Shown piece by piece: positions 1 through 64,000 of a stretch of 64,000 bases of DNA. The translations under genes were made by a program, and so were the position numbers. The number at the start of each line of letters is the position of its first letter. The first letter of the stretch is position 1. This DNA comes from Cryobacterium glaciale (GTDB lineage: Bacteria; Actinomycetota; Actinomycetes; Actinomycetales; Microbacteriaceae): NCBI RefSeq assembly GCF_004402535.1, contig NZ_SOEY01000028.1, positions 248,001 through 312,000 of the forward strand. The letters are read 5' to 3'. The notes under the pieces are model-generated. The model did not search any database, was not told the DNA's origin, and worked only from the letters and a program-made list of their open reading frames with translations.

Positions 1-217
<217 letters not shown>

Positions 218-248
218 TTATGCGGCGAGCGGACCCTGACGTTTTGTG

Positions 249-1256
249 TTACTCGATGTAGGAGCCCTCCGTGACTGGGCCGGCGGTCGAAAGGTGGTGT
301 CGGTGACCGAACACCGGCGGGAGCGCCTCGCGGTTGGGCGGAACCGGCGGGCGGTTCGGGGCATCCTTGGTGGCCTCGGTCTCGCGCAGGTCGATGCCGT
401 GCACCTTCTGGTGCGGATACTCCACCGGCATCATGCACAGCACGATTTTGCCGTGGGCGTGTCCAGCTTCCAACTCTCGATAGGCGTCCCGCACTCGTTC
501 GAGCGGGTAAATGGCCGCGACGGGAATCACGAGCTGATGGTCGGCGATCAGGCTGGCAATCTTTTGGAGAACGACGGTGTCAGTCGAGTCGACATTCATC
601 AGCACGTTGTCGCCGAGCCGGTTCAGCTCGGCGTCGACGCCGTCTGGCGCGATCCGCTGCAATCGCTCGGCGAATCCTGGACCGTATTCCACCGGGATCA
701 CGCCGATTTGGCGGAGGTAATCAAAACTGTCCGGGCTGGCGGTGCCGATGACGCGCGCTCCGCGTCGTTTGGCGAGCTGCGCCGCGATCACGCCGACACC
801 GCCGTGGGCCGCGTGCACGAGCACCGTGCGACCGGGACCGGGGTTTGCACCGGAGACAGCTTGCCAGGCGGTCGCTGCGGCGACATAGAGGCTGCCGGCG
901 ATCTCCCAGGGCAAACGCTCTGGCTTGTGAATCACGTTCCCGGCCGGAACGGTGACGAAATTCGCCTGCGAACCGCGCACGGTGTGACCAAGCACCGCGT
1001 CGCCGATTTTCCACCCCGTAACGCCCGCTCCGGTGCCTGCGATAAAGCCGGCGAAGTCGCTGCCCTGCCCCGCCGGAAAGTGCGCAGGCCACTCCTTGTC
1101 GAGTCGGCCTTCCCGGATGCTGGACTCGCCCGGATTCAGTCCTGCCGCCATGACCTCGACGACTACCTCGCCGACACCAGGTACAGGCGTGGTTATCTCA
1201 ACCAGATCGAGAACTTCCGGCCCCCCATAGCGGGAGAATTGCACCGAGTGCCACAT
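249..1256 (-). CDS. NADPH:quinone oxidoreductase-like MDR protein, rearranged
   Basis: Zinc-free medium-chain dehydrogenase/reductase, about 335 aa. The N-terminal GroES-like domain (GGPEVLDLVE, GLNPGESSIREG, GSDFAGFIAGTG) and nucleotide-binding glycine motif (HAAHGGVGVIAAQLAK) are intact. After the Rossmann half (GVDAELN, near residue 205) roughly 30 residues expected in this family are missing before IASLIADHQLVIPVAA. The normal C-terminus GHAHGKIVL is followed by about 60 residues of proline-rich sequence without family resemblance. This suggests an internal in-frame deletion and loss of the original stop, so activity is doubtful. It lies 49 bp after rsmI and 40 bp before metG, probably cotranscribed. 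Family assignment is secure; function is not. Confidence 0.75.
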   Translation of the reverse strand: MWHSVQFSRYGGPEVLDLVEITTPVPGVGEVVVEVMAAGLNPGESSIREGRLDKEWPAHFPAGQGSDFAGFIAGTGAGVTGWKIGDAVLGHTVRGSQANFVTVPAGNVIHKPERLPWEIAGSLYVAAATAWQAVSGANPGPGRTVLVHAAHGGVGVIAAQLAKRRGARVIGTASPDSFDYLRQIGVIPVEYGPGFAERLQRIAPDGVDAELNRLGDNVLMNVDSTDTVVLQKIASLIADHQLVIPVAAIYPLERVRDAYRELEAGHAHGKIVLCMMPVEYPHQKVHGIDLRETEATKDAPNRPPVPPNREALPPVFGHRHHLSTAGPVTEGSYIE

Positions 1257-1305
1257 AAAAACCTCCCGAGGTTAGTCGCAACCGCGCGACTCGCGCTTAG
1301 CGAAA

Positions 1306-2178
1306 TTAACGCTGAGGAAGGATCGGGTATTCCGATTTTTTCACGGCAACCTTGCCGGGGCCGGCCTTGGCCTGCAGCGCGTGTTCGTACAGTTGGCGTT
1401 TTCCGAGGCCGCTGGCCGCCGACACGTCGGCCGCAGCCTCCTTCAAACGGATGCCGCCCGCCACCAGGTCGAGTACCTCGGCCACACCCATGGCGAGGTC
1501 CAGCACCCGAACTTCAGCGCCCGCGACGACGATGCAGATTTCGCCGCGCACGCCCGCCGCCGCCCACTCGGCCAGCTCTGCCGCCGTGCCACGCTTGACC
1601 TCTTCGAAGAACTTCGTCAGTTCCCGGCAGACCACGACGCGGCGGTCGTCGCCGAGCGTGGCGGCGAGGTCGGTCAGCGAATCGGCCAGACGGTTGGGCG
1701 ATTCGAAGAACACCATGGTGCGGCGTTCGGCGGCGAGGTCACGCAGCAGCTTGACCCGTTCGCCGTGCTTTCGCGGCAGGAACCCTTCGAAGGTGAACCG
1801 GTCGGTCGGCAGCCCGGAGACGGCGAGTGCGGTCAGTACGGCGGACGGACCGGGCAGGGCGGTGACCTGCACGCCGGCCGCCACCGCGGCATCCACCAGA
1901 TGAAAGCCAGGATCGGACACGGTCGGCATTCCGGCGTCGCTCAGCACCAGGATGTCCACGTCGCGGGCCAGTTCCACGAGTTCGGCCGCCTTACCGCGTT
2001 CGTTGTGGTCGTGCAGGGCGATGAGCCTGGGCCGGTTCTCGATACCGAGGGCTTTGAGCAGGTGCACGGTGACGCGGGTGTCCTCGGCGGCCACGATGGT
2101 GATGGTCGTCAGGGTCTCGATCAGGCGCCGGGAGGCGTCGCCGAGGTTTCCGATCGGGGTGGCAGCAAGGATGATCAT
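1306..2178 (-). CDS. rsmI: 16S rRNA (cytidine-1402-2'-O)-methyltransferase RsmI
   Basis: Methylates the ribose of C1402 in the decoding centre of 16S rRNA using SAM. The 290-aa protein starts MIILAATPIGNLGDASRR, the family hallmark, then has AAEDTR, LHDHNE, LVLSDAGMPTVSDPG and ALPGPSAVLTALAVSG, the tetrapyrrole-methylase-type SAM fold. A longer reading frame upstream (to 2289) is only the complement of the pmt repeat, so the ATG at 2178 is chosen; it gives the normal family length. It is divergent from pmt, an arrangement also known in mycobacteria. High confidence. Confidence 0.95.
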   Translation of the reverse strand: MIILAATPIGNLGDASRRLIETLTTITIVAAEDTRVTVHLLKALGIENRPRLIALHDHNERGKAAELVELARDVDILVLSDAGMPTVSDPGFHLVDAAVAAGVQVTALPGPSAVLTALAVSGLPTDRFTFEGFLPRKHGERVKLLRDLAAERRTMVFFESPNRLADSLTDLAATLGDDRRVVVCRELTKFFEEVKRGTAAELAEWAAAGVRGEICIVVAGAEVRVLDLAMGVAEVLDLVAGGIRLKEAAADVSAASGLGKRQLYEHALQAKAGPGKVAVKKSEYPILPQR

Positions 2179-2217
2179 GGGTCCAGTCTCGCAGTCGCTG
2201 CTCAGTACGATGGTCAG

Positions 2218-3819
2218 GTGCTGGCAACTAGTCGATGGGTTCACTGGATTCGCTGGATGCACTGGATGCACTGGATTCGCTGGATGCACTGGGGCGCGCC
2301 CCTCCTCGTGGTCCTGCTGGCCGCCGGCTTACGTCTGTGGAACCTCGGCATACCGCATGCGCTCGTGTTCGACGAGACCTTCTATGTGAAGGATGCCTGG
2401 AGCCTGTTCAACAACGGCTACGAGTCCACCTGGCCGGCCGACGCCAATCCCCTGTTCGAGGCCGGGCAGACCGACATCTTCACGACGGATCCCTCGTTCG
2501 TGGTGCATCCGCCGCTCGGCAAGTGGCTCATCGCACTCGGCATGAACCTGCTCGGCCCCGGCAACCCGTGGGGCTGGCGCCTGGCGACCGCCGTGGTCGG
2601 GGTGCTCGCGGTCGTGCTCATCATGCTCGTGGCCCGCCAGTTGTTTCGGTCGCGGCTGCTCGCCCTGATCGCCGGTTTTCTGCTCGCCATCGACGGCCAC
2701 GCCATCGTCATGAGCCGCGTGGCCCTGCTCGACAACTTCGTCATGTTCTTCGCCCTGCTCGGGGTCGCCGCCATTTTGCTGGACCGGCAGTGGCACGAGA
2801 CCCGCCTGGCCAGCCGACTGGCCGGCCTGGTCGAACCGGGCTGGGGCCCCACCCTGTGGTGGCGCCCCTGGCTGCTCTGTGCCGGCCTGGCCTTCGGGCT
2901 GACCAGCTCCGTAAAATGGTCGGGATTGTATTTTCTGGCCGCCTTCGGCATCTATCTCGTCGTCGTCGACGCGCTCGCCCGGCGCCGGCACGGGGTGTCT
3001 TTCTGGGTCAGTGCCGCCATTCTCAAGCAGGCCCCTGCAACCTTTCTGCTCTTGGTGCCGGTGGCGGTCACCACGTTCCTGGTGTCGTGGACGGGCTGGT
3101 TTGTCACCCGCGGCGGGTATTACCGGGAGTGGGCCGATGGGGCCGACGCAGCCTGGACCGGGCCGCTCGCCTGGGTTCCGAACACCTTGCAGAGTTTCTG
3201 GCACTACCAGGCGGCCGCGTACACCTATCACGTGGGGCTGGCCACGCCCCATCCGTACCAGGCCAATCCGTTGACCTGGCTATTCATGATTCGGCCGACC
3301 AGCATGTACTACCAGGGGTCGAGCCAGGGCGAATTCGGCTGCCAGTTTCAGAGCTGCTCGGAGGCCATCACCTCGGTCGGCAACCCGCTCATCTGGTGGG
3401 CGGCAACGGCTGCGCTGTTCTACCTGGTCTATCGGCTCGCGCGATATCGGGAGTGGCGGGTCGGCTTCATTCTGATGGGCATGGTCGCCGGCTATCTGCC
3501 CTGGCTGATGTATTTGAATCGCACGGTCTTCCAGTTCTACACGATCGCCTTCGAGCCCTACCTGTTGCTGGGCCTCACCTGTGTCATCGGGCTGCTCCTG
3601 GGGCGAATTCCCGATCAGGCGCGGCCCGAGCGTCGACACTCAGCACATTCGCAGGTGTACGAATATGACCGCCCGTCGAGTGCCGGAGCCCTCGCAGCCG
3701 TGACCGTCGGGCTGGGGGTCGCGCTCCTGCTGACCGCATTCTTCTTCCCCGTGTGGACCGGAATGCGGACTCCGTTCGCGTTTTGGCAGCTCCACATATG
3801 GATGCCAAGTTGGCGATAG
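2218..3819 (+). CDS. pmt: Dolichyl-phosphate-mannose--protein mannosyltransferase (GT39)
   Basis: Multi-spanning membrane glycosyltransferase that transfers mannose from polyprenyl-phosphate-mannose to Ser/Thr of exported proteins. The 533-aa model has the catalytic loop HALVFDETFYVKDAWS with the essential Asp-Glu pair, HPPLGKWLIA, RVALLDNFVMFF, and a C-terminus WTGMRTPFAFWQLHIWMPSWR-like block typical of actinobacterial Pmt. About ten hydrophobic segments are visible. Start choice: GTG at 2218 is the first in-frame start after the divergent rsmI start; ATG 2257 inside the repeat is the alternative. The tryptophan repeat just before the first helix is unusual. Orientation opposite rsmI is a conserved actinobacterial arrangement. 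Confidence 0.9.
   Translation: MLATSRWVHWIRWMHWMHWIRWMHWGAPLLVVLLAAGLRLWNLGIPHALVFDETFYVKDAWSLFNNGYESTWPADANPLFEAGQTDIFTTDPSFVVHPPLGKWLIALGMNLLGPGNPWGWRLATAVVGVLAVVLIMLVARQLFRSRLLALIAGFLLAIDGHAIVMSRVALLDNFVMFFALLGVAAILLDRQWHETRLASRLAGLVEPGWGPTLWWRPWLLCAGLAFGLTSSVKWSGLYFLAAFGIYLVVVDALARRRHGVSFWVSAAILKQAPATFLLLVPVAVTTFLVSWTGWFVTRGGYYREWADGADAAWTGPLAWVPNTLQSFWHYQAAAYTYHVGLATPHPYQANPLTWLFMIRPTSMYYQGSSQGEFGCQFQSCSEAITSVGNPLIWWAATAALFYLVYRLARYREWRVGFILMGMVAGYLPWLMYLNRTVFQFYTIAFEPYLLLGLTCVIGLLLGRIPDQARPERRHSAHSQVYEYDRPSSAGALAAVTVGLGVALLLTAFFFPVWTGMRTPFAFWQLHIWMPSWR
2236..2292 (+). repeat. 9-bp tandem repeat encoding a W-x-x array at the N-terminus of Pmt
   Basis: Six in-frame 9-bp units of the form TGGATGCAC or TGGATTCGC (first unit TGGGTTCAC) plus a final TGG. 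They encode Trp-Val/Ile/Met-His/Arg triplets repeated six times. The array lies between the rsmI start and the first membrane helix of Pmt. Confidence 0.85.
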
Positions 3820-3847
3820 ATCGGTCGAATACATTCCATTTTTGGCA

Positions 3848-3853
3848 TATAAT
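3848..3853 (+). promoter_or_regulatory. Candidate -10 box upstream of the desaturase
   Basis: A perfect TATAAT preceded by a T-rich stretch and TGGCA lies in the 155-bp spacer after pmt. No good -35 box sits 17 bp upstream. If used, the desaturase mRNA would carry a leader of about 115 nt. Inference from sequence only. Confidence 0.35.
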
Positions 3854-3974
3854 CACTGGGAAACGCGTGTGAATTGGGCACGATGGCGGGCTTCACGAAC
3901 GTAGACTGACGCCTATCTGCTTTACGAGTAATTGCTCACGTCCCGGCTGAGAAGTCCCGATCCACTAAGGCCTC

Positions 3975-5075
3975 ATGTCGGAAGCACTAGCCGCACCCTC
4001 GGTCCGCATCATCAGGACCCGGCCGGGTGGAGACACGAAGAACCCCACTACCGAATATTCGGCACTCTTGCACACCGTGCGTAATCTTGGCCTTCTCGGC
4101 CGTCGCACCGGCTTCTACTGGATAGTCTTCTCCATCCTCGTGGCGGCCACCCTCGGCGCTGCAGCTGGTTTCGTTCTGCTCGGTGACACCTGGTACCAGC
4201 TGATCATCGCTGGCGCACTCGGCCTCATCTTCACCCAGTTCGCTTTCTTGGCCCACGAAGCCTCGCACCGCGCCGTGTTCACCTCCGGCAAGGCCAACGA
4301 CCGGGCCGGCCGCGTCCTGGCGAACCTCTTCGTCGGCATCAGCTACGCCTGGTGGATGACCAAGCACAGCCGTCACCACGCCCAGCCGAACGTCATCGGC
4401 AAGGACCCGGACATCGAGCCCGACTTCATCGTGTTCCGCGAAGAAGACGCCGCGAAGGTGAGCCGGATTGGCGCCATCGTCACCCGCAAGCAGGGCTATT
4501 TCTTCTTCCCTCTGCTCATGTTCGAAGGCATCAACCTGCACATCCAGGGTTTCAAGACCGTCTTCGGCAAGAACAAGGTCAGCGAACGCTGGGTCGAGAT
4601 CACCATGCTCGTCACCCGCCTCACCGCCTACTTCGCCGTGATCTTCTACTTCCTGCCGCTCGGCATGGCCTTCGCCTTCATCGGCGTGCAGATGGCCGTC
4701 TTCGGTGTCTACATGGGGGCATCATTCGCTCCCAACCACAAGGGGATGCCGCAGCTTCCGGCCGAAAGCAAGGTCGACTTTCTGCGTCGCCAGGTGCTCA
4801 CCAGCCGCAACATTCGCGGTGGCACCTTCATCGACACTTACATGGGTGGCCTCAACTACCAGATCGAGCACCATCTGTTTCCGAACATGGCCCGGCCGCA
4901 CCTGCGCAAGGCGCAAGAGATCGCCAAGGAATACTGCCTGACGCACGACGTGAAGTACACCGAAACCGGTGTCTTCGAGAGCTACGGCATCGTCATCGCC
5001 TACCTCAACAAGGTCGGCCTCGCGGCGCGTGACCCCTTCGATTGCCCGATGGTGCAGCGCTTCCGCACGCACTAG
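3975..5075 (+). CDS. Membrane fatty acid desaturase
   Basis: Di-iron membrane desaturase that introduces a double bond into acyl chains of membrane lipids, commonly part of cold adaptation. The 366-aa protein shows the three histidine boxes: HEASH (residues 94-98), HSRHH (131-135) and QIEHH (296-300); the Q in the third box is typical of the front-end/linoleoyl-type family. Four hydrophobic stretches are visible, two before box 1 and two between boxes 2 and 3. TAAGG lies upstream of the ATG with usable spacing. It is followed by a strong terminator, so it is probably a single-gene transcript. Substrate and position of desaturation cannot be told from sequence. Confidence 0.92.
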   Translation: MSEALAAPSVRIIRTRPGGDTKNPTTEYSALLHTVRNLGLLGRRTGFYWIVFSILVAATLGAAAGFVLLGDTWYQLIIAGALGLIFTQFAFLAHEASHRAVFTSGKANDRAGRVLANLFVGISYAWWMTKHSRHHAQPNVIGKDPDIEPDFIVFREEDAAKVSRIGAIVTRKQGYFFFPLLMFEGINLHIQGFKTVFGKNKVSERWVEITMLVTRLTAYFAVIFYFLPLGMAFAFIGVQMAVFGVYMGASFAPNHKGMPQLPAESKVDFLRRQVLTSRNIRGGTFIDTYMGGLNYQIEHHLFPNMARPHLRKAQEIAKEYCLTHDVKYTETGVFESYGIVIAYLNKVGLAARDPFDCPMVQRFRTH

Positions 5076-5107
5076 AAGCACGGTGTGCGCCAGTGGACCT
5101 GTCGGGT

Positions 5108-5137
5108 AACGCCCCGCACCTCACGGTGCGGGGCGTT
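5108..5137 (+). terminator. Hairpin terminator after the desaturase
   Basis: A 13-bp perfect stem (arms 5108-5120 and 5125-5137, core GCCCCGCACC) with loop TCAC, 32 bp after the desaturase stop. No long T run, as often seen in GC-rich actinobacteria. Confidence 0.8.
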
Positions 5138-5181
5138 GTCGCATTGAGCACCCTCGCGTGCGGGTGCCGTACCATGAGGGC

Positions 5182-6582
5182 GTGACTGCGTACGTCTCAG
5201 CCCTGGACCTGTTTTCCATTGGAATCGGCCCGTCCAGTTCCCACACGGTGGGTCCGATGCGCGCTGCCCGCGTGTTCGCTGAAGACCTCGTGGCGACCGG
5301 CCGCCTGAATGAGGTGGGGCGCATCCGCTGTTCTCTGTTTGGATCTCTGGGTTCCACCGGTCTGGGCCACGGCACCCCGGATGCCGTACTCGCCGGCCTG
5401 ACCGGACTCCGCCCGGAAACCTGCGACCCCGACGAGGTGCGCGCCGCCTGGTCCGGCCTCACGGATGGAGCCACCCTCACCCTGCTCGGCGGTCATACCA
5501 TTCCAATCAGCACGAGCGACGTACGATTCGAGCCGCGCACCCGACTGCCGGGGCACCCCAACGCCCTCACGCTCACCGCCTGGCCGACCGACAGTGCAGC
5601 GACGGACGATTCATGGACTGGCGCCCCGCTGCTCGAGGAGACGTTCTACTCGATCGGCGGCGGTTTCATCCGCCGGGGCACCGAGCGCTCGAGCGCCCAA
5701 ACCCGCGTCGCCCAGCCGCTCCCCTACGATTCCAGCGCCGAGCTGCTCGCCCTGTGCGACGCCCACGACCTCGCGATCTGCGAGGTCGCCCGCCGCAACG
5801 AAGAGGCCATCCACGGCGCCGCAGCGCTCAATGCAGGGCTCGACGCCATCTGGGAGGCCATGCACACCTGCGTGCAAGCCGGACTCACCGCCACGGGCGT
5901 GCTGCCGGGCGGCCTCAAGGTCAAGCGTCGAGCCGCCGCGGTACGTATGCGCCTGGAGGAATATGACGTCCAGCCACTGCGCGATCACGATACCTCAACC
6001 GAATGGCTGCATGCGTTCGCGCTCGCGGTGAACGAGGAGAATGCGGCCGGCGGCCGGGTCGTCACCGCGCCGACCAACGGGGCGGCCGGCATCATCCCGG
6101 CAGTCGGCCACTACTATCTGCGTTTCGTTCCCGGAGCGGATGCGGCGGGCATCCGTCGCTATCTGCTCACGGCCGTCGCGATCGGCTCGCTGGTGAAGGC
6201 CAACGCGTCGATCTCCGGGGCGGAGGGCGGCTGCCAGGCCGAGGTGGGCGCCGCCTGCGCGATGGCCTCCGGCGCGCTCTGTGCCGTGCTCGGCGGCACC
6301 CCCCGGCAGGTCGAGAATGCGGCCGAGATCGCCATGGAACACCACCTCGGGCTGACCTGCGATCCGGTCGGCGGCCTCGTGCAGGTGCCCTGCATCGAGC
6401 GCAACGCGATCGCCTCGTCGACCGCCGTGTCAGCGGCCCGGCTGGCGCTCCACGGCGACGGCACCCACCTGGTCTCGCTCGACACCGTCATTGAAACGAT
6501 GCGGCAGACCGGGCTCGACATGATGACGAAGTACAAGGAAACCAGCGAGGGCGGGCTCGCGGTGAACGTCATCGAGTGCTGA
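5182..6582 (+). CDS. sdaA: L-serine ammonia-lyase, iron-sulfur dependent, single chain
   Basis: Deaminates L-serine to pyruvate and ammonia using a [4Fe-4S] cluster rather than PLP. The alpha and beta domains are fused. Near the N-terminus is [15 protein letters not shown]. The catalytic half has [18 protein letters not shown] and [18 protein letters not shown], which hold the cluster cysteines. Length 466 aa fits the fused type. GTG 5182 is the start that best matches family N-termini ([14 protein letters not shown]); GAGGG lies almost against it, so GTG 5158 or 5164 cannot be excluded. It sits alone between two independent genes. Confidence 0.93.
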
Positions 6583-6681
6583 CCCGCCACCTGAACGGGG
6601 GTAGCCCGCATGGTTGTTGCGCCACCTTGTCGGCCTAAGCTGGCTGAACGCGTGCATCGACGAGGTCGCCGTGCGCCTTTG

Positions 6682-6688
6682 AGAAAGG
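6682..6688 (+). promoter_or_regulatory. Shine-Dalgarno AGAAAGG that points to an ATT start
   Basis: AGAAAGG lies 8 nt before ATT 6697. No ATG, GTG or TTG in the lipoprotein frame has such a site, so it decides the start of the following gene. Confidence 0.6.
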
Positions 6689-6696
6689 CTTGAACC

Positions 6697-7179
6697 ATTC
6701 GCAGCTCACTCGCACGCCGCCCTTGGGGCATCATCGTTGCCGCTCTCCTGCTCGTGACGGTGGCCGGTTGTGCCGGCGAACCGGCCCCGGCCGTCACGGT
6801 GACCATCACGCCGACCGTCACCCCCACGCCGACACCGAGTCCGACGCCGACACCCACGCCGACTCCTACCGAGGAGGCGGCGCTCATCCCGAATCCACAG
6901 GTGCCCGACCTGGTTCCCAACGCGGAGCCGGTGCCGCTGCCGCAGGGACCGGCCGCGGACCTCGGCAGCACCCCGGGAGCCCGCGGCACCACGACCGCTG
7001 ACGGGGCCGGAGCCCTGCTCACTTACACGGTCGTCGAGGGCGACGCGTTCTTCGACATCGCGCAACGATTCAACGTTCCGGTGCAGCTGATGCTGACCAT
7101 GAACCCCTCGGTGCCCGGGCTCGGCGAGAACATCTACATCAAGCAGATCATCAACCTGGACTGGACCACCACTCGGTAG
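6697..7179 (+). CDS. LysM-domain lipoprotein, apparent ATT start codon
   Basis: Predicted exported lipoprotein of 160 aa. From ATT 6697 the frame gives a basic n-region (RSSLARRPWG), a hydrophobic core (IIVAALLLVTV) and lipobox VAGC with Cys25. A Thr-Pro repeat linker follows (about residues 33-50). The C-terminus is a LysM domain, LLTYTVVEGDAFFDIAQRFN to NIYIKQIINL, which binds peptidoglycan. An in-frame TGA at 6691 closes the frame just upstream. The first conventional start, GTG 6754, would remove almost the whole signal peptide. ATT starts are rare (known for infC), so either this is a true one or an ATG mutated. Role likely in the cell wall; exact function unknown. Confidence 0.8.
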   Translation: MRSSLARRPWGIIVAALLLVTVAGCAGEPAPAVTVTITPTVTPTPTPSPTPTPTPTPTEEAALIPNPQVPDLVPNAEPVPLPQGPAADLGSTPGARGTTTADGAGALLTYTVVEGDAFFDIAQRFNVPVQLMLTMNPSVPGLGENIYIKQIINLDWTTTR

Positions 7180-7276
7180 CCGGTTGAGTGGAGGGCTAGC
7201 GCGTCTGTGTGTCGCCGGATGACTCACACCGGCACCGGTTCCTCCCCGTGTCGGAGGCCCCCGCTAGCCTTGGACC

Positions 7277-8242
7277 ATGAGCGCACCCGTTCCGTCCTCG
7301 CCCGCCGTGTCCAGCCCCGCCGCGTCTAGCCCCGTCGTGTCTAGCCCCGTCGTGTCTAGCCCCGTTGTCTCCACTCAATGGCTGGCCGACCACCTCGGTT
7401 CCGACAACCTGGTCGTTCTCGACGCCACGGTGTTCGCCCTGGCCCCGTCCTCGACCGAAGCCGGCGCGGCTGGGCCACGCTACCTCAGCGGGCGTGACGA
7501 TTACCTCACCAAGGGACACATTCCCGGCGCCGTGTTCGCCGACCTGTTCGACGTCTTCTCCGACCCGGCCGGTGACTACGATTTCTCCCGGCCGAGCGCA
7601 GAGCTGTTTGAGGCGGCTGCGGCATCCGTCGGTATCGACAACGGCACGACCGTCGTCGTCTACGACGCCGTGGTCGGCCAGTGGGCAGCGCGCATCTGGT
7701 GGCTTTTCCGCTCGTTCGGCTACGACGACGTCGCCGTACTCGACGGCGGTCTCACCAAGTGGCACGCCGAGACACGTCCGTTCGCCACCGGCGGCACGCG
7801 CCCGCGGAACGCCGGCGGTTTTGTGGCCAAGCCACGCCCCGAACTGTGGGTCGACAAGAGTTTCGTCGAGTCGATCGTTGCCGGTAAAGCGGATGCCGCC
7901 CTCGTCTGCTCGCTGCCGCCGGCGGAATTCGCCGGAACGGCCGGGTCACGCCCGCGCGCCGGGCACATCCCCGGCAGCATCAGCCTGCCGGCGGGCGCGC
8001 TCGTCGACCCCGCCACCAATGCGTTCCTGCGCGGGGACCGGCTCACCGCCACGATCGCCCCGGCTGTCGCGGCCGTCGGGTCATCCGGGCACCTGGTGAC
8101 CTACTGCGGCGGCGGTATCGCCGCGGCCGCGAGCGCCCTCGCGCTCGTCCGCGCCGGTAACGAACACGTGTCGATCTACGACGGCTCGCTCAACGAGTGG
8201 GCCGCCGACGCCTCGGCTCCGTTAAGCGCGCCCGGCCGGTAG
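7277..8242 (+). CDS. Sulfurtransferase (thiosulfate/3-mercaptopyruvate, double rhodanese)
   Basis: Two tandem rhodanese domains in 321 aa. The first has GHIPGAVFADL, VVVYDAVVGQWAARIWW and VLDGGLTKW. The second carries GHIPGSISLPA and the active loop TYCGGGIAAA with catalytic Cys277. The loop sequence CGGGIA resembles bacterial enzymes labelled SseA, but thiosulfate versus mercaptopyruvate preference cannot be assigned. The first 30 residues are a low-complexity Ser-Ser-Pro-Val-Val array from a 15-bp tandem repeat; the conserved fold starts at VSTQWLADHL. It converges on the helicase gene with 19 bp between stops. Confidence 0.9.
   Translation: MSAPVPSSPAVSSPAASSPVVSSPVVSSPVVSTQWLADHLGSDNLVVLDATVFALAPSSTEAGAAGPRYLSGRDDYLTKGHIPGAVFADLFDVFSDPAGDYDFSRPSAELFEAAAASVGIDNGTTVVVYDAVVGQWAARIWWLFRSFGYDDVAVLDGGLTKWHAETRPFATGGTRPRNAGGFVAKPRPELWVDKSFVESIVAGKADAALVCSLPPAEFAGTAGSRPRAGHIPGSISLPAGALVDPATNAFLRGDRLTATIAPAVAAVGSSGHLVTYCGGGIAAAASALALVRAGNEHVSIYDGSLNEWAADASAPLSAPGR
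7295..7369 (+). repeat. 15-bp tandem repeat at the 5' end of the sulfurtransferase gene
   Basis: Five 15-bp units in register, the last three nearly identical (TCTAGCCCCGTCGTG at 7325, 7340 and, with changes, 7355). Each encodes Ser-Ser-Pro-Val/Ala-Val/Ala. Confidence 0.9.
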
Positions 8243-8261
8243 CTGACAACAGCTGAGCGCG

Positions 8262-10775
8262 CTACAGCCGATTCACCCCGGTCACGCGCACGACCGCCGC
8301 GCCGAGCTCGTCGGAGTCGGCGAGGTTCACACTCGCGCTGATCCCCCAATCGTGGTCGCCGGCCGGATCGTCGAGAATCTGCCGCACCGTCCACTCCTCG
8401 GCACCCTCTTCGATCATCAGCAGGTCGGAGCTGCGCGCGTTGCCGCCGGTGAGCAGCTCATCGTGCTCGGCGAAGTAGCCGTCCATGGCATCGGCCCAGA
8501 CATCGGCCGAGTAGCCGTGCTCCCGGTCGAGTTCGCCGAGCTCGTCGTAGTGCTCGAGCGCGGCCAGCTGCACCCGACGGAACAGTTCGTTGCGTACCAG
8601 GATGCGAAAGGCGCGCACGTTGGTGGTGAGTCGACGCGGGGGCGGCGGCAGAATGGCGTGCGCTTCGGCCTCGTGCGCGGCGAGGTCGGGGTGCAGCAGT
8701 TCTTCCCACTCGTCGAGCAGGCTCGAGTCCACCTGGCGCACGAGTTCGCCGAGCCACTCGATGAGATCGAGCAGGTCTTCGTTCTTGGCTTCGTCGGGGA
8801 TGGTCTGCCGCGCCGCCCGATAGGCGTCGGAGAGATAGCGCAGCACGACACCCTCGCTGCGGGCAAGTTTGTAGAAGGCGATGAACTCGCCAAACGACAT
8901 GGCCCGCTCATACATATCCCGTACAACGGCCTTGGGCCGCAGTTCGAAGTCGGCGATCCACGGCTGGGAGGCCTTGTACGTGTCGAAGGTGTAGTTCAGC
9001 AGCTCTTCGAGCGGCTTAGGATGCGTGATCTCCTCGAGCAGCGCCATCCGCTCGTCGTATTCGATGCCCTCACGCTTCATCGCGTTCACGGCCTCACCCC
9101 TGGCGGCGAATTGCTGCCCCATGAGTACCGGCCGGGGGTCATCGAGGGTCGACTCCAGAACCGAGATCATGTCGAGCGAGTAGGTGGGCGATTCCGGGTC
9201 GAGCAGCTCGAAAGCGGCCAGGGCGAACGGTGAGAGCGGCTGGTTCAGCGCGAAGTTCGCCTGCAGGTCAACGGTCAAGCGGATGTTAATACGGTCGTTG
9301 AGCTTGTCGAAACGCTGCTCCACAATGCCCGCCTCGCGCAGGGTCTTGTAGATGCCCAGCGCACGCCGGGCCAGCACCAGCTGGCGCCGCCACGGTTCGT
9401 GGTTGTCGAACACGAGCGAGTGCACGTGGGCGAAGGCGTCGCCGCCGCGCCCGATCACGTTGATCAGCATCGCCGCGGTCATCTGCATGCTCGACGACAG
9501 GGTTTCGGGCTCGGCATCGACCAGGCGGCGAAAGCTCGGTTCGCCCCAGGACACGAAGCCGTCCGGCGCCTTCTTCCGCACGATTTTGCGCTTCTTCTTC
9601 GGGTCATCGCCGGCCTTCTCGATGGCCTTGAGGTTGTCGCTCTCATGTTCCGGCGCCTGGATGACCACGGTGCCCGCCGTGTCGTAGCCGGCCCGCCCGG
9701 CCCGTCCGGCGATCTGGTGAAACTCGCGCACGTTCACCTGGCGCATTTTCACGCCGTCATATTTGGTCAGGGCGGTGAATAGCACGGTGCGGATGGGCAC
9801 GTTGATACCGACGCCGAGGGTGTCGGTGCCGCAGATCACGCGCAGGTAGCCGCGCTGGGCGAGCTGCTCCACCAGCCGGCGGTACTTCGGCAGCATGCCG
9901 GCGTGGTGCACACCAATACCCATGCGAATGAGCCGGGACAGGGTCTTGCCGAAACTCGTCGTGAACCGAAACTCGCCGATCAGCTCGGCGATGACGTCGC
10001 GCTGTTCGCGGGTGGCCACCTTCGCGCTCGCGAGCGCCTGCGCGCGTTCGAGGGCTGCGGCCTGGGAGAAGTGCACGATATACACCGGCGCTTTGTCGGT
10101 ATGCAGCAGTTCCTCCACCGTTTCGTGCACCGGCGTCTGCTCGTAGTAATAGCTCAGCGGAACCGGACGCTCCACCCCGGTGACCACGGCCGTGGGCCGC
10201 CCGGTGCGCCGGGTGAGGTCATCGCTGATGAATTTCACGTCGCCGAGGGTGGCCGACATGAGGATGAACTGCACCCGAGGAAGCAGCAACAGCGGCACCT
10301 GCCAGGCCCAGCCACGTTCCGGGTCTCCGTAGAAGTGGAATTCGTCCATCACGACGAGGTCGACCTCGGTGTTCTCGCCGTTCCGCAGCGCGAGGTTGGC
10401 CAGAATCTCGGCGGTGCAGCAGATGATCGGGGCATCGGCGTTGACGCTCGAGTCGCCGGTCATCATGCCGACGTTTTCGGCACCGAAGGTTTCGACCAGC
10501 GAGAAGAACTTCTCACTCACGAGGGCCTTGATCGGCGCGGTGTAGAAGCTGCGCTTGCCGGCCGAGAGCGCCGCAAAGTGCGCACCGACGGCCACGAGCG
10601 ACTTGCCGGTTCCGGTCGGGGTGCTCAAAATGAGGTTGGCACCCGAGACGATCTCGATGACCGCCTCTTCCTGCGCCGGGTAGAGCGTCAGCCCCTGCTC
10701 GGTCGCCCAGCTTTCGAAGGCCTCGAAGAGCACGTCGGGGTCGGTTTCGTTTTCGAGGCGTTCAAGCACAGACAT
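8262..10775 (-). CDS. Ski2-like DEAD/DEAH-box helicase with C-terminal DUF3516
   Basis: Superfamily 2 helicase of 837 aa. Motif I is TGTGKS (residues 54-59), motif II is the DEFH form (VMDEFHFYGDPERG), motif III SATLGD, motif VI QIAGRAGRAGYD. The GVGINVPIRTVLF block before motif VI is Ski2/Mtr4-like. The C-terminal 400 residues correspond to the DUF3516 region found with this helicase in actinobacteria; no zinc motif is seen. Role in RNA or DNA metabolism is unproved. The ATG at 10775 begins MSVLERLENETD. It converges with the sulfurtransferase and diverges from the molybdopterin oxidoreductase. Confidence 0.9.
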   Translation of the reverse strand: MSVLERLENETDPDVLFEAFESWATEQGLTLYPAQEEAVIEIVSGANLILSTPTGTGKSLVAVGAHFAALSAGKRSFYTAPIKALVSEKFFSLVETFGAENVGMMTGDSSVNADAPIICCTAEILANLALRNGENTEVDLVVMDEFHFYGDPERGWAWQVPLLLLPRVQFILMSATLGDVKFISDDLTRRTGRPTAVVTGVERPVPLSYYYEQTPVHETVEELLHTDKAPVYIVHFSQAAALERAQALASAKVATREQRDVIAELIGEFRFTTSFGKTLSRLIRMGIGVHHAGMLPKYRRLVEQLAQRGYLRVICGTDTLGVGINVPIRTVLFTALTKYDGVKMRQVNVREFHQIAGRAGRAGYDTAGTVVIQAPEHESDNLKAIEKAGDDPKKKRKIVRKKAPDGFVSWGEPSFRRLVDAEPETLSSSMQMTAAMLINVIGRGGDAFAHVHSLVFDNHEPWRRQLVLARRALGIYKTLREAGIVEQRFDKLNDRINIRLTVDLQANFALNQPLSPFALAAFELLDPESPTYSLDMISVLESTLDDPRPVLMGQQFAARGEAVNAMKREGIEYDERMALLEEITHPKPLEELLNYTFDTYKASQPWIADFELRPKAVVRDMYERAMSFGEFIAFYKLARSEGVVLRYLSDAYRAARQTIPDEAKNEDLLDLIEWLGELVRQVDSSLLDEWEELLHPDLAAHEAEAHAILPPPPRRLTTNVRAFRILVRNELFRRVQLAALEHYDELGELDREHGYSADVWADAMDGYFAEHDELLTGGNARSSDLLMIEEGAEEWTVRQILDDPAGDHDWGISASVNLADSDELGAAVVRVTGVNRL

Positions 10776-10886
10776 AGTCCCTCAAGACTGCACTACCGAA
10801 GCAGCAAGATGTGACGGATGTCTGACGAAACCGCCTCGACGTCCCCGCCGGGTGGTAATCCCAGCCGCCGGTTCTAGGCTGGCAAC

Positions 10887-12467
10887 ATGGCCTCCCCCAT
10901 TACCGTGAGCACCCCGACCCGGCGGCACGCCCCCGTGGTGCGGCGGTTCTGGCGGCCGGCGGCCGCCGGTCTTGCCGCCGCCATCGCGGGACTCGGCCTG
11001 GCCGAATTGACCGCCGCGTGGCTCGCCCCCGGCGCGAGCCCGGTACTCACCGTCGGCGCCCTCATCATCGATATTGTTCCGCCCGCCGTCAAGGAACTCG
11101 TCATCGGCCTGTTCGGCACGGCCGACAAGATCGTGCTGATCGTGACCATCGTGCTCGTGCTGCTTCTGGTCGCGGCCCTCGCCGGCATCCTCGAGAGTCG
11201 ACGCCCGCCGTTCGGCCGCCTGCTGGTGGTACTCATCGGCGGGATCGCCCTGTTCGCGGCGCTCTCCCGTTCCAGCGCCTCGACCCTCGACGCCGTGCCC
11301 GCCGTCGTCGCCATGGGCGCCGCGGCCATCGCGCTCACTTTTCTCTGCACCCGGCTGCCGAGTCCCCCGGCACCGGCCGAGGCTGCGCCCGGCCCCGACC
11401 GCCGCCGCTTCCTCGTCTACACCGGCATAACCGCGGGCATCGGCGTGCTCGCCCTCGCCGGCGGCCAGCTCAGCGCCGCAGCAACCAGGGCAGCGGATGC
11501 CGCGCGCGCCTTATTCACCCTGCCCGCAGCATCCGTTCGCCAGGCCGCGATACCGGCCGGAGCGAGCCTCGACGTGCCGGGCATCACCCCGCTGATCACC
11601 CCGAACGCCGACTTCTACCGCATCGATACCGCCCTGAGCGTGCCGCGCATCGACCCGCGCGAGTGGCGGCTGAGAATCACCGGAATGGTCGAGAACGAGG
11701 TCGAGATCGATTTCGCCGAGCTACTGGCCCTGCCGCTCGAAGAGAGCACGACCACCCTGGCCTGCGTGTCGAACTATGTGGGGGGCGACCTGATCGGCAA
11801 CGCCACCTGGCTCGGCTACCCGATCCGCGAGCTGCTGGCCCGCGCCAAACCCACGAGCGGCGCCGACATGGTGCTCTCCACGAGCCAGGACGGCTTCACC
11901 GCCGGCACCCCGATCGAGGCGCTCACCGACGGGCGCAACGCCATCCTCGCCGTCGGCATGAACGGTGAACCACTCCCCCTCGAGCATGGCTACCCGGTGC
12001 GCATGGTCGTGCCAGGCCTGTACGGCTACGTCTCAGCCACGAAATGGGTCGTCGAGCTCAAGCTCACCCGATTCGACCAGGAGCAGGGCTACTGGACTCC
12101 GCGCGGCTGGTCCGAGCTGGGACCGGTCAAGCTCTCCTCGCGCATCGACGTGCCCCGCGAGGGCACCACGGTTCCCGCCGGCTCCGTTGTCATCGCCGGT
12201 GTCGCCTGGTCGCAGCACGTGGGGATCAGCGCGGTCGCCGTGCAGATCGACGACGGCCCGTGGCGAGACGCCACCCTCGCCGACGCGATCTCGGTCGACA
12301 CCTGGCGGCAGTGGGCCTACACCTGGGACGACGCGAGCGCCGGCGACCACACCGTCAGGGTGCGGGCAACGGATGCCGTCGGCCTCGTTCAGACGTCAGC
12401 CACCGCCGACGTCGCCCCCGACGGCGCCACCGGGCTGCACGAGATTTCGGTGTCCGTCTCGGGATGA
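10887..12467 (+). CDS. Membrane-anchored molybdopterin-dependent oxidoreductase (sulfite oxidase family)
   Basis: The 526-aa protein has four hydrophobic helices in the first 150 residues, a fifth near residues 175-195, then an extracytoplasmic sulfite-oxidase-type molybdopterin domain. The Mo-ligand cysteine is Cys293 in TTLACVSNYVGG. Further family blocks are ATWLGYPIRELL, HGYPVRMVVPGLYGY and KWVVELKLTRF. The last 100 residues form the Ig-like dimerisation domain (VGISAVAVQIDDGPW, YTWDDASAGDHTVRVRATD). The natural substrate is unknown. It is transcribed alone and converges on a gene remnant. Confidence 0.88.
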   Translation: MASPITVSTPTRRHAPVVRRFWRPAAAGLAAAIAGLGLAELTAAWLAPGASPVLTVGALIIDIVPPAVKELVIGLFGTADKIVLIVTIVLVLLLVAALAGILESRRPPFGRLLVVLIGGIALFAALSRSSASTLDAVPAVVAMGAAAIALTFLCTRLPSPPAPAEAAPGPDRRRFLVYTGITAGIGVLALAGGQLSAAATRAADAARALFTLPAASVRQAAIPAGASLDVPGITPLITPNADFYRIDTALSVPRIDPREWRLRITGMVENEVEIDFAELLALPLEESTTTLACVSNYVGGDLIGNATWLGYPIRELLARAKPTSGADMVLSTSQDGFTAGTPIEALTDGRNAILAVGMNGEPLPLEHGYPVRMVVPGLYGYVSATKWVVELKLTRFDQEQGYWTPRGWSELGPVKLSSRIDVPREGTTVPAGSVVIAGVAWSQHVGISAVAVQIDDGPWRDATLADAISVDTWRQWAYTWDDASAGDHTVRVRATDAVGLVQTSATADVAPDGATGLHEISVSVSG

Positions 12468-12473
12468 CCCGAG

Positions 12474-12680
12474 TCAGTTGCCCTCGTAGGCGGCGCGCAG
12501 CCAGCCGAGCAGCTCGTCGTCGACGTCGGCGAGGCTGGTGGTCACCGACACCTTGTGGGTGCACATCCCGCCGGCCAGCAGCAGGCGGTCGGTGGGCGCG
12601 GCATCCGCCAGATTGATGCCCAACTGCAGGCGCATGGCGCTCGCCGGTTCGATCAGGAGGTGCGCCGGTGCGTGGGAGTT
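12474..12680 (-). pseudogene. C-terminal remnant of a small DUF5655-like protein
   Basis: An open frame without a proper start encodes AHLLIEPASAMRLQLGINLA, then PTDRLLLAGGMCTHKVSV and VDDELLGWLRAAYEGN before the stop. This resembles the C-terminal half of small DUF5655-type proteins of actinobacteria (assigned from memory of the family pattern). An in-frame TAG at 12681-12683 and the terminator hairpin of the next gene replace the expected N-terminal half. A 53-aa product from ATG 12635 is possible but has no visible ribosome site. Most likely a decayed 3' end left by a deletion. Confidence 0.6.
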
Positions 12681-12703
12681 CTACTCCCGCGCACCGGCGC
12701 ACC
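12659..12703 (-). terminator. Strong hairpin terminator after the ferritin-like gene
   Basis: A 20-bp stem (12659-12678 with 12684-12703) broken only by one wobble pair, loop TTCTA. It starts 24 bp after the ferritin-like stop and covers the 5' edge of the gene remnant. Confidence 0.8.
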
Positions 12704-12727
12704 TCGAGCACGACCCGACGCCGGTGG

Positions 12728-13684
12728 TTAGCCGTTAGCGCCGCTCGTGTTGATGACGCCGTTCACGCCGGCCGGGAAGAACCCGCCAGAGCGCACCGGC
12801 GCCGCGTTGAGATAGGTGATATTGAGCACCTGGGCGGCGCTACGGCTGAAGGCCAGGCCGTTGGCGTCGGTCGGCACGAGGTTGGCCTTCGAAGCGTTGC
12901 CGATGCCCTGGTCGAGGTCGGTCGGGCCGTCGACGGCGTCGCGCACGTCAGAGATGGCCTGCGCGGTCGTGTAGACCGAGGGCAGTGCGATCCCGAGCGC
13001 GTAGAGCGTGCTGCGGATGACCCCGGCGTGGTAGGCCTCGACAGCGAGCAGGCCGGCGGCCGCCTCCAGGAACGTCTTGTTCGAGATCAGCGGAGCCGCG
13101 CCCTTGTAGGCGGTTACTCCGACATCTTCGAAGATGAACGCCCCGAACAGAAAGTTCGCCTCGTTGGCGTACACGTCGAACTTCTGCCCCGGCTTGACCA
13201 GCCCGGCCGCCTGGGCGGCCGCAGTGAAGCTCGCGTCGAGGTTGATCTTCGGGCGAGATACCTTTGCGCTGCCCAGTGCGGACCGCAGGAAGGCCACGTG
13301 GGCCTTCTCGTCGGCGGCGATTTCATCGGCGTACTTCTTGATGATCCCGGTTTTGAAGTTCACCATGCGTCCACCGGTCACACCGCCGCGGGTGCCGGTT
13401 CCCGTGGTCATGTTGTCGGGCAGCCCGCTCCCGGTCGTGGCGCGCAGGTAGAACTCGGCCTCGAGGTATTCGAGGTTGAGTGCGAAGTTCAAGATGGCCG
13501 CGTCACTCGGTGCTCCTGCCGGCGCCTCGGACGCCTCTGCGGCCAATGCCGGCCCGCCGGTGGCGAGCATCGCTGCTCCTACACCGAAGCCAGCCACACC
13601 AGCCGCGCGCAGAAAGTTGCGGCGGTCCGAAGAATTCTCCGCGCTACGGTTGATGGCGTTGGTAATGAAACCCTGATCGAACAT
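12728..13684 (-). CDS. Tat-exported ferritin-like domain protein
   Basis: A 318-aa protein with a twin-arginine signal: SSDRRNFLRAAG, hydrophobic core, then AxA-like cleavage near PALAAEA. The mature part is a ferritin-like four-helix domain similar to plant and bacterial desiccation-related proteins. Candidate metal ligands are EYLEAEFY, DEIAADEKAHVAF, FEDVGVTAY and VEAYHAG. The ATG at 13684 has AGGAGA seven bases upstream. The role, possibly oxidative-stress or metal related, is inferred. tatC and tatA, encoding the exporter it would use, are the next genes upstream on the same strand, 149 bp away. Confidence 0.87.
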   Translation of the reverse strand: MFDQGFITNAINRSAENSSDRRNFLRAAGVAGFGVGAAMLATGGPALAAEASEAPAGAPSDAAILNFALNLEYLEAEFYLRATTGSGLPDNMTTGTGTRGGVTGGRMVNFKTGIIKKYADEIAADEKAHVAFLRSALGSAKVSRPKINLDASFTAAAQAAGLVKPGQKFDVYANEANFLFGAFIFEDVGVTAYKGAAPLISNKTFLEAAAGLLAVEAYHAGVIRSTLYALGIALPSVYTTAQAISDVRDAVDGPTDLDQGIGNASKANLVPTDANGLAFSRSAAQVLNITYLNAAPVRSGGFFPAGVNGVINTSGANG

Positions 13685-13833
13685 CCTTGTTCTCCTGACG
13701 TTGTATGAATGTGTCGGGCATGTCTGAAAAGACGTCGTCAACGTACCCGCAGTAAGCAATCGTTCGAAAGGCTGGACACGGCACGTAAGCAAATGATAAG
13801 AAATTTTCTCACTTTTTCGCGGACAGCGGCGGG

Positions 13834-14625
13834 TTAGAGCAGGAGGCCGTCGACACCGACCGGGGGCAGGCGCCGGGCGGCGCGACGATCGTGCAGCACC
13901 GCGATGCCGTACGCGGCGAAGTAGAGCACCACCATGGGAACGGCCAGCAGGAACATCGACACGACGTCGGCCGCCGGCGTCGCGATCGCGGTGAACAGGA
14001 CGATCACCAGTATCGCCACCCGCCAGGACTTGATGATGGAGCGGGCGCTGATCACACCGGCAAAGTTCAGCAGCACGACGAACACCGGAAGCACGAACGC
14101 GATTCCAATGGCGATCATGAGTTTGAGCACGAAATCGAAATAGTTCTGCGCGTTGATGAGCGCGGCATCCTGTTGCGGCGCGAAACTCGTCATGAGTTCG
14201 ACCACGTGCGGCAGCACATACCAGCCCGCAGCACACCCGGCCAGGAACAGCGGCACGGCGGTGAAGAAGAAGCCGAAGGTGTATTGCTTCTCCTTGCGGG
14301 TGAGCCCGGGGGTGAAAAAAGCAAAGATCTGATACAGCCACACCGGGCTCGACACGATCAAGCCCACATAGAACGAAATGCGCAGCTTGAGGTCGAACGC
14401 ACTCGTGATATCGGGATAGTTGATCTGCGCATTGCGGTTTTGGGCGCGCACGATCGCGTAGATCGGCTCGCGCAGGCCGTCCCAGACGAGGCCAGACAGG
14501 AACCAGCCGGCGATCGCGCCGACCAGGATGCCGAGTGCCGCCAGAAAGAGGCGCTTGCGCAACTCCAGCAGGTGCTGGCCGAGCGACATCGTGCTCTTAT
14601 CGCGGTGCACGCCCTGCACGACCAT
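13834..14625 (-). CDS. tatC: Sec-independent protein translocase TatC
   Basis: Six-helix receptor subunit of the Tat translocase that recognises twin-arginine signals. The 263-aa protein has the N-terminal signature MSLGQHLLELRKRLF, then FYVGLIVSSPVWLYQIFAFFTPGL and KEKQY, the most conserved TatC block. Six hydrophobic segments follow the expected pattern. It starts 5 bp after the tatA stop. ATG 14625 is used; ATG 14589 (MSLGQ) is also possible. No tatB is present here. Confidence 0.95.
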   Translation of the reverse strand: MVVQGVHRDKSTMSLGQHLLELRKRLFLAALGILVGAIAGWFLSGLVWDGLREPIYAIVRAQNRNAQINYPDITSAFDLKLRISFYVGLIVSSPVWLYQIFAFFTPGLTRKEKQYTFGFFFTAVPLFLAGCAAGWYVLPHVVELMTSFAPQQDAALINAQNYFDFVLKLMIAIGIAFVLPVFVVLLNFAGVISARSIIKSWRVAILVIVLFTAIATPAADVVSMFLLAVPMVVLYFAAYGIAVLHDRRAARRLPPVGVDGLLL

Positions 14626-14630
14626 CTGGT

Positions 14631-14855
14631 CTACGCCTTCGGGTTCGGGGGGCCGCTCGAGTCGGTACCGGCATCCGTGCTGTCATCCGTGCCGGCGCGG
14701 TTGGACTCGGTGCGGTCCGGTGTGATCTCACTCTTGAAGATCTTCATCGACTGGCCGAGACTGCGGGCCAGCCCCGGCAGCTTCGGAGCGCCGAACAACA
14801 GCAGGATCACGACGAGAATGACCAGAAAATGCCAGCCGGTCAGGTTTTGAAGCAT
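14631..14855 (-). CDS. tatA: Sec-independent protein translocase TatA
   Basis: 74-aa pore-forming Tat subunit. One N-terminal helix (WHFLVILVVILLLFGAPKLP) contains the FG hinge, followed by the amphipathic helix LARSLGQSMKIFKSE and an acidic tail. ATG 14855 has GGGAG well placed. A longer frame to 14915 lacks family similarity. Forms an operon with tatC. Confidence 0.95.
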   Translation of the reverse strand: MLQNLTGWHFLVILVVILLLFGAPKLPGLARSLGQSMKIFKSEITPDRTESNRAGTDDSTDAGTDSSGPPNPKA

Positions 14856-14950
14856 GCGAATTCTCCCTTGAATCATGTCGGTCGTGCAGCAGTGTAACCG
14901 CCGCACCGCCGACACAACCGGGTCAGTCTCAGCATTTACTACGGCTGTAA

Positions 14951-14968
14951 GCTTTTCTCGAGAAAAGC
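14951..14968. repeat. 18-bp perfect palindrome downstream of the nitrate operon
   Basis: GCTTTTCTCGAGAAAAGC is its own reverse complement. It lies 14 bp past the stop of the nitrate-reductase partner gene, between it and tatA. It could act as a weak terminator or a protein site; there is no T run. Confidence 0.5.
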
Positions 14969-14981
14969 CTGAGACGGATGC

Positions 14982-16625
14982 CTACCCGGCGGCGGGTTCC
15001 GCCGCCCGGAAGCGCTCGAGAACGTCGCCAATGCGCACCCTGCAGCCGCCGCATCCGGTACCGGCTCGGGTGGCCGCGCCGATGCAGGCAACGGTGGTGT
15101 TGCCGGCTGCGGCCGACTCGGCAATGGCTCCGACGGTAACCCCGTTACACCAGCACACGGTCGCATCGAGCGCGAACGCACTGCCGGCGGAGGGCTCGTA
15201 GTCCGGTCCGTCGTAGCGCAGCAGCACCGAGCGATCGGCCGGCAGTTCGCTGCCGCGCTCGAACAGCAGGGTCAGCTCGGCAGCTGTGCGCGGCATCCCG
15301 ACGCAGACGAAGCCTTCGAGGATGCCCTTGCGGGTGACCATTTTCACGTAGCGACCGTGTTCCGGATCGGCCCACTGCGCTACCCGCAGCGGCGCGACGG
15401 CGCATCCCGCCGCATGATCGTCGGCTGCCGGTTCATCAACTGTGCGATCCCACGGGTCGGCGGCGGTGTTGCCGACCGACACGACGTCGATGCCGTCTGC
15501 CTTGAGCATGACCACGGCTGAGGCAGAGACCGCGAGGTCCGGGGTCTGGCCGCGACCCAGCACCTCCGCGGCGAACCGCGCGGCGAGCCAGTCGGCCTGG
15601 CGCCAGCCCGGCCCGATCAGGCCGCTCGGCCCGCCGGCCGGAAGGGCTGTGGAATCGCCGGCCTGGGGCGCCGCGGCCACGTGCGCGCAGTCGCCGATCG
15701 CGTAGATCTGCGGGTCATTCCAGCTCTGCAGGTTGTCGTCGACCAGGATTCCGGTCGATACCGGCAGCCCGGCCAACTGCGCAAGCTCGGTACGGGCGCC
15801 GACGCCGCAGGAGAGCAGCAGCAGGTCGCCGTGGATCTGTTTGCCGTCGGCGCAGATCAGGGCGTCGAACCGGTCGACCCCGTCGTCGTCCTGGTGAAAG
15901 ATCAGGCTCTCGGCGCGGGAGTGGTTGACCATGGTCACGCCGGCTCGCCGGGCGCTCTGCGCGAGCACGCTGCCGCCGCCGCGGTCGAGGTTTCGGGCCA
16001 TCGGAATTTCACCGTGGTAGACGACGCAGGCCTGTGCACCGGCGCTCGCAGCGGCGAGCGCGATCTCCATGCCGAGCACACCGGCGCCGAGCACCACGAT
16101 GCGGGATCCGGCCGTGACGGCAGCGAGCACCCGTTCCGCATCGTCGAGGTCACGCAGCACGGTGACCCCGCGCGGGAGCGAGGCGCCGCTCGTGTCGAGG
16201 GTGGCGGCATCCGCTGCGGGCATCATTCGGCCGCGACGCACCCGGGTGACACCGTCAAGGGTAGGGATGTTGGCGCGTGCACCGGTGGCGAGCACCAGCC
16301 GGTCGTAGGGCAGCAGGGTGCCGTCACTGAGGGAGACCACCCGGCGGCTGCGGAGGATGGCCGTGACGCTCACGCCGCGGCGCAGGTGCACGCCGGCTTC
16401 GCGGGCCGTGAGGGTGTCGGTGATTTCGAGGCTGTCCCGGGCGATATGGCCGACCGCGTATTCGGCGATGAGCACCCGGTTGTAGGCGTCGGCGCTCTCG
16501 GCCCCGACCACGGTGAGCGTGGCGGCGCCCTGACGCACGAGCGGCAGCAGTTCTTCGACGAAACGGGCTCCGACCGGGCCGTAGCCGACCAGCACAATGC
16601 GCTCGGGATGGGGTCGCTCAGACAT
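14982..16625 (-). CDS. NAD(P)H/FAD electron-transfer subunit of assimilatory nitrate reductase (NirB N-terminal type)
   Basis: 547-aa FAD-dependent oxidoreductase that should pass electrons from NAD(P)H to the nitrate reductase. FAD motif VLVGYGPVGARF near the N-terminus, a second dinucleotide motif VVLGAGVLGMEIA near residue 180, and IYAIGDCAH. The C-terminus is a BFD-type [2Fe-2S] domain with four cysteines: VCWCNGVTV and GTGCGGCRVRIG. The siroheme and [4Fe-4S] sulfite/nitrite reductase domain of full NirB is absent, so it is not itself a nitrite reductase. Its start overlaps the nasA stop by 8 bp. Confidence 0.88.
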   Translation of the reverse strand: MSERPHPERIVLVGYGPVGARFVEELLPLVRQGAATLTVVGAESADAYNRVLIAEYAVGHIARDSLEITDTLTAREAGVHLRRGVSVTAILRSRRVVSLSDGTLLPYDRLVLATGARANIPTLDGVTRVRRGRMMPAADAATLDTSGASLPRGVTVLRDLDDAERVLAAVTAGSRIVVLGAGVLGMEIALAAASAGAQACVVYHGEIPMARNLDRGGGSVLAQSARRAGVTMVNHSRAESLIFHQDDDGVDRFDALICADGKQIHGDLLLLSCGVGARTELAQLAGLPVSTGILVDDNLQSWNDPQIYAIGDCAHVAAAPQAGDSTALPAGGPSGLIGPGWRQADWLAARFAAEVLGRGQTPDLAVSASAVVMLKADGIDVVSVGNTAADPWDRTVDEPAADDHAAGCAVAPLRVAQWADPEHGRYVKMVTRKGILEGFVCVGMPRTAAELTLLFERGSELPADRSVLLRYDGPDYEPSAGSAFALDATVCWCNGVTVGAIAESAAAGNTTVACIGAATRAGTGCGGCRVRIGDVLERFRAAEPAAG

Positions 16626-18777
16626 CGGCGCCTGCTTTCACGAGTGCACGCACTCGAACGGTGGTCTTCTTGAATTCGGGCATGCCGCTGATCGGATCGG
16701 TCTCGTCGTCGGTCAGCAGGTTAGCGCGCTGGTCGCCACTGAAGTGGAACGGCAGGAAGACCGTGTCCAAGCGGATGTCCGTGCTCACCTGGGCCCGGCA
16801 GCGCACCGTGCCGCGGTCGTTGCTGACCTCGACCCAGGCCTCGTCGCTGATGCCGAGCTGCTCGGCAGTGGCCGGGTGCAGCTGCAGGCGGGCGTCGGGC
16901 TGGGCGTCGGAGAGCTCCCGCACCCGCCGGGTCTGGGTGCCGCTCTGGTAATGCTCGAGCAGACGGCCGGTGATCAGGGTCAGCGTGCCGCCGACCTGGG
17001 CGGGCGTGCCGAGACGTCGTGCCGTGACGGCCACCAGGCGGGCCAGGCCGTCGGGGTGGGCGAACCTGTCGAGAAACAGTCGGGGCGTACCGGTCGACCC
17101 GACCGGGTACGGCCAGAAGGCCGGTTCCTCGGTGTCGAGCAGGGCATAGCTCAGGCCGGAATAGTCGGCCAGGCCGCCCTCCGACGCCCGGCAGAGTTCG
17201 TCGAACACCTCGCTGGCCTGGGCGCTGAAGGTACCAGCGGAGCCCAGCCGGCGGGCCAGCTCCTGCCAGATCCACAGTTCGCTGCGCACGCCGTTTGGCG
17301 CGTCGACGGCACGGCGGCGACGGATCACGCGCCCCTCGAGCGAGGTCATCGTGCCTTCTTCCTCTGCCCACTGGGTCACGGGCAGGACGACGTCGGCGAG
17401 CACCGCGGTTTCGGAGAAGAAGAAGTCGGCCACGACCAGAAAGTCGAGGGTTTTCAGGGCGGCACGCACCCGGTCGGCGTTCGGCGCGGAGACGACGACG
17501 TTAGAACCGTGCACGAGCAGGCAGCGGATGCCGCCCGGCTCCCCCAACGCGCTCAGCAGCTCGACTGCGGGCAGGCCGACGCCGGGCAGGCTGTCGGGGT
17601 CGACACCCCAGACCCCGGCGACGTGGGCACGGGCGGTGGGGTCGGAGATCTTGCGGTAGCCGGGCAGCTGGTCGCACTTCTGCCCGTGTTCGCGACCGCC
17701 CTGCCCGTTGCCCTGGCCGGTGAGGGTGCCATAGCCGGAGTGCGTCGTGCCGACGAGGCCGAGCAGGAGGCTGAGATTGATTGCCGCGGTGGCCGTGTCG
17801 GTGCCGTCGGCATGCTGTTCGACGCCGCGTCCGGTGAGGATATAGGTGCCGTTACCGGTCGCTTTTCCGCGTGCAGCCCCGGCCGCGAGGCGGCGGGCCA
17901 GTTCGCGCAGCTGCCAGACCGGAACGCCGGTGTGTTCCTGCACTCTGGTCGGCCACCACTGGCTCACGCTCCGGCGCACCGCGTCGAACCCGGTGGTGCG
18001 GGCTTCGAGGTAATCCAGGTCGGCGAGCTTCTCGGCGATGACGATGTGGGCCAGGCCGAGCAGCAGCACGAGGTCGCTGCCCGGGGTCGGCTGCACGTGC
18101 ATGCCGGCGCCGTCGTCGGTGAGCCGGGCGGTCGCGGTGCGGCGGGGGTCGACGACCACGAGTCCGCCAGCGGCGCGGGCGCCCTCGAGGTGACCGATGA
18201 ACGGCGGCATGGTCTGCGCCACGTTGGAGCCGAGAATGAGGATGGTGTCGGCCGCGTCGAGCTCGTCGACCCGAAACGGCAGCCCCCGGTCGAGGCCGAA
18301 GGCCCGGTTGCCGGCGGCTGCAGCGCTCGACATGCAGAAGCGGCCGTTGTAGTCGATGCGGCTGGAGCGAAGCGCCACCCGGGTGAACTTGCCGAGCTGG
18401 TAGGCCTTCTCGTTGGTGAGTCCGCCGCCACCGAACACGCCGACCGCGTCGGCCCCGAATCCGGCGCGGGTCTCGTGCAGCTTCGCGGCAACGAGGTCGA
18501 GCGCGTCGCTCCAGGACGCCGGCTCGAAGGTGCCGTCCACCTGCCGCAGCAGCGGTTCGAGGATGCGGTCAGGCGAGACGAGGAGTTCGGCGGCGGTCCA
18601 GCCTTTCTTGCACAGGCCGCCCCGGTTGGTCGGGAAGGCCCGGCCGGCGACCGTCACCGCGCCGGCCCGCACCGTGGCTACCGGCGCAGCGACGCTGTCA
18701 GCATCCGCTGTGGTGGTACTGAGCGTCATCGCGCACTGCAGGGCGCAGTACGGGCAGTGGGTTCGGGTGCCGCTCAA
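16618..18777 (-). CDS. nasA: Assimilatory nitrate reductase, molybdopterin catalytic subunit
   Basis: Reduces nitrate to nitrite in the cytoplasm. About 719 aa. The N-terminal [4Fe-4S] motif is CPYCALQCAM with the fourth Cys in GGLCKKG. Bis-MGD blocks include GGGGLTNEKAYQLGKF, RIDYNGRFCMSSA (Cys as likely Mo ligand), NVAQTMPPF and GQGNGQGGREHGQK. The C-terminal MopB_CT domain has LITGRLLEHYQSGTQTRR. The start is probably TTG 18777, giving MSGTRTHCPYC, 7 bp after the narK stop; ATG 18843 would overlap narK by 59 bp and lacks family similarity. Middle gene of the narK operon. Confidence 0.9.
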   Translation of the reverse strand: MSGTRTHCPYCALQCAMTLSTTTADADSVAAPVATVRAGAVTVAGRAFPTNRGGLCKKGWTAAELLVSPDRILEPLLRQVDGTFEPASWSDALDLVAAKLHETRAGFGADAVGVFGGGGLTNEKAYQLGKFTRVALRSSRIDYNGRFCMSSAAAAGNRAFGLDRGLPFRVDELDAADTILILGSNVAQTMPPFIGHLEGARAAGGLVVVDPRRTATARLTDDGAGMHVQPTPGSDLVLLLGLAHIVIAEKLADLDYLEARTTGFDAVRRSVSQWWPTRVQEHTGVPVWQLRELARRLAAGAARGKATGNGTYILTGRGVEQHADGTDTATAAINLSLLLGLVGTTHSGYGTLTGQGNGQGGREHGQKCDQLPGYRKISDPTARAHVAGVWGVDPDSLPGVGLPAVELLSALGEPGGIRCLLVHGSNVVVSAPNADRVRAALKTLDFLVVADFFFSETAVLADVVLPVTQWAEEEGTMTSLEGRVIRRRRAVDAPNGVRSELWIWQELARRLGSAGTFSAQASEVFDELCRASEGGLADYSGLSYALLDTEEPAFWPYPVGSTGTPRLFLDRFAHPDGLARLVAVTARRLGTPAQVGGTLTLITGRLLEHYQSGTQTRRVRELSDAQPDARLQLHPATAEQLGISDEAWVEVSNDRGTVRCRAQVSTDIRLDTVFLPFHFSGDQRANLLTDDETDPISGMPEFKKTTVRVRALVKAGADV

Positions 18778-18784
18778 CGGATGC

Positions 18785-20191
18785 CTAGATTTTCTGGCCG
18801 GCGACGGAGGAACCGCGGCGCAGGTAGACGAAGGCGGTGACACACATCATGACAACATAAGCGATCGCAAAGGCGTAGATGGCACTGGAATAGTCGCCGG
18901 TGCTGGTCTTGGAGAAGCCGAGTACCTGCGGGATGATGAACCCGCCGTAGGCGCCGACGGCAGAGATGAGGCCGAGGGCCGCAGCCGTTTTGCGCTGCGT
19001 GTTGACGTCACCCGAGTTCTGGTGGGCATTTTTCACCCCACTGCGAGCCGAGAACACGCTCGGGATCATGCGGTAGGTCGAGCCGTTGCCGATTCCGGTG
19101 GCGACGAAGATGAGCAGGAAACTGCCGAGGAACGCCCAGAAGTTGCCGAGCGGCAGCACCGCGACGACCACGAGCGCGCCGACGGCCATCACGCCGAAGG
19201 CGGCGACGGTGACGGATGCCCCGCCGAAGCGGTCGGCCAGGCGTCCGCCGGCCGGACGGGCCAGCGAACCGACCAGGGCGCCGATGAAGGCGAGCGACAG
19301 GGAGGCGGACGCGACCTGGAAGGTGGAGTACGCCGGGAACTGGTCGGCGATGAGCTTGGGGAACACGCTCGCGAAGCCGATGAAGGAGCCGAAGGTGCCG
19401 ATGTAGAGCACGGCGAGAATCCAGAAGTGCGGTTCCTTGATCGCGGCGATCGACCCGGCAAAGTCGGCCTTGGCGTTGGTGAGGTTGTCCATATACTTCC
19501 AGGCGCCCCACATGGCGACGAGGATGAACGGGATCCAGAACCAGCCGGCGAAAGAGATGTTCAAGGTTCCGACGGCGCCGAGGGTGATCACGATCGGCAC
19601 GATGAGCTGGGCCATCGAAGCGCCGAGGTTGCCGCCGGCAGCGTTCAGGCCGAGCGCGTAGCCCTTCTGGCTCTGCGGGTAGAAGTAGGTGATGTTCGAC
19701 ATCGAGCTGGCGAAGTTACCGCCGCCGAAGCCGGCGAGCGCGGCGACGAACAGCATCACACCGAACGGGGTGTCGGGGTTGCCGACGCAGAAGCCGAGGG
19801 CGATCGACGGGATCAGCAGCAGCCCGGCCGAGATGATGGTCCAGTTGCGGCCACCGAACCTGGGCACCATGAAGGTGTACGGAAAACGCAGGGTCGCGCC
19901 GACGAGGCTCGGCATCGAGATGAGCCAGAACACCTCCGTGGTGGAGAAGGTGAAGCCGGCGGCCGGAAGCGACACGACGACGATGCTCCACAGCTGCCAG
20001 ACCACGAAGCCGAGGAACTCGGCGAAGATCGACCATTTGAGGTTGCGGGCGGCGATGAGCTTGCCGCCCTGTTCCCACTGGCGCTTGTTCTCGGGGTTCC
20101 AATTGTCGATCCAGCGTCCCGGACGGTGCACGAGCACCGCCGAATCGGTATCGATCAGGTTCGGTGCTGATTCAACGGTGCTGGATGTCAT
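18785..20191 (-). CDS. narK: Nitrate/nitrite MFS transporter NarK
   Basis: Twelve-helix major facilitator of the nitrate/nitrite porter family, 468 aa. Signatures are GFGGGNFASSMSNITYFYP and GLNAAGGNLGASMAQ, which line the anion path, and ARPAGGRLADRFGG between helices. ATG 20191 has GAGGGG six bases upstream; a longer frame to 20239 is rejected. It leads the operon narK-nasA-electron transfer subunit and brings in nitrate for assimilation. An 11-bp phased repeat about 100 bp upstream may bind a nitrogen regulator. Confidence 0.93.
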   Translation of the reverse strand: MTSSTVESAPNLIDTDSAVLVHRPGRWIDNWNPENKRQWEQGGKLIAARNLKWSIFAEFLGFVVWQLWSIVVVSLPAAGFTFSTTEVFWLISMPSLVGATLRFPYTFMVPRFGGRNWTIISAGLLLIPSIALGFCVGNPDTPFGVMLFVAALAGFGGGNFASSMSNITYFYPQSQKGYALGLNAAGGNLGASMAQLIVPIVITLGAVGTLNISFAGWFWIPFILVAMWGAWKYMDNLTNAKADFAGSIAAIKEPHFWILAVLYIGTFGSFIGFASVFPKLIADQFPAYSTFQVASASLSLAFIGALVGSLARPAGGRLADRFGGASVTVAAFGVMAVGALVVVAVLPLGNFWAFLGSFLLIFVATGIGNGSTYRMIPSVFSARSGVKNAHQNSGDVNTQRKTAAALGLISAVGAYGGFIIPQVLGFSKTSTGDYSSAIYAFAIAYVVMMCVTAFVYLRRGSSVAGQKI

Positions 20192-20284
20192 CGAAGTCCC
20201 CTCGGGATGAAACGGCAGGCAGCCCAAGCGGCTGGCCATGACTTCGACGTTAGCCAGCGCGTGTTTCCGGCAACCGTGACACCC

Positions 20285-20311
20285 GTTACCTTTCGATCAC
20301 CAGATGATCAC
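20285..20311 (-). promoter_or_regulatory. Candidate GlnR/NnaR-type operator upstream of narK
   Basis: Read on the minus strand: GTGAT-N6-GTGAT-N6-GTAAC, with half sites starting exactly 11 bp apart (plus-strand 20307, 20296, 20285). Actinobacterial GlnR sites follow a GTnAC/GaAAC pattern with N6 spacing. The match is partial and is inference. Confidence 0.4.
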
Positions 20312-20445
20312 AGGCCGTTCGGGGGGGTGTTGGGGCGCTGTTACATGACGGACACAAACCCCTGGTGCGGACGGGCAGCGGATGCTGTGGGTGGCAGACT
20401 TAGACAACCCGCGCTTACGTATTCCTCTGTTTGAAAGGCCCGCAC

Positions 20446-21231
20446 ATGACGATCACCGCCGCCGCCGACGGTTCTGCCCTCGGAAACCCCGGACCGGCCG
20501 GTTGGGCCTGGTACGTCGACGATTCCTGCTGGTCGGCCGGCGGCTGGAAGCACGCGACCAACAACCAGGGTGAGCTGAAGGCCGTGCTCGAGCTGTTCCG
20601 GGCCACCGCGCACCTCGACGACGACCTGCTCATACTGTGCGACAGCCAGTATGTGATCAATTCGGTGACGAAGTGGATGAGGGGCTGGAAGGCCAAGGGC
20701 TGGCGCAAGGGTGACGGCAAGCCGGTGATGAACCTGGACTTGCTCAAGGAGATCGACGAGGCCATCGCCGGGCGTCGGTACCGGTTCGAATGGGTGAAGG
20801 GTCACGTCGGGCATCCGCTCAACGAGGCCGCCGATGTGCGCGCGCGCGGTGCGGCCGAGGCGTTCCAGCGCGGGCGGCCGGCGCCGGCCGGACCGGGTTT
20901 TCGCGGCGGCCAGGCGGCAGCTGAACCTGCGGTTCCCTCGCGGGCGGCGGCATCCGCTGGGCACAGCGCGTCAGCCCCGACGACGGAGCGCGTCACCGAA
21001 CGGGCCGGCGTCTACGCGCACGATGAACTGTTCTCGCTCGACGACCTTGGCGACGACTTCGGCGAGGATCACCGCGACCTGACCGACCCGCACGGCCCTG
21101 ACGCGACGCGCAGTGACGGGGAGCTGCACCGGGTCACGCTGTCGCTCAGCGCCGAGGAACACCGACGGGTGCTGCAGCGGGCCACGGCCGGCGGAGTGAC
21201 CGTCGAGGAGTACCTGCGCGGCCTGATCTGA
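20446..21231 (+). CDS. rnhA: Ribonuclease HI with a C-terminal extension
   Basis: Cleaves RNA in RNA-DNA hybrids. The first 140 residues are RNase HI with the catalytic residues Asp8, Glu43, Asp66 and Asp130, plus the basic handle WMRGWKAKGWRKG. The remaining 120 residues are not part of the standard enzyme: a Pro/Ala-rich linker, an acidic stretch (SLDDLGDDFGEDHRD) and a compact end HRVTLSLSAEEHRRVLQRAT to VEEYLRGLI that looks like a ribbon-helix-helix module. ATG 20446 has GAAAGG seven bases upstream. Divergent from narK. Confidence 0.92.
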   Translation: MTITAAADGSALGNPGPAGWAWYVDDSCWSAGGWKHATNNQGELKAVLELFRATAHLDDDLLILCDSQYVINSVTKWMRGWKAKGWRKGDGKPVMNLDLLKEIDEAIAGRRYRFEWVKGHVGHPLNEAADVRARGAAEAFQRGRPAPAGPGFRGGQAAAEPAVPSRAAASAGHSASAPTTERVTERAGVYAHDELFSLDDLGDDFGEDHRDLTDPHGPDATRSDGELHRVTLSLSAEEHRRVLQRATAGGVTVEEYLRGLI

Positions 21232-21233
21232 GG

Positions 21234-22472
21234 TTAGCGCACCCCGATGAGAGACCGCAGGCCGAATTCGGAGACGATGGGAATGCCGTAGTCGCGGGCT
21301 TTACCGGTCTTCCCGGTGACCGACTCCGGGTCGGCGGCAACGAGCAGGCGGGTGCGCAGGGTGACCGCCGTACCGAGCGAGAGGCCGCGAGCGACCAGTT
21401 CCCGGCCCCAGTCGGAGCGGGCGCGGGCCATTTCACCGGTCAGCACCACGATGTCGCCCTGTTCCAGCAGCACCGTGTCGATCGAGGCGATCAGCGGGCG
21501 CGCGATCGATGACGGTGCCGCCAGCGCGGCGGCGGTGCCCGCGGGGGCGATGTCGAGCATGCGGGCGACCGCGATCAGGTCGGCGGAATCCGCGACGCTG
21601 AGGGCGCCGTTGCACCGGGCCACTCGCACCAGGTCGTCAAAGTACCGCTGGTGCAGGATGGCACAATCGGCCACAGTGATGCCGCTCAATTCGGCCAGAA
21701 TGTGAAGTTCTCGCGTTTGGCCAGGCGAGCACACCCGATCGAGCAGGCACAGGTCGAGCAGGGCGAGATAGTCGAGGTGTTCTTCCGGGCCGGTGTAATC
21801 GGGAAGTTTCACGGCCGCCCTGGCCAGGAAGCTCGGGGTCGGCACGGCGTCGATTGTCGTCGACGGGTCGCGCTGCACCCACTGGGCGGCGCTGGCGCCC
21901 GCCATTCTCGGCCAGTCGCACTGCTCGGCCCGATCGAGGGCGTTGATCCACGGTGCCGCGCTGGGCGAGCCGTGCACGTATGCTGCCAACAGGCTGGCAC
22001 ACGCCACTGCCTGCGCCAACGCGCCGGGGCCGGGCTCGATCTCGATATCGTAGGCCGCGCAACAATCGATGAGCAGCCGGCCGGCTCCCGGCAGGTAGCT
22101 GCGAGCCAGGTGCATGGTGCAGACCGCCTCGAGTCCACGCCCGGGGGCATACCCGATCAGTTCAAACTCGCGCATCAGAAATCCGGTGACGAACTGGGCG
22201 TTGTGGGTCACCAACACCCGGCCGCGCAGCAGGTCGACCAGACGTGGTGCGATCTGCTCAAAGGTCGGCGCTCGCAGCAGCTCAGCAGTGCTGACGCCAT
22301 GGCCAGCCACATCACCGGCGTTGCTGCCGGGATTAATGACGGTCTGCCAACGGGCAGAAATGTGACCACCCACGTCGAGGTGCACCACGGCGATCTCGAC
22401 GACCCGGTCCCGCTGATACGGGAACAGTCCGGTGGTTTTCAAACATATAACGGCGTATCCACGTTCGGGCAT
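21234..22472 (-). CDS. DnaQ-like exonuclease-fold protein with BRCT domain, catalytic residues lost
   Basis: 412 aa. Residues 5-165 follow the DEDDh exonuclease (DNA Pol III epsilon-like) layout: GYAVICLKTTG, VVEIAVVHL, HGVSTAELLRAPTF, VLVTHNAQFVTGFL, GALAQAVACASLLAAY. The expected acids are gone: D-x-E of Exo I is Cys10/Lys12, the Exo II Asp is Val95, and the Exo III His and Asp are Pro149 and Gln154. The last 85 residues look like a BRCT domain (GDIVVLTGEMARARSDWGRE, LVAADPESVTGKTGKARDYG). ATG 22472 has GGAG eight bases upstream. It may be a non-catalytic DNA-binding or scaffold protein. Converges with rnhA, 2 bp between stops. Confidence 0.8.
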   Translation of the reverse strand: MPERGYAVICLKTTGLFPYQRDRVVEIAVVHLDVGGHISARWQTVINPGSNAGDVAGHGVSTAELLRAPTFEQIAPRLVDLLRGRVLVTHNAQFVTGFLMREFELIGYAPGRGLEAVCTMHLARSYLPGAGRLLIDCCAAYDIEIEPGPGALAQAVACASLLAAYVHGSPSAAPWINALDRAEQCDWPRMAGASAAQWVQRDPSTTIDAVPTPSFLARAAVKLPDYTGPEEHLDYLALLDLCLLDRVCSPGQTRELHILAELSGITVADCAILHQRYFDDLVRVARCNGALSVADSADLIAVARMLDIAPAGTAAALAAPSSIARPLIASIDTVLLEQGDIVVLTGEMARARSDWGRELVARGLSLGTAVTLRTRLLVAADPESVTGKTGKARDYGIPIVSEFGLRSLIGVR

Positions 22473-22895
22473 GGTCACACTCCACAATCTTGTTCTGCGA
22501 AGTTATCCGCAAACCCGTCGCGTTGCGACAACCCGTTCGGGGGCTTGTGGGTATCGCCGCGCACTGCTTAAATGCGCCCTAAATGCCTAGCAGCACCCAG
22601 TACGCCACCGTTCCGTGCTCCCGGTTCGGGATTCAAGCAGTCTGCAGCCTGTCCTACTCCGGACATATGCCGACCGTGATCGCCCCCAACCTGTCAATCC
22701 TTCCGCCCGATCGCGCCCAGAACTGACGGCAAGGTAGAGGTAAAGCCGTACCACGAAGACGCCCAGCCGAGTGGATGCGCACTCGGGCGGAATTGGAATC
22801 TCGCGTGGCCGTGTTGATCTGGCCGTGTTGATCTGGCTGCGTTGATCTGGCTGCTGATCTGGCCGCGTTGATCTGGCCGAATTCGCGACGTGGGC
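22473..22895. other. 423-bp spacer with one tandem repeat
   Basis: Upstream region of the BRCT protein gene and downstream of the HNH gene. Apart from the 14-bp repeat at 22807-22878 I see no coding frame with family similarity, RNA gene or clear terminator. Confidence 0.6.
22807..22878. repeat. 14-bp tandem repeat, five units
   Basis: Units GGCCGTGTTGATCT (22807, 22821), GGCTGCGTTGATCT (22835), a 12-bp unit GGCTGCTGATCT (22849) and GGCCGCGTTGATCT (22861), then GGCC. Non-coding, 18 bp before the HNH stop. Confidence 0.9.
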
Positions 22896-24779
22896 CTACT
22901 TGTCCCAGTTGGGTTGTTCGGTGGGGGTGGCAGCGCGGTGGTGGCTGGCGGGGCGCCAGGTTTGGGTGGGGTCGAAGAGGAGGGGTCCGCGGATCCAGGG
23001 GCGGCCGTCTCTCATGTCGATGTCCCAGCCGGAGGTGTCGATGCTGGCGTGGCCGGCGTTGCAGAGGAGTACGGCGTTGCCGATGTCAGTGGGGCCGCCT
23101 TGGTGCCAGGGGATGACGTGGTGGGCCTGGGTGTAGTGGGGTGGCACGGTGCAGCCGGGGATGACGCAGCCGCCGTCGCGGGCGGCCAGGGCCCGGCGTT
23201 GACTCGCGGTGAAGTACCGGCTGGTGGTGCCGAGGTTGAGGATTTTGCCGGTGTGGCCGAAGAGGATGGGTTGGTAGCCGCCGGCGCAGATGAGTTCGTC
23301 GACTTGTCGGGTGGTGAGGGGGCCGTCGATGCCGTCGATCCAGCCGGCTCCGCGCCCGGCGAGGAGGTCGTTGATGTTGATGTGCACGAGCACCGTCGGT
23401 GCGGCGCCACCCATCGTCGGGGTGCCCGGCTGCCTTGCTGCGGCTTCGAAAACGGCGCGGAGGATGCCGGCGCGCTTCTCACTGATCGACCGGGTGTCAT
23501 CGGGCTGCTGCGGGCAAGGACCGAGCGGGTCCGGCTGGATACTCTCGTCAGCGTCAGCGTCGATCTCGACCGCGTTCTCGCTGGCCGCCGCCTCCTGGTT
23601 GTCGTTGGCGGAGACATCGTTCTGTTCGTTGCCCTCGTTGCCCTCGTGGTTTTCGGTGTTAGTGGGCTCGGTTTCGCGGAATTCGACCGTGGCCCGCGGA
23701 GCGGTGCCGCTGGTGCCGGACACCGGGGTGGTGCTGGCGGGAGCCGGGGTGGCGCCGGGGGTGCTGGCGCCGGGGACGGGGTTGGCCGCCGCGGCGGAGA
23801 GGTAGGCGTCGAAGACGTTGCCGATGATGGCGCGGTCGAGGGTGGTGAACCAGCCGTTGAGGCTGTAGCCGCCGTTGCTCAGGCCGCCGAAGGTGAGCCA
23901 GCTGCGCCGTTCCGCGGAGGTTTCGCCGGGCGCGGTGCCGTCGGGGGCGAGGCGTGCCTGCCACTGAATGCCCTGCTGCCGCAGCAACTCCGGCGCGAAG
24001 GCGATGCCAGCGCCGGGAAGGCCCTCGGTTTCGGGGGTGATCGCGCCGGAGCCGCTCGCGACCAGGGAGCGTTCGACCCGATCGAGGTCCTCGATCAGCA
24101 CGGAGGAGCGCAGGCCGTCGAGTACCTTCACGATCACGCGGGCCTGCTCCACCCCGACTGCTCCGCCCTGCAGTGCCTCGCCCAGAACAGGATAGGTGGG
24201 GTTAAGGGGCCGGCCGAGCAGCATCCGCTCGCCAGCTTTCTCGCCGAGCGCGGCACGCTGGCGCACCTCGGCGCGGGAAAGCCGGGCCAGGGTACAGATC
24301 AGATCCACGCCGCTGCGGCAGCCGAGCCGGCGCGCCAGTGTCGGCGCGGCCAGAGCCGCCGCCGCACCCGCCACGCTCGGAACCATGCCCAGCGCCGCCG
24401 CCGCGTCCGGCAGCACCGACTCCGGTATCACCGACTCCGGTATCACCGACTCCGAACCAGTAGCCTCGGCACCAGCAACCTCCACACCAGCAACCTCCAC
24501 CGCGGCAGTCTGGACAGCGACGGCCCGAGCTGCGGCACTCTTCGCAGCAGCAGCATCGAAATATTCGGAGCGACGCAGCACATCGGTCGTCGAGAGCACC
24601 CGTGCCCCATCGACGATCCGACCCACGCTTTCGAGGGCGAGCAACATGGTCAGGGATTCCTCGTCACCGAGCAACCCGAACGACACCCCGCCCAACGCCG
24701 CCAGCAACAGATCCCTGGCCTGCTCCACCGCCACAATGACGGGATTCGAGCCGGTGCTGCCAGGGTTTTCCATGAACAT
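22896..24779 (-). CDS. DUF222 / HNH endonuclease family protein (13E12-type)
   Basis: 627 aa, the actinobacterial family with an N-terminal DUF222 region and a C-terminal HNH nuclease. The HNH part is CVIPGCTVPPHYTQAHHV, then WHQGGPTDIGNAVLLC and NAGHASID, with the paired cysteines and the AHH core intact. An acidic Asn/Glu-rich linker lies around residues 385-435, and a repeat-encoded Val/Glu/Ser-Pro segment around residues 94-122. ATG 24779 follows AAGGAGG by 11 bases; ATG 24773 is also possible. Such genes occur in many copies in this lineage and may be mobile or defensive; the role is not established. Confidence 0.85.
   Translation of the reverse strand: MFMENPGSTGSNPVIVAVEQARDLLLAALGGVSFGLLGDEESLTMLLALESVGRIVDGARVLSTTDVLRRSEYFDAAAAKSAAARAVAVQTAAVEVAGVEVAGAEATGSESVIPESVIPESVLPDAAAALGMVPSVAGAAAALAAPTLARRLGCRSGVDLICTLARLSRAEVRQRAALGEKAGERMLLGRPLNPTYPVLGEALQGGAVGVEQARVIVKVLDGLRSSVLIEDLDRVERSLVASGSGAITPETEGLPGAGIAFAPELLRQQGIQWQARLAPDGTAPGETSAERRSWLTFGGLSNGGYSLNGWFTTLDRAIIGNVFDAYLSAAAANPVPGASTPGATPAPASTTPVSGTSGTAPRATVEFRETEPTNTENHEGNEGNEQNDVSANDNQEAAASENAVEIDADADESIQPDPLGPCPQQPDDTRSISEKRAGILRAVFEAAARQPGTPTMGGAAPTVLVHININDLLAGRGAGWIDGIDGPLTTRQVDELICAGGYQPILFGHTGKILNLGTTSRYFTASQRRALAARDGGCVIPGCTVPPHYTQAHHVIPWHQGGPTDIGNAVLLCNAGHASIDTSGWDIDMRDGRPWIRGPLLFDPTQTWRPASHHRAATPTEQPNWDK
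24415..24500. repeat. 15-bp tandem repeats inside the DUF222 gene
   Basis: Units ACCGACTCCGGTATC at 24415 and 24430 with a partial third, then ACCAGCAACCTCCAC at 24471 and 24486. All keep the reading frame and encode pentapeptide repeats. Confidence 0.85.
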
Positions 24780-25072
24780 GGGCGCCAGTGCCTCCTTCAC
24801 AACGATTCTACCGCAAATCGAACAGGAAAGCGAGAAAAACTCAACAGGACTAGGAAATCCAAATTTTGCGACCCTGCGCCTGGCTACCAAGAGTTCGAGT
24901 CGAATCCGCTGGGTACCGGGCCCCAGTGCGTTCTTCCGCCGGGAGTATACGGAGCCTCGTTTTGCCGGGTCGAAGTCTTAATCGAATTCTTGTCATTCCC
25001 TGCTTCCGGTGCAGAGCCAGACCCTGCCCTACGGCCAACACGGCGATCCGCAGTACCCGGCCCATATTCTGA

Positions 25073-25104
25073 CCGTGGGCCCAGTTTCCAACCTGGGCCC
25101 ACGG
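25073..25104. repeat. Perfect 12-bp inverted repeat in the divergent spacer
   Basis: CCGTGGGCCCAG, 8-nt loop TTTCCAAC, CTGGGCCCACGG. As no gene ends here, an operator or leader structure is more likely than a terminator. Confidence 0.7.
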
Positions 25105-25167
25105 CCCGGGCCCCGTCCCAGAACTGCAGGCCCGGGCGGCGGGGGCCAACGCGGCCCTCGGCAGCCG

Positions 25168-25219
25168 TTCGCGGCGGGCGTTCGCGGCGGGCGTTCGCGG
25201 CGGGCGTTCGCGGCGGGCG
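25168..25219. repeat. 13-bp tandem repeat, four identical units
   Basis: TTCGCGGCGGGCG repeated at 25168, 25181, 25194 and 25207, ending 27 bp before the MpaB-like start, so it lies in the 5' leader or core promoter. Confidence 0.95.
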
Positions 25220-25246
25220 TCCAGCGAGGCCGGGCTATCATCTTGA

Positions 25247-26143
25247 ATGAGCAGATTCACGGACAGCTGGCGCTCGCACCTCCTGGTGACGCTTTCGGGG
25301 AACAGCGACGGGCGGCCCGGCTGGGTCGACGAGATCGAGACCGGCGACAATGCCGGATTCTTCGGTCCGGGAAGTGCGGCCTGGACGGTGCACGGCGGAA
25401 TGGCGACCATGGTCGCCGGTATTCGTGCCCTACTCATGCAGACCCTGCATCCGGGCGCCATGGCCGGTGTTCATGATTGGTCCCGCTATCACGAAGACCC
25501 GCTCGGCCGCCTGGCGGGAACGATCCAATGGCTCGTCACGGTGACCTTCGCCGACACTGTTGTGGCCGAGCGCGAATCGGGCCGCGTCGCCCACTTTCAC
25601 GAACGTGTGGCCGGGACCTACCGCGATGCGCGCGGCGAAAACCGCGCCTACGCCGCGGGGGATCCCGAACTGCTGTCGTGGGTGCACGTGGTGTTCACCG
25701 ACGCATTTCTGCAATCCCACCTGCTCTGGGGCGACGCCATTCCTGGCGGGGCCGACCGCTACGTCAGCGAATGGGCGACCGCCGGCGAACTCATCGGCGT
25801 GCAGGACGCCCCGCATTCCGCGGCTGAGCTCGCCGCCCAGCTCGAGGCTTTTCGCAGTGCCGGGACGCTGAAAAGTGACGACCGCGTCGCCGACGCGGTG
25901 CGGTTCATCCGCTACCCGCCGCTTCGCCGCGGCATGCTGCCGTTCTACCGCATCATGTTCGCCGGCGCCGTGGCATCGCTTCCGCGCGAGTATCGCGGCA
26001 TGCTCGGCCTGAAACGATCCAGTCTGCCCGTCATCTGGGGTACCCGGCTCGTTCTGCGGGTCGTGCGCAGCCTGCTCGGCCCGACTTCGACCTCAGAGGA
26101 TGCCGCCCGCACGCGTCTCGCGCGGCTCGCGCGGGTCGCCTAG
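25247..26143 (+). CDS. Oxygenase MpaB family protein (DUF2236)
   Basis: 298-aa protein of the DUF2236/MpaB family, linked to heme-type oxygenases such as latex-clearing and mycophenolate enzymes. Family blocks are WTVHGGMATMVAGIRALLMQ, TLHPGAMAGVHDWSRYHEDP, TIQWLVTVTFAD, SWVHVVFTDAFLQSH and the C-terminal ReMLPFYRIMF-like region. Histidines in LHPGAM and VHDW are candidate heme contacts. No signal peptide. Substrate unknown. Transcribed alone and convergent with the HAD gene. Confidence 0.85.
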   Translation: MSRFTDSWRSHLLVTLSGNSDGRPGWVDEIETGDNAGFFGPGSAAWTVHGGMATMVAGIRALLMQTLHPGAMAGVHDWSRYHEDPLGRLAGTIQWLVTVTFADTVVAERESGRVAHFHERVAGTYRDARGENRAYAAGDPELLSWVHVVFTDAFLQSHLLWGDAIPGGADRYVSEWATAGELIGVQDAPHSAAELAAQLEAFRSAGTLKSDDRVADAVRFIRYPPLRRGMLPFYRIMFAGAVASLPREYRGMLGLKRSSLPVIWGTRLVLRVVRSLLGPTSTSEDAARTRLARLARVA

Positions 26144-26151
26144 TTTCTCGG

Positions 26152-27009
26152 TCAGATCAAGCCGTGGCGCCGGAAGGCGTTCCAGACGCCGTCATCGAGC
26201 ACGGCCGTCGTGATCTCATCGGCGTGAGCCTTGATGTCAGCGGTGGCGTTGCCCATGGCGATGCCGACTCCGCAGACCTGAAGCATCTCGATGTCATTGC
26301 TGCTGTCGCCGATACCAATCGCGGCTGCCGCGTCGATTCCGAGGTGGTCGAGGAGCTGCAAAATCGTGCTGCCCTTGTTCACCCCGCTGAGCGTCACCTC
26401 GCCGCTGCCCGTTCCCATGTGCGGGATGGTGCCCGTGATGACGTGGAACTCCGAGCTCAGTGCCTCAGACACGCGGTCGTACGCCATCAGATCACCGGCA
26501 AGAAAAACTGATTTCGCGATCCCGGAGTAGCTGAGCGGGCGCACGTTGGCAAACGCCTTTAACGCTGGGTGCTCGTCGAGGTCGGCGACGGAGTGCAGAT
26601 CCGTGCGATCGTCGCCACGGCGCTCCCGATCCTGCTGGAGGTAGGTCGCGAAGCGCGCGCGCACTCCGGGGCTCGGGTAGAGGTGTGTGAGCGATTGCAG
26701 GTAGAAGTCGTACCCTGATTCCTCGTAGAAGCCGACCATGCGGGCGACCGCTTCCTCGGGCATCGTGCGGGCGATCACGAGTTCGTCCCCGACTTCGGCG
26801 AATCCGCCGCCGGCGCTGATCGCGCCGTCGAAGCCGATGTCGCGAATGGCGGGGTAGATCTCCACCGCCGCCCGCCCGGTGCTGAGGTAGACCAGGTGCC
26901 CGTTCTGGCGGGCGGTGCGCACCGCGTCAATCGTCGACGGGGCGATCACCTCCCCGGCGTCGATGAGGGTGCCGTCGACGTCGAGGAACGCGATGCGCGG
27001 GGAAAACAT
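26152..27009 (-). CDS. HAD-superfamily phosphatase, Cof type
   Basis: 285-aa HAD hydrolase with a large C2B-type cap. Motif I DVDGTLID, motif II YLSTGR, the late Lys, and motif III/IV GIGDSSNDIEML. Such enzymes dephosphorylate sugar phosphates or cofactors. ATG 27009 has GGAGG five bases upstream; TTG 27021 within that region is rejected. It follows the 6-phospho-beta-glucosidase gene by 79 bp with a hairpin between, so it is probably the last, less expressed gene of the beta-glucoside operon and may handle sugar phosphate overflow (inference). Confidence 0.87.
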   Translation of the reverse strand: MFSPRIAFLDVDGTLIDAGEVIAPSTIDAVRTARQNGHLVYLSTGRAAVEIYPAIRDIGFDGAISAGGGFAEVGDELVIARTMPEEAVARMVGFYEESGYDFYLQSLTHLYPSPGVRARFATYLQQDRERRGDDRTDLHSVADLDEHPALKAFANVRPLSYSGIAKSVFLAGDLMAYDRVSEALSSEFHVITGTIPHMGTGSGEVTLSGVNKGSTILQLLDHLGIDAAAAIGIGDSSNDIEMLQVCGVGIAMGNATADIKAHADEITTAVLDDGVWNAFRRHGLI

Positions 27010-27025
27010 GTGGTCCTCCAAACGA

Positions 27026-27063
27026 GGCGGTCTTGCGGGACGACACTCGACCGCAAGACCGCC
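27026..27063 (-). terminator. Hairpin between bglA and the HAD gene
   Basis: Perfect 13-bp stem GGCGGTCTTGCGG / CCGCAAGACCGCC with 12-nt loop, directly before the HAD ribosome site. Probably a partial terminator or processing/stability element. Confidence 0.6.
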
Positions 27064-27088
27064 GACTGGTTAATGCCTGGTTTCGACG

Positions 27089-30405
<3,317 letters not shown>

Positions 30406-30467
30406 TCACCTTCCGCCGCTACATCGCGGCTTATCGTGCACAAGGAAGGGATTCACGGATTCTGGGC

Positions 30468-30517
30468 AAAAAAAAGACCTGAACTCATGCACCGCGCAAT
30501 GCGGTGAGAGTCCAGGT
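30468..30517 (-). terminator. Conditional terminator in the bglF leader
   Basis: Read on the minus strand: arm ACCTGGACTC, an inner hairpin (CACCGC / GCGGTG), arm GAGTTCAGGT and then a run of eight T. The upstream arm shares its first bases with the RAT, the arrangement that makes the two structures exclusive. Confidence 0.92.
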
Positions 30518-30543
30518 TTTGCCTGCTTGCGCAGTAACAATCC
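30514..30543 (-). promoter_or_regulatory. Ribonucleic antiterminator (RAT) element
   Basis: A 30-nt element on the minus strand beginning GGATTGTTACTG and ending GCAGGCAAAACCT, essentially the consensus target of BglG/LicT/SacY proteins. When bound, it should keep the terminator open and allow bglF-bglA transcription. Confidence 0.93.
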
Positions 30544-30595
30544 AAGAAGCTTCCACAGGTCGTCTTCGCCCTGTGTCGCCGACGATAGCACACTG

Positions 30596-31483
30596 TCAGG
30601 TGGTCGCGCTATCAACGACCTGATTGGCCAGACGCTCGACGTGCACGATCACGTACAGGAGCTCCTCATCGGTGAGGTCGGAGCCGGTCGCCGCGCTCAC
30701 GTACAGCTTGACGTCGGAGGCGATGGCGTAGGAACGCGGATAGCTGCGCTTGGCGAAGTCGAAGAATGACGTGTCGGTTCCGCGCAGCATCGACTGTGCG
30801 CCCAGGCGCTGCAGCAGAAACTGCACGTGGAGGATGAACCTGGCGTAGTCAGGGCTCGCCGGATCCAGGTGTACGCCGAGGCCGGTCTCCACCGTCTTCA
30901 TCACGTGCTGCACACGTCGAAAGAGCAGCGCCGCGGTGCCGTTCGGTTCATCCCGCGTGGCGTTCAACAGGTGCATCGTGAGAAAAACAGCTTCTTCTTC
31001 GGGAAGCTCGGTCGCGAGGCTCGCACTGACCGACTGGGCCATCGCAGTCGCCGCAGCGAATTCCTGCGGGTGCAGCACGCGCAATTCGGGCATGGCGGCG
31101 CTCGGGATGCGGATGCCCTTCTGCAGGCGCTCGAGGACATATTGCACGTGGTCGATGACGGCGAGCGGCAGGCGGCGGCCCAGGCTGCGGCCCAGCATCC
31201 GTTCGGCTTCGTCGACGGCCCGCGTGACGGCTTCGATCACCGGGTACGGCACGGACGTCAGGAGCTGCCGGGCGTGGTCGGCCTCGCTGCCCTGTTCGAG
31301 GATGAAGGTCTTCTCGACCCTGGCCGGGTCGACGGTGTCGGTCGGGAGCAGTTGGAACCCCAGCCCGCGCCCCATCAGCACCCGTTCCTGACCCGACTTG
31401 TCGACGGAGATGACGACGTTGTTGTTGAGCACTTTGTACACAACCGCTGCCTCAGCGCGCGCCACCCTGGGATCCGTCGCCAT
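30596..31483 (-). CDS. BglG/LicT-type transcriptional antiterminator
   Basis: 295-aa RNA-binding antiterminator. The CAT RNA-binding domain has VVYKVLNNNVVISVD and MGRGLGFQ. Two PRD domains follow with four conserved histidines: IDHVQYVLERL and FLTMHLLNATRDE (PRD1), FILHVQFLLQRL and LYVIVHVERLA (PRD2), phosphorylated by the PTS. About 14 residues precede the usual N-terminus. It is 46 bp after the aminopeptidase gene, with no second RAT upstream, unlike E. coli bgl. It should bind the RAT at 30514-30543. Confidence 0.93.
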   Translation of the reverse strand: MATDPRVARAEAAVVYKVLNNNVVISVDKSGQERVLMGRGLGFQLLPTDTVDPARVEKTFILEQGSEADHARQLLTSVPYPVIEAVTRAVDEAERMLGRSLGRRLPLAVIDHVQYVLERLQKGIRIPSAAMPELRVLHPQEFAAATAMAQSVSASLATELPEEEAVFLTMHLLNATRDEPNGTAALLFRRVQHVMKTVETGLGVHLDPASPDYARFILHVQFLLQRLGAQSMLRGTDTSFFDFAKRSYPRSYAIASDVKLYVSAATGSDLTDEELLYVIVHVERLANQVVDSATT

Positions 31484-31529
31484 AGGACCATTCTAGAGCG
31501 GATGCGTCGGGCCCAGCTCAGGCGAACCG

Positions 31530-32807
31530 TTACTCTTCCGGGGCGAAGAAGGCGGCCGCGGCCTTGCTCAGCGCCTGGGGATCGTTGACGTGGCACAGTT
31601 CTCGCGCGGAATGCATTGACAGCAGCGGCACGCCGACATCGACGACGCGAATGCCGAGCCGGGTCGCGGTGAGCGGCCCGATGGTCGAACCGCAGGGAAC
31701 CGTGTTGTTCGAGACGAATTCCTGGTAGTCAACGTTCGCCTGGGTGCAGGTGCGGGCCCAGAGCGCGGCGCCATGGGCATCCGTCGCGTAGCGCTGGTTG
31801 GCGTTGATCTTGAGCAGCGGGCCACCGCCGAGAATTGGCGTGTTGGCCGGATCGTGACGTTCGGGATAATTCGGGTGCACGGCATGACCGGCGTCGGCGG
31901 ACAGGCACCAGGATTCGGCGTAGGCCTGCAGGCGCTCTGACCCGGTCGCGCCAAGGCCGTGGCCGATCCGGGTGAGAACATCGCCCTGCACCGGGCCGCT
32001 TGCTCCCGAGCGGGACTGGGAGCCGATTTCTTCGTGGTCGAACGCGGCGAGGACGCTGATCGGGCCGTTGTCGGTGGTCCGCTCGCTCGCCCGGATCAGG
32101 GCGCACAGGCCGGCATAGACCGAGGAGAGATTGTCGAGGCGGCCGGCCGCGAACAGCTCGTTGCCGAGCCCGAAGGTGGCGGGCGGCTGGGTGTCAGCGG
32201 TGAGGATGTCGTAACCGGTGACATCCGCTGCCCGCAAGCCGGCCAGGCCGGCGAGGTGGGCCACGAGGTCGGCCTCGGCCGCGTCGCCGACGCCGAAGAC
32301 GGGTGTGAGGTGGCGCTGCCGGTCGAGGGTGAGACCGCTGTTCACCTCGCGGTCGAGGTGCACGGCGAGCTGCGGGATGCGCAGGAACGGTCCGGTGCGC
32401 ACGAGGTGCTCGGTGCCGTCCCGGGTGACCAGGCGGCCGGCGAGCTCGAGCTCGCGGTCCAGCCAGGAGTTCTGCAGCGGCCCGCCGTACACCTCGACGC
32501 CGGCCTGCAGCCAGCCGTGCCCGCCGATCGTGGGCTTGGGTTTGAGTTTGAAACCCGGGGAGTCGGTGTGGGCGCCGAGGATGCGAAACGGGGTAGTTGG
32601 ACCGGCGCCGACCGGCTGCGACCAGGCAATGACGGCGCCGTCGCGCACGACGTAACAGCTCGTGGCGGCAGTACCGGTCCAGCTCTCCGACTCGCTCCGC
32701 CTGGTGAAACCGGCCACGTCGAGTCGCCGGGCGACTTCGGCCGCCGCGTGGTACGACGACGGTGACGCTTGTAGAAAGGCGGAGAAATCAGCGGTGTAGG
32801 CATCCAT
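31530..32807 (-). CDS. M18-family aminopeptidase
   Basis: 425-aa zinc aminopeptidase of the aspartyl aminopeptidase (DNPEP/ApeB) family. Metal and catalytic blocks: LGAHTDSPGFKLKPKP, AAFDHEEIGSQSRSGASG, and HPNYPERHDP near the C-terminus. It is cytosolic, with no signal peptide. Upstream of the bgl antiterminator by 46 bp, so possibly cotranscribed, although the pathway link is not obvious. ATG 32807 begins MDAYTADFSAFL. Confidence 0.9.
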   Translation of the reverse strand: MDAYTADFSAFLQASPSSYHAAAEVARRLDVAGFTRRSESESWTGTAATSCYVVRDGAVIAWSQPVGAGPTTPFRILGAHTDSPGFKLKPKPTIGGHGWLQAGVEVYGGPLQNSWLDRELELAGRLVTRDGTEHLVRTGPFLRIPQLAVHLDREVNSGLTLDRQRHLTPVFGVGDAAEADLVAHLAGLAGLRAADVTGYDILTADTQPPATFGLGNELFAAGRLDNLSSVYAGLCALIRASERTTDNGPISVLAAFDHEEIGSQSRSGASGPVQGDVLTRIGHGLGATGSERLQAYAESWCLSADAGHAVHPNYPERHDPANTPILGGGPLLKINANQRYATDAHGAALWARTCTQANVDYQEFVSNNTVPCGSTIGPLTATRLGIRVVDVGVPLLSMHSARELCHVNDPQALSKAAAAFFAPEE

Positions 32808-32856
32808 TCATCCATCCAACCACCGCACGGGGACAGCGGATGCCGCGGGCCGCGTG

Positions 32857-33594
32857 CTACGAGTCGTTCGGTGCGTCGGACTGCAGCGCGGCGCGAGCGA
32901 AGGCGGCACCACCGACGGTGACCGTGCCGCGGTCGCCGTGCCAGGCCTCGGTCTGCTCGAACGCGCCGAGCCGGTCGAGCAGGCGCCACTTGGTGTCGAC
33001 GAGGCGCCAGACCGACTCTGTCGTCGGCTCCTGGCCATCGGACTGCACCCAGCCGAGCGAGCCCAGTGCGCGCGACAGGGTCGTGAGATAGTCTTCGCGG
33101 CGGGCAAGGCCGCGGGTCGCGACGAACAGCAGCAGCAGGCGGGTGGCGTCACTCACAGCGGGCGTCCGACTGTGGTGGATGGTGCGGGCCAGGTGCCACC
33201 AGAGCTCGCGAGGCGACCCGGAGAGGGCGGTGCTCTTTCTGGTGAGCACGAGCATCCCCTTGCTGATCCGCAGCAATCCGACGTCGCGCAGGTGCCCGCG
33301 TAGTTCCTGCAGCGGACGCAGATGCACTTCGCGGTTGACGCTGATCGGCCAGCCCCAGTCGAGCTCGGCGGACGCCTCGATGACGATGGCCGGCGGCAGG
33401 TGCCCGGCCTTGGTCAAGCGGATGCCGTCGGCGCCGACCCGGGTCAGGATCCACTGCGCCGGGGCAACCATGCGCGCCATTGCTCGCTCCTGCAGCAGGA
33501 TCGGATCGTTCACCCGCGCCTGCCCGATGAGTCGGCGAAAACCGACAACGGCCTGTTCCGGCAGTCGCGTTTCGATCTCCTGAATCACATTCAC
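32857..33594 (-). CDS. Hypothetical protein with two similar modules
   Basis: 245 aa, no signal peptide or membrane segment. The central part (ILTRVGADGIRLTKAGHLPP to LRDVGLLRISKGMLVLTRKS) has the look of a helix-turn-helix or pRiA4b ORF-3-like C-terminal region: Leu-Thr-x-x-Gly-x-Leu-Pro-Pro followed by a Gly-Leu-Leu-Arg-x-x-x-Gly-x-Leu step. The C-terminal third repeats a similar Leu-Gly-x-Leu-Trp / LLDRLGAF pattern. I do not recognise a named family with certainty. It is 49 bp upstream of the aminopeptidase gene on the same strand. Confidence 0.7.
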   Translation of the reverse strand: MNVIQEIETRLPEQAVVGFRRLIGQARVNDPILLQERAMARMVAPAQWILTRVGADGIRLTKAGHLPPAIVIEASAELDWGWPISVNREVHLRPLQELRGHLRDVGLLRISKGMLVLTRKSTALSGSPRELWWHLARTIHHSRTPAVSDATRLLLLFVATRGLARREDYLTTLSRALGSLGWVQSDGQEPTTESVWRLVDTKWRLLDRLGAFEQTEAWHGDRGTVTVGGAAFARAALQSDAPNDS

Positions 33595-33693
33595 CCACCG
33601 AGCCTACTGAGCGATCCGGTTCCGGGGCGACGGATGCCCCGCGACACGCGCGGTGGACCCGCCCTCAGCGTCCGCGGGGCTCAGCAGGTGTGT

Positions 33694-34458
33694 CTACCGG
33701 ACGGGTTCGGCGGGGGACTTGACCAACAGCACAACGCCGAGCCCCAGCCACCACAGCATTCCGAGTGGGATCAGTGCCATGGAGGCGAACCAAAGAAACC
33801 CGGGGAAGTCGATACGTGCTGCCGTCAGGAATGGCCCAGCCATGAGCATCACGAGACGGAGGCCGGCGACTAATCCCAGGACACACAACCAGATCGGAAG
33901 GGAGCGGGAGCGAGCCCCGGCCACACAGATGCCCACGGACCAGACACCGAGCGCAATGAGGCTCGCCCCCAGGAAACCATGGGTTCCCAACATCTGAATG
34001 GTGAGGTAGGCGGACTCGCCCCATCCGCTATTGACCGAGTCGATGTACAGCAACGGCCCCACCGACTCGCGCAAGACCCCGTGCATGAACAAGAACGCAG
34101 CCGCAAAAAGTCCGAGTGCGCTCAAGCTTCGGCGAGTGATGCCACTCGTGCGTGGCGCAAGCACATCTGAGATAGCGAAACTCGCCACGATGTAAGCGAG
34201 TGCCATGATGAATTCTGCGACCGCCGCCAGAGCGTAAAACTGCGGATACTGGCGCAGATATTCGAGGCTCACTGCGGGGTTGTCGGTGTCATCGAAACCG
34301 AGAACCGGCCCCATGAGCTCAAGTGCAAACATCGCGATGCCTGCGAGCCCGGCGATGATCACCGCTATCCCGCCTGCCCGCAACGCTGTCCGATTGGTGT
34401 TCCCGGCCGCCGTCTTCACCGGCGCGGTACTGCTGATGTGTTCGCTGGTTGCACGCAT
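33694..34458 (-). CDS. DUF4386-like membrane protein
   Basis: 254-aa integral membrane protein with about six to seven hydrophobic segments (AVIIAGLAGIAMFALEL, ALAAVAEFIMALAYIVASFA, ALGLFAAAFLFMHGVL, LGASLIALGVWSVGICVA, LCVLGLVAGLRLVMLMA, ALIPLGMLWWLGLGVVLLV). The overall pattern fits DUF4386. AGGAGG stands before ATG 34458. Function unknown; transcribed alone and divergent from recQ. Confidence 0.75.
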   Translation of the reverse strand: MRATSEHISSTAPVKTAAGNTNRTALRAGGIAVIIAGLAGIAMFALELMGPVLGFDDTDNPAVSLEYLRQYPQFYALAAVAEFIMALAYIVASFAISDVLAPRTSGITRRSLSALGLFAAAFLFMHGVLRESVGPLLYIDSVNSGWGESAYLTIQMLGTHGFLGASLIALGVWSVGICVAGARSRSLPIWLCVLGLVAGLRLVMLMAGPFLTAARIDFPGFLWFASMALIPLGMLWWLGLGVVLLVKSPAEPVR

Positions 34459-34669
34459 AGCGCACTCCTCCTGATCGCTTGCGCGCTGGCAGGATTGGCG
34501 AGCCGGTCACGGTATCGCGATGCGCTGAACAGTACGCGCAAAGTCGGCCGGGCGGAATGGATTCTCCAGGCGCCTCCCCGGCCATGAACGCATGACCATA
34601 GCCGATTTTCGCATCGGCGACCAGCCGAGCGCGATCGGGAATGTCGGCGGCATCTGGCACGCTGGGAGG

Positions 34670-36817
34670 ATGACCGACACTCGCGCATCCGCTCTGGCCA
34701 TTCTGCGTACCCTCGTGGGCCAGGGCGACGCGGACTTTCACACGGGACAGTACGAGGCCATCGAAACCCTCGTCGACCTCCGCCGCCGCGCGCTCGTGGT
34801 ACAGCGCACCGGGTGGGGCAAATCGGCCGTGTACTTCGTGGCCACCCTGCTGCTGCGACGCCAGGGCGCCGGCCCGACCATTCTGGTCTCGCCCCTGCTG
34901 GCACTGATGCGCGACCAGGTCGCCGCCGCGGCCCGCGCCGGCGTGCGGGCGGTGTCGATCAACTCGTCGAACGCCCACGAGTGGACCGACGTGCTGCGCC
35001 AGCTCGACGCCGACGAGGTCGATGTTCTGCTGGTGTCGCCCGAACGACTGAACAATCCGTCCTTTCGCGATGAACAGCTGCCCGCCCTGATCGCCCGGGT
35101 CGGCCTGCTCGTGGTCGATGAAGCGCACTGCATCTCCGACTGGGGCCACGATTTTCGCCCGGACTACCGCCGCCTGCGCGACCTGATCGCGCAGATGCCG
35201 GCTGGCGTGCCCGTGCTCGCCACGACGGCCACCGCCAACAGCCGCGTCGTGCAGGATGTCGCGGAGCAGGTCGGCATGGTCACCACCGGCTTCGAGGGTG
35301 CCGGCACGATCGCCGGCACCGCCGAGGTCGTCACCATTCGCGGCCCGCTCGCCCGCTCCTCGCTGCGGCTCGGCGTGCTGCGCCTGCCCGATTCGCGCGC
35401 CCGTCTGGCCTGGCTGCTCAGCCATCTCGGCGACCTGCCGGGCAGCGGCATCATCTACACCCTCACCGTGGCGGCCGCCGAAGATACCGCCCGGCTGCTC
35501 CGCGAGGCCGGTCACGCGGTGCGCGCCTATACCGGGCAGACCGACACGGCCGAACGTGAAGAATCCGAGGGGCTGCTCAAGACCAACCAGGTCAAGGCGC
35601 TCATTGCGACGAGTGCTCTCGGCATGGGGTTCGACAAACCCGACCTCGGCTTCGTGCTGCACCTCGGGGCCCCATCCTCCCCCGTCGCCTACTACCAGCA
35701 GGTCGGTCGCGCCGGCCGTGCCACAGCCTCGGCCGACGTGCTGCTGCTGCCCGGCGCCGAAGACGAAGCCATCTGGCACTATTTCGCCACCGCCTCGATG
35801 CCCAACCAGGCCAAGGCCCTCGCCGTTCTCGGCGCGCTCGAATCCGCCGGCGCTCCCCTGTCGACCCCGGCCCTCGAGGCCAGGGTTGACCTTCGCCGCA
35901 CCCCGCTCGAGCTGCTCCTGAAGGTGCTCGACGTCGACGGCGCCGTGCGCCGGGTCAAGGGCGGCTGGCAGTCCACCGGGCAGCCCTGGGTCTACGACGA
36001 GGAGCGCTACGAACGCATCGCTACAGCCCGGCTCGGTGAGCAGAAGTCGATGCTCGAATTTGAAACCACCACCGGCTGCCGCATGGAATTCCTGCAACGC
36101 GCCCTCGACGACGACACCGCCGTGGCCTGTGGTCGCTGCGATAACTGCCAGGGCGCCTGGTATCCCAGTGATGTGGCCGAGGGCGCAGCGGCCACAGCCG
36201 CGAAGTCGCTCGACCGGGTCGGCGTCGCCATCGACGTGCGCGCCCAATGGCCCACCGGCATGAGCAGCCTCGGCGTCGCGGCCACCGGCAAGATCCCGGT
36301 CACCGAACGAGCCGAGCCCGGTCGCGCGCTGGCCCGGCTGACCGACCTCGGCTGGGGCGGCCCCCTGCGTGACCTGTTCGCGACCGGCCAAGCGGATGCC
36401 GCAGCCCCGCCCGCGATGCTGGCAGCCTGTGTGCGTGTTCTCGCCGAGTGGGGGTGGGCCGAACGACCGGCGGCGATCGTCTCGATGCCGTCGCGGCGGC
36501 ATCCGCTGGCCGTTGATTCGGTGGCCCGTTCCCTCTCGGAAGTCGGCCGATTGCCGTGGCTCGGCGCCCTGGACTGGGCAAACGGCGGCCCCACCGGCGA
36601 GCCGGGCGGTAACAGCGCCTACCGACTGGCGAGTGTCTGGGACCGCTTCACCGTCGGACCCGAACTGGCCTCGGCACTCGCCCCGTTCGCCGGGCGCCCC
36701 ATTCTGCTCATCGACGATGTCGCCGACAGCCGATGGACCCTGACCGTGGCGGCCCGCGTACTCCGCCGGCACGGCGCCTCGGCCGTGCTGCCGTTCACCC
36801 TGGCCCTTCGCTCGTAG
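34670..36817 (+). CDS. recQ: RecQ-type DNA helicase with C-terminal phosphoribosyltransferase-like domain
   Basis: 3'-5' ATP-dependent DNA helicase of 715 aa. Motif I RTGWGKS, motif II DEAHCISDWGHDFRPDYRRL, motif III ATTATAN, motif VI QQVGRAGRA. The zinc-binding region is GCRMEFLQRAL then ACGRCDNCQG. Instead of an HRDC domain the C-terminus carries PILLIDDVADSRWTLTVAARVL, a PRPP-loop-like motif of ComF-type phosphoribosyltransferases, seen in actinobacterial RecQ-like proteins. GGGAGG directly abuts ATG 34670, too close for a normal ribosome site, so translation may be leaderless or start elsewhere. Confidence 0.9.
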   Translation: MTDTRASALAILRTLVGQGDADFHTGQYEAIETLVDLRRRALVVQRTGWGKSAVYFVATLLLRRQGAGPTILVSPLLALMRDQVAAAARAGVRAVSINSSNAHEWTDVLRQLDADEVDVLLVSPERLNNPSFRDEQLPALIARVGLLVVDEAHCISDWGHDFRPDYRRLRDLIAQMPAGVPVLATTATANSRVVQDVAEQVGMVTTGFEGAGTIAGTAEVVTIRGPLARSSLRLGVLRLPDSRARLAWLLSHLGDLPGSGIIYTLTVAAAEDTARLLREAGHAVRAYTGQTDTAEREESEGLLKTNQVKALIATSALGMGFDKPDLGFVLHLGAPSSPVAYYQQVGRAGRATASADVLLLPGAEDEAIWHYFATASMPNQAKALAVLGALESAGAPLSTPALEARVDLRRTPLELLLKVLDVDGAVRRVKGGWQSTGQPWVYDEERYERIATARLGEQKSMLEFETTTGCRMEFLQRALDDDTAVACGRCDNCQGAWYPSDVAEGAAATAAKSLDRVGVAIDVRAQWPTGMSSLGVAATGKIPVTERAEPGRALARLTDLGWGGPLRDLFATGQADAAAPPAMLAACVRVLAEWGWAERPAAIVSMPSRRHPLAVDSVARSLSEVGRLPWLGALDWANGGPTGEPGGNSAYRLASVWDRFTVGPELASALAPFAGRPILLIDDVADSRWTLTVAARVLRRHGASAVLPFTLALRS

Positions 36818-36962
36818 CCCCTCTTCGGGCGTACTCGGAATATTTGGGGCTTGCGGCTCCTTGTTACGCTGAGTAGGCCGCCACCCGCGGTCTCCGCACA
36901 CTCTGGGGCAGCACCCGCACGACCCGCGCTCTCCCCACCTAGTTCGTTAGGCGTTCCTCTTC

Positions 36963-37766
36963 ATGAAGTTCAGATTCATTCCGGCTGCCCTGCTCAGCGT
37001 CGTCGCCCTCACCCTCACCGGCTGCTCCGCCTCGACCGGTGACAGCGCGGCCGGCACCGACGATTCGCTCAGCAGCGTGCTCGACTCCGGCACGCTCGTG
37101 ATCGGCACCGAGGGCACCTACCGGCCGTTCTCGTTCCACGAAGACGGCTCGGGCGAACTCACCGGCTACGACGTCGAGGTGGCGCGAGCAGTCGCCGCCG
37201 AGCTCGGCGTCGACGCCGTGTTCGAAGAGGCCCAGTGGGACGCCATCTTCGCCGGCCTCACCGCCGGACGCTGGGACACCATCGCCAACCAGGTATCGAT
37301 CACTCCGGAACGCCTCGAGGCGTACGAGTTTTCCACGCCGTACACCTACTCCACCGGTGTCATCGTCGTTCCCGCCGACAACACGTCGATCACCTCGTTC
37401 GCAAGCCTCGACGGCCTGACCACGGCGCAGTCGCTCACCAGCAACTGGTATACCCTCGCCACCGAGAGCGGCGCGACCGTTGAAGGCGTCGAGGGCTGGG
37501 CCCAGTCGGTCACCCTGGTCGAACAGGGTCGGGTAGATGCCACGGTCAACGACAAGCTGACCTTTCTCGACTACCAGAAGTCCACTGGCGCCAAGAACCT
37601 GAAGATCGCCGCCGAAACCGAGGACCGCTCGGAAAGTGCTTTCGCCTTCGCCCCGGACGGCACCGCGCTGGCCGAGGCCGTGAGCGAAGCGCTCGCGACC
37701 CTCACGGCCGACGGAACGCTCGCCGAGCTCTCCGACAAGTACTTCGGCGCCGACGTCAGCCAGTGA
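36963..37766 (+). CDS. Amino-acid ABC transporter substrate-binding lipoprotein, cystine type
   Basis: 267-aa extracellular binding lipoprotein. Lipobox LTLTGC (Cys near residue 21) after a basic start and hydrophobic core. The body is an SBP family 3 fold: VIGTEGTYRPFSFHE, GELTGYDVEVARAVAAELGV, QWDAIFAGLTAGRWDTIANQ, TTAQSLTSNWYTLA and QSVTLVEQGRVDATVND, close in pattern to cystine binders (FliY/TcyA). First gene of a three-gene operon; the permease starts 10 bp later. Confidence 0.9.
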   Translation: MKFRFIPAALLSVVALTLTGCSASTGDSAAGTDDSLSSVLDSGTLVIGTEGTYRPFSFHEDGSGELTGYDVEVARAVAAELGVDAVFEEAQWDAIFAGLTAGRWDTIANQVSITPERLEAYEFSTPYTYSTGVIVVPADNTSITSFASLDGLTTAQSLTSNWYTLATESGATVEGVEGWAQSVTLVEQGRVDATVNDKLTFLDYQKSTGAKNLKIAAETEDRSESAFAFAPDGTALAEAVSEALATLTADGTLAELSDKYFGADVSQ

Positions 37767-37776
37767 TGCTCATTCG

Positions 37777-38445
37777 ATGATCCAGCCTGATTGGGAGTTG
37801 TTCTTCAGCTCGCTGTGGCCGATGCTCGACGGCGCGGTACGGGGCACGATTCCGCTTGCCCTGATGTCGTTCGCGATCGGTCTCGTGCTCGCGCTCATTC
37901 TCGCGCTCATGCGGTTGTCGGCGAAGCGCTGGTTGTCGGGTATCGCCCGCGGCTACATCTCGATCGTGCGCGGCACTCCACTGCTCGTGCAGCTGTTCGT
38001 GATCTTCTTCGGGCTGCCGTCGATCGGAGTGACGATCGAGCCGTGGCCGAGCGCCGTGGTGGCGTTCTCGATCAACGTCGGCGGCTACGCGGCCGAGGTA
38101 ATCCGCGCCGCGATTCTCTCGGTGCCCAAGGGCCAGTGGGAAGCGGCCTACATGATCGGCATGTCCCACAGTCGGGCGCTCACTCGCATCATCCTGCCGC
38201 AGGCCGCCCGGGTGTCGGTCCCGCCGCTGTCGAACACCTTCATCAGCCTGGTGAAAGACACCTCGCTCGCCTCGCTCATCCTGGTCACCGAGCTGTTTCG
38301 CGAAGCGCAGCAAGTGGCCGCGTTCAGCAGTCAGTTCATGCTGCTCTACCTCGAAGCAGCCCTGATCTACTGGGTCATCTGCCTTGTGCTCTCCACCGGG
38401 CAGGGATTTCTCGAGAAACGATTGGACCGCTATGTCGCCCGCTGA
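37777..38445 (+). CDS. Amino-acid (cystine-type) ABC transporter permease
   Basis: 222-aa inner membrane permease of the HisM/YecS family. About five helices. The N-terminal GAVRGTIPLALMSFAIGLVLA, the RGTPLLVQLFVIFFGLPSIG block and the EAA loop EAAYMIGMSHSRALTRIILPQA are typical. It overlaps the ATPase gene by 14 bp, so translation is coupled. Likely works with the preceding binding protein in L-cystine uptake. Confidence 0.9.
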   Translation: MIQPDWELFFSSLWPMLDGAVRGTIPLALMSFAIGLVLALILALMRLSAKRWLSGIARGYISIVRGTPLLVQLFVIFFGLPSIGVTIEPWPSAVVAFSINVGGYAAEVIRAAILSVPKGQWEAAYMIGMSHSRALTRIILPQAARVSVPPLSNTFISLVKDTSLASLILVTELFREAQQVAAFSSQFMLLYLEAALIYWVICLVLSTGQGFLEKRLDRYVAR

Positions 38446-39301
38446 TCTTTCAACGCCGACCAGCCAAGCGGATGCCGCGGCATCCGCTTGGCTGCTGCGG
38501 GTTCGGGGTCTGCAGAAGAGTTTCGGCAGCAACCGGGTCTTGGAATCGGTGGACCTCACCGTGGGCCGCGGCCGCGTGCTCGCCCTGATCGGTCCGTCCG
38601 GCTCCGGCAAGACCACCATTTTGCGCTGCCTGAATGGGCTGGAGCTGCCCGACGGGGGCATCATCGAGATCGCCGCAGCCGCCGATACCGACCGCGGCCG
38701 TGCCGGCCAGGCTTCGGGTCGCGGTACCAATTCGGCCGTGCCGGTGAGCGTCGATTTCACCACCAAGACCACGTCGAAGCAGCTCGCAGGCCTGCGTGAC
38801 CGGTCGGCCATGGTCTTTCAGCATTACAACCTGTTTCCGCACAAGACTGTGCTGCAAAACGTGATCGAGGGACCGGTCGTCGTACAGCGCCGCCCGGTCG
38901 CCGAGGTCACGGCCGAGGCGCTCGTGCTGCTGGAGAGGGTCGGCCTGACCGACAAGCAGGGCAGCTTCCCGTTCGAACTCTCCGGCGGCCAGCAGCAGCG
39001 AGTCGGCATCGTGCGGGCGCTCGCGCTGCGCCCGCAGCTGCTCTTGTTCGACGAGCCGACCTCTGCTCTCGATCCGGAGCTCGTCGGCGACGTACTGCGC
39101 CTGATCAAGGAGCTGGCCGACGAAGGCTGGAGCATGGTCATCGTCACCCACGAACTCGAATTCGCCCGCGAGGTCGCGCACGAGATCGCTTTCGTGGACG
39201 GCGGCACCATCGTCGAGCATGGCGAGCCGAAACACTTGCTGCGGCACCCGCAGCAGGAACGAACCCGCCAGTTTCTGCATCGGCTGCTCCACCCGTTCTA
39301 G
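38432..39301 (+). CDS. Amino-acid (cystine-type) ABC transporter ATPase
   Basis: 289-aa ATPase. Walker A GPSGSGKTT, Q-loop MVFQHYNLFPHKT, signature LSGGQQQRVG, Walker B LLLFDEPTSALD, switch His in VIVTHEL. Two oddities: an N-terminal Gln-Ala-Asp-Ala-Ala-Ala-Ser-Ala segment that is encoded by a 34-bp perfect palindrome, and an insertion of about 20-25 residues (DTDRGRAGQASGRGTNSAVP) between Walker A and the Q-loop that family members lack. ATG 38432 lies within the permease end. Confidence 0.92.
   Translation: MSPADLSTPTSQADAAASAWLLRVRGLQKSFGSNRVLESVDLTVGRGRVLALIGPSGSGKTTILRCLNGLELPDGGIIEIAAAADTDRGRAGQASGRGTNSAVPVSVDFTTKTTSKQLAGLRDRSAMVFQHYNLFPHKTVLQNVIEGPVVVQRRPVAEVTAEALVLLERVGLTDKQGSFPFELSGGQQQRVGIVRALALRPQLLLFDEPTSALDPELVGDVLRLIKELADEGWSMVIVTHELEFAREVAHEIAFVDGGTIVEHGEPKHLLRHPQQERTRQFLHRLLHPF
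38461..38494. repeat. 34-bp perfect palindrome in the ATPase coding region
   Basis: The 17-bp left half CAGCCAAGCGGATGCCG is followed at once by its exact reverse complement. It contains two inverted copies of the octamer GCGGATGC, which is common in this window. Confidence 0.95.
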
Positions 39302-39340
39302 GGCCCAGCAGCCGAGCGACGTCCGTTCCGCTGTGGTGCG

Positions 39341-39637
39341 CTACGGGTGCGGGGTGATGATCACGACGGTGATGCGATCGAGGCCAGGTCCGTAGTGCCA
39401 GTAGATGCGGCCGGCCGTCGGCGTTCGGTGCTCGATGTAGGAGTCCCAGACGGCCTCACCCTTCTTGCCGGCGAGCGACACATACTGGTGCGAGCGCAAC
39501 GCCGGGTCGTCGGGGTTCAGCTGCAGCCGTCCGAGTGCGGTGCGCACTCGTTTGAGACGGCCGACCAGCTGCGGCTTCGTTTCGAGAATGGACAGTCCCG
39601 ATGCTGCTTCCCTCGTGAGAAGGAGCGTGAAACTCAT
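39341..39637 (-). CDS. Toxin of a type II toxin-antitoxin pair (RelE/ParE-like)
   Basis: 98-aa basic protein. The pattern SFTLLLTREAASGLSIL, a central basic helix (LVGRLKRVRTALGRLQ), then YVSLAGKKGEAVWDSYIE and GRIYWHYGPGLDRITVVIITPHP matches small RelE/ParE-fold toxins. Its ATG overlaps the antitoxin stop by 4 bp (ATGA) in the restored frame. mRNA interferase or gyrase targeting cannot be decided. Convergent with the ABC transporter operon, 39 bp apart. Confidence 0.7.
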   Translation of the reverse strand: MSFTLLLTREAASGLSILETKPQLVGRLKRVRTALGRLQLNPDDPALRSHQYVSLAGKKGEAVWDSYIEHRTPTAGRIYWHYGPGLDRITVVIITPHP

Positions 39638-39980
39638 GACTGGGGCTCGGCGGGTGCAGCGGACTCGTCGACCGCATGCTCCTCATCGGCGTATCGAGTG
39701 AAGTCGCCCCCTCGCTCGTCTCTTCCTTGCTGCTGTGTTCGAGGCCTCGCACCAGGGCGGCACGGATGCCTTCGTCATCCCAGACCAAAAGTTCGCGGCG
39801 GGGGATGGACACGAGCGGGGTCAGAAGAATTTCACCCTCAGCGTTCACGGCGACGGCGTAACGATCATCGCGGTGCACCCCGGCTTTGCCGAACGCCATG
39901 CGGGAGCGCTCATCGGCGCTGACTTCGCCCATCGGAACGAAGTCCGATTTCAGTTCCGTCATCTTCTTCAGGTCCACCAT
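39634..39980 (-). CDS. Antitoxin of the pair, reading frame broken at a G5 tract
   Basis: From ATG 39980 the protein reads MVDLKKMTELKSDFVPMGEV, then RSRMAFGKAGVHRDDRYAVA and LLTPLVSIPRRELLVWDDEG, an AbrB/Phd-like DNA-binding antitoxin pattern. After SSKEETSEG the frame runs off into the toxin gene to 39456. A -1 shift at the run of five G (39707-39711) restores GDFTRYADEEHAVDESAAPA and a TGA that overlaps the toxin ATG by 4 bp. So there is a one-base deletion, a programmed shift, or a sequencing error. ATG 39962 is another possible start. Confidence 0.7.
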
Positions 39981-40057
39981 CGTCTTCACCCAATCTTCTG
40001 GTGGCCCGCACCCGTCCGGGTGATGTACCGGGACCGATTCGAGCCTGTCTGAAAGTG

Positions 40058-40086
40058 AGATTACCCCAGATTTACATGTGGGTAAA
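40058..40086 (-). promoter_or_regulatory. Promoter and operator of the toxin-antitoxin pair
   Basis: On the minus strand: -35 TTTACC, 17-bp spacer, -10 TAATCT. The inverted repeat TTTAC-N6-GTAAA (40071-40086) overlaps the -35 box, as expected for autorepression by the antitoxin. The predicted leader is about 70 nt. Confidence 0.55.
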
Positions 40087-40168
40087 CCCCTGGACAAACA
40101 ATTTGGACGATGTATGGTATCCCGCGCGCATTGCACAGGTGCACGAGTCGTGCGCGCGGAAATGGAAA

Positions 40169-40202
40169 GACCAGTCCGGTCGGCAGGGCGATCGGACTGG
40201 TC
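40169..40202 (-). terminator. Hairpin terminator after the nucleotidase gene
   Basis: 10-bp stem GACCAGTCCG / CGGACTGGTC with 14-nt loop; on the minus strand it is followed by TTTCCATTT. The surrounding spacer (39981-40307) holds nothing else beyond the toxin-antitoxin promoter. Confidence 0.7.
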
Positions 40203-40307
40203 TAAGCAAAATGAATATACCGGGCGCGGTGCAGGCGTTCAAGGGCCAAATTCACTTATTTTCTTGCCAGAATCGCGAAATCGGGTTAGTGGGTTTTGAG
40301 TGAGCTG

Positions 40308-40847
40308 CTACGGGGCCAGCACCGCCCCGCTGTGGAGCGCCGGTCGGCGCAGCGAGCGGGGAGTGAACTCCGGGCACGGTGCGCTATCGGCGCGTTCCAG
40401 CAGGTAGCGCGTCACCGTATTCCAGTCCGGAAAGAGCGGGGTCAGAAACTTGATCAGCTCGCCCTCGAAGCGGTCAGCACCGATGGCCGACCCGTCGTCG
40501 ACGAGAAAGTCGCCCCGGTTGAGATGCTTGTGGTGCGAGAGGATCAGCCGTTTGTAGGCCGGGCCGCCGACATCCGCTCCGAGATGTTCCTGCACCCACT
40601 CGAGCTTGTGCTGCCAGGCACTCGCGTTGCCCCACGGAGCCATGGACAGAATGTAGGTGTCGAATGATTGGGCGAGGATGTGAAACGCGTCGATGGCGCC
40701 ACTTATCGGTTCCATCCGGGCGAAAATACCGGGTACTTCGTCGAGCCGCTTCTCATACCGGCTGTACTCGGCATTGGTGAGTCGGTCGATTCCCGACTGT
40801 ACGTTGACGAGGGTGTTGTCGAGGTCGATATAGAGGATCTTTTTCAT
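40308..40847 (-). CDS. 5'(3')-deoxyribonucleotidase-like HAD phosphatase
   Basis: 179-aa HAD enzyme of the NT5C family that dephosphorylates (deoxy)nucleoside monophosphates. Motif I YIDLDNTLVN; motif II region YILSMAPWGNASAWQHKLEWV, where the family usually has Thr/Ser-Ala-Pro-x-x-Asn; Lys in YKRLILSHHK; motif III DFLVDDGSAIGADRFEG. ATG 40847 has AGGGAG five bases upstream. A longer frame to 40919 is not supported. Single gene between sbcC and the toxin-antitoxin pair. Confidence 0.85.
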   Translation of the reverse strand: MKKILYIDLDNTLVNVQSGIDRLTNAEYSRYEKRLDEVPGIFARMEPISGAIDAFHILAQSFDTYILSMAPWGNASAWQHKLEWVQEHLGADVGGPAYKRLILSHHKHLNRGDFLVDDGSAIGADRFEGELIKFLTPLFPDWNTVTRYLLERADSAPCPEFTPRSLRRPALHSGAVLAP

Positions 40848-40963
40848 TCGGGCTCCCTGGCGCGGCTCGCTTCGTTGCGGCAACGCTCCGATCGTGACAG
40901 GCTCACGCCGGATCGGCAATGCCTGCGGTCAACCCCGTCAGGGCCGACCGCCACTGCCCTGGG

Positions 40964-43900
40964 TCAGTCAACGGTCGTGTCGGCCTCGATTCGGCTGTAG
41001 CCCTGGTCGGTCACCCAGATGCGCAGCGTGGCCGGAATCTGCTCTTTCATGGAGTCGACATGGCTAATCAGGCCGATCGTGCGGCCGCCGGCGCGCAGGG
41101 TGTCCAGGGTGCTCATGGCGGTCTCGAGGGTTTCACTGTCGAGCGAGCCGAAGCCTTCATCGACGAAGAGGGTATCGAGCGTGATGCCGCCCGCCTGCGC
41201 GGACACCACCTCGGCCAGGCCGAGCGCGAGGGCCAGTGAGGCGAGGAATGTCTCGCCTCCGGAGAGGGAATGCGTCGCGCGCGCACGGCCGGTGAATCCA
41301 TCACGGATCATCAGGCCCAAACCGGAGCGCGCACCACCCTTGACGCGGGAGTCATCGTGTTCGAGTGCGTACCGTCCGCTGGTCATCGTGCGCAGCCGCA
41401 GGTTGGCCGCCACGACGATCTCTTCCAGCTGGGCGGCCAGCACGTAGGTTTCCAACCGCATGCGCTTCGTATTCGGTTCGTCGCCCTGCATGACGTCGGC
41501 CAGCTGGCGCACCTGGGAGTGCACGGCCAGCAGATCAGCGGATTCCGCGAATCTCGTCGTGACTTCGCGAACGAGCTCCGCGAGCTGGCCGGCACGCTCG
41601 CCGAGCGAGCCGTGCGTGCTCACAGCGGCATCGCGCGTGCTGCCGGCAGCCTCGAACGCTCGGAGAGACGGCTCGAGATCGACCGGTTCTGGCGACAGAT
41701 CGGCCAGCTCGGGATCCGCCGCTGCCGCCCGCGCTGCTGCACGCTCGTCGTCAAAGGACCGCACGACGGTCTCCAGCCGTGTGGTCTCGCCCTCGCCCCG
41801 CTGCGCCGCGAGGGCCGTCTCCTCGTCGTCGAAGCCTTCTTCCCGCAGCTGGCCCGTGAGCTGAAGGGTCGCGGCGTTGTTAGCGGCGGCGCGTTGCCGG
41901 CTGAGGGTGAGCGCGCCGTCGAGTGCGCGCGCGCAATCCAGCTCGTGCTGCAAGGCGCGTACCTGGTCGGTCACGCTGTCGCACTCGCCGCGCTGCGCGC
42001 CGACGCGTGCAGCGAGCAGGTCGCGCTGCCCGGACCGCACGCTGTGAGTGTCGGCTGCCGTATCGCGTGACGCGCGGACGGCCAGCACTGCGGCCTGAGC
42101 CAGGGTCAGTCCATGGCGAAGATCGGTCTGTTCCTGCCGAAGCCCCCCGATCAGATCGGCAGCCGTGTGCGCGGTCGACAACCGGGCACCGGCGGCAGCG
42201 CATTCAGCGCGGAGGTCAGAGACGCTTCGTTGCCCGGCCAGCGCCTCCGCCTGCGCGAGCCGATTCGTCAGGGCAGTCGCGGTCTCCTGGGCATCGGCCA
42301 GTTGCTGCTGCCGACCCTGCAAGTGTTGACGGGCAGTGGAAAGGTCGGCGGCAGTCACCAGCCCGCCCTGGGTCGCCGCCGGGGCAGGGTGTTCGATGGA
42401 CCCGCAGACCGCACAAGCGTCACCATCGACGAGATAACTGGCAAGTTCCGACGCCTGGCCAGAAATCCGTCGGGCCACGAGCGCCTCATAGTCGACGGCG
42501 GCCGCCGCATTGTCGCGACTGCGGTCGAGCAAGTGCTCGTGCGCCCCGACCAACTCGGACCGCACGGCCACCACGTCTTCGGCGGCCGCGAGCCCGGCGT
42601 CGGCACGGCGCACGGCCTCGTCAGCGTCGGCCTCACCGGCGGCGGTGAGTGACGCTGCCACGAGCTGCACGCCGACGAAATCGATCTGCTGGGGCAGCTC
42701 GTCGAGTCGCTGCTGGGCACGCGTCAGGTCATCGGTGTGGACGGCAAGCAGATCGAACAACGCCGTGATTTCGTGGTCAAGGGCCGGGAGCTGCTTTTCT
42801 TCCGCGAGCACCTCGGCGAGCGCTCCGAGCCGTCCCACCAGGGCATCCATGATCGGTCGAAGTGCCGGCTCGGAACCCCCCGACGCATCGACGCCGCTCA
42901 TACCGGCACCGTTCGCATTGGCACCGTTCGCATTGGCACCGTTCGCATGGGCACCGTTCACATGGGCGCCGTTCACATTGGCGCCGTTCACACCGACGCC
43001 GTTCACACTGAGCGGTAGGTCAAACGGCAGCCAGGCGGCCCGAGCCGAGGTTTCGTCGGTCAGGGCCGCCTGCCACGCAAGAGTCGCCGCCCGGCTGCTG
43101 CGAATGTGCGGCCAGACCCGAGCCGCCCGCGCGGCCTGGCGCAGCGTACCGCGCTGTTCTTCAACCTCGCCGGAGCGTGCGTCGAGCATCGCGAGAGTGG
43201 TCTCGGCGATGGCACGCCTGGCCTGAAGCCGCTGTGTCTCGGTGGCCGCTCGGTGTTGCACTGTCGCCTTTTCCAGCGTCGCCGCTGCGGTCTCCGCGTC
43301 GTGCGCGGCAACGTCGACCGCGCGATTCAGGCCGGCGAGGGAGTCCCGGAACCAGTCGAGGTCGGGCTCGACGGGCAGCGCAGAAAGTCGCAACTGGTGC
43401 ATGGCTGCGGTGGCATGCTCCGCGACATCGCGCTGAACGGCCGCGAGACTCTCGTCGAGAGATTTGCGGCGCGTGATCAGCGCGGACTCCAACTGTTCGA
43501 AGCGGGTGGTTCCAAACAGGGTGCGCAGCACCGCACGACGTTCCTCGGTTTTGGCCAACAGGAAGTACTGGAACCGGTTTTGAGCGAGCAGGATCACCTG
43601 GAGGAATTGGTCGGCCTTCAAGGGCAGGATGGTGCTCAGTTCGAGGCCGACTTCTCGGGGCTTGGCCGCAATACCCCGCCATTCCCCGCCCTGGCGAAGC
43701 TGCAGCACAGCCGTCGGCGCCGCGCTGGTCGTTCCGGTACCGTTCTTCTTCGCTCGCTCATATTTCGGGCTGCGCAGCAGCCGGTAGTCCCGCCCGCGCA
43801 GGCTGAAGTCGAGTTCGACGAAGGTGGGATCATCGGGCTCGCAGTAGTCGCTGCGCAAGCGCTGCTCGGTGTCGGTGAAACGCGGCACCTGGTCATAGAG

Positions 43901-44053
43901 AGCAAAACAGATTGCGTCGAGAATACTGGACTTGCCAGCGCCGGTCTTGCCCGTAATAAGAAAGATTCCGTCGGAGTCGAACCGCTCGAAATTGACGATC
44001 TGCTCGTTCTTGAATGGTCCGAACCCGGCCAGACGCAGTCGCTTAATCTTCAT
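40964..44053 (-). CDS. sbcC: SbcC-type ATPase subunit of the SbcCD nuclease
   Basis: SMC-like ATPase of 1029 aa that works with SbcD to cleave hairpins and DNA ends. N-terminal Walker A LITGKTGAGKSSILDAICFA; long coiled-coil arms; zinc hook ACAVCGS near residue 547; ABC signature LSGGETFLASLALALGLAE; Walker B ITLDTLFVDEGFGSLD. A seven-unit 15-bp repeat encodes an Asn-Gly-Ala-rich array (about residues 348-382) in the first coiled coil, which should break the heptad pattern. Overlaps the sbcD stop by 4 bp. Confidence 0.95.
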   Translation of the reverse strand: MKIKRLRLAGFGPFKNEQIVNFERFDSDGIFLITGKTGAGKSSILDAICFALYDQVPRFTDTEQRLRSDYCEPDDPTFVELDFSLRGRDYRLLRSPKYERAKKNGTGTTSAAPTAVLQLRQGGEWRGIAAKPREVGLELSTILPLKADQFLQVILLAQNRFQYFLLAKTEERRAVLRTLFGTTRFEQLESALITRRKSLDESLAAVQRDVAEHATAAMHQLRLSALPVEPDLDWFRDSLAGLNRAVDVAAHDAETAAATLEKATVQHRAATETQRLQARRAIAETTLAMLDARSGEVEEQRGTLRQAARAARVWPHIRSSRAATLAWQAALTDETSARAAWLPFDLPLSVNGVGVNGANVNGAHVNGAHANGANANGANANGAGMSGVDASGGSEPALRPIMDALVGRLGALAEVLAEEKQLPALDHEITALFDLLAVHTDDLTRAQQRLDELPQQIDFVGVQLVAASLTAAGEADADEAVRRADAGLAAAEDVVAVRSELVGAHEHLLDRSRDNAAAAVDYEALVARRISGQASELASYLVDGDACAVCGSIEHPAPAATQGGLVTAADLSTARQHLQGRQQQLADAQETATALTNRLAQAEALAGQRSVSDLRAECAAAGARLSTAHTAADLIGGLRQEQTDLRHGLTLAQAAVLAVRASRDTAADTHSVRSGQRDLLAARVGAQRGECDSVTDQVRALQHELDCARALDGALTLSRQRAAANNAATLQLTGQLREEGFDDEETALAAQRGEGETTRLETVVRSFDDERAAARAAAADPELADLSPEPVDLEPSLRAFEAAGSTRDAAVSTHGSLGERAGQLAELVREVTTRFAESADLLAVHSQVRQLADVMQGDEPNTKRMRLETYVLAAQLEEIVVAANLRLRTMTSGRYALEHDDSRVKGGARSGLGLMIRDGFTGRARATHSLSGGETFLASLALALGLAEVVSAQAGGITLDTLFVDEGFGSLDSETLETAMSTLDTLRAGGRTIGLISHVDSMKEQIPATLRIWVTDQGYSRIEADTTVD
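42906..43010. repeat. 15-bp tandem repeat, seven units, in sbcC
   Basis: Seven contiguous 15-bp units beginning GCACCGTTCGCATTG (42906, 42921) and diverging to GCGCCGTTCACATTG. On the minus strand each encodes a pentapeptide of the type Asn-x-Asn-Gly-Ala. Frame is kept. Confidence 0.95.
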
Positions 44054-45237
44054 GCGTTCACCTCTTTCGCGCCCAGTTCGGTCTGAAGCTCAGCGATCAA
44101 CGCACTCTCGAATTCGCTGGGCCCGACCCCGTTTCGCACGAACGACAGGAAGCCCGCCACGATCTCTGCATCACTCGTGGCGGCACGAATGCGCTCGGCG
44201 TAGGTGGAGCCATCCGCTTCGAGCGTGATCGTTGGCCGGTGCTCGAGCGCAACACAGTGCGGGAATCTGGTCTGCAGTGAGCGCATGGCGTCGAGCGGGC
44301 GCACCTGGTCGGTGAGAATGACCTTCACCCAGTCACCCTCGTTGCCGGCCAGGCCCTCATCGTCGAGCAGCGTGGCGAGTTCGCCGGTGAGCACCGTGAG
44401 CCGGCGCGGTACGGGCAGGTCGACCCACTCGACGGCAGGGGTTTCAGTAGTACTGAGGCCCGCCGCGCCGAGTTCGACGAGCCACGCCCCGCGCGGCTTG
44501 CCGACCTCCGAGAAGGAATAGTGCAGGGGCGCTCCGGAGTAGCGTACCCGCTCGGTCAGGGTGGCCCGCCCGTGAATGTGGCCGAGCGCGACGTAGTCGG
44601 GGCCGTCGAAGACAGCGAGCGGCACGACGTCGAGCCCTCCGGCGGTGATATCGCGCTCCACATCGCTCGCCTCGGTGGCCGGTGCCACGCCCGCCGCGAA
44701 GCAGTGCGAGAGCACGACGCCGCGGCCGCCGCGGCCGGCCAGGTCGGCACGAATGCGCGTCATCGCGAAGTTCAGCACCTGCTCGTGAGTTTTAAGCGGC
44801 ACGCCGGGATGCAGGTGGCGAATGAGCACAGGCTCCAGGTAGGGAATGCCATAGAAATGCACCGGGCCGTGCTCGTCGGTGATGGTGACCGGTTCGAGGT
44901 ACTGTTCCGGCCCGGTCACGACGTGGATGCCGGCCAGGGCCGCCCACTCCGACTGAAAGCCGAGCCGGGTCGCCGAGTCGTGATTGCCGCTCGTCATGAC
45001 AACGGATGCTCCGGCCTCTTTGAGTCGCCGCAGCGTGCCGGTCAGCAGCGCGTAGCCCTCTTTCGAGGGCATCGCTGAGTCGAATACGTCGCCCGCCACG
45101 GCCACCACGTCGACGCTGCGTTCGCACACCAGCTCTACCAGCGCATCCAACACGATGCCGAGGTGATCGAGGGTGGAGTGGGTGTGGAAGGTGCGCCCGA
45201 TGTGCCAGTCCGAGGTGTGCAGAATCTTCATACTCAT
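44050..45237 (-). CDS. sbcD: SbcD-type metallophosphoesterase subunit of SbcCD
   Basis: Nuclease subunit of SbcCD, 395 aa. Mn-binding motifs: MKILHTSDWHIGR, VAVAGDVFDSAMPS, MTSGNHDSATRL, VLSHCFAAG, VALGHIHGR. The C-terminal capping region follows. ATG 45237 (MSMKIL) or ATG 45231 (MKIL) are both possible; neither has a strong ribosome site. A longer frame to 45315 runs into AT-rich promoter DNA and is rejected. First gene of sbcDC and divergent from fruR. Confidence 0.94.
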   Translation of the reverse strand: MSMKILHTSDWHIGRTFHTHSTLDHLGIVLDALVELVCERSVDVVAVAGDVFDSAMPSKEGYALLTGTLRRLKEAGASVVMTSGNHDSATRLGFQSEWAALAGIHVVTGPEQYLEPVTITDEHGPVHFYGIPYLEPVLIRHLHPGVPLKTHEQVLNFAMTRIRADLAGRGGRGVVLSHCFAAGVAPATEASDVERDITAGGLDVVPLAVFDGPDYVALGHIHGRATLTERVRYSGAPLHYSFSEVGKPRGAWLVELGAAGLSTTETPAVEWVDLPVPRRLTVLTGELATLLDDEGLAGNEGDWVKVILTDQVRPLDAMRSLQTRFPHCVALEHRPTITLEADGSTYAERIRAATSDAEIVAGFLSFVRNGVGPSEFESALIAELQTELGAKEVNA

Positions 45238-45298
45238 GACGCTACCGGGGTGCACCGACAGTGCCGACCGACGTGATTCTTTGTTTATCTTCTTTTTC

Positions 45299-45328
45299 TT
45301 GACAAACAAAAACAAACACAGCTAAAGT
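45299..45328 (+). promoter_or_regulatory. Promoter of the fructose operon with ACAAAC repeats
   Basis: Perfect -35 TTGACA (45299-45304), 18-bp spacer, -10 TAAAGT (45323-45328). ACAAAC occurs at 45302 and again 10 bp further within the spacer, and TTTGTTT lies about 20 bp upstream, so a DeoR-type regulator such as FruR could bind here. The strip is far more AT-rich than the rest of the window. Confidence 0.65.
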
Positions 45329-45379
45329 CAACTAAACCAACTTCTTGTGACTACGTCACTCACCGTCGAGGAGGCATTC

Positions 45380-46168
45380 GTGTTCGCCGAAGAACGTCAA
45401 CTCTTGATCGCCGCACTCGTGGCAACCCAGGGTCGGGTCACCGTGACCGACCTCGCCACGCGATTTGCCATCACCGCCGAGACCGTACGCCGCGATCTCG
45501 ACACCCTCGAAGCCGCCCGCCAGCTGCGCCGTGTGCACGGCGGGGCCGTCGCCATCGACCGTCTGAGCCTGTCGGAGCCGAGCCTCGACGAACGCCAGAC
45601 CCAGCGTCTCGACGAGAAGTCGCGCATTTCCGACGCGGCGATGCGCATGATTCCCGCGAGCCGCACCGGTTCGATCGTGCTCGACGCCGGAAGCACCACC
45701 GAGCGTCTCGCCGACCGCCTGGCCGACTGGACGCCCGCCGTGACCGGCGACCAGCTGCTCGTGATCACCAACGCGGTACCGATCGCCGGCAAACTCTCCC
45801 GCAACGAGACCATCCAGCTGCACATTCTCGGCGGCCGCGTGCGCGGACTGACCAGCGCCATCGTCGGTGCCGGCACCGTCGCGCAGCTCGAGGCGCTCCG
45901 CCCCGACATTGCCTTCATCGGCACCAACGGCATCAGCGCCGCTTTCGGACTCAGCACCCCCGACTCGGTGGAAGCAGCCGTCAAGTCCGCCATCGTCACG
46001 TCGGCCCGGCGCGTCGTCGTGCTCGCCGATTCCAGCAAGCTCGACCAGGAAACCCTGGTCCGCTTTGCCACGCTCGCGGCGATCGATACCCTGATAACGG
46101 ATGCCGCGCCATCCGCTGAGCTCGCCGCCGCCCTCGCCGCCGCCGACGTCGACGTGGTGATCGCATGA
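45380..46168 (+). CDS. fruR: DeoR-family regulator of fructose use
   Basis: 262-aa repressor. N-terminal winged helix FAEERQLLIAALVATQGRVT, then VTDLATRFAITAETVRRDLD; LRRVHGGAV begins the sugar-phosphate-sensing domain with VLDAGSTTERLADRL, ITNAVPIA, LHILGGRVR and FIGTNGIS. GTG 45380 is chosen since GAGGAGG lies five bases upstream; GTG 45347 is an alternative without such a site. It overlaps fruK by 4 bp. By analogy it should repress the operon and be released by fructose 1-phosphate. Confidence 0.9.
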   Translation: MFAEERQLLIAALVATQGRVTVTDLATRFAITAETVRRDLDTLEAARQLRRVHGGAVAIDRLSLSEPSLDERQTQRLDEKSRISDAAMRMIPASRTGSIVLDAGSTTERLADRLADWTPAVTGDQLLVITNAVPIAGKLSRNETIQLHILGGRVRGLTSAIVGAGTVAQLEALRPDIAFIGTNGISAAFGLSTPDSVEAAVKSAIVTSARRVVVLADSSKLDQETLVRFATLAAIDTLITDAAPSAELAAALAAADVDVVIA

Positions 46169-47166
46169 TCGTCACCCTGACCCCCAACCCGAGCCTGGAC
46201 CGCACCATCGAGCTCGCCGGCCCGCTCGTGCGCGGCGAGGTGCAGCGGGCCGTTGCCGCCCACAGCGAGCCCGGCGGTAAGGGCGTCAACATCTGCCGCG
46301 CCCTCGAAGCGAGCGGCATCAGCAGCCTCGCCATCCTGCCCGGCGATGCCGACGACCCGGTGCTGCTGGCCCTGACCAGCCACCAAATTCCGCACCTCGG
46401 CCTGCCGATCGGCGCGCCGCTCCGCAGCAACGTCGCGATCACCGAACCCGACGGCACCACGACCAAGCTCAACGAACCCGGCCCGGTACTGAGCCTCGCC
46501 CAGCAGGATGCCCTCGTAGAACTCGTGCTGGAACAGTCGGTCGGAGCGAGCTGGCTCGTGCTGGCCGGTTCGGTTCCGCCCGGAGTGTCAGACGATTTCT
46601 ATGCCCGGATCATTCGTGAGCTGCGCGCTCGACTCGGCAGCCAGGCACCCAGGGTCGCCGTGGATTCCTCGGGCGGCCCGCTCGCCGCCGCCGCGCTGGC
46701 CCACCCCGACCTGCTCAAGCCCAACGGCGAGGAACTCGCCGAGCTCAGCGGACTCTTCGACGGTGACACGCTGGAGGCGAACCCCGGCCTCGTCGTCGAT
46801 GCGGCTCGCGTTCTGATCGCGGGCGGCGTAGGTGCCGTGCTCGCGACTCTCGGAGCGAGGGGCGCCGTGCTCGTCACCGCCGAGGGCAGCTGGATCGCCA
46901 CCACTCCCCCGATACTCGCCGTGAGCACCGTCGGGGCCGGCGACTCAGCACTGGCCGGCTACCTGCTGCAGAGCAATGCCGGAGCGAGTGCCCCCGACTG
47001 CCTGCGCCAGGCCGCCGCCCACGGCGCGGCCGCCGCCTCCCTGCCCGGTTCCACCGTTCCCGCCCTGCACCAAACCAACCCCAGCGCCGTCACCGTGACG
47101 GACTTTGCCCCAGCATCGGCCGCACGGCCAGTGCTGGCCACACATCCAAAGGAGGATGACCAGTGA
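46165..47166 (+). CDS. fruK: 1-phosphofructokinase
   Basis: PfkB-family kinase that makes fructose 1,6-bisphosphate from the fructose 1-phosphate produced by FruA. 333 aa. LTPNPSLDRTIEL at the N-terminus, SEPGGKGVNICRALEASG, and the ATP/catalytic motif STVGAGDSALAGYLL. Overlaps fruR (ATGA) and fruA (GTGA) by 4 bp each, so the three genes are translationally coupled. Confidence 0.94.
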   Translation: MIVTLTPNPSLDRTIELAGPLVRGEVQRAVAAHSEPGGKGVNICRALEASGISSLAILPGDADDPVLLALTSHQIPHLGLPIGAPLRSNVAITEPDGTTTKLNEPGPVLSLAQQDALVELVLEQSVGASWLVLAGSVPPGVSDDFYARIIRELRARLGSQAPRVAVDSSGGPLAAAALAHPDLLKPNGEELAELSGLFDGDTLEANPGLVVDAARVLIAGGVGAVLATLGARGAVLVTAEGSWIATTPPILAVSTVGAGDSALAGYLLQSNAGASAPDCLRQAAAHGAAAASLPGSTVPALHQTNPSAVTVTDFAPASAARPVLATHPKEDDQ

Positions 47167-49184
47167 GTGCACTGATTACCCCGGAGCTTGTTGCTCTGGA
47201 CACCCATCTCGGAACAGAGCCGAAGGACGTCATACGGCACCTGGCCGAGCTCGTCGTCGCCGCCGGCCGCGCCACCGAAATCGAGGCGCTGTACGCGGAT
47301 GCCCTCGCCCGCGAAGCGAAGACCGCCACCGGCATTCCGGGTGGCCTGGCTATCCCGCATTGCCGTTCCACCGCCGTGCTGGAGCCCACGCTCGCGCTGG
47401 CCCGCCTGTCGACCCCGGTCGATTTCGGATCCAAGGACGGCCCGGCTGACCTGGTCTTTCTCATTGCAGCACCGGACGGCGCCGACCAGGAGCACCTGAA
47501 GATTCTGGCCAAGCTGGCCAGGTCGCTCATGAAGAAGGACTTCACCGCCGCCCTGCGGTCCGCGTCGACCGCGGAGCAGATCGTCGAGCTGGTCAACAAT
47601 GTTGTCGCCCCGGTTGCCGTTGTCGCGGGCGCCCACTCCAGCGACAATGCGAACGCCGGCACCGGCCCGGCTGCGAGCGGCGCCGCGTCACCCAGCAGGG
47701 CGCGCATCGTCGCCGTCACCGCCTGCCCGACCGGCATCGCGCACACCTATATGGCCGCCGACTCGCTTGTGGCTGCGGCTAAAGCGGTCGGAGTCGACCT
47801 GCAGGTGGAAACCCAGGGTTCGGCGGGCCTCACCCCGCTCGACCCCGCCGTCATCGCCGCGGCCGACGCCGTGATCTTCGCCGTGGACGTCGACGTGCGC
47901 GGCCGGGAACGTTTCGCCGGCAAGCCCGTCATCAACGCCCCGGTCAAGCGCGGCATCGACGAACCCGGCCGGTTGATCGAGGAGGCCCTCGCGGCTGCCC
48001 TCAACCCCAACGCCCGTCGGGTCAGCGGCACCGCAGACCAGAGTGGCGCGTCGGAGGAGAGGAGCGAGCACCTGGGCCAGAAGCTCAAGCGCGCGCTGCT
48101 CACCGGTGTCAGTTACATGATTCCGTTCGTCGCCGGCGGAGGCCTGCTCATCGCCCTCGGCTTCCTGCTCGGTGGCTACGAGATCACCGAGGTCGCGGAT
48201 GACGTTGTCATCAACAACAGCCTGTTCAACCTGCCAGACGGCGGTCTCCTCACCTACCTCGGGGCGGTCTTCTTCAAGATCGGCGCCCTGTCGATGGGCT
48301 TCCTGGTTCCCGCGCTGGCCGGCTACATCTCCTTCGCCATCGCCGACCGTCCCGGCATTGCCCCCGGCTTCGTCGCCGGCGCTGTCGCCGGATTCATGGG
48401 TGCCGGGTTCCTCGGCGGCATCGTCGGCGGCCTGCTCGCCGGTGTCGTCGCCGCGAGTTTCGCCAAGCTCAACGTTCCGCGTTGGCTGCGCAGCCTGATG
48501 CCCGTCGTGATCATTCCCCTCATCGCGTCGATCGTCGCCTCCGGTTTGATGTTCATCGTTCTCGGCGGGCCGATCGCCCTGCTGACCGTCGGTCTCGGTG
48601 ACTGGCTGAACGGCATGACCGGAGCATCCGCTGTGATTCTCGGTGTCATTCTCGGCCTCATGATGGCCTTCGACCTCGGCGGACCGGTCAACAAGGTCGC
48701 CTATGCCTTCGCCGTAGCCGGCCTCGGTGCAGCAAGCCTCGCCAACCAGGCGCCGTGGCAGATCATGGCCGCGGTCATGGCAGCCGGCATGGTGCCGCCG
48801 CTCGCGATGGCCCTCGCTACCGTGATCGACAAGAAGCTGTTCAGCCTGTCCGAGCGCGAGAACGGCAAGGCGGCCTGGCTGCTCGGTGCCTCGTTCATCT
48901 CTGAAGGTGCCATTCCGTTCGCCGCCGCCGACGTCTTCCGGGTGATTCCGGCCGCCATGCTCGGCGCTGCGGTCACCGGTGGCCTGTCGATGGCCTGGAA
49001 CATCACGAGCAAAGCGCCACACGGCGGAATGTTCGTGTTCTTCGCTATCGACAACTTCTTGCTGTTCGTGCTCGCGATCGTGATCGGTACGCTGGTATCG
49101 GCGTTCGCCGTCGTCGGACTCAAGCGGTATGCCGTGCGGAAGCGCCCGGTTGATGCACCGGAAGCTGCCCTGGTCAACGCCTGA
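47163..49184 (+). CDS. fruA: PTS fructose-specific enzyme IIABC
   Basis: 673-aa fructose permease. IIA at residues 1-150 with active His in LAIPHCRSTAV; IIB near 178-280 with VTACPTGIAHTYMAADSL (phospho-Cys); IIC from about 305 with LTGVSYMIPFVAGGGLLIAL, GPVNKVAYAFA and FISEGAIPFAAADV. GTG 47163 follows AAGGAGG. The domain order A-B-C is the usual actinobacterial one. Produces cytoplasmic fructose 1-phosphate for FruK. Confidence 0.95.
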   Translation: MSALITPELVALDTHLGTEPKDVIRHLAELVVAAGRATEIEALYADALAREAKTATGIPGGLAIPHCRSTAVLEPTLALARLSTPVDFGSKDGPADLVFLIAAPDGADQEHLKILAKLARSLMKKDFTAALRSASTAEQIVELVNNVVAPVAVVAGAHSSDNANAGTGPAASGAASPSRARIVAVTACPTGIAHTYMAADSLVAAAKAVGVDLQVETQGSAGLTPLDPAVIAAADAVIFAVDVDVRGRERFAGKPVINAPVKRGIDEPGRLIEEALAAALNPNARRVSGTADQSGASEERSEHLGQKLKRALLTGVSYMIPFVAGGGLLIALGFLLGGYEITEVADDVVINNSLFNLPDGGLLTYLGAVFFKIGALSMGFLVPALAGYISFAIADRPGIAPGFVAGAVAGFMGAGFLGGIVGGLLAGVVAASFAKLNVPRWLRSLMPVVIIPLIASIVASGLMFIVLGGPIALLTVGLGDWLNGMTGASAVILGVILGLMMAFDLGGPVNKVAYAFAVAGLGAASLANQAPWQIMAAVMAAGMVPPLAMALATVIDKKLFSLSERENGKAAWLLGASFISEGAIPFAAADVFRVIPAAMLGAAVTGGLSMAWNITSKAPHGGMFVFFAIDNFLLFVLAIVIGTLVSAFAVVGLKRYAVRKRPVDAPEAALVNA

Positions 49185-49197
49185 CCCGACCGCTTCT

Positions 49198-49220
49198 CCC
49201 GCGCGGGCTACCCGCGCGGG
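49198..49220 (+). terminator. Hairpin terminator between fruA and ptsI
   Basis: CCCGCGCGGG, loop CTA, CCCGCGCGGG, 14 bp after fruA. Each arm is itself palindromic. Confidence 0.75.
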
Positions 49221-49277
49221 GCAGCAGTTCCGCAGTACAGTGACGCCAGCCGAATGCTGGGAATTTAGGAATCGAGG

Positions 49278-51014
49278 ATGATCGTGCAGACGATTTCAGG
49301 CCAGGCCAGTACCGACAAGGCCGAAACCGGCCGCACGTTCGCCGGAGTCGGCGTCAGCCCCGGCCGCATCATCGGCTCCATCCTGTTGATGCCCAAGGCC
49401 GTACGTGAGCCCGCGGTGGGCGAGCGGCTGGCCGAGGGCACCGCACCGGAGGACGCATCCGCTGCCCTGCGCACCGCCGCGAAGGCTGTGCAGACCAACC
49501 TCACTGCCCGTTCGGCTGGCGCCTCCGGCGCCGGCCGGGAGGTGCTCGAGGCCACGGCACTGATGGCGAACGACCCGATGCTGGTCAAGGCAGCTGTCAA
49601 GCTCATCACCAACGGCGCTTCGGCCGAGCGGGCCATCTGGGACGCTGCGGCCTCGGTCGCTGAGATGCTGCACAATCTCGGCGGCTACATGGCCGAGCGC
49701 GCGACCGACGTGCTCGACGTGCGCGGTCGCATCGTCGCCGAACTGCGCGGCGTTCCCGCCCCGGGAATCCCCTATTCGGACACCCCGTTCATCCTGGTCG
49801 GCGAGGACCTCGCGCCGGCCGACACCGCCACCCTCGACCCGGCCAAGGTGCTCGCGCTCGTCACCTCGAGCGGCGGACCGCAATCCCACACCGCCATCAT
49901 CGCCCGTGCCCTCGGGCTGCCGGCTGTGGTCGCCGCCGCCGGGGTCGAGGGCCTGCATGACGGCACCCTCGTGTTCGTCGACGGGGCCGCCGGCACCATT
50001 CTGGTCAATCCCGGCGCCGACGAGGTCGCCCTCGCCAAGGCGTGGGAAACGACGACCGCGGCCCTCGCCATGTTCGACGGCACCGGGCGGCTCAAAGATG
50101 GCCACCTCGTTCCCCTGCTCTCCAACGTCGGCGGCGCCAAGGATGCGGTCAAGGCCGCCGCCGCCGGAGCCCAGGGCGTCGGCCTGCTGCGCACCGAGTT
50201 CTGCTTCCTCGAACGCGACACGGAACCCACCATTGCCGAACAGGTTGAGGCCTACCGCGGCGTCTTCGACGCTTTTCCCGGCAAAAAGGTTGTCGTGCGC
50301 ACCCTCGACGCCGGCGCTGACAAGCCGCTCCCCTTTCTGACGGATGCCTCCGAGCCCAACCCGGCCCTCGGCGTGCGCGGCTACCGCACCGATTTCACCT
50401 CCCCCGGCGTGCTGGAACGTCAGCTTCAAGCCATCGCGCAGGCCGCAGATGGAACCGAAGCCCAGGTCTGGGTGATGGCCCCGATGATCTCGACCGCCGA
50501 GGAGGCCGAGCACTTCGCCGGCCTGTGTACGGCCGCCGGGCTCACGACTCCCGGCGTCATGGTCGAGGTTCCCTCGGCCGCGCTGACCGCGGCGAGCATT
50601 CTCGAACACGTGGATTTCGTCAGCCTGGGCACCAACGACCTCACCCAGTACGCCATGGCGGCTGACCGGCAGCTCGGCCCGCTCGCGGACCTCAACACCC
50701 CGTGGCAACCCGCTGTGCTGCAGTTGATTCGACTGACCGTGGCCGGGTCGCGTGACGAGGGTCACGGCAAGCCGGTCGGCGTCTGCGGCGAGGCCGCAGC
50801 CGATCCCGCCCTCGCGGTGGTTTTGGTCGGACTCGGCGTTTCGACGCTGTCGATGACCGCCAGAGCGCTTTCCGCCGTCGCCGCGGTACTGGCCAGCGTG
50901 ACGCTGCCCGAGGCGCAACAACTGGCCGCGCTGGCCCTGACCGCGCACTCCGCAACGGATGCCCGTCGCATCGTTCGCGAAAAACTCCCGATACTTAATA
51001 CGCTGGGTTTGTAA
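49278..51014 (+). CDS. ptsI: PTS enzyme I
   Basis: Phosphoenolpyruvate-protein phosphotransferase, 578 aa, the first PTS component. FAGVGVSPGRIIG at the N-terminus; active-site His204 in SSGGPQSHTAIIARALGLP; PEP-binding blocks GVGLLRTEFCFLERD, VRTLDAGADKPLPF, MAPMISTAEEAE; catalytic Cys in KPVGVCGEAAADP. TAGGA precedes ATG 49278. Followed by ptsH 43 bp later. Supplies both FruA and BglF. Confidence 0.95.
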   Translation: MIVQTISGQASTDKAETGRTFAGVGVSPGRIIGSILLMPKAVREPAVGERLAEGTAPEDASAALRTAAKAVQTNLTARSAGASGAGREVLEATALMANDPMLVKAAVKLITNGASAERAIWDAAASVAEMLHNLGGYMAERATDVLDVRGRIVAELRGVPAPGIPYSDTPFILVGEDLAPADTATLDPAKVLALVTSSGGPQSHTAIIARALGLPAVVAAAGVEGLHDGTLVFVDGAAGTILVNPGADEVALAKAWETTTAALAMFDGTGRLKDGHLVPLLSNVGGAKDAVKAAAAGAQGVGLLRTEFCFLERDTEPTIAEQVEAYRGVFDAFPGKKVVVRTLDAGADKPLPFLTDASEPNPALGVRGYRTDFTSPGVLERQLQAIAQAADGTEAQVWVMAPMISTAEEAEHFAGLCTAAGLTTPGVMVEVPSAALTAASILEHVDFVSLGTNDLTQYAMAADRQLGPLADLNTPWQPAVLQLIRLTVAGSRDEGHGKPVGVCGEAAADPALAVVLVGLGVSTLSMTARALSAVAAVLASVTLPEAQQLAALALTAHSATDARRIVREKLPILNTLGL

Positions 51015-51057
51015 CCAGCCACACTCTGCAACCCGCTCTGTCTACCTTGGAGGATCC

Positions 51058-51336
51058 ATGCCCGAACGAACCGCCGTCATTGCCAGCCGCGTCGGCCTGC
51101 ACGCCCGCCCAGCCGGAATCTTCGTCGCCGCCGTCGGCGAACTGCCCCTCGAGGTCACCATCGCGATGGCCGGCGAACCGGCTGAAGACGCCATGGACGC
51201 CTCGAGCATCCTCTCGATCATGAGCCTCGGCGCCTCCAACGGCGACACCGTCGTGCTGCGCGCCGACGGTGAGGGCGCCGACGAGGCTCTCGACTCGCTG
51301 GTCAAGATTCTCGAGACCGACCTCGACGCCGAATAG
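51058..51336 (+). CDS. ptsH: PTS phosphocarrier protein HPr
   Basis: 92-aa HPr. Phospho-His15 in SRVGLHARPAGIF. The segment DASSILSIMSLG contains the serine at the position of the regulatory Ser of low-GC HPr, though the kinase for it is generally absent in actinobacteria. GGAGG lies upstream of ATG 51058; a longer frame into ptsI is rejected. Confidence 0.95.
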   Translation: MPERTAVIASRVGLHARPAGIFVAAVGELPLEVTIAMAGEPAEDAMDASSILSIMSLGASNGDTVVLRADGEGADEALDSLVKILETDLDAE

Positions 51337-51362
51337 TCGCTCGATTCAGTTGGGTAAAACCC

Positions 51363-51391
51363 TTGGACACTCGCAAGTACGTAACTAAGCT
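51363..51391 (+). promoter_or_regulatory. Promoter upstream of the small protein/FHA pair
   Basis: -35 TTGGAC, 17-bp spacer, -10 TAAGCT in the 124-bp gap after ptsH. Predicted start about 60 bp before GTG 51461. Confidence 0.55.
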
Positions 51392-51460
51392 AGGGAAATC
51401 GGCAGGCATCCATCCGGGTACCCCGCCACTACCCTGCGTGCGACGAAGAAGGACTCCACT

Positions 51461-51733
51461 GTGACCGAACGACAGACTTACCTGGGAAACGTTGAAACCG
51501 GCGCCAGCGATGAAGCGCACACTATCAAGGACTGGGCCGATCTCGGCCAGGAAATGTGGTCGTATCTCACCGGCAAGGGCGCAGCCATCAACTACAGCTT
51601 CATTGACATGGTCGTCGAGGTTCCGCGCGATATCGGCCCCGATGCACCCCGCGCCGTGTGGAAGCTCAACGGCACCCTGCGGGTCACCACGAGCGATGAG
51701 AAGTCTCTCGGCTCCGATCCGTTCCGCAGCTAA
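51461..51733 (+). CDS. Small conserved-looking hypothetical protein
   Basis: 90-aa acidic cytoplasmic protein without membrane segment. It reads as helix (EAHTIKDWADLGQEMWSYLT) then beta strands (INYSFIDMVVEVPRD, VWKLNGTLRVTTSD). GAAGAAGGA precedes GTG 51461. It ends 2 bp before the FHA gene, so the two should work together. No family recognised. Confidence 0.75.
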   Translation: MTERQTYLGNVETGASDEAHTIKDWADLGQEMWSYLTGKGAAINYSFIDMVVEVPRDIGPDAPRAVWKLNGTLRVTTSDEKSLGSDPFRS

Positions 51734-51735
51734 TC

Positions 51736-52680
51736 GTGAGCTCCTCCGCGAGCGTACCCACGGCCTCCCCCGTCGGCCTGCACATCGACCTGGCGTTCTC
51801 GCTGGAGGAACCGACGGCCGCGCCCGATGGTTCCTCCGACGGCTCCACCGGGGACTCCTTTGGAGCCACCGACACGATGCAGGGCACGATCACCGCTGAC
51901 GGAACCGACGTGACCATCTACACGAGCAACCCGGAAATGTTCGTGCAGGGCCGCGCTCTCAACCTGGAACCGCTGCGCGCACTGGCCGCGGAGCTGGCTG
52001 CCCGAAAACTGACCGTCTCCATCACCGGGCCGGTCGGGCTGATCGCCCGCCTAGGTGACGTGCAGGCATCCGTCACGCAACGGCTCGTGACGCGGTCGCC
52101 GCACATCGTTCTCGGGTCGCGAAACGCGCTGGGTCCGCTCGTGCAGGCACGCCTGCGCGGGCAGGCACGGATGCCGGTGGCTATCCCGCTGCCGCCGACG
52201 ACCGTGTTCCCCCTCGCACCGACCTTCGACCGGCGCAGCCGCCGCACGGTCACCACGACGCACTACACGCCGGGAAGCGGGCGTCCGCGCCTCATCTTCG
52301 TCGTGGGGTCACAAAACTGGAACGGGCAGATGCCCCGGGAATTCAACCTGTTGTCGGGCACGACCACGATCGGGTCGTCGCCCGAAGCCGACCTGCAGCT
52401 GCCGGGGTTGAAGCCGCTGCACGCCGAGATTCGCCACGATGACAACGACGAGTACCGCCTGTTCGCCATCGGTGAGGTCGCGGGGAGCTCGCGCCCAACC
52501 GACGACGGCCGCAGCATCGGCAACGGGCAGATTCTACGCACCGGTTCGCGGCTCGAAATGGGTCCGTGGCGGATGGGCTACTTTCGGGAGGAGTTCGCCG
52601 ATCACGGCCGTCCGTTCGGCGGACGGGTCGGCGGCGAACTGGCCGTGCAGAAGCCGCAGCCGCCCCGGCCGCGCGCCTGA
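51736..52680 (+). CDS. FHA-domain protein
   Basis: 314 aa. The C-terminal part is a forkhead-associated domain that binds phosphothreonine: FNLLSGTTTIGSSPEADLQL, LHAEIRHDDNDEYRLFAIG, with the Gly-Ser and Ser/His-type contacts in place (Ser of GSSPEAD; LHAEI replaces the usual SRxH-Ala). The N-terminal 150 residues are of unknown fold: a Ser/Asp/Thr-rich start and a basic region ITGPVGLIARLGDVQASVTQ. No membrane segment. GTG 51736 is used. The partner kinase is not in the window. Confidence 0.82.
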   Translation: MSSSASVPTASPVGLHIDLAFSLEEPTAAPDGSSDGSTGDSFGATDTMQGTITADGTDVTIYTSNPEMFVQGRALNLEPLRALAAELAARKLTVSITGPVGLIARLGDVQASVTQRLVTRSPHIVLGSRNALGPLVQARLRGQARMPVAIPLPPTTVFPLAPTFDRRSRRTVTTTHYTPGSGRPRLIFVVGSQNWNGQMPREFNLLSGTTTIGSSPEADLQLPGLKPLHAEIRHDDNDEYRLFAIGEVAGSSRPTDDGRSIGNGQILRTGSRLEMGPWRMGYFREEFADHGRPFGGRVGGELAVQKPQPPRPRA

Positions 52681-52696
52681 CCCTGGCCGCCACCGC

Positions 52697-52731
52697 GTGG
52701 GGGTGCCGCACCAGCCGTGCGACACCCTCAC
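52697..52731. terminator. Bidirectional hairpin between FHA and DUF2231 genes
   Basis: 15-bp stem with two mismatches (52697-52711 with 52717-52731), loop CAGCC. It lies between convergent genes and overlaps the end of the DUF2231 gene by 4 bp. Confidence 0.7.
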
Positions 52732-53234
52732 GAAGTGAAGACGTCGGTCCAGACCGCTCTCGACCCTGACTCCCCGATCAGCGCGACCGTGACGACCGCA
52801 CCGATCGCGCTGACCAGAACGACCAGGTCGAGCACGACGGTCGCCACGAGCCGCCCCGTACGGTTCGGCAGAGCGGATGCGAAACGGGCACCCTCAGCGG
52901 CGATATAGCGGTACCAGACCCACTGCAGCGCGGCCGCGAGGAACAGGGCGATCACCCACGGGAGCATCGTCGTGCCGAGCGACGTGTGCGCGCCCAGCAG
53001 CGGGCTGACATTGACGAGGCGCGACTGCAGCCACTCTCCCGCCTGCACCGCGACCGGAACCAGCACGAGCGCCGCGAGGGCGACGAGCGGCGTCACGATG
53101 CCCAGTCGCCGCCGAGCGACCGGCCAGAAAGCCGTAAGCACCGCGCACAGCGCGGCCAGCGGCACCACGATCACGACGGCGTGCACGATCAGCACGTGCA
53201 GCGGCAGTCCGTTGAATTCCCAATCAATGATCAT
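52728..53234 (-). CDS. DUF2231-like membrane protein
   Basis: 168-aa membrane protein with four hydrophobic segments. The start NGLPLHVLIVHAVVIVVPLA matches the DUF2231 pattern with two histidines in the first helix, which may bind heme or metal. Further helices: VTPLVALAALVLVPVAVQAG, LPWVIALFLAAALQWVWY, VLDLVVLVSAIGAVVTVAL. Function unknown. Divergent from ggt with 132 bp between. Confidence 0.78.
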   Translation of the reverse strand: MIIDWEFNGLPLHVLIVHAVVIVVPLAALCAVLTAFWPVARRRLGIVTPLVALAALVLVPVAVQAGEWLQSRLVNVSPLLGAHTSLGTTMLPWVIALFLAAALQWVWYRYIAAEGARFASALPNRTGRLVATVVLDLVVLVSAIGAVVTVALIGESGSRAVWTDVFTS

Positions 53235-53366
53235 AATGCGTCTCCAGTTCAAAGCTGTGACTTCGGGGGACTCAGAATGGGCGGTCGGGCCGCTTGGCCT
53301 GATCATTGCACGATTCCATCCGGCAGACCCGCAACCTTCTTGCTGGTCTCGTGCGAGGGTAGACGG

Positions 53367-55238
53367 GTGACCTATACCGCTCCGAACGCATTCACCACCC
53401 GTCCGACCCTGCAGGGAACCTTCGGGATGACCGCCTCGACGCACTGGCTCGCAACGGCCTGCGCCCAGGCCGTGCTCGAGCGGGGCGGCAACGCCTTCGA
53501 CGCCGCGGTGGCCGGCGCCTTCGTGCTGCACGTCGTGGAACCGCACCTGAACGGGCCAGGCGGCGACCTGACCGGCGTCTTCATCACGGCGGGTGAACCG
53601 GATGCCCCGCGCGTCGTGATGGGGCAGGGGCCGGCCCCGCAGGCGGCCACCATCGACCACTACCGCGCCGAGGGCCTCGACCTGGTTCCCGGATCGGGGG
53701 TGCTCGCCGCTGCCGTACCCGGCGCGGTCGACGCCTGGCTCGTGCTGCTGCGCGATCACGGCACCTGGGAGCTGGCCGACGTGCTTTCCTTCGCCCGCGG
53801 GTACGCGCGCGACGGACATCCGATTCTCGGCCGGGTCGTCGCCACGATCGGCTCGGTCGCGACACTCTTCACCGAGCACTGGCCGACCTCGGCCGCGCAG
53901 TGGATGCCGAATGGCCACCTTCCCCAGGCTGGCGACCTCGTGACCAATGCCGCCTGGGCGACGACCCTCGACCGCCTGCTCGCGGCGAGCTCGGGCTCGG
54001 GCTCGGCCGTCGCCAACCGCGCGGGGCGCATCGACGCGGTCCGAAGGGAATGGCGGGAGGGGTTTGTAGCCCGTGCCATCGTGGATTTCGGGCGCACACC
54101 GCACCGGCATTCCTCGGGCACCGACCATGCCGGCGTGATGACCCTGGCCGACCTCGCCGGTTTCGAAGCGAGCATCGAGGAGGCCACTACCGTGGTATTC
54201 CGCGGCCACACGATCGCCAAGACCGGCGCCTGGGGGCAGGGGCCGGCGCTGCTGCAGACCCTGATGATTCTCGACGGGTTCAGCGACGAGCACCTTGACC
54301 CGTCGACCGCGCTCGGCGCGCACACCATCCTCGAGGCGCAGAAGCTGAGTTTCGCCGACCGGGAAGCCTATTACGGGGACGACGACGTCCCACTGGATTA
54401 CCTCCTGTCTGCCGACTACGCGGCCAGCCGGCGGGCGCTCATCACCGGGCAGGCCTCCCCCGAGTTGCGCCCGGGCGTCGTGCCAGGACGCTCCCCGTAC
54501 CTGCCGGTGCTGCGCACCGAGTACACGACGGAGGCGCTAGCGAAGCAGGGGGCGGCGGCATCCGCTGCGGTCGGCGAACCGACGGTCGCCGCGCCCACTC
54601 GCGCCGCACGCATCGAAACGGAGCCCGAAACGCTCTCGACCGGTGAGCTGCGCGGCGACACCTGCCACATCGACGTCGTCGACCGCTGGGGCAATATGGT
54701 CTCCGCGACGCCGTCGGGCGGCTGGCTGCAGTCGTCGCCGACGATTCCCGAGCTGGGCTTCTGCCTCGGCTCCCGCCTGCAGATGACCTGGCTGGAGCCC
54801 GGTGCGCCCTCGGCCCTGACCGGCGGCAAACGCCCGCGCACGACCCTCACCCCCACACTCGTTCTGAAAGACGGGCAGGCGGTGACGGCGCTCGGCTCCC
54901 CCGGCGGCGACCAGCAGGACCAGTGGCAGTTGCTCTACCTGCTGCGCACGATCGTGGGCGGCTACACTCCGCAGCAGGCGATTGATGCGCCCGCCTTTCA
55001 CAGCACCTCGTTTCCGGGTTCGTTCTGGCCGCGCACCTGGGAACCCGGCGGCGCCGTCGTGGAAGACCGCCTGGGCGAGGCGGTCATCGCCGAACTCGAG
55101 CAGCGCGGCCACCGAATCACCCGGGCCGGCGACTGGGCGCTCGGCCGTATCTCGGCGGTCACCCGCGACCCGAAGACCGGATTGCTGCAGGCGGCGGCCA
55201 ATCCGCGCGGGGCCCAGGGGTACGCCGCGGGTCGTTGA
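53367..55238 (+). CDS. ggt: Gamma-glutamyltransferase family protein
   Basis: Ntn-hydrolase of the gamma-glutamyltranspeptidase family, 623 aa, which hydrolyses or transfers gamma-glutamyl groups. TLQGTFGMTASTHWLAT and AVLERGGNAFDAAVAGAFVL start the large subunit. The self-processing nucleophile Thr is in GDTCHIDVVDRWGN; NMVSATPSGGW and LGSPGGDQQDQW follow in the small subunit. No signal peptide is visible, so it may act in the cytoplasm. GTG 53367 follows GAGGG. The neighbouring operon makes a gamma-glutamyl amide, so a link is possible. Confidence 0.9.
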   Translation: MTYTAPNAFTTRPTLQGTFGMTASTHWLATACAQAVLERGGNAFDAAVAGAFVLHVVEPHLNGPGGDLTGVFITAGEPDAPRVVMGQGPAPQAATIDHYRAEGLDLVPGSGVLAAAVPGAVDAWLVLLRDHGTWELADVLSFARGYARDGHPILGRVVATIGSVATLFTEHWPTSAAQWMPNGHLPQAGDLVTNAAWATTLDRLLAASSGSGSAVANRAGRIDAVRREWREGFVARAIVDFGRTPHRHSSGTDHAGVMTLADLAGFEASIEEATTVVFRGHTIAKTGAWGQGPALLQTLMILDGFSDEHLDPSTALGAHTILEAQKLSFADREAYYGDDDVPLDYLLSADYAASRRALITGQASPELRPGVVPGRSPYLPVLRTEYTTEALAKQGAAASAAVGEPTVAAPTRAARIETEPETLSTGELRGDTCHIDVVDRWGNMVSATPSGGWLQSSPTIPELGFCLGSRLQMTWLEPGAPSALTGGKRPRTTLTPTLVLKDGQAVTALGSPGGDQQDQWQLLYLLRTIVGGYTPQQAIDAPAFHSTSFPGSFWPRTWEPGGAVVEDRLGEAVIAELEQRGHRITRAGDWALGRISAVTRDPKTGLLQAAANPRGAQGYAAGR

Positions 55239-55352
55239 CCCGCAGCAAAGTACCACCGAATCGGGTTTTCTGCTGCCCCCACGACGGGGGAGGACATCGA
55301 CCTGTCTATCCCCACTACATTGGAGCTATCGCACCGATTACCCGAGTCGGCG

Positions 55353-55607
55353 ATGGAACGGACAATCGTGAAAATGTTGCAGACAGAGTGCCCAGAATGC
55401 CAGCAAATGGTGTGGATCACGTCGGATACCCGGTTCGCGACCTATCACTCCCTGGCCAACTCCACCGAGGATTGCCCCGGATCCCGAATGACCGTTCCGG
55501 TACCCCCCAAACAGACTGCCGCAAGCCGTCGGCGCGCCCAAGCCGAACTGCTCGCCTGGGCCCACTCCACCACTGCGGTGGGCGCCGGCAAACACAAGGC
55601 CGCCTGA
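55353..55607 (+). CDS. Small zinc-ribbon-like hypothetical protein
   Basis: About 84 aa from ATG 55353 (TTG 55320 and ATG 55374 are alternatives). TECPECQQMVWI with a C-x2-C pair, then TYHSLANSTEDCPGS with His and Cys as possible third and fourth ligands, and a basic Arg/Ala-rich tail. No family recognised. It follows ggt by about 115 bp and ends before a strong terminator. Confidence 0.55.
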   Translation: MERTIVKMLQTECPECQQMVWITSDTRFATYHSLANSTEDCPGSRMTVPVPPKQTAASRRRAQAELLAWAHSTTAVGAGKHKAA

Positions 55608-55667
55608 CCGCACAAACCCAACGACATCAATCAACCCGAACGATTGATGCCGGCTGTCTGCTCGTCG

Positions 55668-55718
55668 AAAGCGGGTAACGGTTGCTTCAGCCGGCTGAGG
55701 TCACCGTTTACCCGCTTT
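55668..55718. terminator. Bidirectional terminator at the end of the methylamine-type operon
   Basis: Outer arms AAAGCGGGTAACGGT and ACCGTTTACCCGCTTT, with an inner stem CTTCAGC/GCTGAGG. It lies between the convergent small gene and the M20 gene. Confidence 0.8.
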
Positions 55719-55734
55719 AGCGTGCAAGCCGGGC

Positions 55735-57003
55735 TCAGGTACTCGCAGGCACCAGCAGGTCGGCGAGCACCAGGGCGAGGGCGCGGGCACCGGCCTCGGC
55801 GTCGTCGTCCTCGACGTATTCCTCTGGCGAGTGTGAGACCCCGGTGGGGTTGCGCACGAAGAGCATCGCGGTCGGCACGAACTGGGTGAGGATCCCCGCG
55901 TCGTGACCGGCGCCGGTGTCTTGCACCGGCGCATCCGGAAGGAGCAGGCTCAGGTGGTCGCGCAGGGCCGAGTCGAAGCTGACCGTGCGACTGACCGACT
56001 CTTCGGTGAGCTGCACCGTGCAACCCTCGTTCGCCGCGATCAGACGGGCTTCGGCCAGAATGGTGGCCACCACGGCTGCCGTCACCGCGTCGTCGGGATG
56101 CCGCGCGTCCAGCCACAGGTCGACCCGGGAAGCGATCACGTTAGTGCCCCCCGGCACCGGTTCGAGCCGTCCGACGGTGGCCCGGGTGCCCGGCTGGGCG
56201 CGGGCGGTGTCGCGGATGGCCATGACGATGCCCGCCGCCGCGATCATCGGGTCGTGTCGGTCGGTCATGAGCGTGGTGCCGGCGTGGTTCCCCTGGCCGG
56301 TCACGCTCAGGCGCCAGCGACCGTGGCCGAGGATCGACGAGCCGATGCCGACTGGCTGGTGGCGGTCGATGAGCACGCGGCCCTGCTCGACGTGCAGCTC
56401 GATGAACGTCCCGATCCGGGCCAGTGCCTCCGGGTCCGGTCCGAGAAAGGCCGGGTCGAAGCCGCTCTTCGCTGCCACCTCGGCGAACGAGTCGCCGTTC
56501 TGGTCGCGCAGGCCGCGGGCCAGGTCCACGTCGATCGCGCCGGTGAGCACGCGGGTTCCGAGGCAGGCCACACCGAACCGCGATCCTTCCTCCTCCGGGA
56601 ACACCGCGATGGCGAGCGGGCGTTCGGGGCGAAGGCCGCCGGCCCTCAGAATATCGAGGGCGACAAGCGCGGAGGCGACCCCGAGCGGACCGTCGAAGGC
56701 GCCGCCGCCGGGCACCGAGTCGAGATGACTGCCGGTGACGACAGCGTTGGCGGTGTCACCGGCTGGTGTGTACCACCAGGCCCAGATGACCCCGTTGCGG
56801 TCCGTCTCGACGTCGAGCCCACGTTTGGCCGCGTGGGCGAGGAACCAGGCGCGGAGGTCGAATTCGGCGCTGGAGAAGACCGGCCGAGAATAGCCGCCGC
56901 GGTGCGGATCGGCGCCGACCCGGCTGATCTCGGCCAGCAGCCCGGCGACCGTGTCGGCGGGGGCGGCCGTGCGGGGCCCGGCGGCCGGGGCGGGCACCGT
57001 CAC
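55735..57003 (-). CDS. M20-family Zn-dependent amidohydrolase (allantoate amidohydrolase/carbamoylase type)
   Basis: 422-aa di-metal amidase. Metal-binding blocks GSHLDSVPGGGAFDGPLGV, FPEEEGSRFGVACLGTRVL, ELHVEQGRVL, GQGNHAGTTLMTDRHDP and GAGHDAG. The family splits N-carbamoyl or ureido amino acids and related amides; the substrate here is unknown. GTG 57003 overlaps the stop of the oxidase gene by 4 bp (GTGA). Last gene of the seven-gene operon; it might hydrolyse a gamma-glutamyl or N-acyl intermediate. Confidence 0.88.
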   Translation of the reverse strand: MTVPAPAAGPRTAAPADTVAGLLAEISRVGADPHRGGYSRPVFSSAEFDLRAWFLAHAAKRGLDVETDRNGVIWAWWYTPAGDTANAVVTGSHLDSVPGGGAFDGPLGVASALVALDILRAGGLRPERPLAIAVFPEEEGSRFGVACLGTRVLTGAIDVDLARGLRDQNGDSFAEVAAKSGFDPAFLGPDPEALARIGTFIELHVEQGRVLIDRHQPVGIGSSILGHGRWRLSVTGQGNHAGTTLMTDRHDPMIAAAGIVMAIRDTARAQPGTRATVGRLEPVPGGTNVIASRVDLWLDARHPDDAVTAAVVATILAEARLIAANEGCTVQLTEESVSRTVSFDSALRDHLSLLLPDAPVQDTGAGHDAGILTQFVPTAMLFVRNPTGVSHSPEEYVEDDDAEAGARALALVLADLLVPAST

Positions 57004-58124
57004 GGGTGTACCCGGAACTGCGGCGGCACCGACCCGACGCCGGTCGCCAGGTCGGCGGCGAGCTCGCCGATCACCGGCGCGAACTTGGCACCGTGCCCGG
57101 AGCACGGTGAGAGCAGGGTGATGTTGTCAACGCGGTCGATGATGAAGTCCTCCGTCGGCGTGTTGGTGAACAGGCAGGTGGTCTCAGCGTACGGCGTGGG
57201 GTCGAGGCCCGGCAGGTAGCGGGCCACGTAGTTGACGACCCGTTCACGGTTGGCCGCTCCCATGATGCCGTCCTGGTCGGCCGCCGAGGCGAGGTGTTTG
57301 CCGCCGTTGTACTCGGCGATTTTCTGGCCGCGAAAAGAGGCGTCACGGCCGCCCGGCAGCCCGTACACCTGCATGCCGTCCATCTTGTGAATGAAAGTCG
57401 GCCAGTGCCCGGTGGTATCGGGTTCGACGTAGGGAAAGTGATAGGCCTGCTCCTGCATGACCGTGATCGTGGGGATCTGCGCGCGGAAGGCACTCGGCAG
57501 CGGCAGCTCTCCGAGCAGGCTCGGCAGCCAGCCGCCGGCGCTGACGATCACGTTCTCGGCGTCGACGGTCTCGCCAGTGGCGCTGTGCACCCGATATCCG
57601 GTGGCCGTCTCACTCACCCGGGCCACCGGCCAGTTGTTCCGTAACTGCGCGCCCGCCGCGCGGGCCAACTCGACCATGGTGGTCACAGCCGTTTCGGCGT
57701 CGATGACTCCGGCGCCCGGGTGCCAGAGTACCGGGGTGTCGAAGGCGATCTGCGGCCAGCGCTGGCGGGCAGCATCCGCTGTGAGCAGGTCGTGGTCGAT
57801 GCCGGCGCCCTGCAGCACCCGGGCGAGCGCTTCGGGCTCGCGCAGCGTTCCGTAGTCGAGGGAACCGGTGGGGGTGATGAGCTGCCGACGGCCCAGCCGG
57901 GTCAGTTCGTCCCAGCCGACTTTGGCCTGCTGCACGAGGCCGGTGTAGAACGCCTCGGGGTAGGCGTAGCGAAAGATGCGCGCCGAACCGTGCGAGCTTC
58001 CAGCATCGTTGGCGGGGGTGGACCGTTCCAGGATGGTGACCTCGTGGCCACGACGGGCGAGCTGCCAGGCGGTGGCCGCTCCGGCCAGGCCTGCTCCGAT
58101 GATGACGTACTGTGCGCTACTCAC
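57000..58124 (-). CDS. Monomeric sarcosine oxidase / N-methyltryptophan oxidase-like flavoprotein
   Basis: 374-aa FAD amine oxidase that demethylates secondary N-methyl amino acids to the amino acid, formaldehyde and H2O2. FAD motif VIIGAGLAGAATAWQLARRG; substrate/flavin region GSSHGSARIFRYAYPEAF; likely covalent flavin Cys341 in LLSPCSGHGAKFAP. Single-chain MSOX/SolA layout, not the four-subunit type. In this operon N-methylglutamate is an attractive substrate: oxidation would return glutamate. 38 bp after amt and coupled to the M20 gene. Confidence 0.88.
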   Translation of the reverse strand: MSSAQYVIIGAGLAGAATAWQLARRGHEVTILERSTPANDAGSSHGSARIFRYAYPEAFYTGLVQQAKVGWDELTRLGRRQLITPTGSLDYGTLREPEALARVLQGAGIDHDLLTADAARQRWPQIAFDTPVLWHPGAGVIDAETAVTTMVELARAAGAQLRNNWPVARVSETATGYRVHSATGETVDAENVIVSAGGWLPSLLGELPLPSAFRAQIPTITVMQEQAYHFPYVEPDTTGHWPTFIHKMDGMQVYGLPGGRDASFRGQKIAEYNGGKHLASAADQDGIMGAANRERVVNYVARYLPGLDPTPYAETTCLFTNTPTEDFIIDRVDNITLLSPCSGHGAKFAPVIGELAADLATGVGSVPPQFRVHP

Positions 58125-58162
58125 TGTGTTCTCCTGCTCGACTTATGGGATAAAGCGGATGC

Positions 58163-59443
58163 TTACGGCGCCGACACCAGGTCGGCGGCGGTACTGGAAT
58201 CGGCGTGGTCGTCGTAGGCGTCTTCGGCGTGCGCGTGCCGGTCGATCCCGTCGACCTCATCTTTCTCGGGGATGCGCAGTCCGATGGTCAGGTCGAGCAC
58301 CTTGGCGATGAGCCAGGTGACGACGAAGGAGTACAGCAGCACGGCGCCGGCGGCGAGGGCCTGGATACCGAGCAGCTCGATACCACCACCGTAGAACAGG
58401 CCGTTGCGGCCGTTGGGGGCGGCATCCGTTGCGAAGAACCCGATCAACAGGGTACCGACCAGGCCGCCGACCATGTGCACGCCGACGACGTCGAGGGAGT
58501 CGTCGTAGCCGAGCGTGAACTTCCATTCCACGGCGAGGCAGCAGACGATGCCGGCGATGGCACCGATGGCGATCGCACCCATCGGGCTGACCGCACCGCA
58601 GGCCGGGGTGATCGCCACGAGGGCGGAGATCAGGCCGGACGCGGCGCCGAGGCTCGTGACCGAACCATGGCGGAGTCGGTCGACGAGGGCCCAGCCGAGC
58701 AGGCCGGCGCAGGCGGCCACGGTGGTGTTGAGAAAGACGACGCTCGCGGCGTTGCCGGCGCTCAGGGCTGAACCGGCGTTGAAGCCGTACCAGCCGACCC
58801 AGAGCAGGCCGGCCCCGACGAGCACGAGCGGCCGGTTGTGCGGCTTGAGCGGGCCGCCCCAGCCCTTGCTGCGGCCGAGCACGATGGCCAGGGCGAGGGC
58901 GGCCACGCCGGCGTTCATGTGCACCGCGGTGCCGCCGGCGAAGTCGATAGCGCCGAGGTCGTTGGCGATCCAGCCGCCGACGACGCTGTCGCCGTCGAAG
59001 GCGAACACCCAGTGCGCCACGGGAAAGTAGACCAGCGCGGCCCAGATGCCGGCGAACAGCAGCCAGGCGCCGAACTTCATGCGTCCGGCCGCGGCCCCGG
59101 CCACGAGGGCGGTGGTCACCCCGGCGAACAGCAGCTGGAACACGATGAACAGCGCGAGCGGCAGGGCTGCGTCGGGGTCGTCGGCGAGGATCGTTTCGAG
59201 TCCGAAGAATTCGAGCGGGTCGCCGAGCAGCCCGAGGCTGCCGAGCGAGTCACCGAAGGTGGCCGAGTAGCCGAAAATAACCCAGAGAACGGCGACGAGA
59301 CTTGCGCCGCCGAAGCACATCATCATCATGTTCAGAATGCGTTTCGAGCTGACCATGCCACCGTAGAACAGGGCGAGGCCGGGAATCATCAGTGCCACGA
59401 GTGCCGAGCTGGTCAGCAGCCAGGCTGTATTGCCAGTATCCAT
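58163..59443 (-). CDS. amt: Ammonium transporter, Amt family
   Basis: 426-aa trimer-forming channel with 11 predicted helices that moves ammonium and often methylammonium. Gate and pore features: ALMIPGLALFYGGMV, twin histidines in GGTAVHMNAG and VVGVHMVGGLVGT, LLWVGWYGFNAGSAL. The C-terminal tail is long and acidic/His-rich. No glnK (PII) gene follows. In this operon it may import methylamine as well as ammonium. Confidence 0.94.
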   Translation of the reverse strand: MDTGNTAWLLTSSALVALMIPGLALFYGGMVSSKRILNMMMMCFGGASLVAVLWVIFGYSATFGDSLGSLGLLGDPLEFFGLETILADDPDAALPLALFIVFQLLFAGVTTALVAGAAAGRMKFGAWLLFAGIWAALVYFPVAHWVFAFDGDSVVGGWIANDLGAIDFAGGTAVHMNAGVAALALAIVLGRSKGWGGPLKPHNRPLVLVGAGLLWVGWYGFNAGSALSAGNAASVVFLNTTVAACAGLLGWALVDRLRHGSVTSLGAASGLISALVAITPACGAVSPMGAIAIGAIAGIVCCLAVEWKFTLGYDDSLDVVGVHMVGGLVGTLLIGFFATDAAPNGRNGLFYGGGIELLGIQALAAGAVLLYSFVVTWLIAKVLDLTIGLRIPEKDEVDGIDRHAHAEDAYDDHADSSTAADLVSAP

Positions 59444-59483
59444 GAGCGTGTCCTTGTCGTTTATCGGTGAAGAGAGCGGATGC

Positions 59484-60803
59484 TCAGCGGCCGGGAATCC
59501 AGCTGGTGCCGGCGAGCGGCACCCCGGCCATCGCGGCGGCTTCCACCGTGAGGGCGACGAGGTCTTCGGGTTCGAGGTGGTGCAGGTGTGACTTGCCGCA
59601 GGCCCGCGCGATCGTTTGGGCTTCCAGGGTCAGTACACGCAGGTAGTTGGCGATGCGCTTGCCGCCCGCGATCGGGTCGAGCCGCGCGGCGAGCTCCGGG
59701 TCCTGGGTGCTAATGCCGGCCGGGTCCTTACCGTCCTGGAAGTCGTCGTAGAACCCGGCGGATGAGCCGAGCGCTTCGTATTCGGCCTGGTAGCGCGGGT
59801 CGTTGTCGCCGAGGGCGATGAGCGCTGCGGTGCCGATCGAGACCGCGTCGGCGCCGAGCGCGATGGCCTTGGCCACGTCGGCACCGTTGCGGATACCGCC
59901 GGAGACGATGAGCTGCACCGTGCGGTGCACGCCGAGCTCCTGCAGGGCGGCGACCGCCGGACCGATCGCGGCGAGGATCGGGATACCCACGTTCTCGATG
60001 AAGACCTGCTGGGTGGCCGCCGTTCCGCCCTGCATACCGTCGAGCACGACCACGTCGGCGCCGCTCTTCACGGCGAGCGCGGTGTCGTAGTAGGGCCGGG
60101 AGGCGCCGACCTTGACGTAGATCGGCGTGTGCCAGTCGGTGATCTCGCGCAGTTCGGCGATCTTGATCGCGAGGTCGTCCGGGCCGGTCCAGTCGGGGTG
60201 CCGGCAGGCCGACCGCTGGTCGATGCCCACCGGCAGGGTGCGCATGCCGGCGACGCGTTCGGTGATCTTCTGGCCGAGGAGCATGCCGCCGCCACCGGGC
60301 TTGGCGCCCTGGCCGAGCACAATCTCGATCGCATCGGCTTTGCGCAGGTCATCGGGGTTCATGCCGTAGCGGGACGGCAGGTACTGGTAGACGAGGTGGC
60401 GGGACTGCCCGCGTTCCTCGGGGGTCATGCCGCCGTCGCCGGTGGTGGTGGAGGTGCCGGCCTCGGTGGCTCCACGGCCGAGGGCCTCCTTGGCGTTGGC
60501 TGAGAGGGCGCCGAAGCTCATGCCGGCGATGGTGATCGGAATGTCGAGGGTGATCGGCTTGAGTGCGTGGCGGCCGCCGAGGGTGACGTCGGTGCCGCAC
60601 TTCTCGCGGTACCCCTCGAGCGGATACCGGGACACGCTCGCGCCGAGAAAGAGCAGGTCATCGAAATGCGGCAGGGCCCGCTTCGCGCCCCAGCCGCGAA
60701 TATCGTAGATACCGGTCGTGGCGGCCCGCTGGATGTCGTTGATGGTGGCACGGTCGAAGGTGGCCGATTCGCGCAGGCCCCGGCTGGCATAGCTGTTCGT
60801 CAT
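59484..60803 (-). CDS. FMN-binding glutamate-synthase-domain protein (MgsC/GlxD type)
   Basis: 439-aa counterpart of the FMN domain of glutamate synthase. DIPITIAGMSFGALSANAKE, STTTGDGGMTPEERGQSRHL, GQGAKPGGGGMLLGQKI, YVKVGASRPYYDTALAVKSG, VVVLDGMQGGTAATQ and CGKSHLHHLEPEDL are GltB/MgsC-like. The central cysteine cluster of full GltB is reduced (SACRHPDWTGPDD). With the two next genes it forms a split glutamate synthase or N-methylglutamate synthase. 29 bp after the GXGXG gene. Confidence 0.88.
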   Translation of the reverse strand: MTNSYASRGLRESATFDRATINDIQRAATTGIYDIRGWGAKRALPHFDDLLFLGASVSRYPLEGYREKCGTDVTLGGRHALKPITLDIPITIAGMSFGALSANAKEALGRGATEAGTSTTTGDGGMTPEERGQSRHLVYQYLPSRYGMNPDDLRKADAIEIVLGQGAKPGGGGMLLGQKITERVAGMRTLPVGIDQRSACRHPDWTGPDDLAIKIAELREITDWHTPIYVKVGASRPYYDTALAVKSGADVVVLDGMQGGTAATQQVFIENVGIPILAAIGPAVAALQELGVHRTVQLIVSGGIRNGADVAKAIALGADAVSIGTAALIALGDNDPRYQAEYEALGSSAGFYDDFQDGKDPAGISTQDPELAARLDPIAGGKRIANYLRVLTLEAQTIARACGKSHLHHLEPEDLVALTVEAAAMAGVPLAGTSWIPGR

Positions 60804-60832
60804 GGTGTGTCCCTTGATTTCGTGAGCGGCGT

Positions 60833-61549
60833 TTAGTAGGCGGCGGCGTTGACGGCGGCGAAGTGGTACAGCGTGCGGGCTGAGCCGTAGCGGCGAAACT
60901 CGGCCGGGTCATCCGTTCGACCGGCCAGGGCGAGCAGTTCGGCCAGTTCAGCCAGGTGCTCGGGCCGCAACGGCTTCTCGATGCAGTCGGCGCCGAGGGA
61001 GGCGACCGTGCCCTTCACGTAGATTCGGGCCTCGTAGATTGAGTCGCCGAGGCCCTCTCCGGCGTCGCCGCAGACCACGAGCCGACCCGCCTGAGCCATG
61101 AACGCCGAGGCGTGGCCGATGTCACCGCCCACGACGATGTCCACGCCCTTCATCGAGATACCGCAGCGGGCGCCGGTGTTGCCGTCGACGACGACGAGGC
61201 CGCCCTGCCCGGTGGCCGCGGCGGCCTGCGAGGCGTCACCGGTGACGTGCACCGTGCCCGACATGATATTCTCGGCCAGTCCGACGCCGGCGCTGCCGTG
61301 CACCGTGACGCGGCCTTTCTGGTGCATGCCGGCGAAATAGTAGCCGACGTGCCCGTTGACCACGAGGTCGAGGTCACGGTCGATGCCGACGGCGATGTTG
61401 TGCTGCCCGGCCGGGGTGTCGACGACCCAGCTCGTGCCGTCGTCGGTGGCGTGCAGGGCCTGGTTGAGGTCGCGGACGGTGCTCACCGCGAGGTCTATGG
61501 CGGTGATCCGCGCGGTGTTCGTGGGTGCGGGAGCGTGGGTGATGGTCAC
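60833..61549 (-). CDS. GXGXG-domain subunit (MgsB/GlxC type)
   Basis: 238-aa right-handed beta-helix protein corresponding to the C-terminal domain of GltB. GXGXG-like turns: GRVTVHGSAGVGLAENIMSG, GDASQAAAATGQGGLVVVDG, GDIGHASAFMAQAGRLVVCG, GDAGEGLGDSIYEARIYVKG. It has no known catalysis of its own and joins the amidotransferase and FMN subunits. Overlaps the amidotransferase gene by 4 bp. Confidence 0.88.
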   Translation of the reverse strand: MTITHAPAPTNTARITAIDLAVSTVRDLNQALHATDDGTSWVVDTPAGQHNIAVGIDRDLDLVVNGHVGYYFAGMHQKGRVTVHGSAGVGLAENIMSGTVHVTGDASQAAAATGQGGLVVVDGNTGARCGISMKGVDIVVGGDIGHASAFMAQAGRLVVCGDAGEGLGDSIYEARIYVKGTVASLGADCIEKPLRPEHLAELAELLALAGRTDDPAEFRRYGSARTLYHFAAVNAAAY

Positions 61550-62475
61550 AGGGTCACCAGTTCTTTGGTCGAGTCGAGGGTCCAGGTGTAGACGACGCCG
61601 GGAGCGGGTTCGAAGATGCGCGCGTTCGCAATGCCGGGGAGGTGCGCGAGGGCGCGATATTCACTCGCCATCGCGACCCAGGCATCCGTTTCGGCGATGA
61701 TGGCGGGCTTGCATGCGATGGGGTCGCGCACAATAGCCATGCTCGTGGCGGTCGTGACGACGAGCGTGTAGAACCCGTCGAAGACGCCGCCAAGCTTTTC
61801 GAGGGCGGTCGTGAGGGTGTCGCCGGCTGCGAGGCGCCAGGCGATGTAGCGGGCGGCGACCTCCGAGTCGTTCTCACTGTCGAAGGTGACGCCCTCGGCG
61901 CACAGCTGGCGACGGATGGTGGCGTGGTTGCTGAACGATCCGTTGTGCACGAGGCAGAGGTCGTCGGCGACGGTGAACGGATGCGAGCCGGCGGCGGTCA
62001 CGGCCGACTCGGTGGCCATGCGGGTGTGTGAGAGCCCCTGGCTGCCGGTCGCCGCGCGCAGGTCGTACTGCTCGGCCAGGTCAAGCGGATGCCCGGTGCC
62101 CTTACGCACCGCCACGTGCTCGCCGCGGCCGGCGATCTGCACGCCGGGAAGGATGCTTGTCACGGCCTGTTCGAGCGCGCTCGTGCCGATCTGGGCATTG
62201 ATGAGGGTGGTCTCACCGAAGCCGGTGACGGTGACGCCGACGGCCGGCGGCACTGCGTCCCGGAGGGCTGCGGCGAGCGCGTCGGGGTTCAACTCGGCGT
62301 TAAGCACGGTGACGGTGCTCGTGCCGGCCGGGGTGAGGCTCGGGTCGTTGTAGATGGCGAGTCCGGCCGAGTCGGGGCCGCGATCGACGATGCCGCACAG
62401 CATGCCGTGCATGAGCTCGCCGAGGCTGGCGCGCAGGGCGACGTCGCGAATTTGAAGTGCTGCAATGCCACACAT
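61546..62475 (-). CDS. Class II glutamine amidotransferase subunit (MgsA/GlxB type)
   Basis: 309-aa Ntn amidotransferase. The N-terminal nucleophile is Cys2 (MCGIAALQI), with GIVDRGPDSAGLAIY, SHTRMATESAV and LVHNGSFSNHATIRR as glutamine/amide-binding loops. It would release ammonia from glutamine, or methylamine from gamma-glutamylmethylamide in the N-methylglutamate route. 21 bp after the ligase gene, overlapping the next by 4 bp. Confidence 0.88.
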   Translation of the reverse strand: MCGIAALQIRDVALRASLGELMHGMLCGIVDRGPDSAGLAIYNDPSLTPAGTSTVTVLNAELNPDALAAALRDAVPPAVGVTVTGFGETTLINAQIGTSALEQAVTSILPGVQIAGRGEHVAVRKGTGHPLDLAEQYDLRAATGSQGLSHTRMATESAVTAAGSHPFTVADDLCLVHNGSFSNHATIRRQLCAEGVTFDSENDSEVAARYIAWRLAAGDTLTTALEKLGGVFDGFYTLVVTTATSMAIVRDPIACKPAIIAETDAWVAMASEYRALAHLPGIANARIFEPAPGVVYTWTLDSTKELVTL

Positions 62476-62496
62476 AGGGGATCCTGTCTCTTCGAG

Positions 62497-63888
62497 TTAG
62501 TAAGCGGTGAGGTAGGAGTTGATCTCCCAGTCGGTGATCGTGTTGTGCCAGGTCAGGAATTCGTCTTCCTTCGCCTGGGCGAAATATGCGCCGACCGGAT
62601 GCGCGATTCCGAACGAGTCCAGCAGCACCCGGTCACCGCGCAGCGCCTCCACCGCGTGCAGCAGGGTCTGCGGCAGTACCGCGGAGGTCGCGCGCGACTC
62701 CCCCGGCCCGCACGGGTCCCCCGGGTCGATCGCCTGGTCGAGCCCGTCGAGCCCGGCGGAAATCGTGGCAGCAATGGCGAGATACGGGTTGGCCGAGCCG
62801 TCGCCGGCGCGCAACTCGATGCGCTTACCGTCGGGCACCCGGATGAAGTGGGTGCGATCGTTTCCACCGTAGGTGGCCTTCTTCGGCGACCAGGTCGCCC
62901 CGGACGCACTCGTGGACGCGCCGCGGCGCTTGTAGGAGTTGACCGACGGCGCCAGGAAGGCTTGCAGCCCGGAGGCGTGGGCCAGGATGCCGCCGATGAA
63001 GGCATAGGCGGTCGGCGACAGGCCGAGGCCTCTCCGGTCGTGATCGTCGGGGAACACCGGGGCGTCGTCAGCCCACAGCGAGAGGTGAAAGTGCAGTCCG
63101 CTGCCGGCGCGATCGGCGAAGGGCTTGGGCATGAACGTCGCGGTCATGCCGCGCTGTTCAGCGAGCACGCTGATCAGGTAGCGCAGGGTGACCACCCGGT
63201 CGGCGGTGACGAGGGCGTCGTCGTAGGCGAAGTTCTGCTCGAACTGGCCCGCGGCATCCTCGTGATCGTTGGCGTAATTGCCCCAGCCGAGGGTGTTCAT
63301 GGCGTCGCTCACCGCGGTGAGGTGGTCGTACATGCGGGTCACGCCGCGGGCGTCGTAGCAGGTGCGCGCACCGTCATCGCGGCGGTCTGCGGTGCTGATG
63401 GCGCCGGCTTCGTCCTGGTGCACGAGAAAGTATTCGACCTCGGCGCCGACCTTGGCCTGCAGGTTGCGCTGGGCGAGGTCCCGGATCGCCTTCTTGAGGA
63501 TGACCCGCGGAGCGTACGGCCACGGTTCGCCGTTCACGTGCGGGTCGCAGTGCACGATGCCGAGGCCCTCCTTCACGAACGGGATGGCCACGAAGGACGA
63601 CAGGTCGGGAACGGCGATGAGGTCGGGATCCTGCGGACGCTGCCCGATCAAGCCGGCCGCGAAACCGGCAAAGCCTAGGTCGCCGGCTTCGAGCTGGTCG
63701 GCCGCCGCGGTCGGCACGAGCTTGGCGCACGGCTTGCCGTTCAGATCGACGAAGACGGCGAGGATGAAACGCACGCCGTCCGCCTCGGCGAGTTCGCGCA
63801 GGGTTGGTGGGCTGAGTGTGGCTGATTGCGGTGAAGCTGTGACGGCCTGGGCCCGTCGCGCCTCCCCCAGCTCTGCAATATTTGTCAT
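62497..63888 (-). CDS. Glutamine synthetase-like ligase, GlnT / gamma-glutamylmethylamide synthetase type
   Basis: 463-aa ATP-dependent glutamate-amine ligase of the type III/GlnT group. Catalytic-core motifs: KVGAEVEYFLVHQDE, NHEDAAGQFEQNF, SGLHFHLSLW, NSYKRRG, RVPDGKRIELRAGDGSANPY. No adenylylation Tyr loop of GSI is evident. Members make glutamine (GlnT) or gamma-glutamylmethylamide (GmaS); the company of MgsABC-type genes favours the latter. GAGGAGAGG precedes ATG 63888. First gene of the operon. Confidence 0.88.
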   Translation of the reverse strand: MTNIAELGEARRAQAVTASPQSATLSPPTLRELAEADGVRFILAVFVDLNGKPCAKLVPTAAADQLEAGDLGFAGFAAGLIGQRPQDPDLIAVPDLSSFVAIPFVKEGLGIVHCDPHVNGEPWPYAPRVILKKAIRDLAQRNLQAKVGAEVEYFLVHQDEAGAISTADRRDDGARTCYDARGVTRMYDHLTAVSDAMNTLGWGNYANDHEDAAGQFEQNFAYDDALVTADRVVTLRYLISVLAEQRGMTATFMPKPFADRAGSGLHFHLSLWADDAPVFPDDHDRRGLGLSPTAYAFIGGILAHASGLQAFLAPSVNSYKRRGASTSASGATWSPKKATYGGNDRTHFIRVPDGKRIELRAGDGSANPYLAIAATISAGLDGLDQAIDPGDPCGPGESRATSAVLPQTLLHAVEALRGDRVLLDSFGIAHPVGAYFAQAKEDEFLTWHNTITDWEINSYLTAY

Positions 63889-63946
63889 TCCCGACCTCTC
63901 CTCTGGGTGGTGATCCCTGTTCGGCAGTTCACTGTGAGTGAATCTT

Positions 63947-63997
63947 GTTGCTTCAGAGTAACCAGATGAATTGATCGGGGTATGACCGGGATGTTAC
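63947..63997 (-). promoter_or_regulatory. Candidate GlnR-type sites upstream of the ligase operon
   Basis: On the minus strand: GTAAC-N6-GTCAT (63982-63997) and, further down, GTTAC-N6-GCAAC (63947-63962), both with 11-bp periodicity. They resemble GlnR half sites and the phased repeat upstream of narK. Inference only. Confidence 0.35.
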
Positions 63998-64000
63998 GAA

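Follow-up and report, generated by a model that had tools for sequence, protein, structure and literature searches.

A predicted indirect methylamine operon of Cryobacterium glaciale with a single-chain flavoenzyme gene

Described clusters and organization of the operon

Methylated amines are common sources of nitrogen and, as trace gases, climate-active (PMC7948447). The gmaS-mgsABC-mgdABCD genes of Methylobacterium extorquens DM4 are described as encoding the N-methylglutamate pathway, and P. putida given gmaS and mgsABC is reported to produce N-methylglutamate (PMC6237917). The operon studied here, located in a 64,000-nucleotide stretch of the Cryobacterium glaciale genome (the window), resembles that of M. 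extorquens DM4 in its GmaS-group ligase and three synthase subunits. However, the last step of the DM4 pathway belongs to the four-subunit MgdABCD, whereas the window holds a single-chain MSOX-type enzyme, plus an Amt transporter and an M20 protein. Clusters of this kind are already known in actinobacteria, as Gma/MgsA-C genes together with MgdA-D were described in methylotrophic Mycobacterium in 2015 and proposed to serve methylamine use (PMC5023230). The core is common to both, MgdA-D being reported for Mycobacterium; the mycobacterial loci fetched in this work carried a type II DAO in the slot adjoining the core. MSMEG_6259-6263 of M. smegmatis (amt1-glnT-GATase-FwdC-glutamate synthase) also has the core and the Amt gene of the window and shows GlnR-dependent induction on nitrogen starvation, the account of it seen here stating no methylamine role (PMC4222082). 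Finally, the Rhizobium leguminosarum plasmid cluster soxBDA-glxA-glxBCD-glnT-purU-dmm shares the core and has Dmm-type neighbours, but Sox-type (Mgd-like) genes stand where the window has a single FAD enzyme.

The seven genes of the operon, in transcription order, are the following.

62497..63888, minus strand: GmaS-type ligase by prediction, 463 aa, annotated class type III glutamate--ammonia ligase (TIGR03105, PDB matches, residues, tree)
61546..62475, minus strand: GlxB/MgsA-like class II glutamine amidotransferase, 309 aa, N-terminal Met-Cys-Gly (PF13522, PF13537, start alignment)
60833..61549, minus strand: GlxC/MgsB-like GXGXG subunit, 238 aa (PF01493, 33.3 bits, cut-off 32.5)
59484..60803, minus strand: GlxD/MgsC-like FMN glutamate-synthase-domain subunit, 439 aa (PF01645, 287.7 bits)
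58163..59443, minus strand: Amt-family transporter for ammonium, perhaps methylammonium, 426 aa (TIGR00836, 428.1 bits, cut-off 343.3)
57000..58124, minus strand: type I single-chain MSOX/MTOX-family flavoenzyme, proposed N-methylglutamate oxidase, 374 aa (residues, clade, folds)
55735..57003, minus strand: M20 hydantoinase/carbamoylase-family amidohydrolase, 422 aa, or 456 aa as the longest ORF, from GTG 57105 (NF006770, start choice)

All seven minus-strand ORFs that the sequence-only reading had listed were recovered with the sizes it gave, and each class was backed by Pfam and NCBIfam. The gaps between them were 21, -4, 29, 40, 38 and -106 bp, the last value being that for the longest M20 ORF. 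The alternative M20 start, GTG at 57003, overlaps the stop of the FAD gene as GTGA, matches the aligned homologues and makes the last gap -4; with this start, therefore, the tight spacing of -4 to 40 bp proposed before holds. The three MgsABC-type subunits (GATase, GXGXG and FMN synthase) all adjoin the ligase gene, and the order ligase-B-C-D was found again in related actinobacterial loci, so the arrangement is not due to chance. For the named loci, the best 80 of 272 confirmed relatives were taken, so that counts from them describe close relatives; L037-L040 were added to give 84 loci, and L038, which repeats L043, was dropped only in the table of 83 loci. A PuuD-like gene lies upstream of the operon, although it was not seen in the C. 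luteum locus L038, and a gamma-glutamyltransferase gene lies downstream; neither was counted in the reading.

Ligase and synthase subunits

The ligase scored 570.7 bits with TIGR03105 (cut-off 469.6) and its best PDB matches were 7cql (374 bits) and 9qur (334 bits), the next one reaching 192 bits. It keeps the catalytic Asp177, Glu186 and Arg312 (RhGmaS numbering; residue roles from PMC7948447). The ammonium-binding Asp and Glu of glutamine synthetases were not found in the residue alignment, being replaced by Ala48 and Trp300, and two own glutamine synthetase-family paralogues (L003 and L004) carry Asp48 and Glu300. RhGmaS Gln175 and Trp189 are Ala and Phe in the window ligase, and the amine-pocket residues apart from Gln175 are kept. 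Ala175 was present in 84/84 of the actinobacterial ligases compared (the best 80 of 272 relatives plus L037-L040). Of four deep actinobacterial ligases that lie beside SoxB, L151, L154 and L156 also have it, and L157 has Gln. The phylogeny called for by the sequence-only reading placed the ligase with 7cql and 9qur, away from five own glutamine synthetase-family paralogues, but the support of the dividing branch was only 59 (this tree and that of the FAD enzymes are quick trees for which SH-aLRT was the sole support measure). By its active-site residues, the protein is very likely a GmaS-type ligase and not a glutamine synthetase, its use of methylamine being a prediction.

The GlxC subunit was 57–61% identical to its homologues in L132, L134 and L154 and 59% identical to that in L135, while GlxD showed 82% identity with the Methylobacterium bullatum homologue and 79% with that of Rhizobium leguminosarum. 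Both proteobacterial clusters hold SoxB/SoxD-type genes.

The third step and the flavoenzyme

The possible basis of the last step was studied in the whole genome, which is 99.3% complete. Searches for MgdABCD, done with SoxB and SoxA only, gave nothing over the cut-off, the best scores being 52 of the 529 bits needed for SoxB and 187 of the 1164 bits needed for SoxA. Consequently, the MSOX-type protein may perform step three, another enzyme encoded elsewhere may do so, or the pathway is incomplete. The GmaS/MgsABC methylamine route of the earlier reading gained from residues, tree, Dmm neighbours and sites like those of nitrogen control, but its canonical third enzyme is missing from the genome within that search.

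The closest folds to the flavoenzyme were monomeric sarcosine oxidases and MTOX. The alignment showed that it keeps R49, R52, Y55, K268, C317 and K347, among them the covalent-flavin Cys (C317), the O2-activating Lys (K268) and the substrate Arg and Lys (R52 and K347). What it has in common with MSOX/MTOX is the fold, the flavin Cys, the Lys for O2 activation and the residues that bind the carboxylate. In contrast to MSOX/MTOX, it has Tyr for His at K+4, and in the quick tree the type I enzymes form a clade of their own, tied to GmaS/GlxBCD in many loci. The description as a single-chain sarcosine-oxidase-like enzyme stands as to family likeness, but both NCBIfam cut-offs were missed (198.3 of 479.65 bits for soxA_mon, TIGR01377, and 254.6 of 257 bits for N-methyl-L-tryptophan oxidase, NF008425). 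From residues only, the type I enzyme is typed as a putative oxidase, and its substrate would be N-methylglutamate.

Other loci fill the third-step slot with type II DAO, ETF-linked DAO or SoxB. An FAD enzyme was present at 74 of the 83 loci based on the best 80 of 272 relatives, of type I only at 33, of type II only at 40 and of both types at one. A Streptomyces plasmid carries the formaldehyde gene MscR immediately 3' of the gene for the type I enzyme, and MscR matches above 400 bits occurred at L072, L073 and L087 among the 84 loci (best 80 of 272 plus L037-L040). The ligase was matched in 21 genomes of the phylum sample, from which 15 loci were fetched besides that of the window, five being left out; seven of these 15 had no recognised demethylase, and two of the seven (L152 and L153) also lacked B-C-D.

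Among 219 genomes of the family, the type I enzyme was found in 17 (E 1e-110), a ligase match in eight (E 1e-100) and both in six (Fisher P 2e-6). The ligase matches of G451, G472, G518 and G571 (383–394 bits) have Thr48, Ser175 and Asp188, and B-C-D genes were not found in the stretches fetched around them; for these reasons they were counted as another ligase. After this exclusion the type I enzyme was present in 4/4 genomes with a GmaS-type ligase, in two of them on another contig, and two of the four (G474 and G584) belong to one genus. A strict tie of enzyme to ligase was not upheld, since 13 of the 17 enzyme-bearing family genomes lacked a GmaS-type ligase and, among 346 genomes of the phylum, the ligase accompanied one of three type I matches above 450 bits and was absent from the other two. 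The 13 genomes without a GmaS-type ligase, in which the enzyme often stands with M20 and Amt, speak against an exclusive pathway role.

The M20 protein reached 601.7 bits with NF006770 (allantoate amidohydrolase, cut-off 372), a name that is an annotation of a predicted activity. HutG and HutD adjoin a Cupriavidus cluster and HutD also occurs in the congener G003, which suggests the M20 protein as a candidate N-formylglutamate hydrolase.

Gene context, rival explanations and significance

Three elements upstream of the ligase gene were identified.

63928..63942, minus strand: inverted repeat TTCACTCACAGTGAA, possible operator, conserved block
63947..63962, minus strand: GlnR-like site GTTAC-N6-GCAAC, kept in L037, L043, L039 and L044 (loci of four Cryobacterium species)
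63993..64000, minus strand: second GlnR-like site TTTAC-N6-GTAAC, truncated at the edge of the window and continuing in L037

The two sites resemble nitrogen-control sites, and the operon may be regulated accordingly. Allowing up to 2 mismatches, the inverted repeat has no second place in the window. Comparison with the Dmm locus L195 at 3 mismatches or fewer gave nothing for the inverted repeat TTCACTSACAGTSAA and one match, with 3 mismatches, for GTTACTCTGAAGCAAC, a result also given by 9/200 shuffles.

Dimethylamine monooxygenase yields methylamine as its product. Its genes were near the ligase in 17 of the 84 related loci (best 80 of 272 plus L037-L040), one of which is G003, and the own genome has Dmm-type genes on contig 35, next to genes for an XRE regulator and an Amt. 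Ligase and HODM occurred together in 5/346 phylum genomes (P 0.0007, uncorrected for kinship). The own genome also contains HPS and PHI genes, a separate large glutamate synthase gene and two copper amine oxidases, which could use methylamine directly; a mycothiol-dependent formaldehyde dehydrogenase is not claimed, the best match having only 35% identity (188 bits).

We consider it probable, from the genes and their context, that the operon encodes an indirect N-methylglutamate pathway for methylamine, mainly as a nitrogen source, with the MSOX-type enzyme in place of MgdABCD. Methylamine would be taken up via an Amt or come from dimethylamine via the contig-35 Dmm genes, and the ligase would couple it to glutamate. 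GlxBCD would then transfer the methylamino group to 2-oxoglutarate, giving N-methylglutamate and returning glutamate, and the flavoenzyme would demethylate this product with O2, yielding glutamate, formaldehyde and H2O2; the HPS/PHI pair could fix the formaldehyde.

It is also conceivable, though rather unlikely, that ligase and GlxBCD make N-methylglutamate for another DAO to demethylate, the FAD enzyme, M20 and Amt being a separate nitrogen-scavenging module joined to them. M20 might, for instance, release an N-methyl amino acid from its N-carbamoyl or N-formyl derivative for oxidation by the FAD enzyme. The own genome does hold other DAO genes, and FAD-M20 stand with a LysR gene at seven standalone Microbacteriaceae loci (four of them with a recognised Amt and five with a gene of the 'tyramine oxidase subunit B' type), the FAD enzyme being without nearby M20 or Amt at eight more. 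However, in most loci the slot for the FAD gene comes after the ligase core and elsewhere unrelated or distant demethylases fill it, and G474 and G584 have the core without the FAD gene, the type I enzyme lying elsewhere in the genome. The same chemistry acting on other or broader amines (ethylamine, isopropylamine), to give N-alkylglutamates and the matching aldehydes, has still less in its favour: RhGmaS takes ethylamine and propylamine (PMC7948447) and Ala replaces Gln175 throughout the 84 ligases, but this Ala recurs beside SoxB and the dimethylamine monooxygenase neighbours indicate methylamine. Ordinary GlnT/GlxBCD glutamine-glutamate metabolism, the alternative named in the sequence-only reading, would agree with the database label, the Amt gene inside the operon and the nitrogen-starvation induction of the M. 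smegmatis counterpart (PMC4222082). It was nevertheless set aside as very improbable by residues and context: the ammonium residues are absent from this ligase and present in two own paralogues, Dmm genes are neighbours, a large glutamate synthase is encoded separately, and type III glutamate--ammonia ligase is also the PDB name of crystallised RhGmaS. The tree agrees, its deciding branch being weak.

Returning to the methylamine reading, we tentatively propose that the flavoenzyme has a new activity: as an N-methylglutamate oxidase of one chain with covalently bound flavin, it would have taken over the final step of the pathway in a number of actinobacterial families. Some Microbacteriaceae might also use this oxidase, together with M20, Amt and a reductase of the 'tyramine oxidase subunit B' type (OCD fold), in a second route free of GmaS, in which methylamine is built into an N-methyl amino acid that is then demethylated. 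Since GmaS-type ligases, RhGmaS among them, are concealed under the name type III glutamate--ammonia ligase, counts of methylamine use in actinobacteria may be too low. Should the flavoenzyme prove to be an N-methylglutamate oxidase, such organisms would be overlooked by genome searches demanding MgdABCD, and several distant enzymes would be shown to fill one pathway step around a fixed core.

The operon and its ligase

Seven minus-strand genes had been proposed at 55735-63888 by the sequence-only reading, and an ORF check returned the same coordinates and strand. Pfam and NCBIfam profile scans bore out the class of each: a GmaS-type ligase, GlxB, GlxC and GlxD, an Amt transporter, a FAD flavoenzyme and an M20 protein. 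The gap range proposed (-4 to 40 bp) was correct once the M20 start was set at GTG 57003, which is the better placement. The genome has 3.7 Mb and a completeness of 99.3%. Among 37 genomes of the genus, three (one being the window's own) carried GlxD at 93-100% identity; in the same sample, 1 of the 23 other genomes of the order had it at 80% identity. As GlxD is confined to so few of the genomes sampled, the operon is accessory. Convergent with it, a gamma-glutamyltransferase-like gene is located at 52986-55238 on the plus strand (TIGR00066, 223.7 bits, below the cut-off of 357.85), and the C. luteum locus L038 has a counterpart in the equivalent position. Just past the window end, upstream of the ligase and co-directional with it, the continued locus (L037, 12422-13273, minus strand) contains a PuuD-like class I glutamine amidotransferase gene (NF008471, 59.6 bits, below the cut-off of 266); none was seen in C. 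luteum L038.

The ligase scored over the cut-off of NCBIfam TIGR03105, a label which is indecisive because 7cql, the crystallised Rhodovulum GmaS, bears the identical PDB name. The catalytic and amine-pocket residues of that enzyme have been named from the structure, and GmaS is described there as devoid of the residues with which glutamine synthetase (GS) binds ammonium (PMC7948447). In the alignment, the window ligase retains K30, A48, Y147, D177, E179, E186, N188, W300 and R312 and deviates at Q175 (Ala) and W189 (Phe). Two of its five paralogues in the same genome (L003 and L004) carry the GS letters, Asp at 48 and Glu at 300, and the remaining three have neither the GS nor the GmaS set at these positions. 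Ala175 and Phe189 were found in all 84 aligned actinobacterial ligases (the best 80 of 272 confirmed relatives plus L037-L040). Of the deep-branching actinobacterial ligases, four have SoxB genes next to them; Ala175 occurs in three of these and Gln175 in one, so the change at 175 need not by itself argue against methylamine. In a quick tree of 40 rows the actinobacterial ligases formed a single group (support 100), neighbouring 7cql and its alphaproteobacterial relatives; 9qur and a Cupriavidus protein fell outside these and the own GS paralogues farther out, this last split being weak (support 59). At loci L171-L174 a GmaS-related ligase with Thr48, Ser175 and Asp188, perhaps another gamma-glutamyl-amine ligase, adjoins Amt, and GlxB, GlxC and GlxD are absent from the stretches retrieved.

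The synthase subunits and the proposed demethylation step

Expression of mgsABC-gmaS of M. extorquens DM4 in P. putida led to the production of N-methylglutamate (PMC6237917). The window GlxD is 82% identical across 429 residues to its homologue in Methylobacterium bullatum, whose cluster also gives SoxB and SoxD matches, and 79% identical to that of Rhizobium leguminosarum, whereas the ligase reaches only 43 and 41%, respectively, against the same clusters. In class II amidotransferases the nucleophile is the Cys directly following the start Met, and GlxB begins with Met-Cys-Gly.

The final step of the known N-methylglutamate pathway is performed by MgdABCD, whereas the window operon encodes a 374-residue single-chain flavoenzyme. 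No match over the cut-off to SoxB-type or SoxA-type models was obtained in the genome by a profile search confined to these two subunits. The flavoenzyme retains R49, R52, Y55, K268, C317 and K347, the same letters as 7exs and SolA in the alignment, at positions with known roles in MSOX. The nearest structures to its AlphaFold model (mean pLDDT 82) were monomeric sarcosine oxidases, N-methyltryptophan oxidase and NikD. In 83 loci (the 84 without L038, from the best 80 of 272 relatives), the FAD slot held this enzyme (type I) in 33, a second DAO type (type II) in 40, both in 1 and none in 9, four of which (L064, L082, L105 and L119) run into contig ends. A branch with support 100 separated both types in a quick tree, and all but one of the 40 type II enzymes lack the Lys and Cys in the single alignment in which they were typed together. 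A Cupriavidus plasmid has a DAO gene with ETF beta, a second ETF-like FAD protein, HutD and ETF-quinone oxidoreductase; in genome G057 the DAO gene adjoins ETF alpha and a CCG iron-sulfur protein. On a Streptomyces plasmid the type I gene is followed by one for the formaldehyde enzyme S-(hydroxymethyl)mycothiol dehydrogenase. Of the ligase loci in the phylum sample, the fifteen retrieved gave type II in four and SoxB in four (L151, L154, L156 and L157), with SoxD also in L151 and L154; in the other seven no demethylase was recognised by the profiles used. Since the core is constant while the flavin demethylase varies, the putative demethylases of this slot are best explained as acting on the GlxBCD product.

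Gma/MgsA-C plus MgdA-D clusters were reported in Mycobacterium in 2015 (PMC5023230), and glnT/glxBCD of SAR11 was interpreted as a methylamine pathway in 2011, in a paper mentioning a monomeric sarcosine oxidase gene and possible unknown substrates (PMC3160333). A literature search, with most subscription journals outside it, found no paper using 'N-methylglutamate oxidase' or close phrases and, among the matches listed, PMC3160333 was the only one to contain both N-methylglutamate and monomeric sarcosine oxidase.

Possible nitrogen control, dimethylamine genes and formaldehyde

Two NTTAC-N6-GNAAC sites lie upstream of the ligase in four Cryobacterium loci. At least one was found at 7 of the 83 loci (from the best 80 of 272 relatives) versus about 0.5 expected, a significance inflated by the kinship of those four. 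These candidate sites resemble the GlnR box consensus. Induction of the M. smegmatis counterpart genes requires GlnR (PMC4222082).

Dmm-type genes, detected with the HODM profile, occur at 17 of 84 loci (best 80 of 272 relatives plus L037-L040); Ruegeria DmmABC converts dimethylamine into methylamine (PMC5520151). Among 346 phylum genomes the ligase was present in 21, HODM in 14 and both in 5 (P 0.0007, kinship ignored). One stretch of the congener G003 (L039) contains ligase, GlxB, GlxC, GlxD, HutD, type I enzyme, M20, XRE, two Dmm sets and Amt. Unlike it, the window operon has neither XRE nor Dmm genes. Two further loci of the window's genome (G000) are relevant:

L195 (G000:C35:33000-52900), 6089-14140: second methylated-amine locus, with XRE-cupin regulator, two HODM-DmmA sets, EutQ-type cupin, Amt and PII-like ORF (resemblance judged by eye)
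L191 (G000:C18), 10254-11581: HPS and PHI genes, with a further DAO-family gene nearby

The contig 35 XRE matches the same profile as that of G003 (342 bits) and, as read here, the window operon and this locus would represent a G003-type system split across two places. HPS and PHI each exceeded the cut-off in the profile search, and the pair would offer formaldehyde fixation (RuMP).

Other substrates and routes

The type I enzyme was found in 17 of 219 Microbacteriaceae genomes, 13 of which gave no GmaS-type ligase match, and it also stands alone with M20 and LysR genes; it may therefore oxidise a different N-methyl amino acid or get its substrate by another route. Both genes lay alongside at 7 of 15 standalone loci:

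L138, L160, L162, L167-L170: standalone modules of LysR, type I FAD enzyme and M20 in other Microbacteriaceae, Amt often present

An OCD-family protein is encoded at five of these seven, and those of L138 and L162, the only two scanned, match NCBIfam 'tyramine oxidase subunit B'. Neither M20 nor Amt was detected by the profiles used at the other eight. In the 83-locus set from the best 80 of 272 relatives, M20 is present at 17 of the 33 loci with the type I enzyme and at 18 of the 40 with type II. Methylamine could also be used directly by copper amine oxidases, two genes of which are present in the genome (L192 on contig 31 and L193 on contig 27). The operon is real, and it would most likely supply nitrogen from methylamine through a known kind of pathway in which the last step is a variant one.
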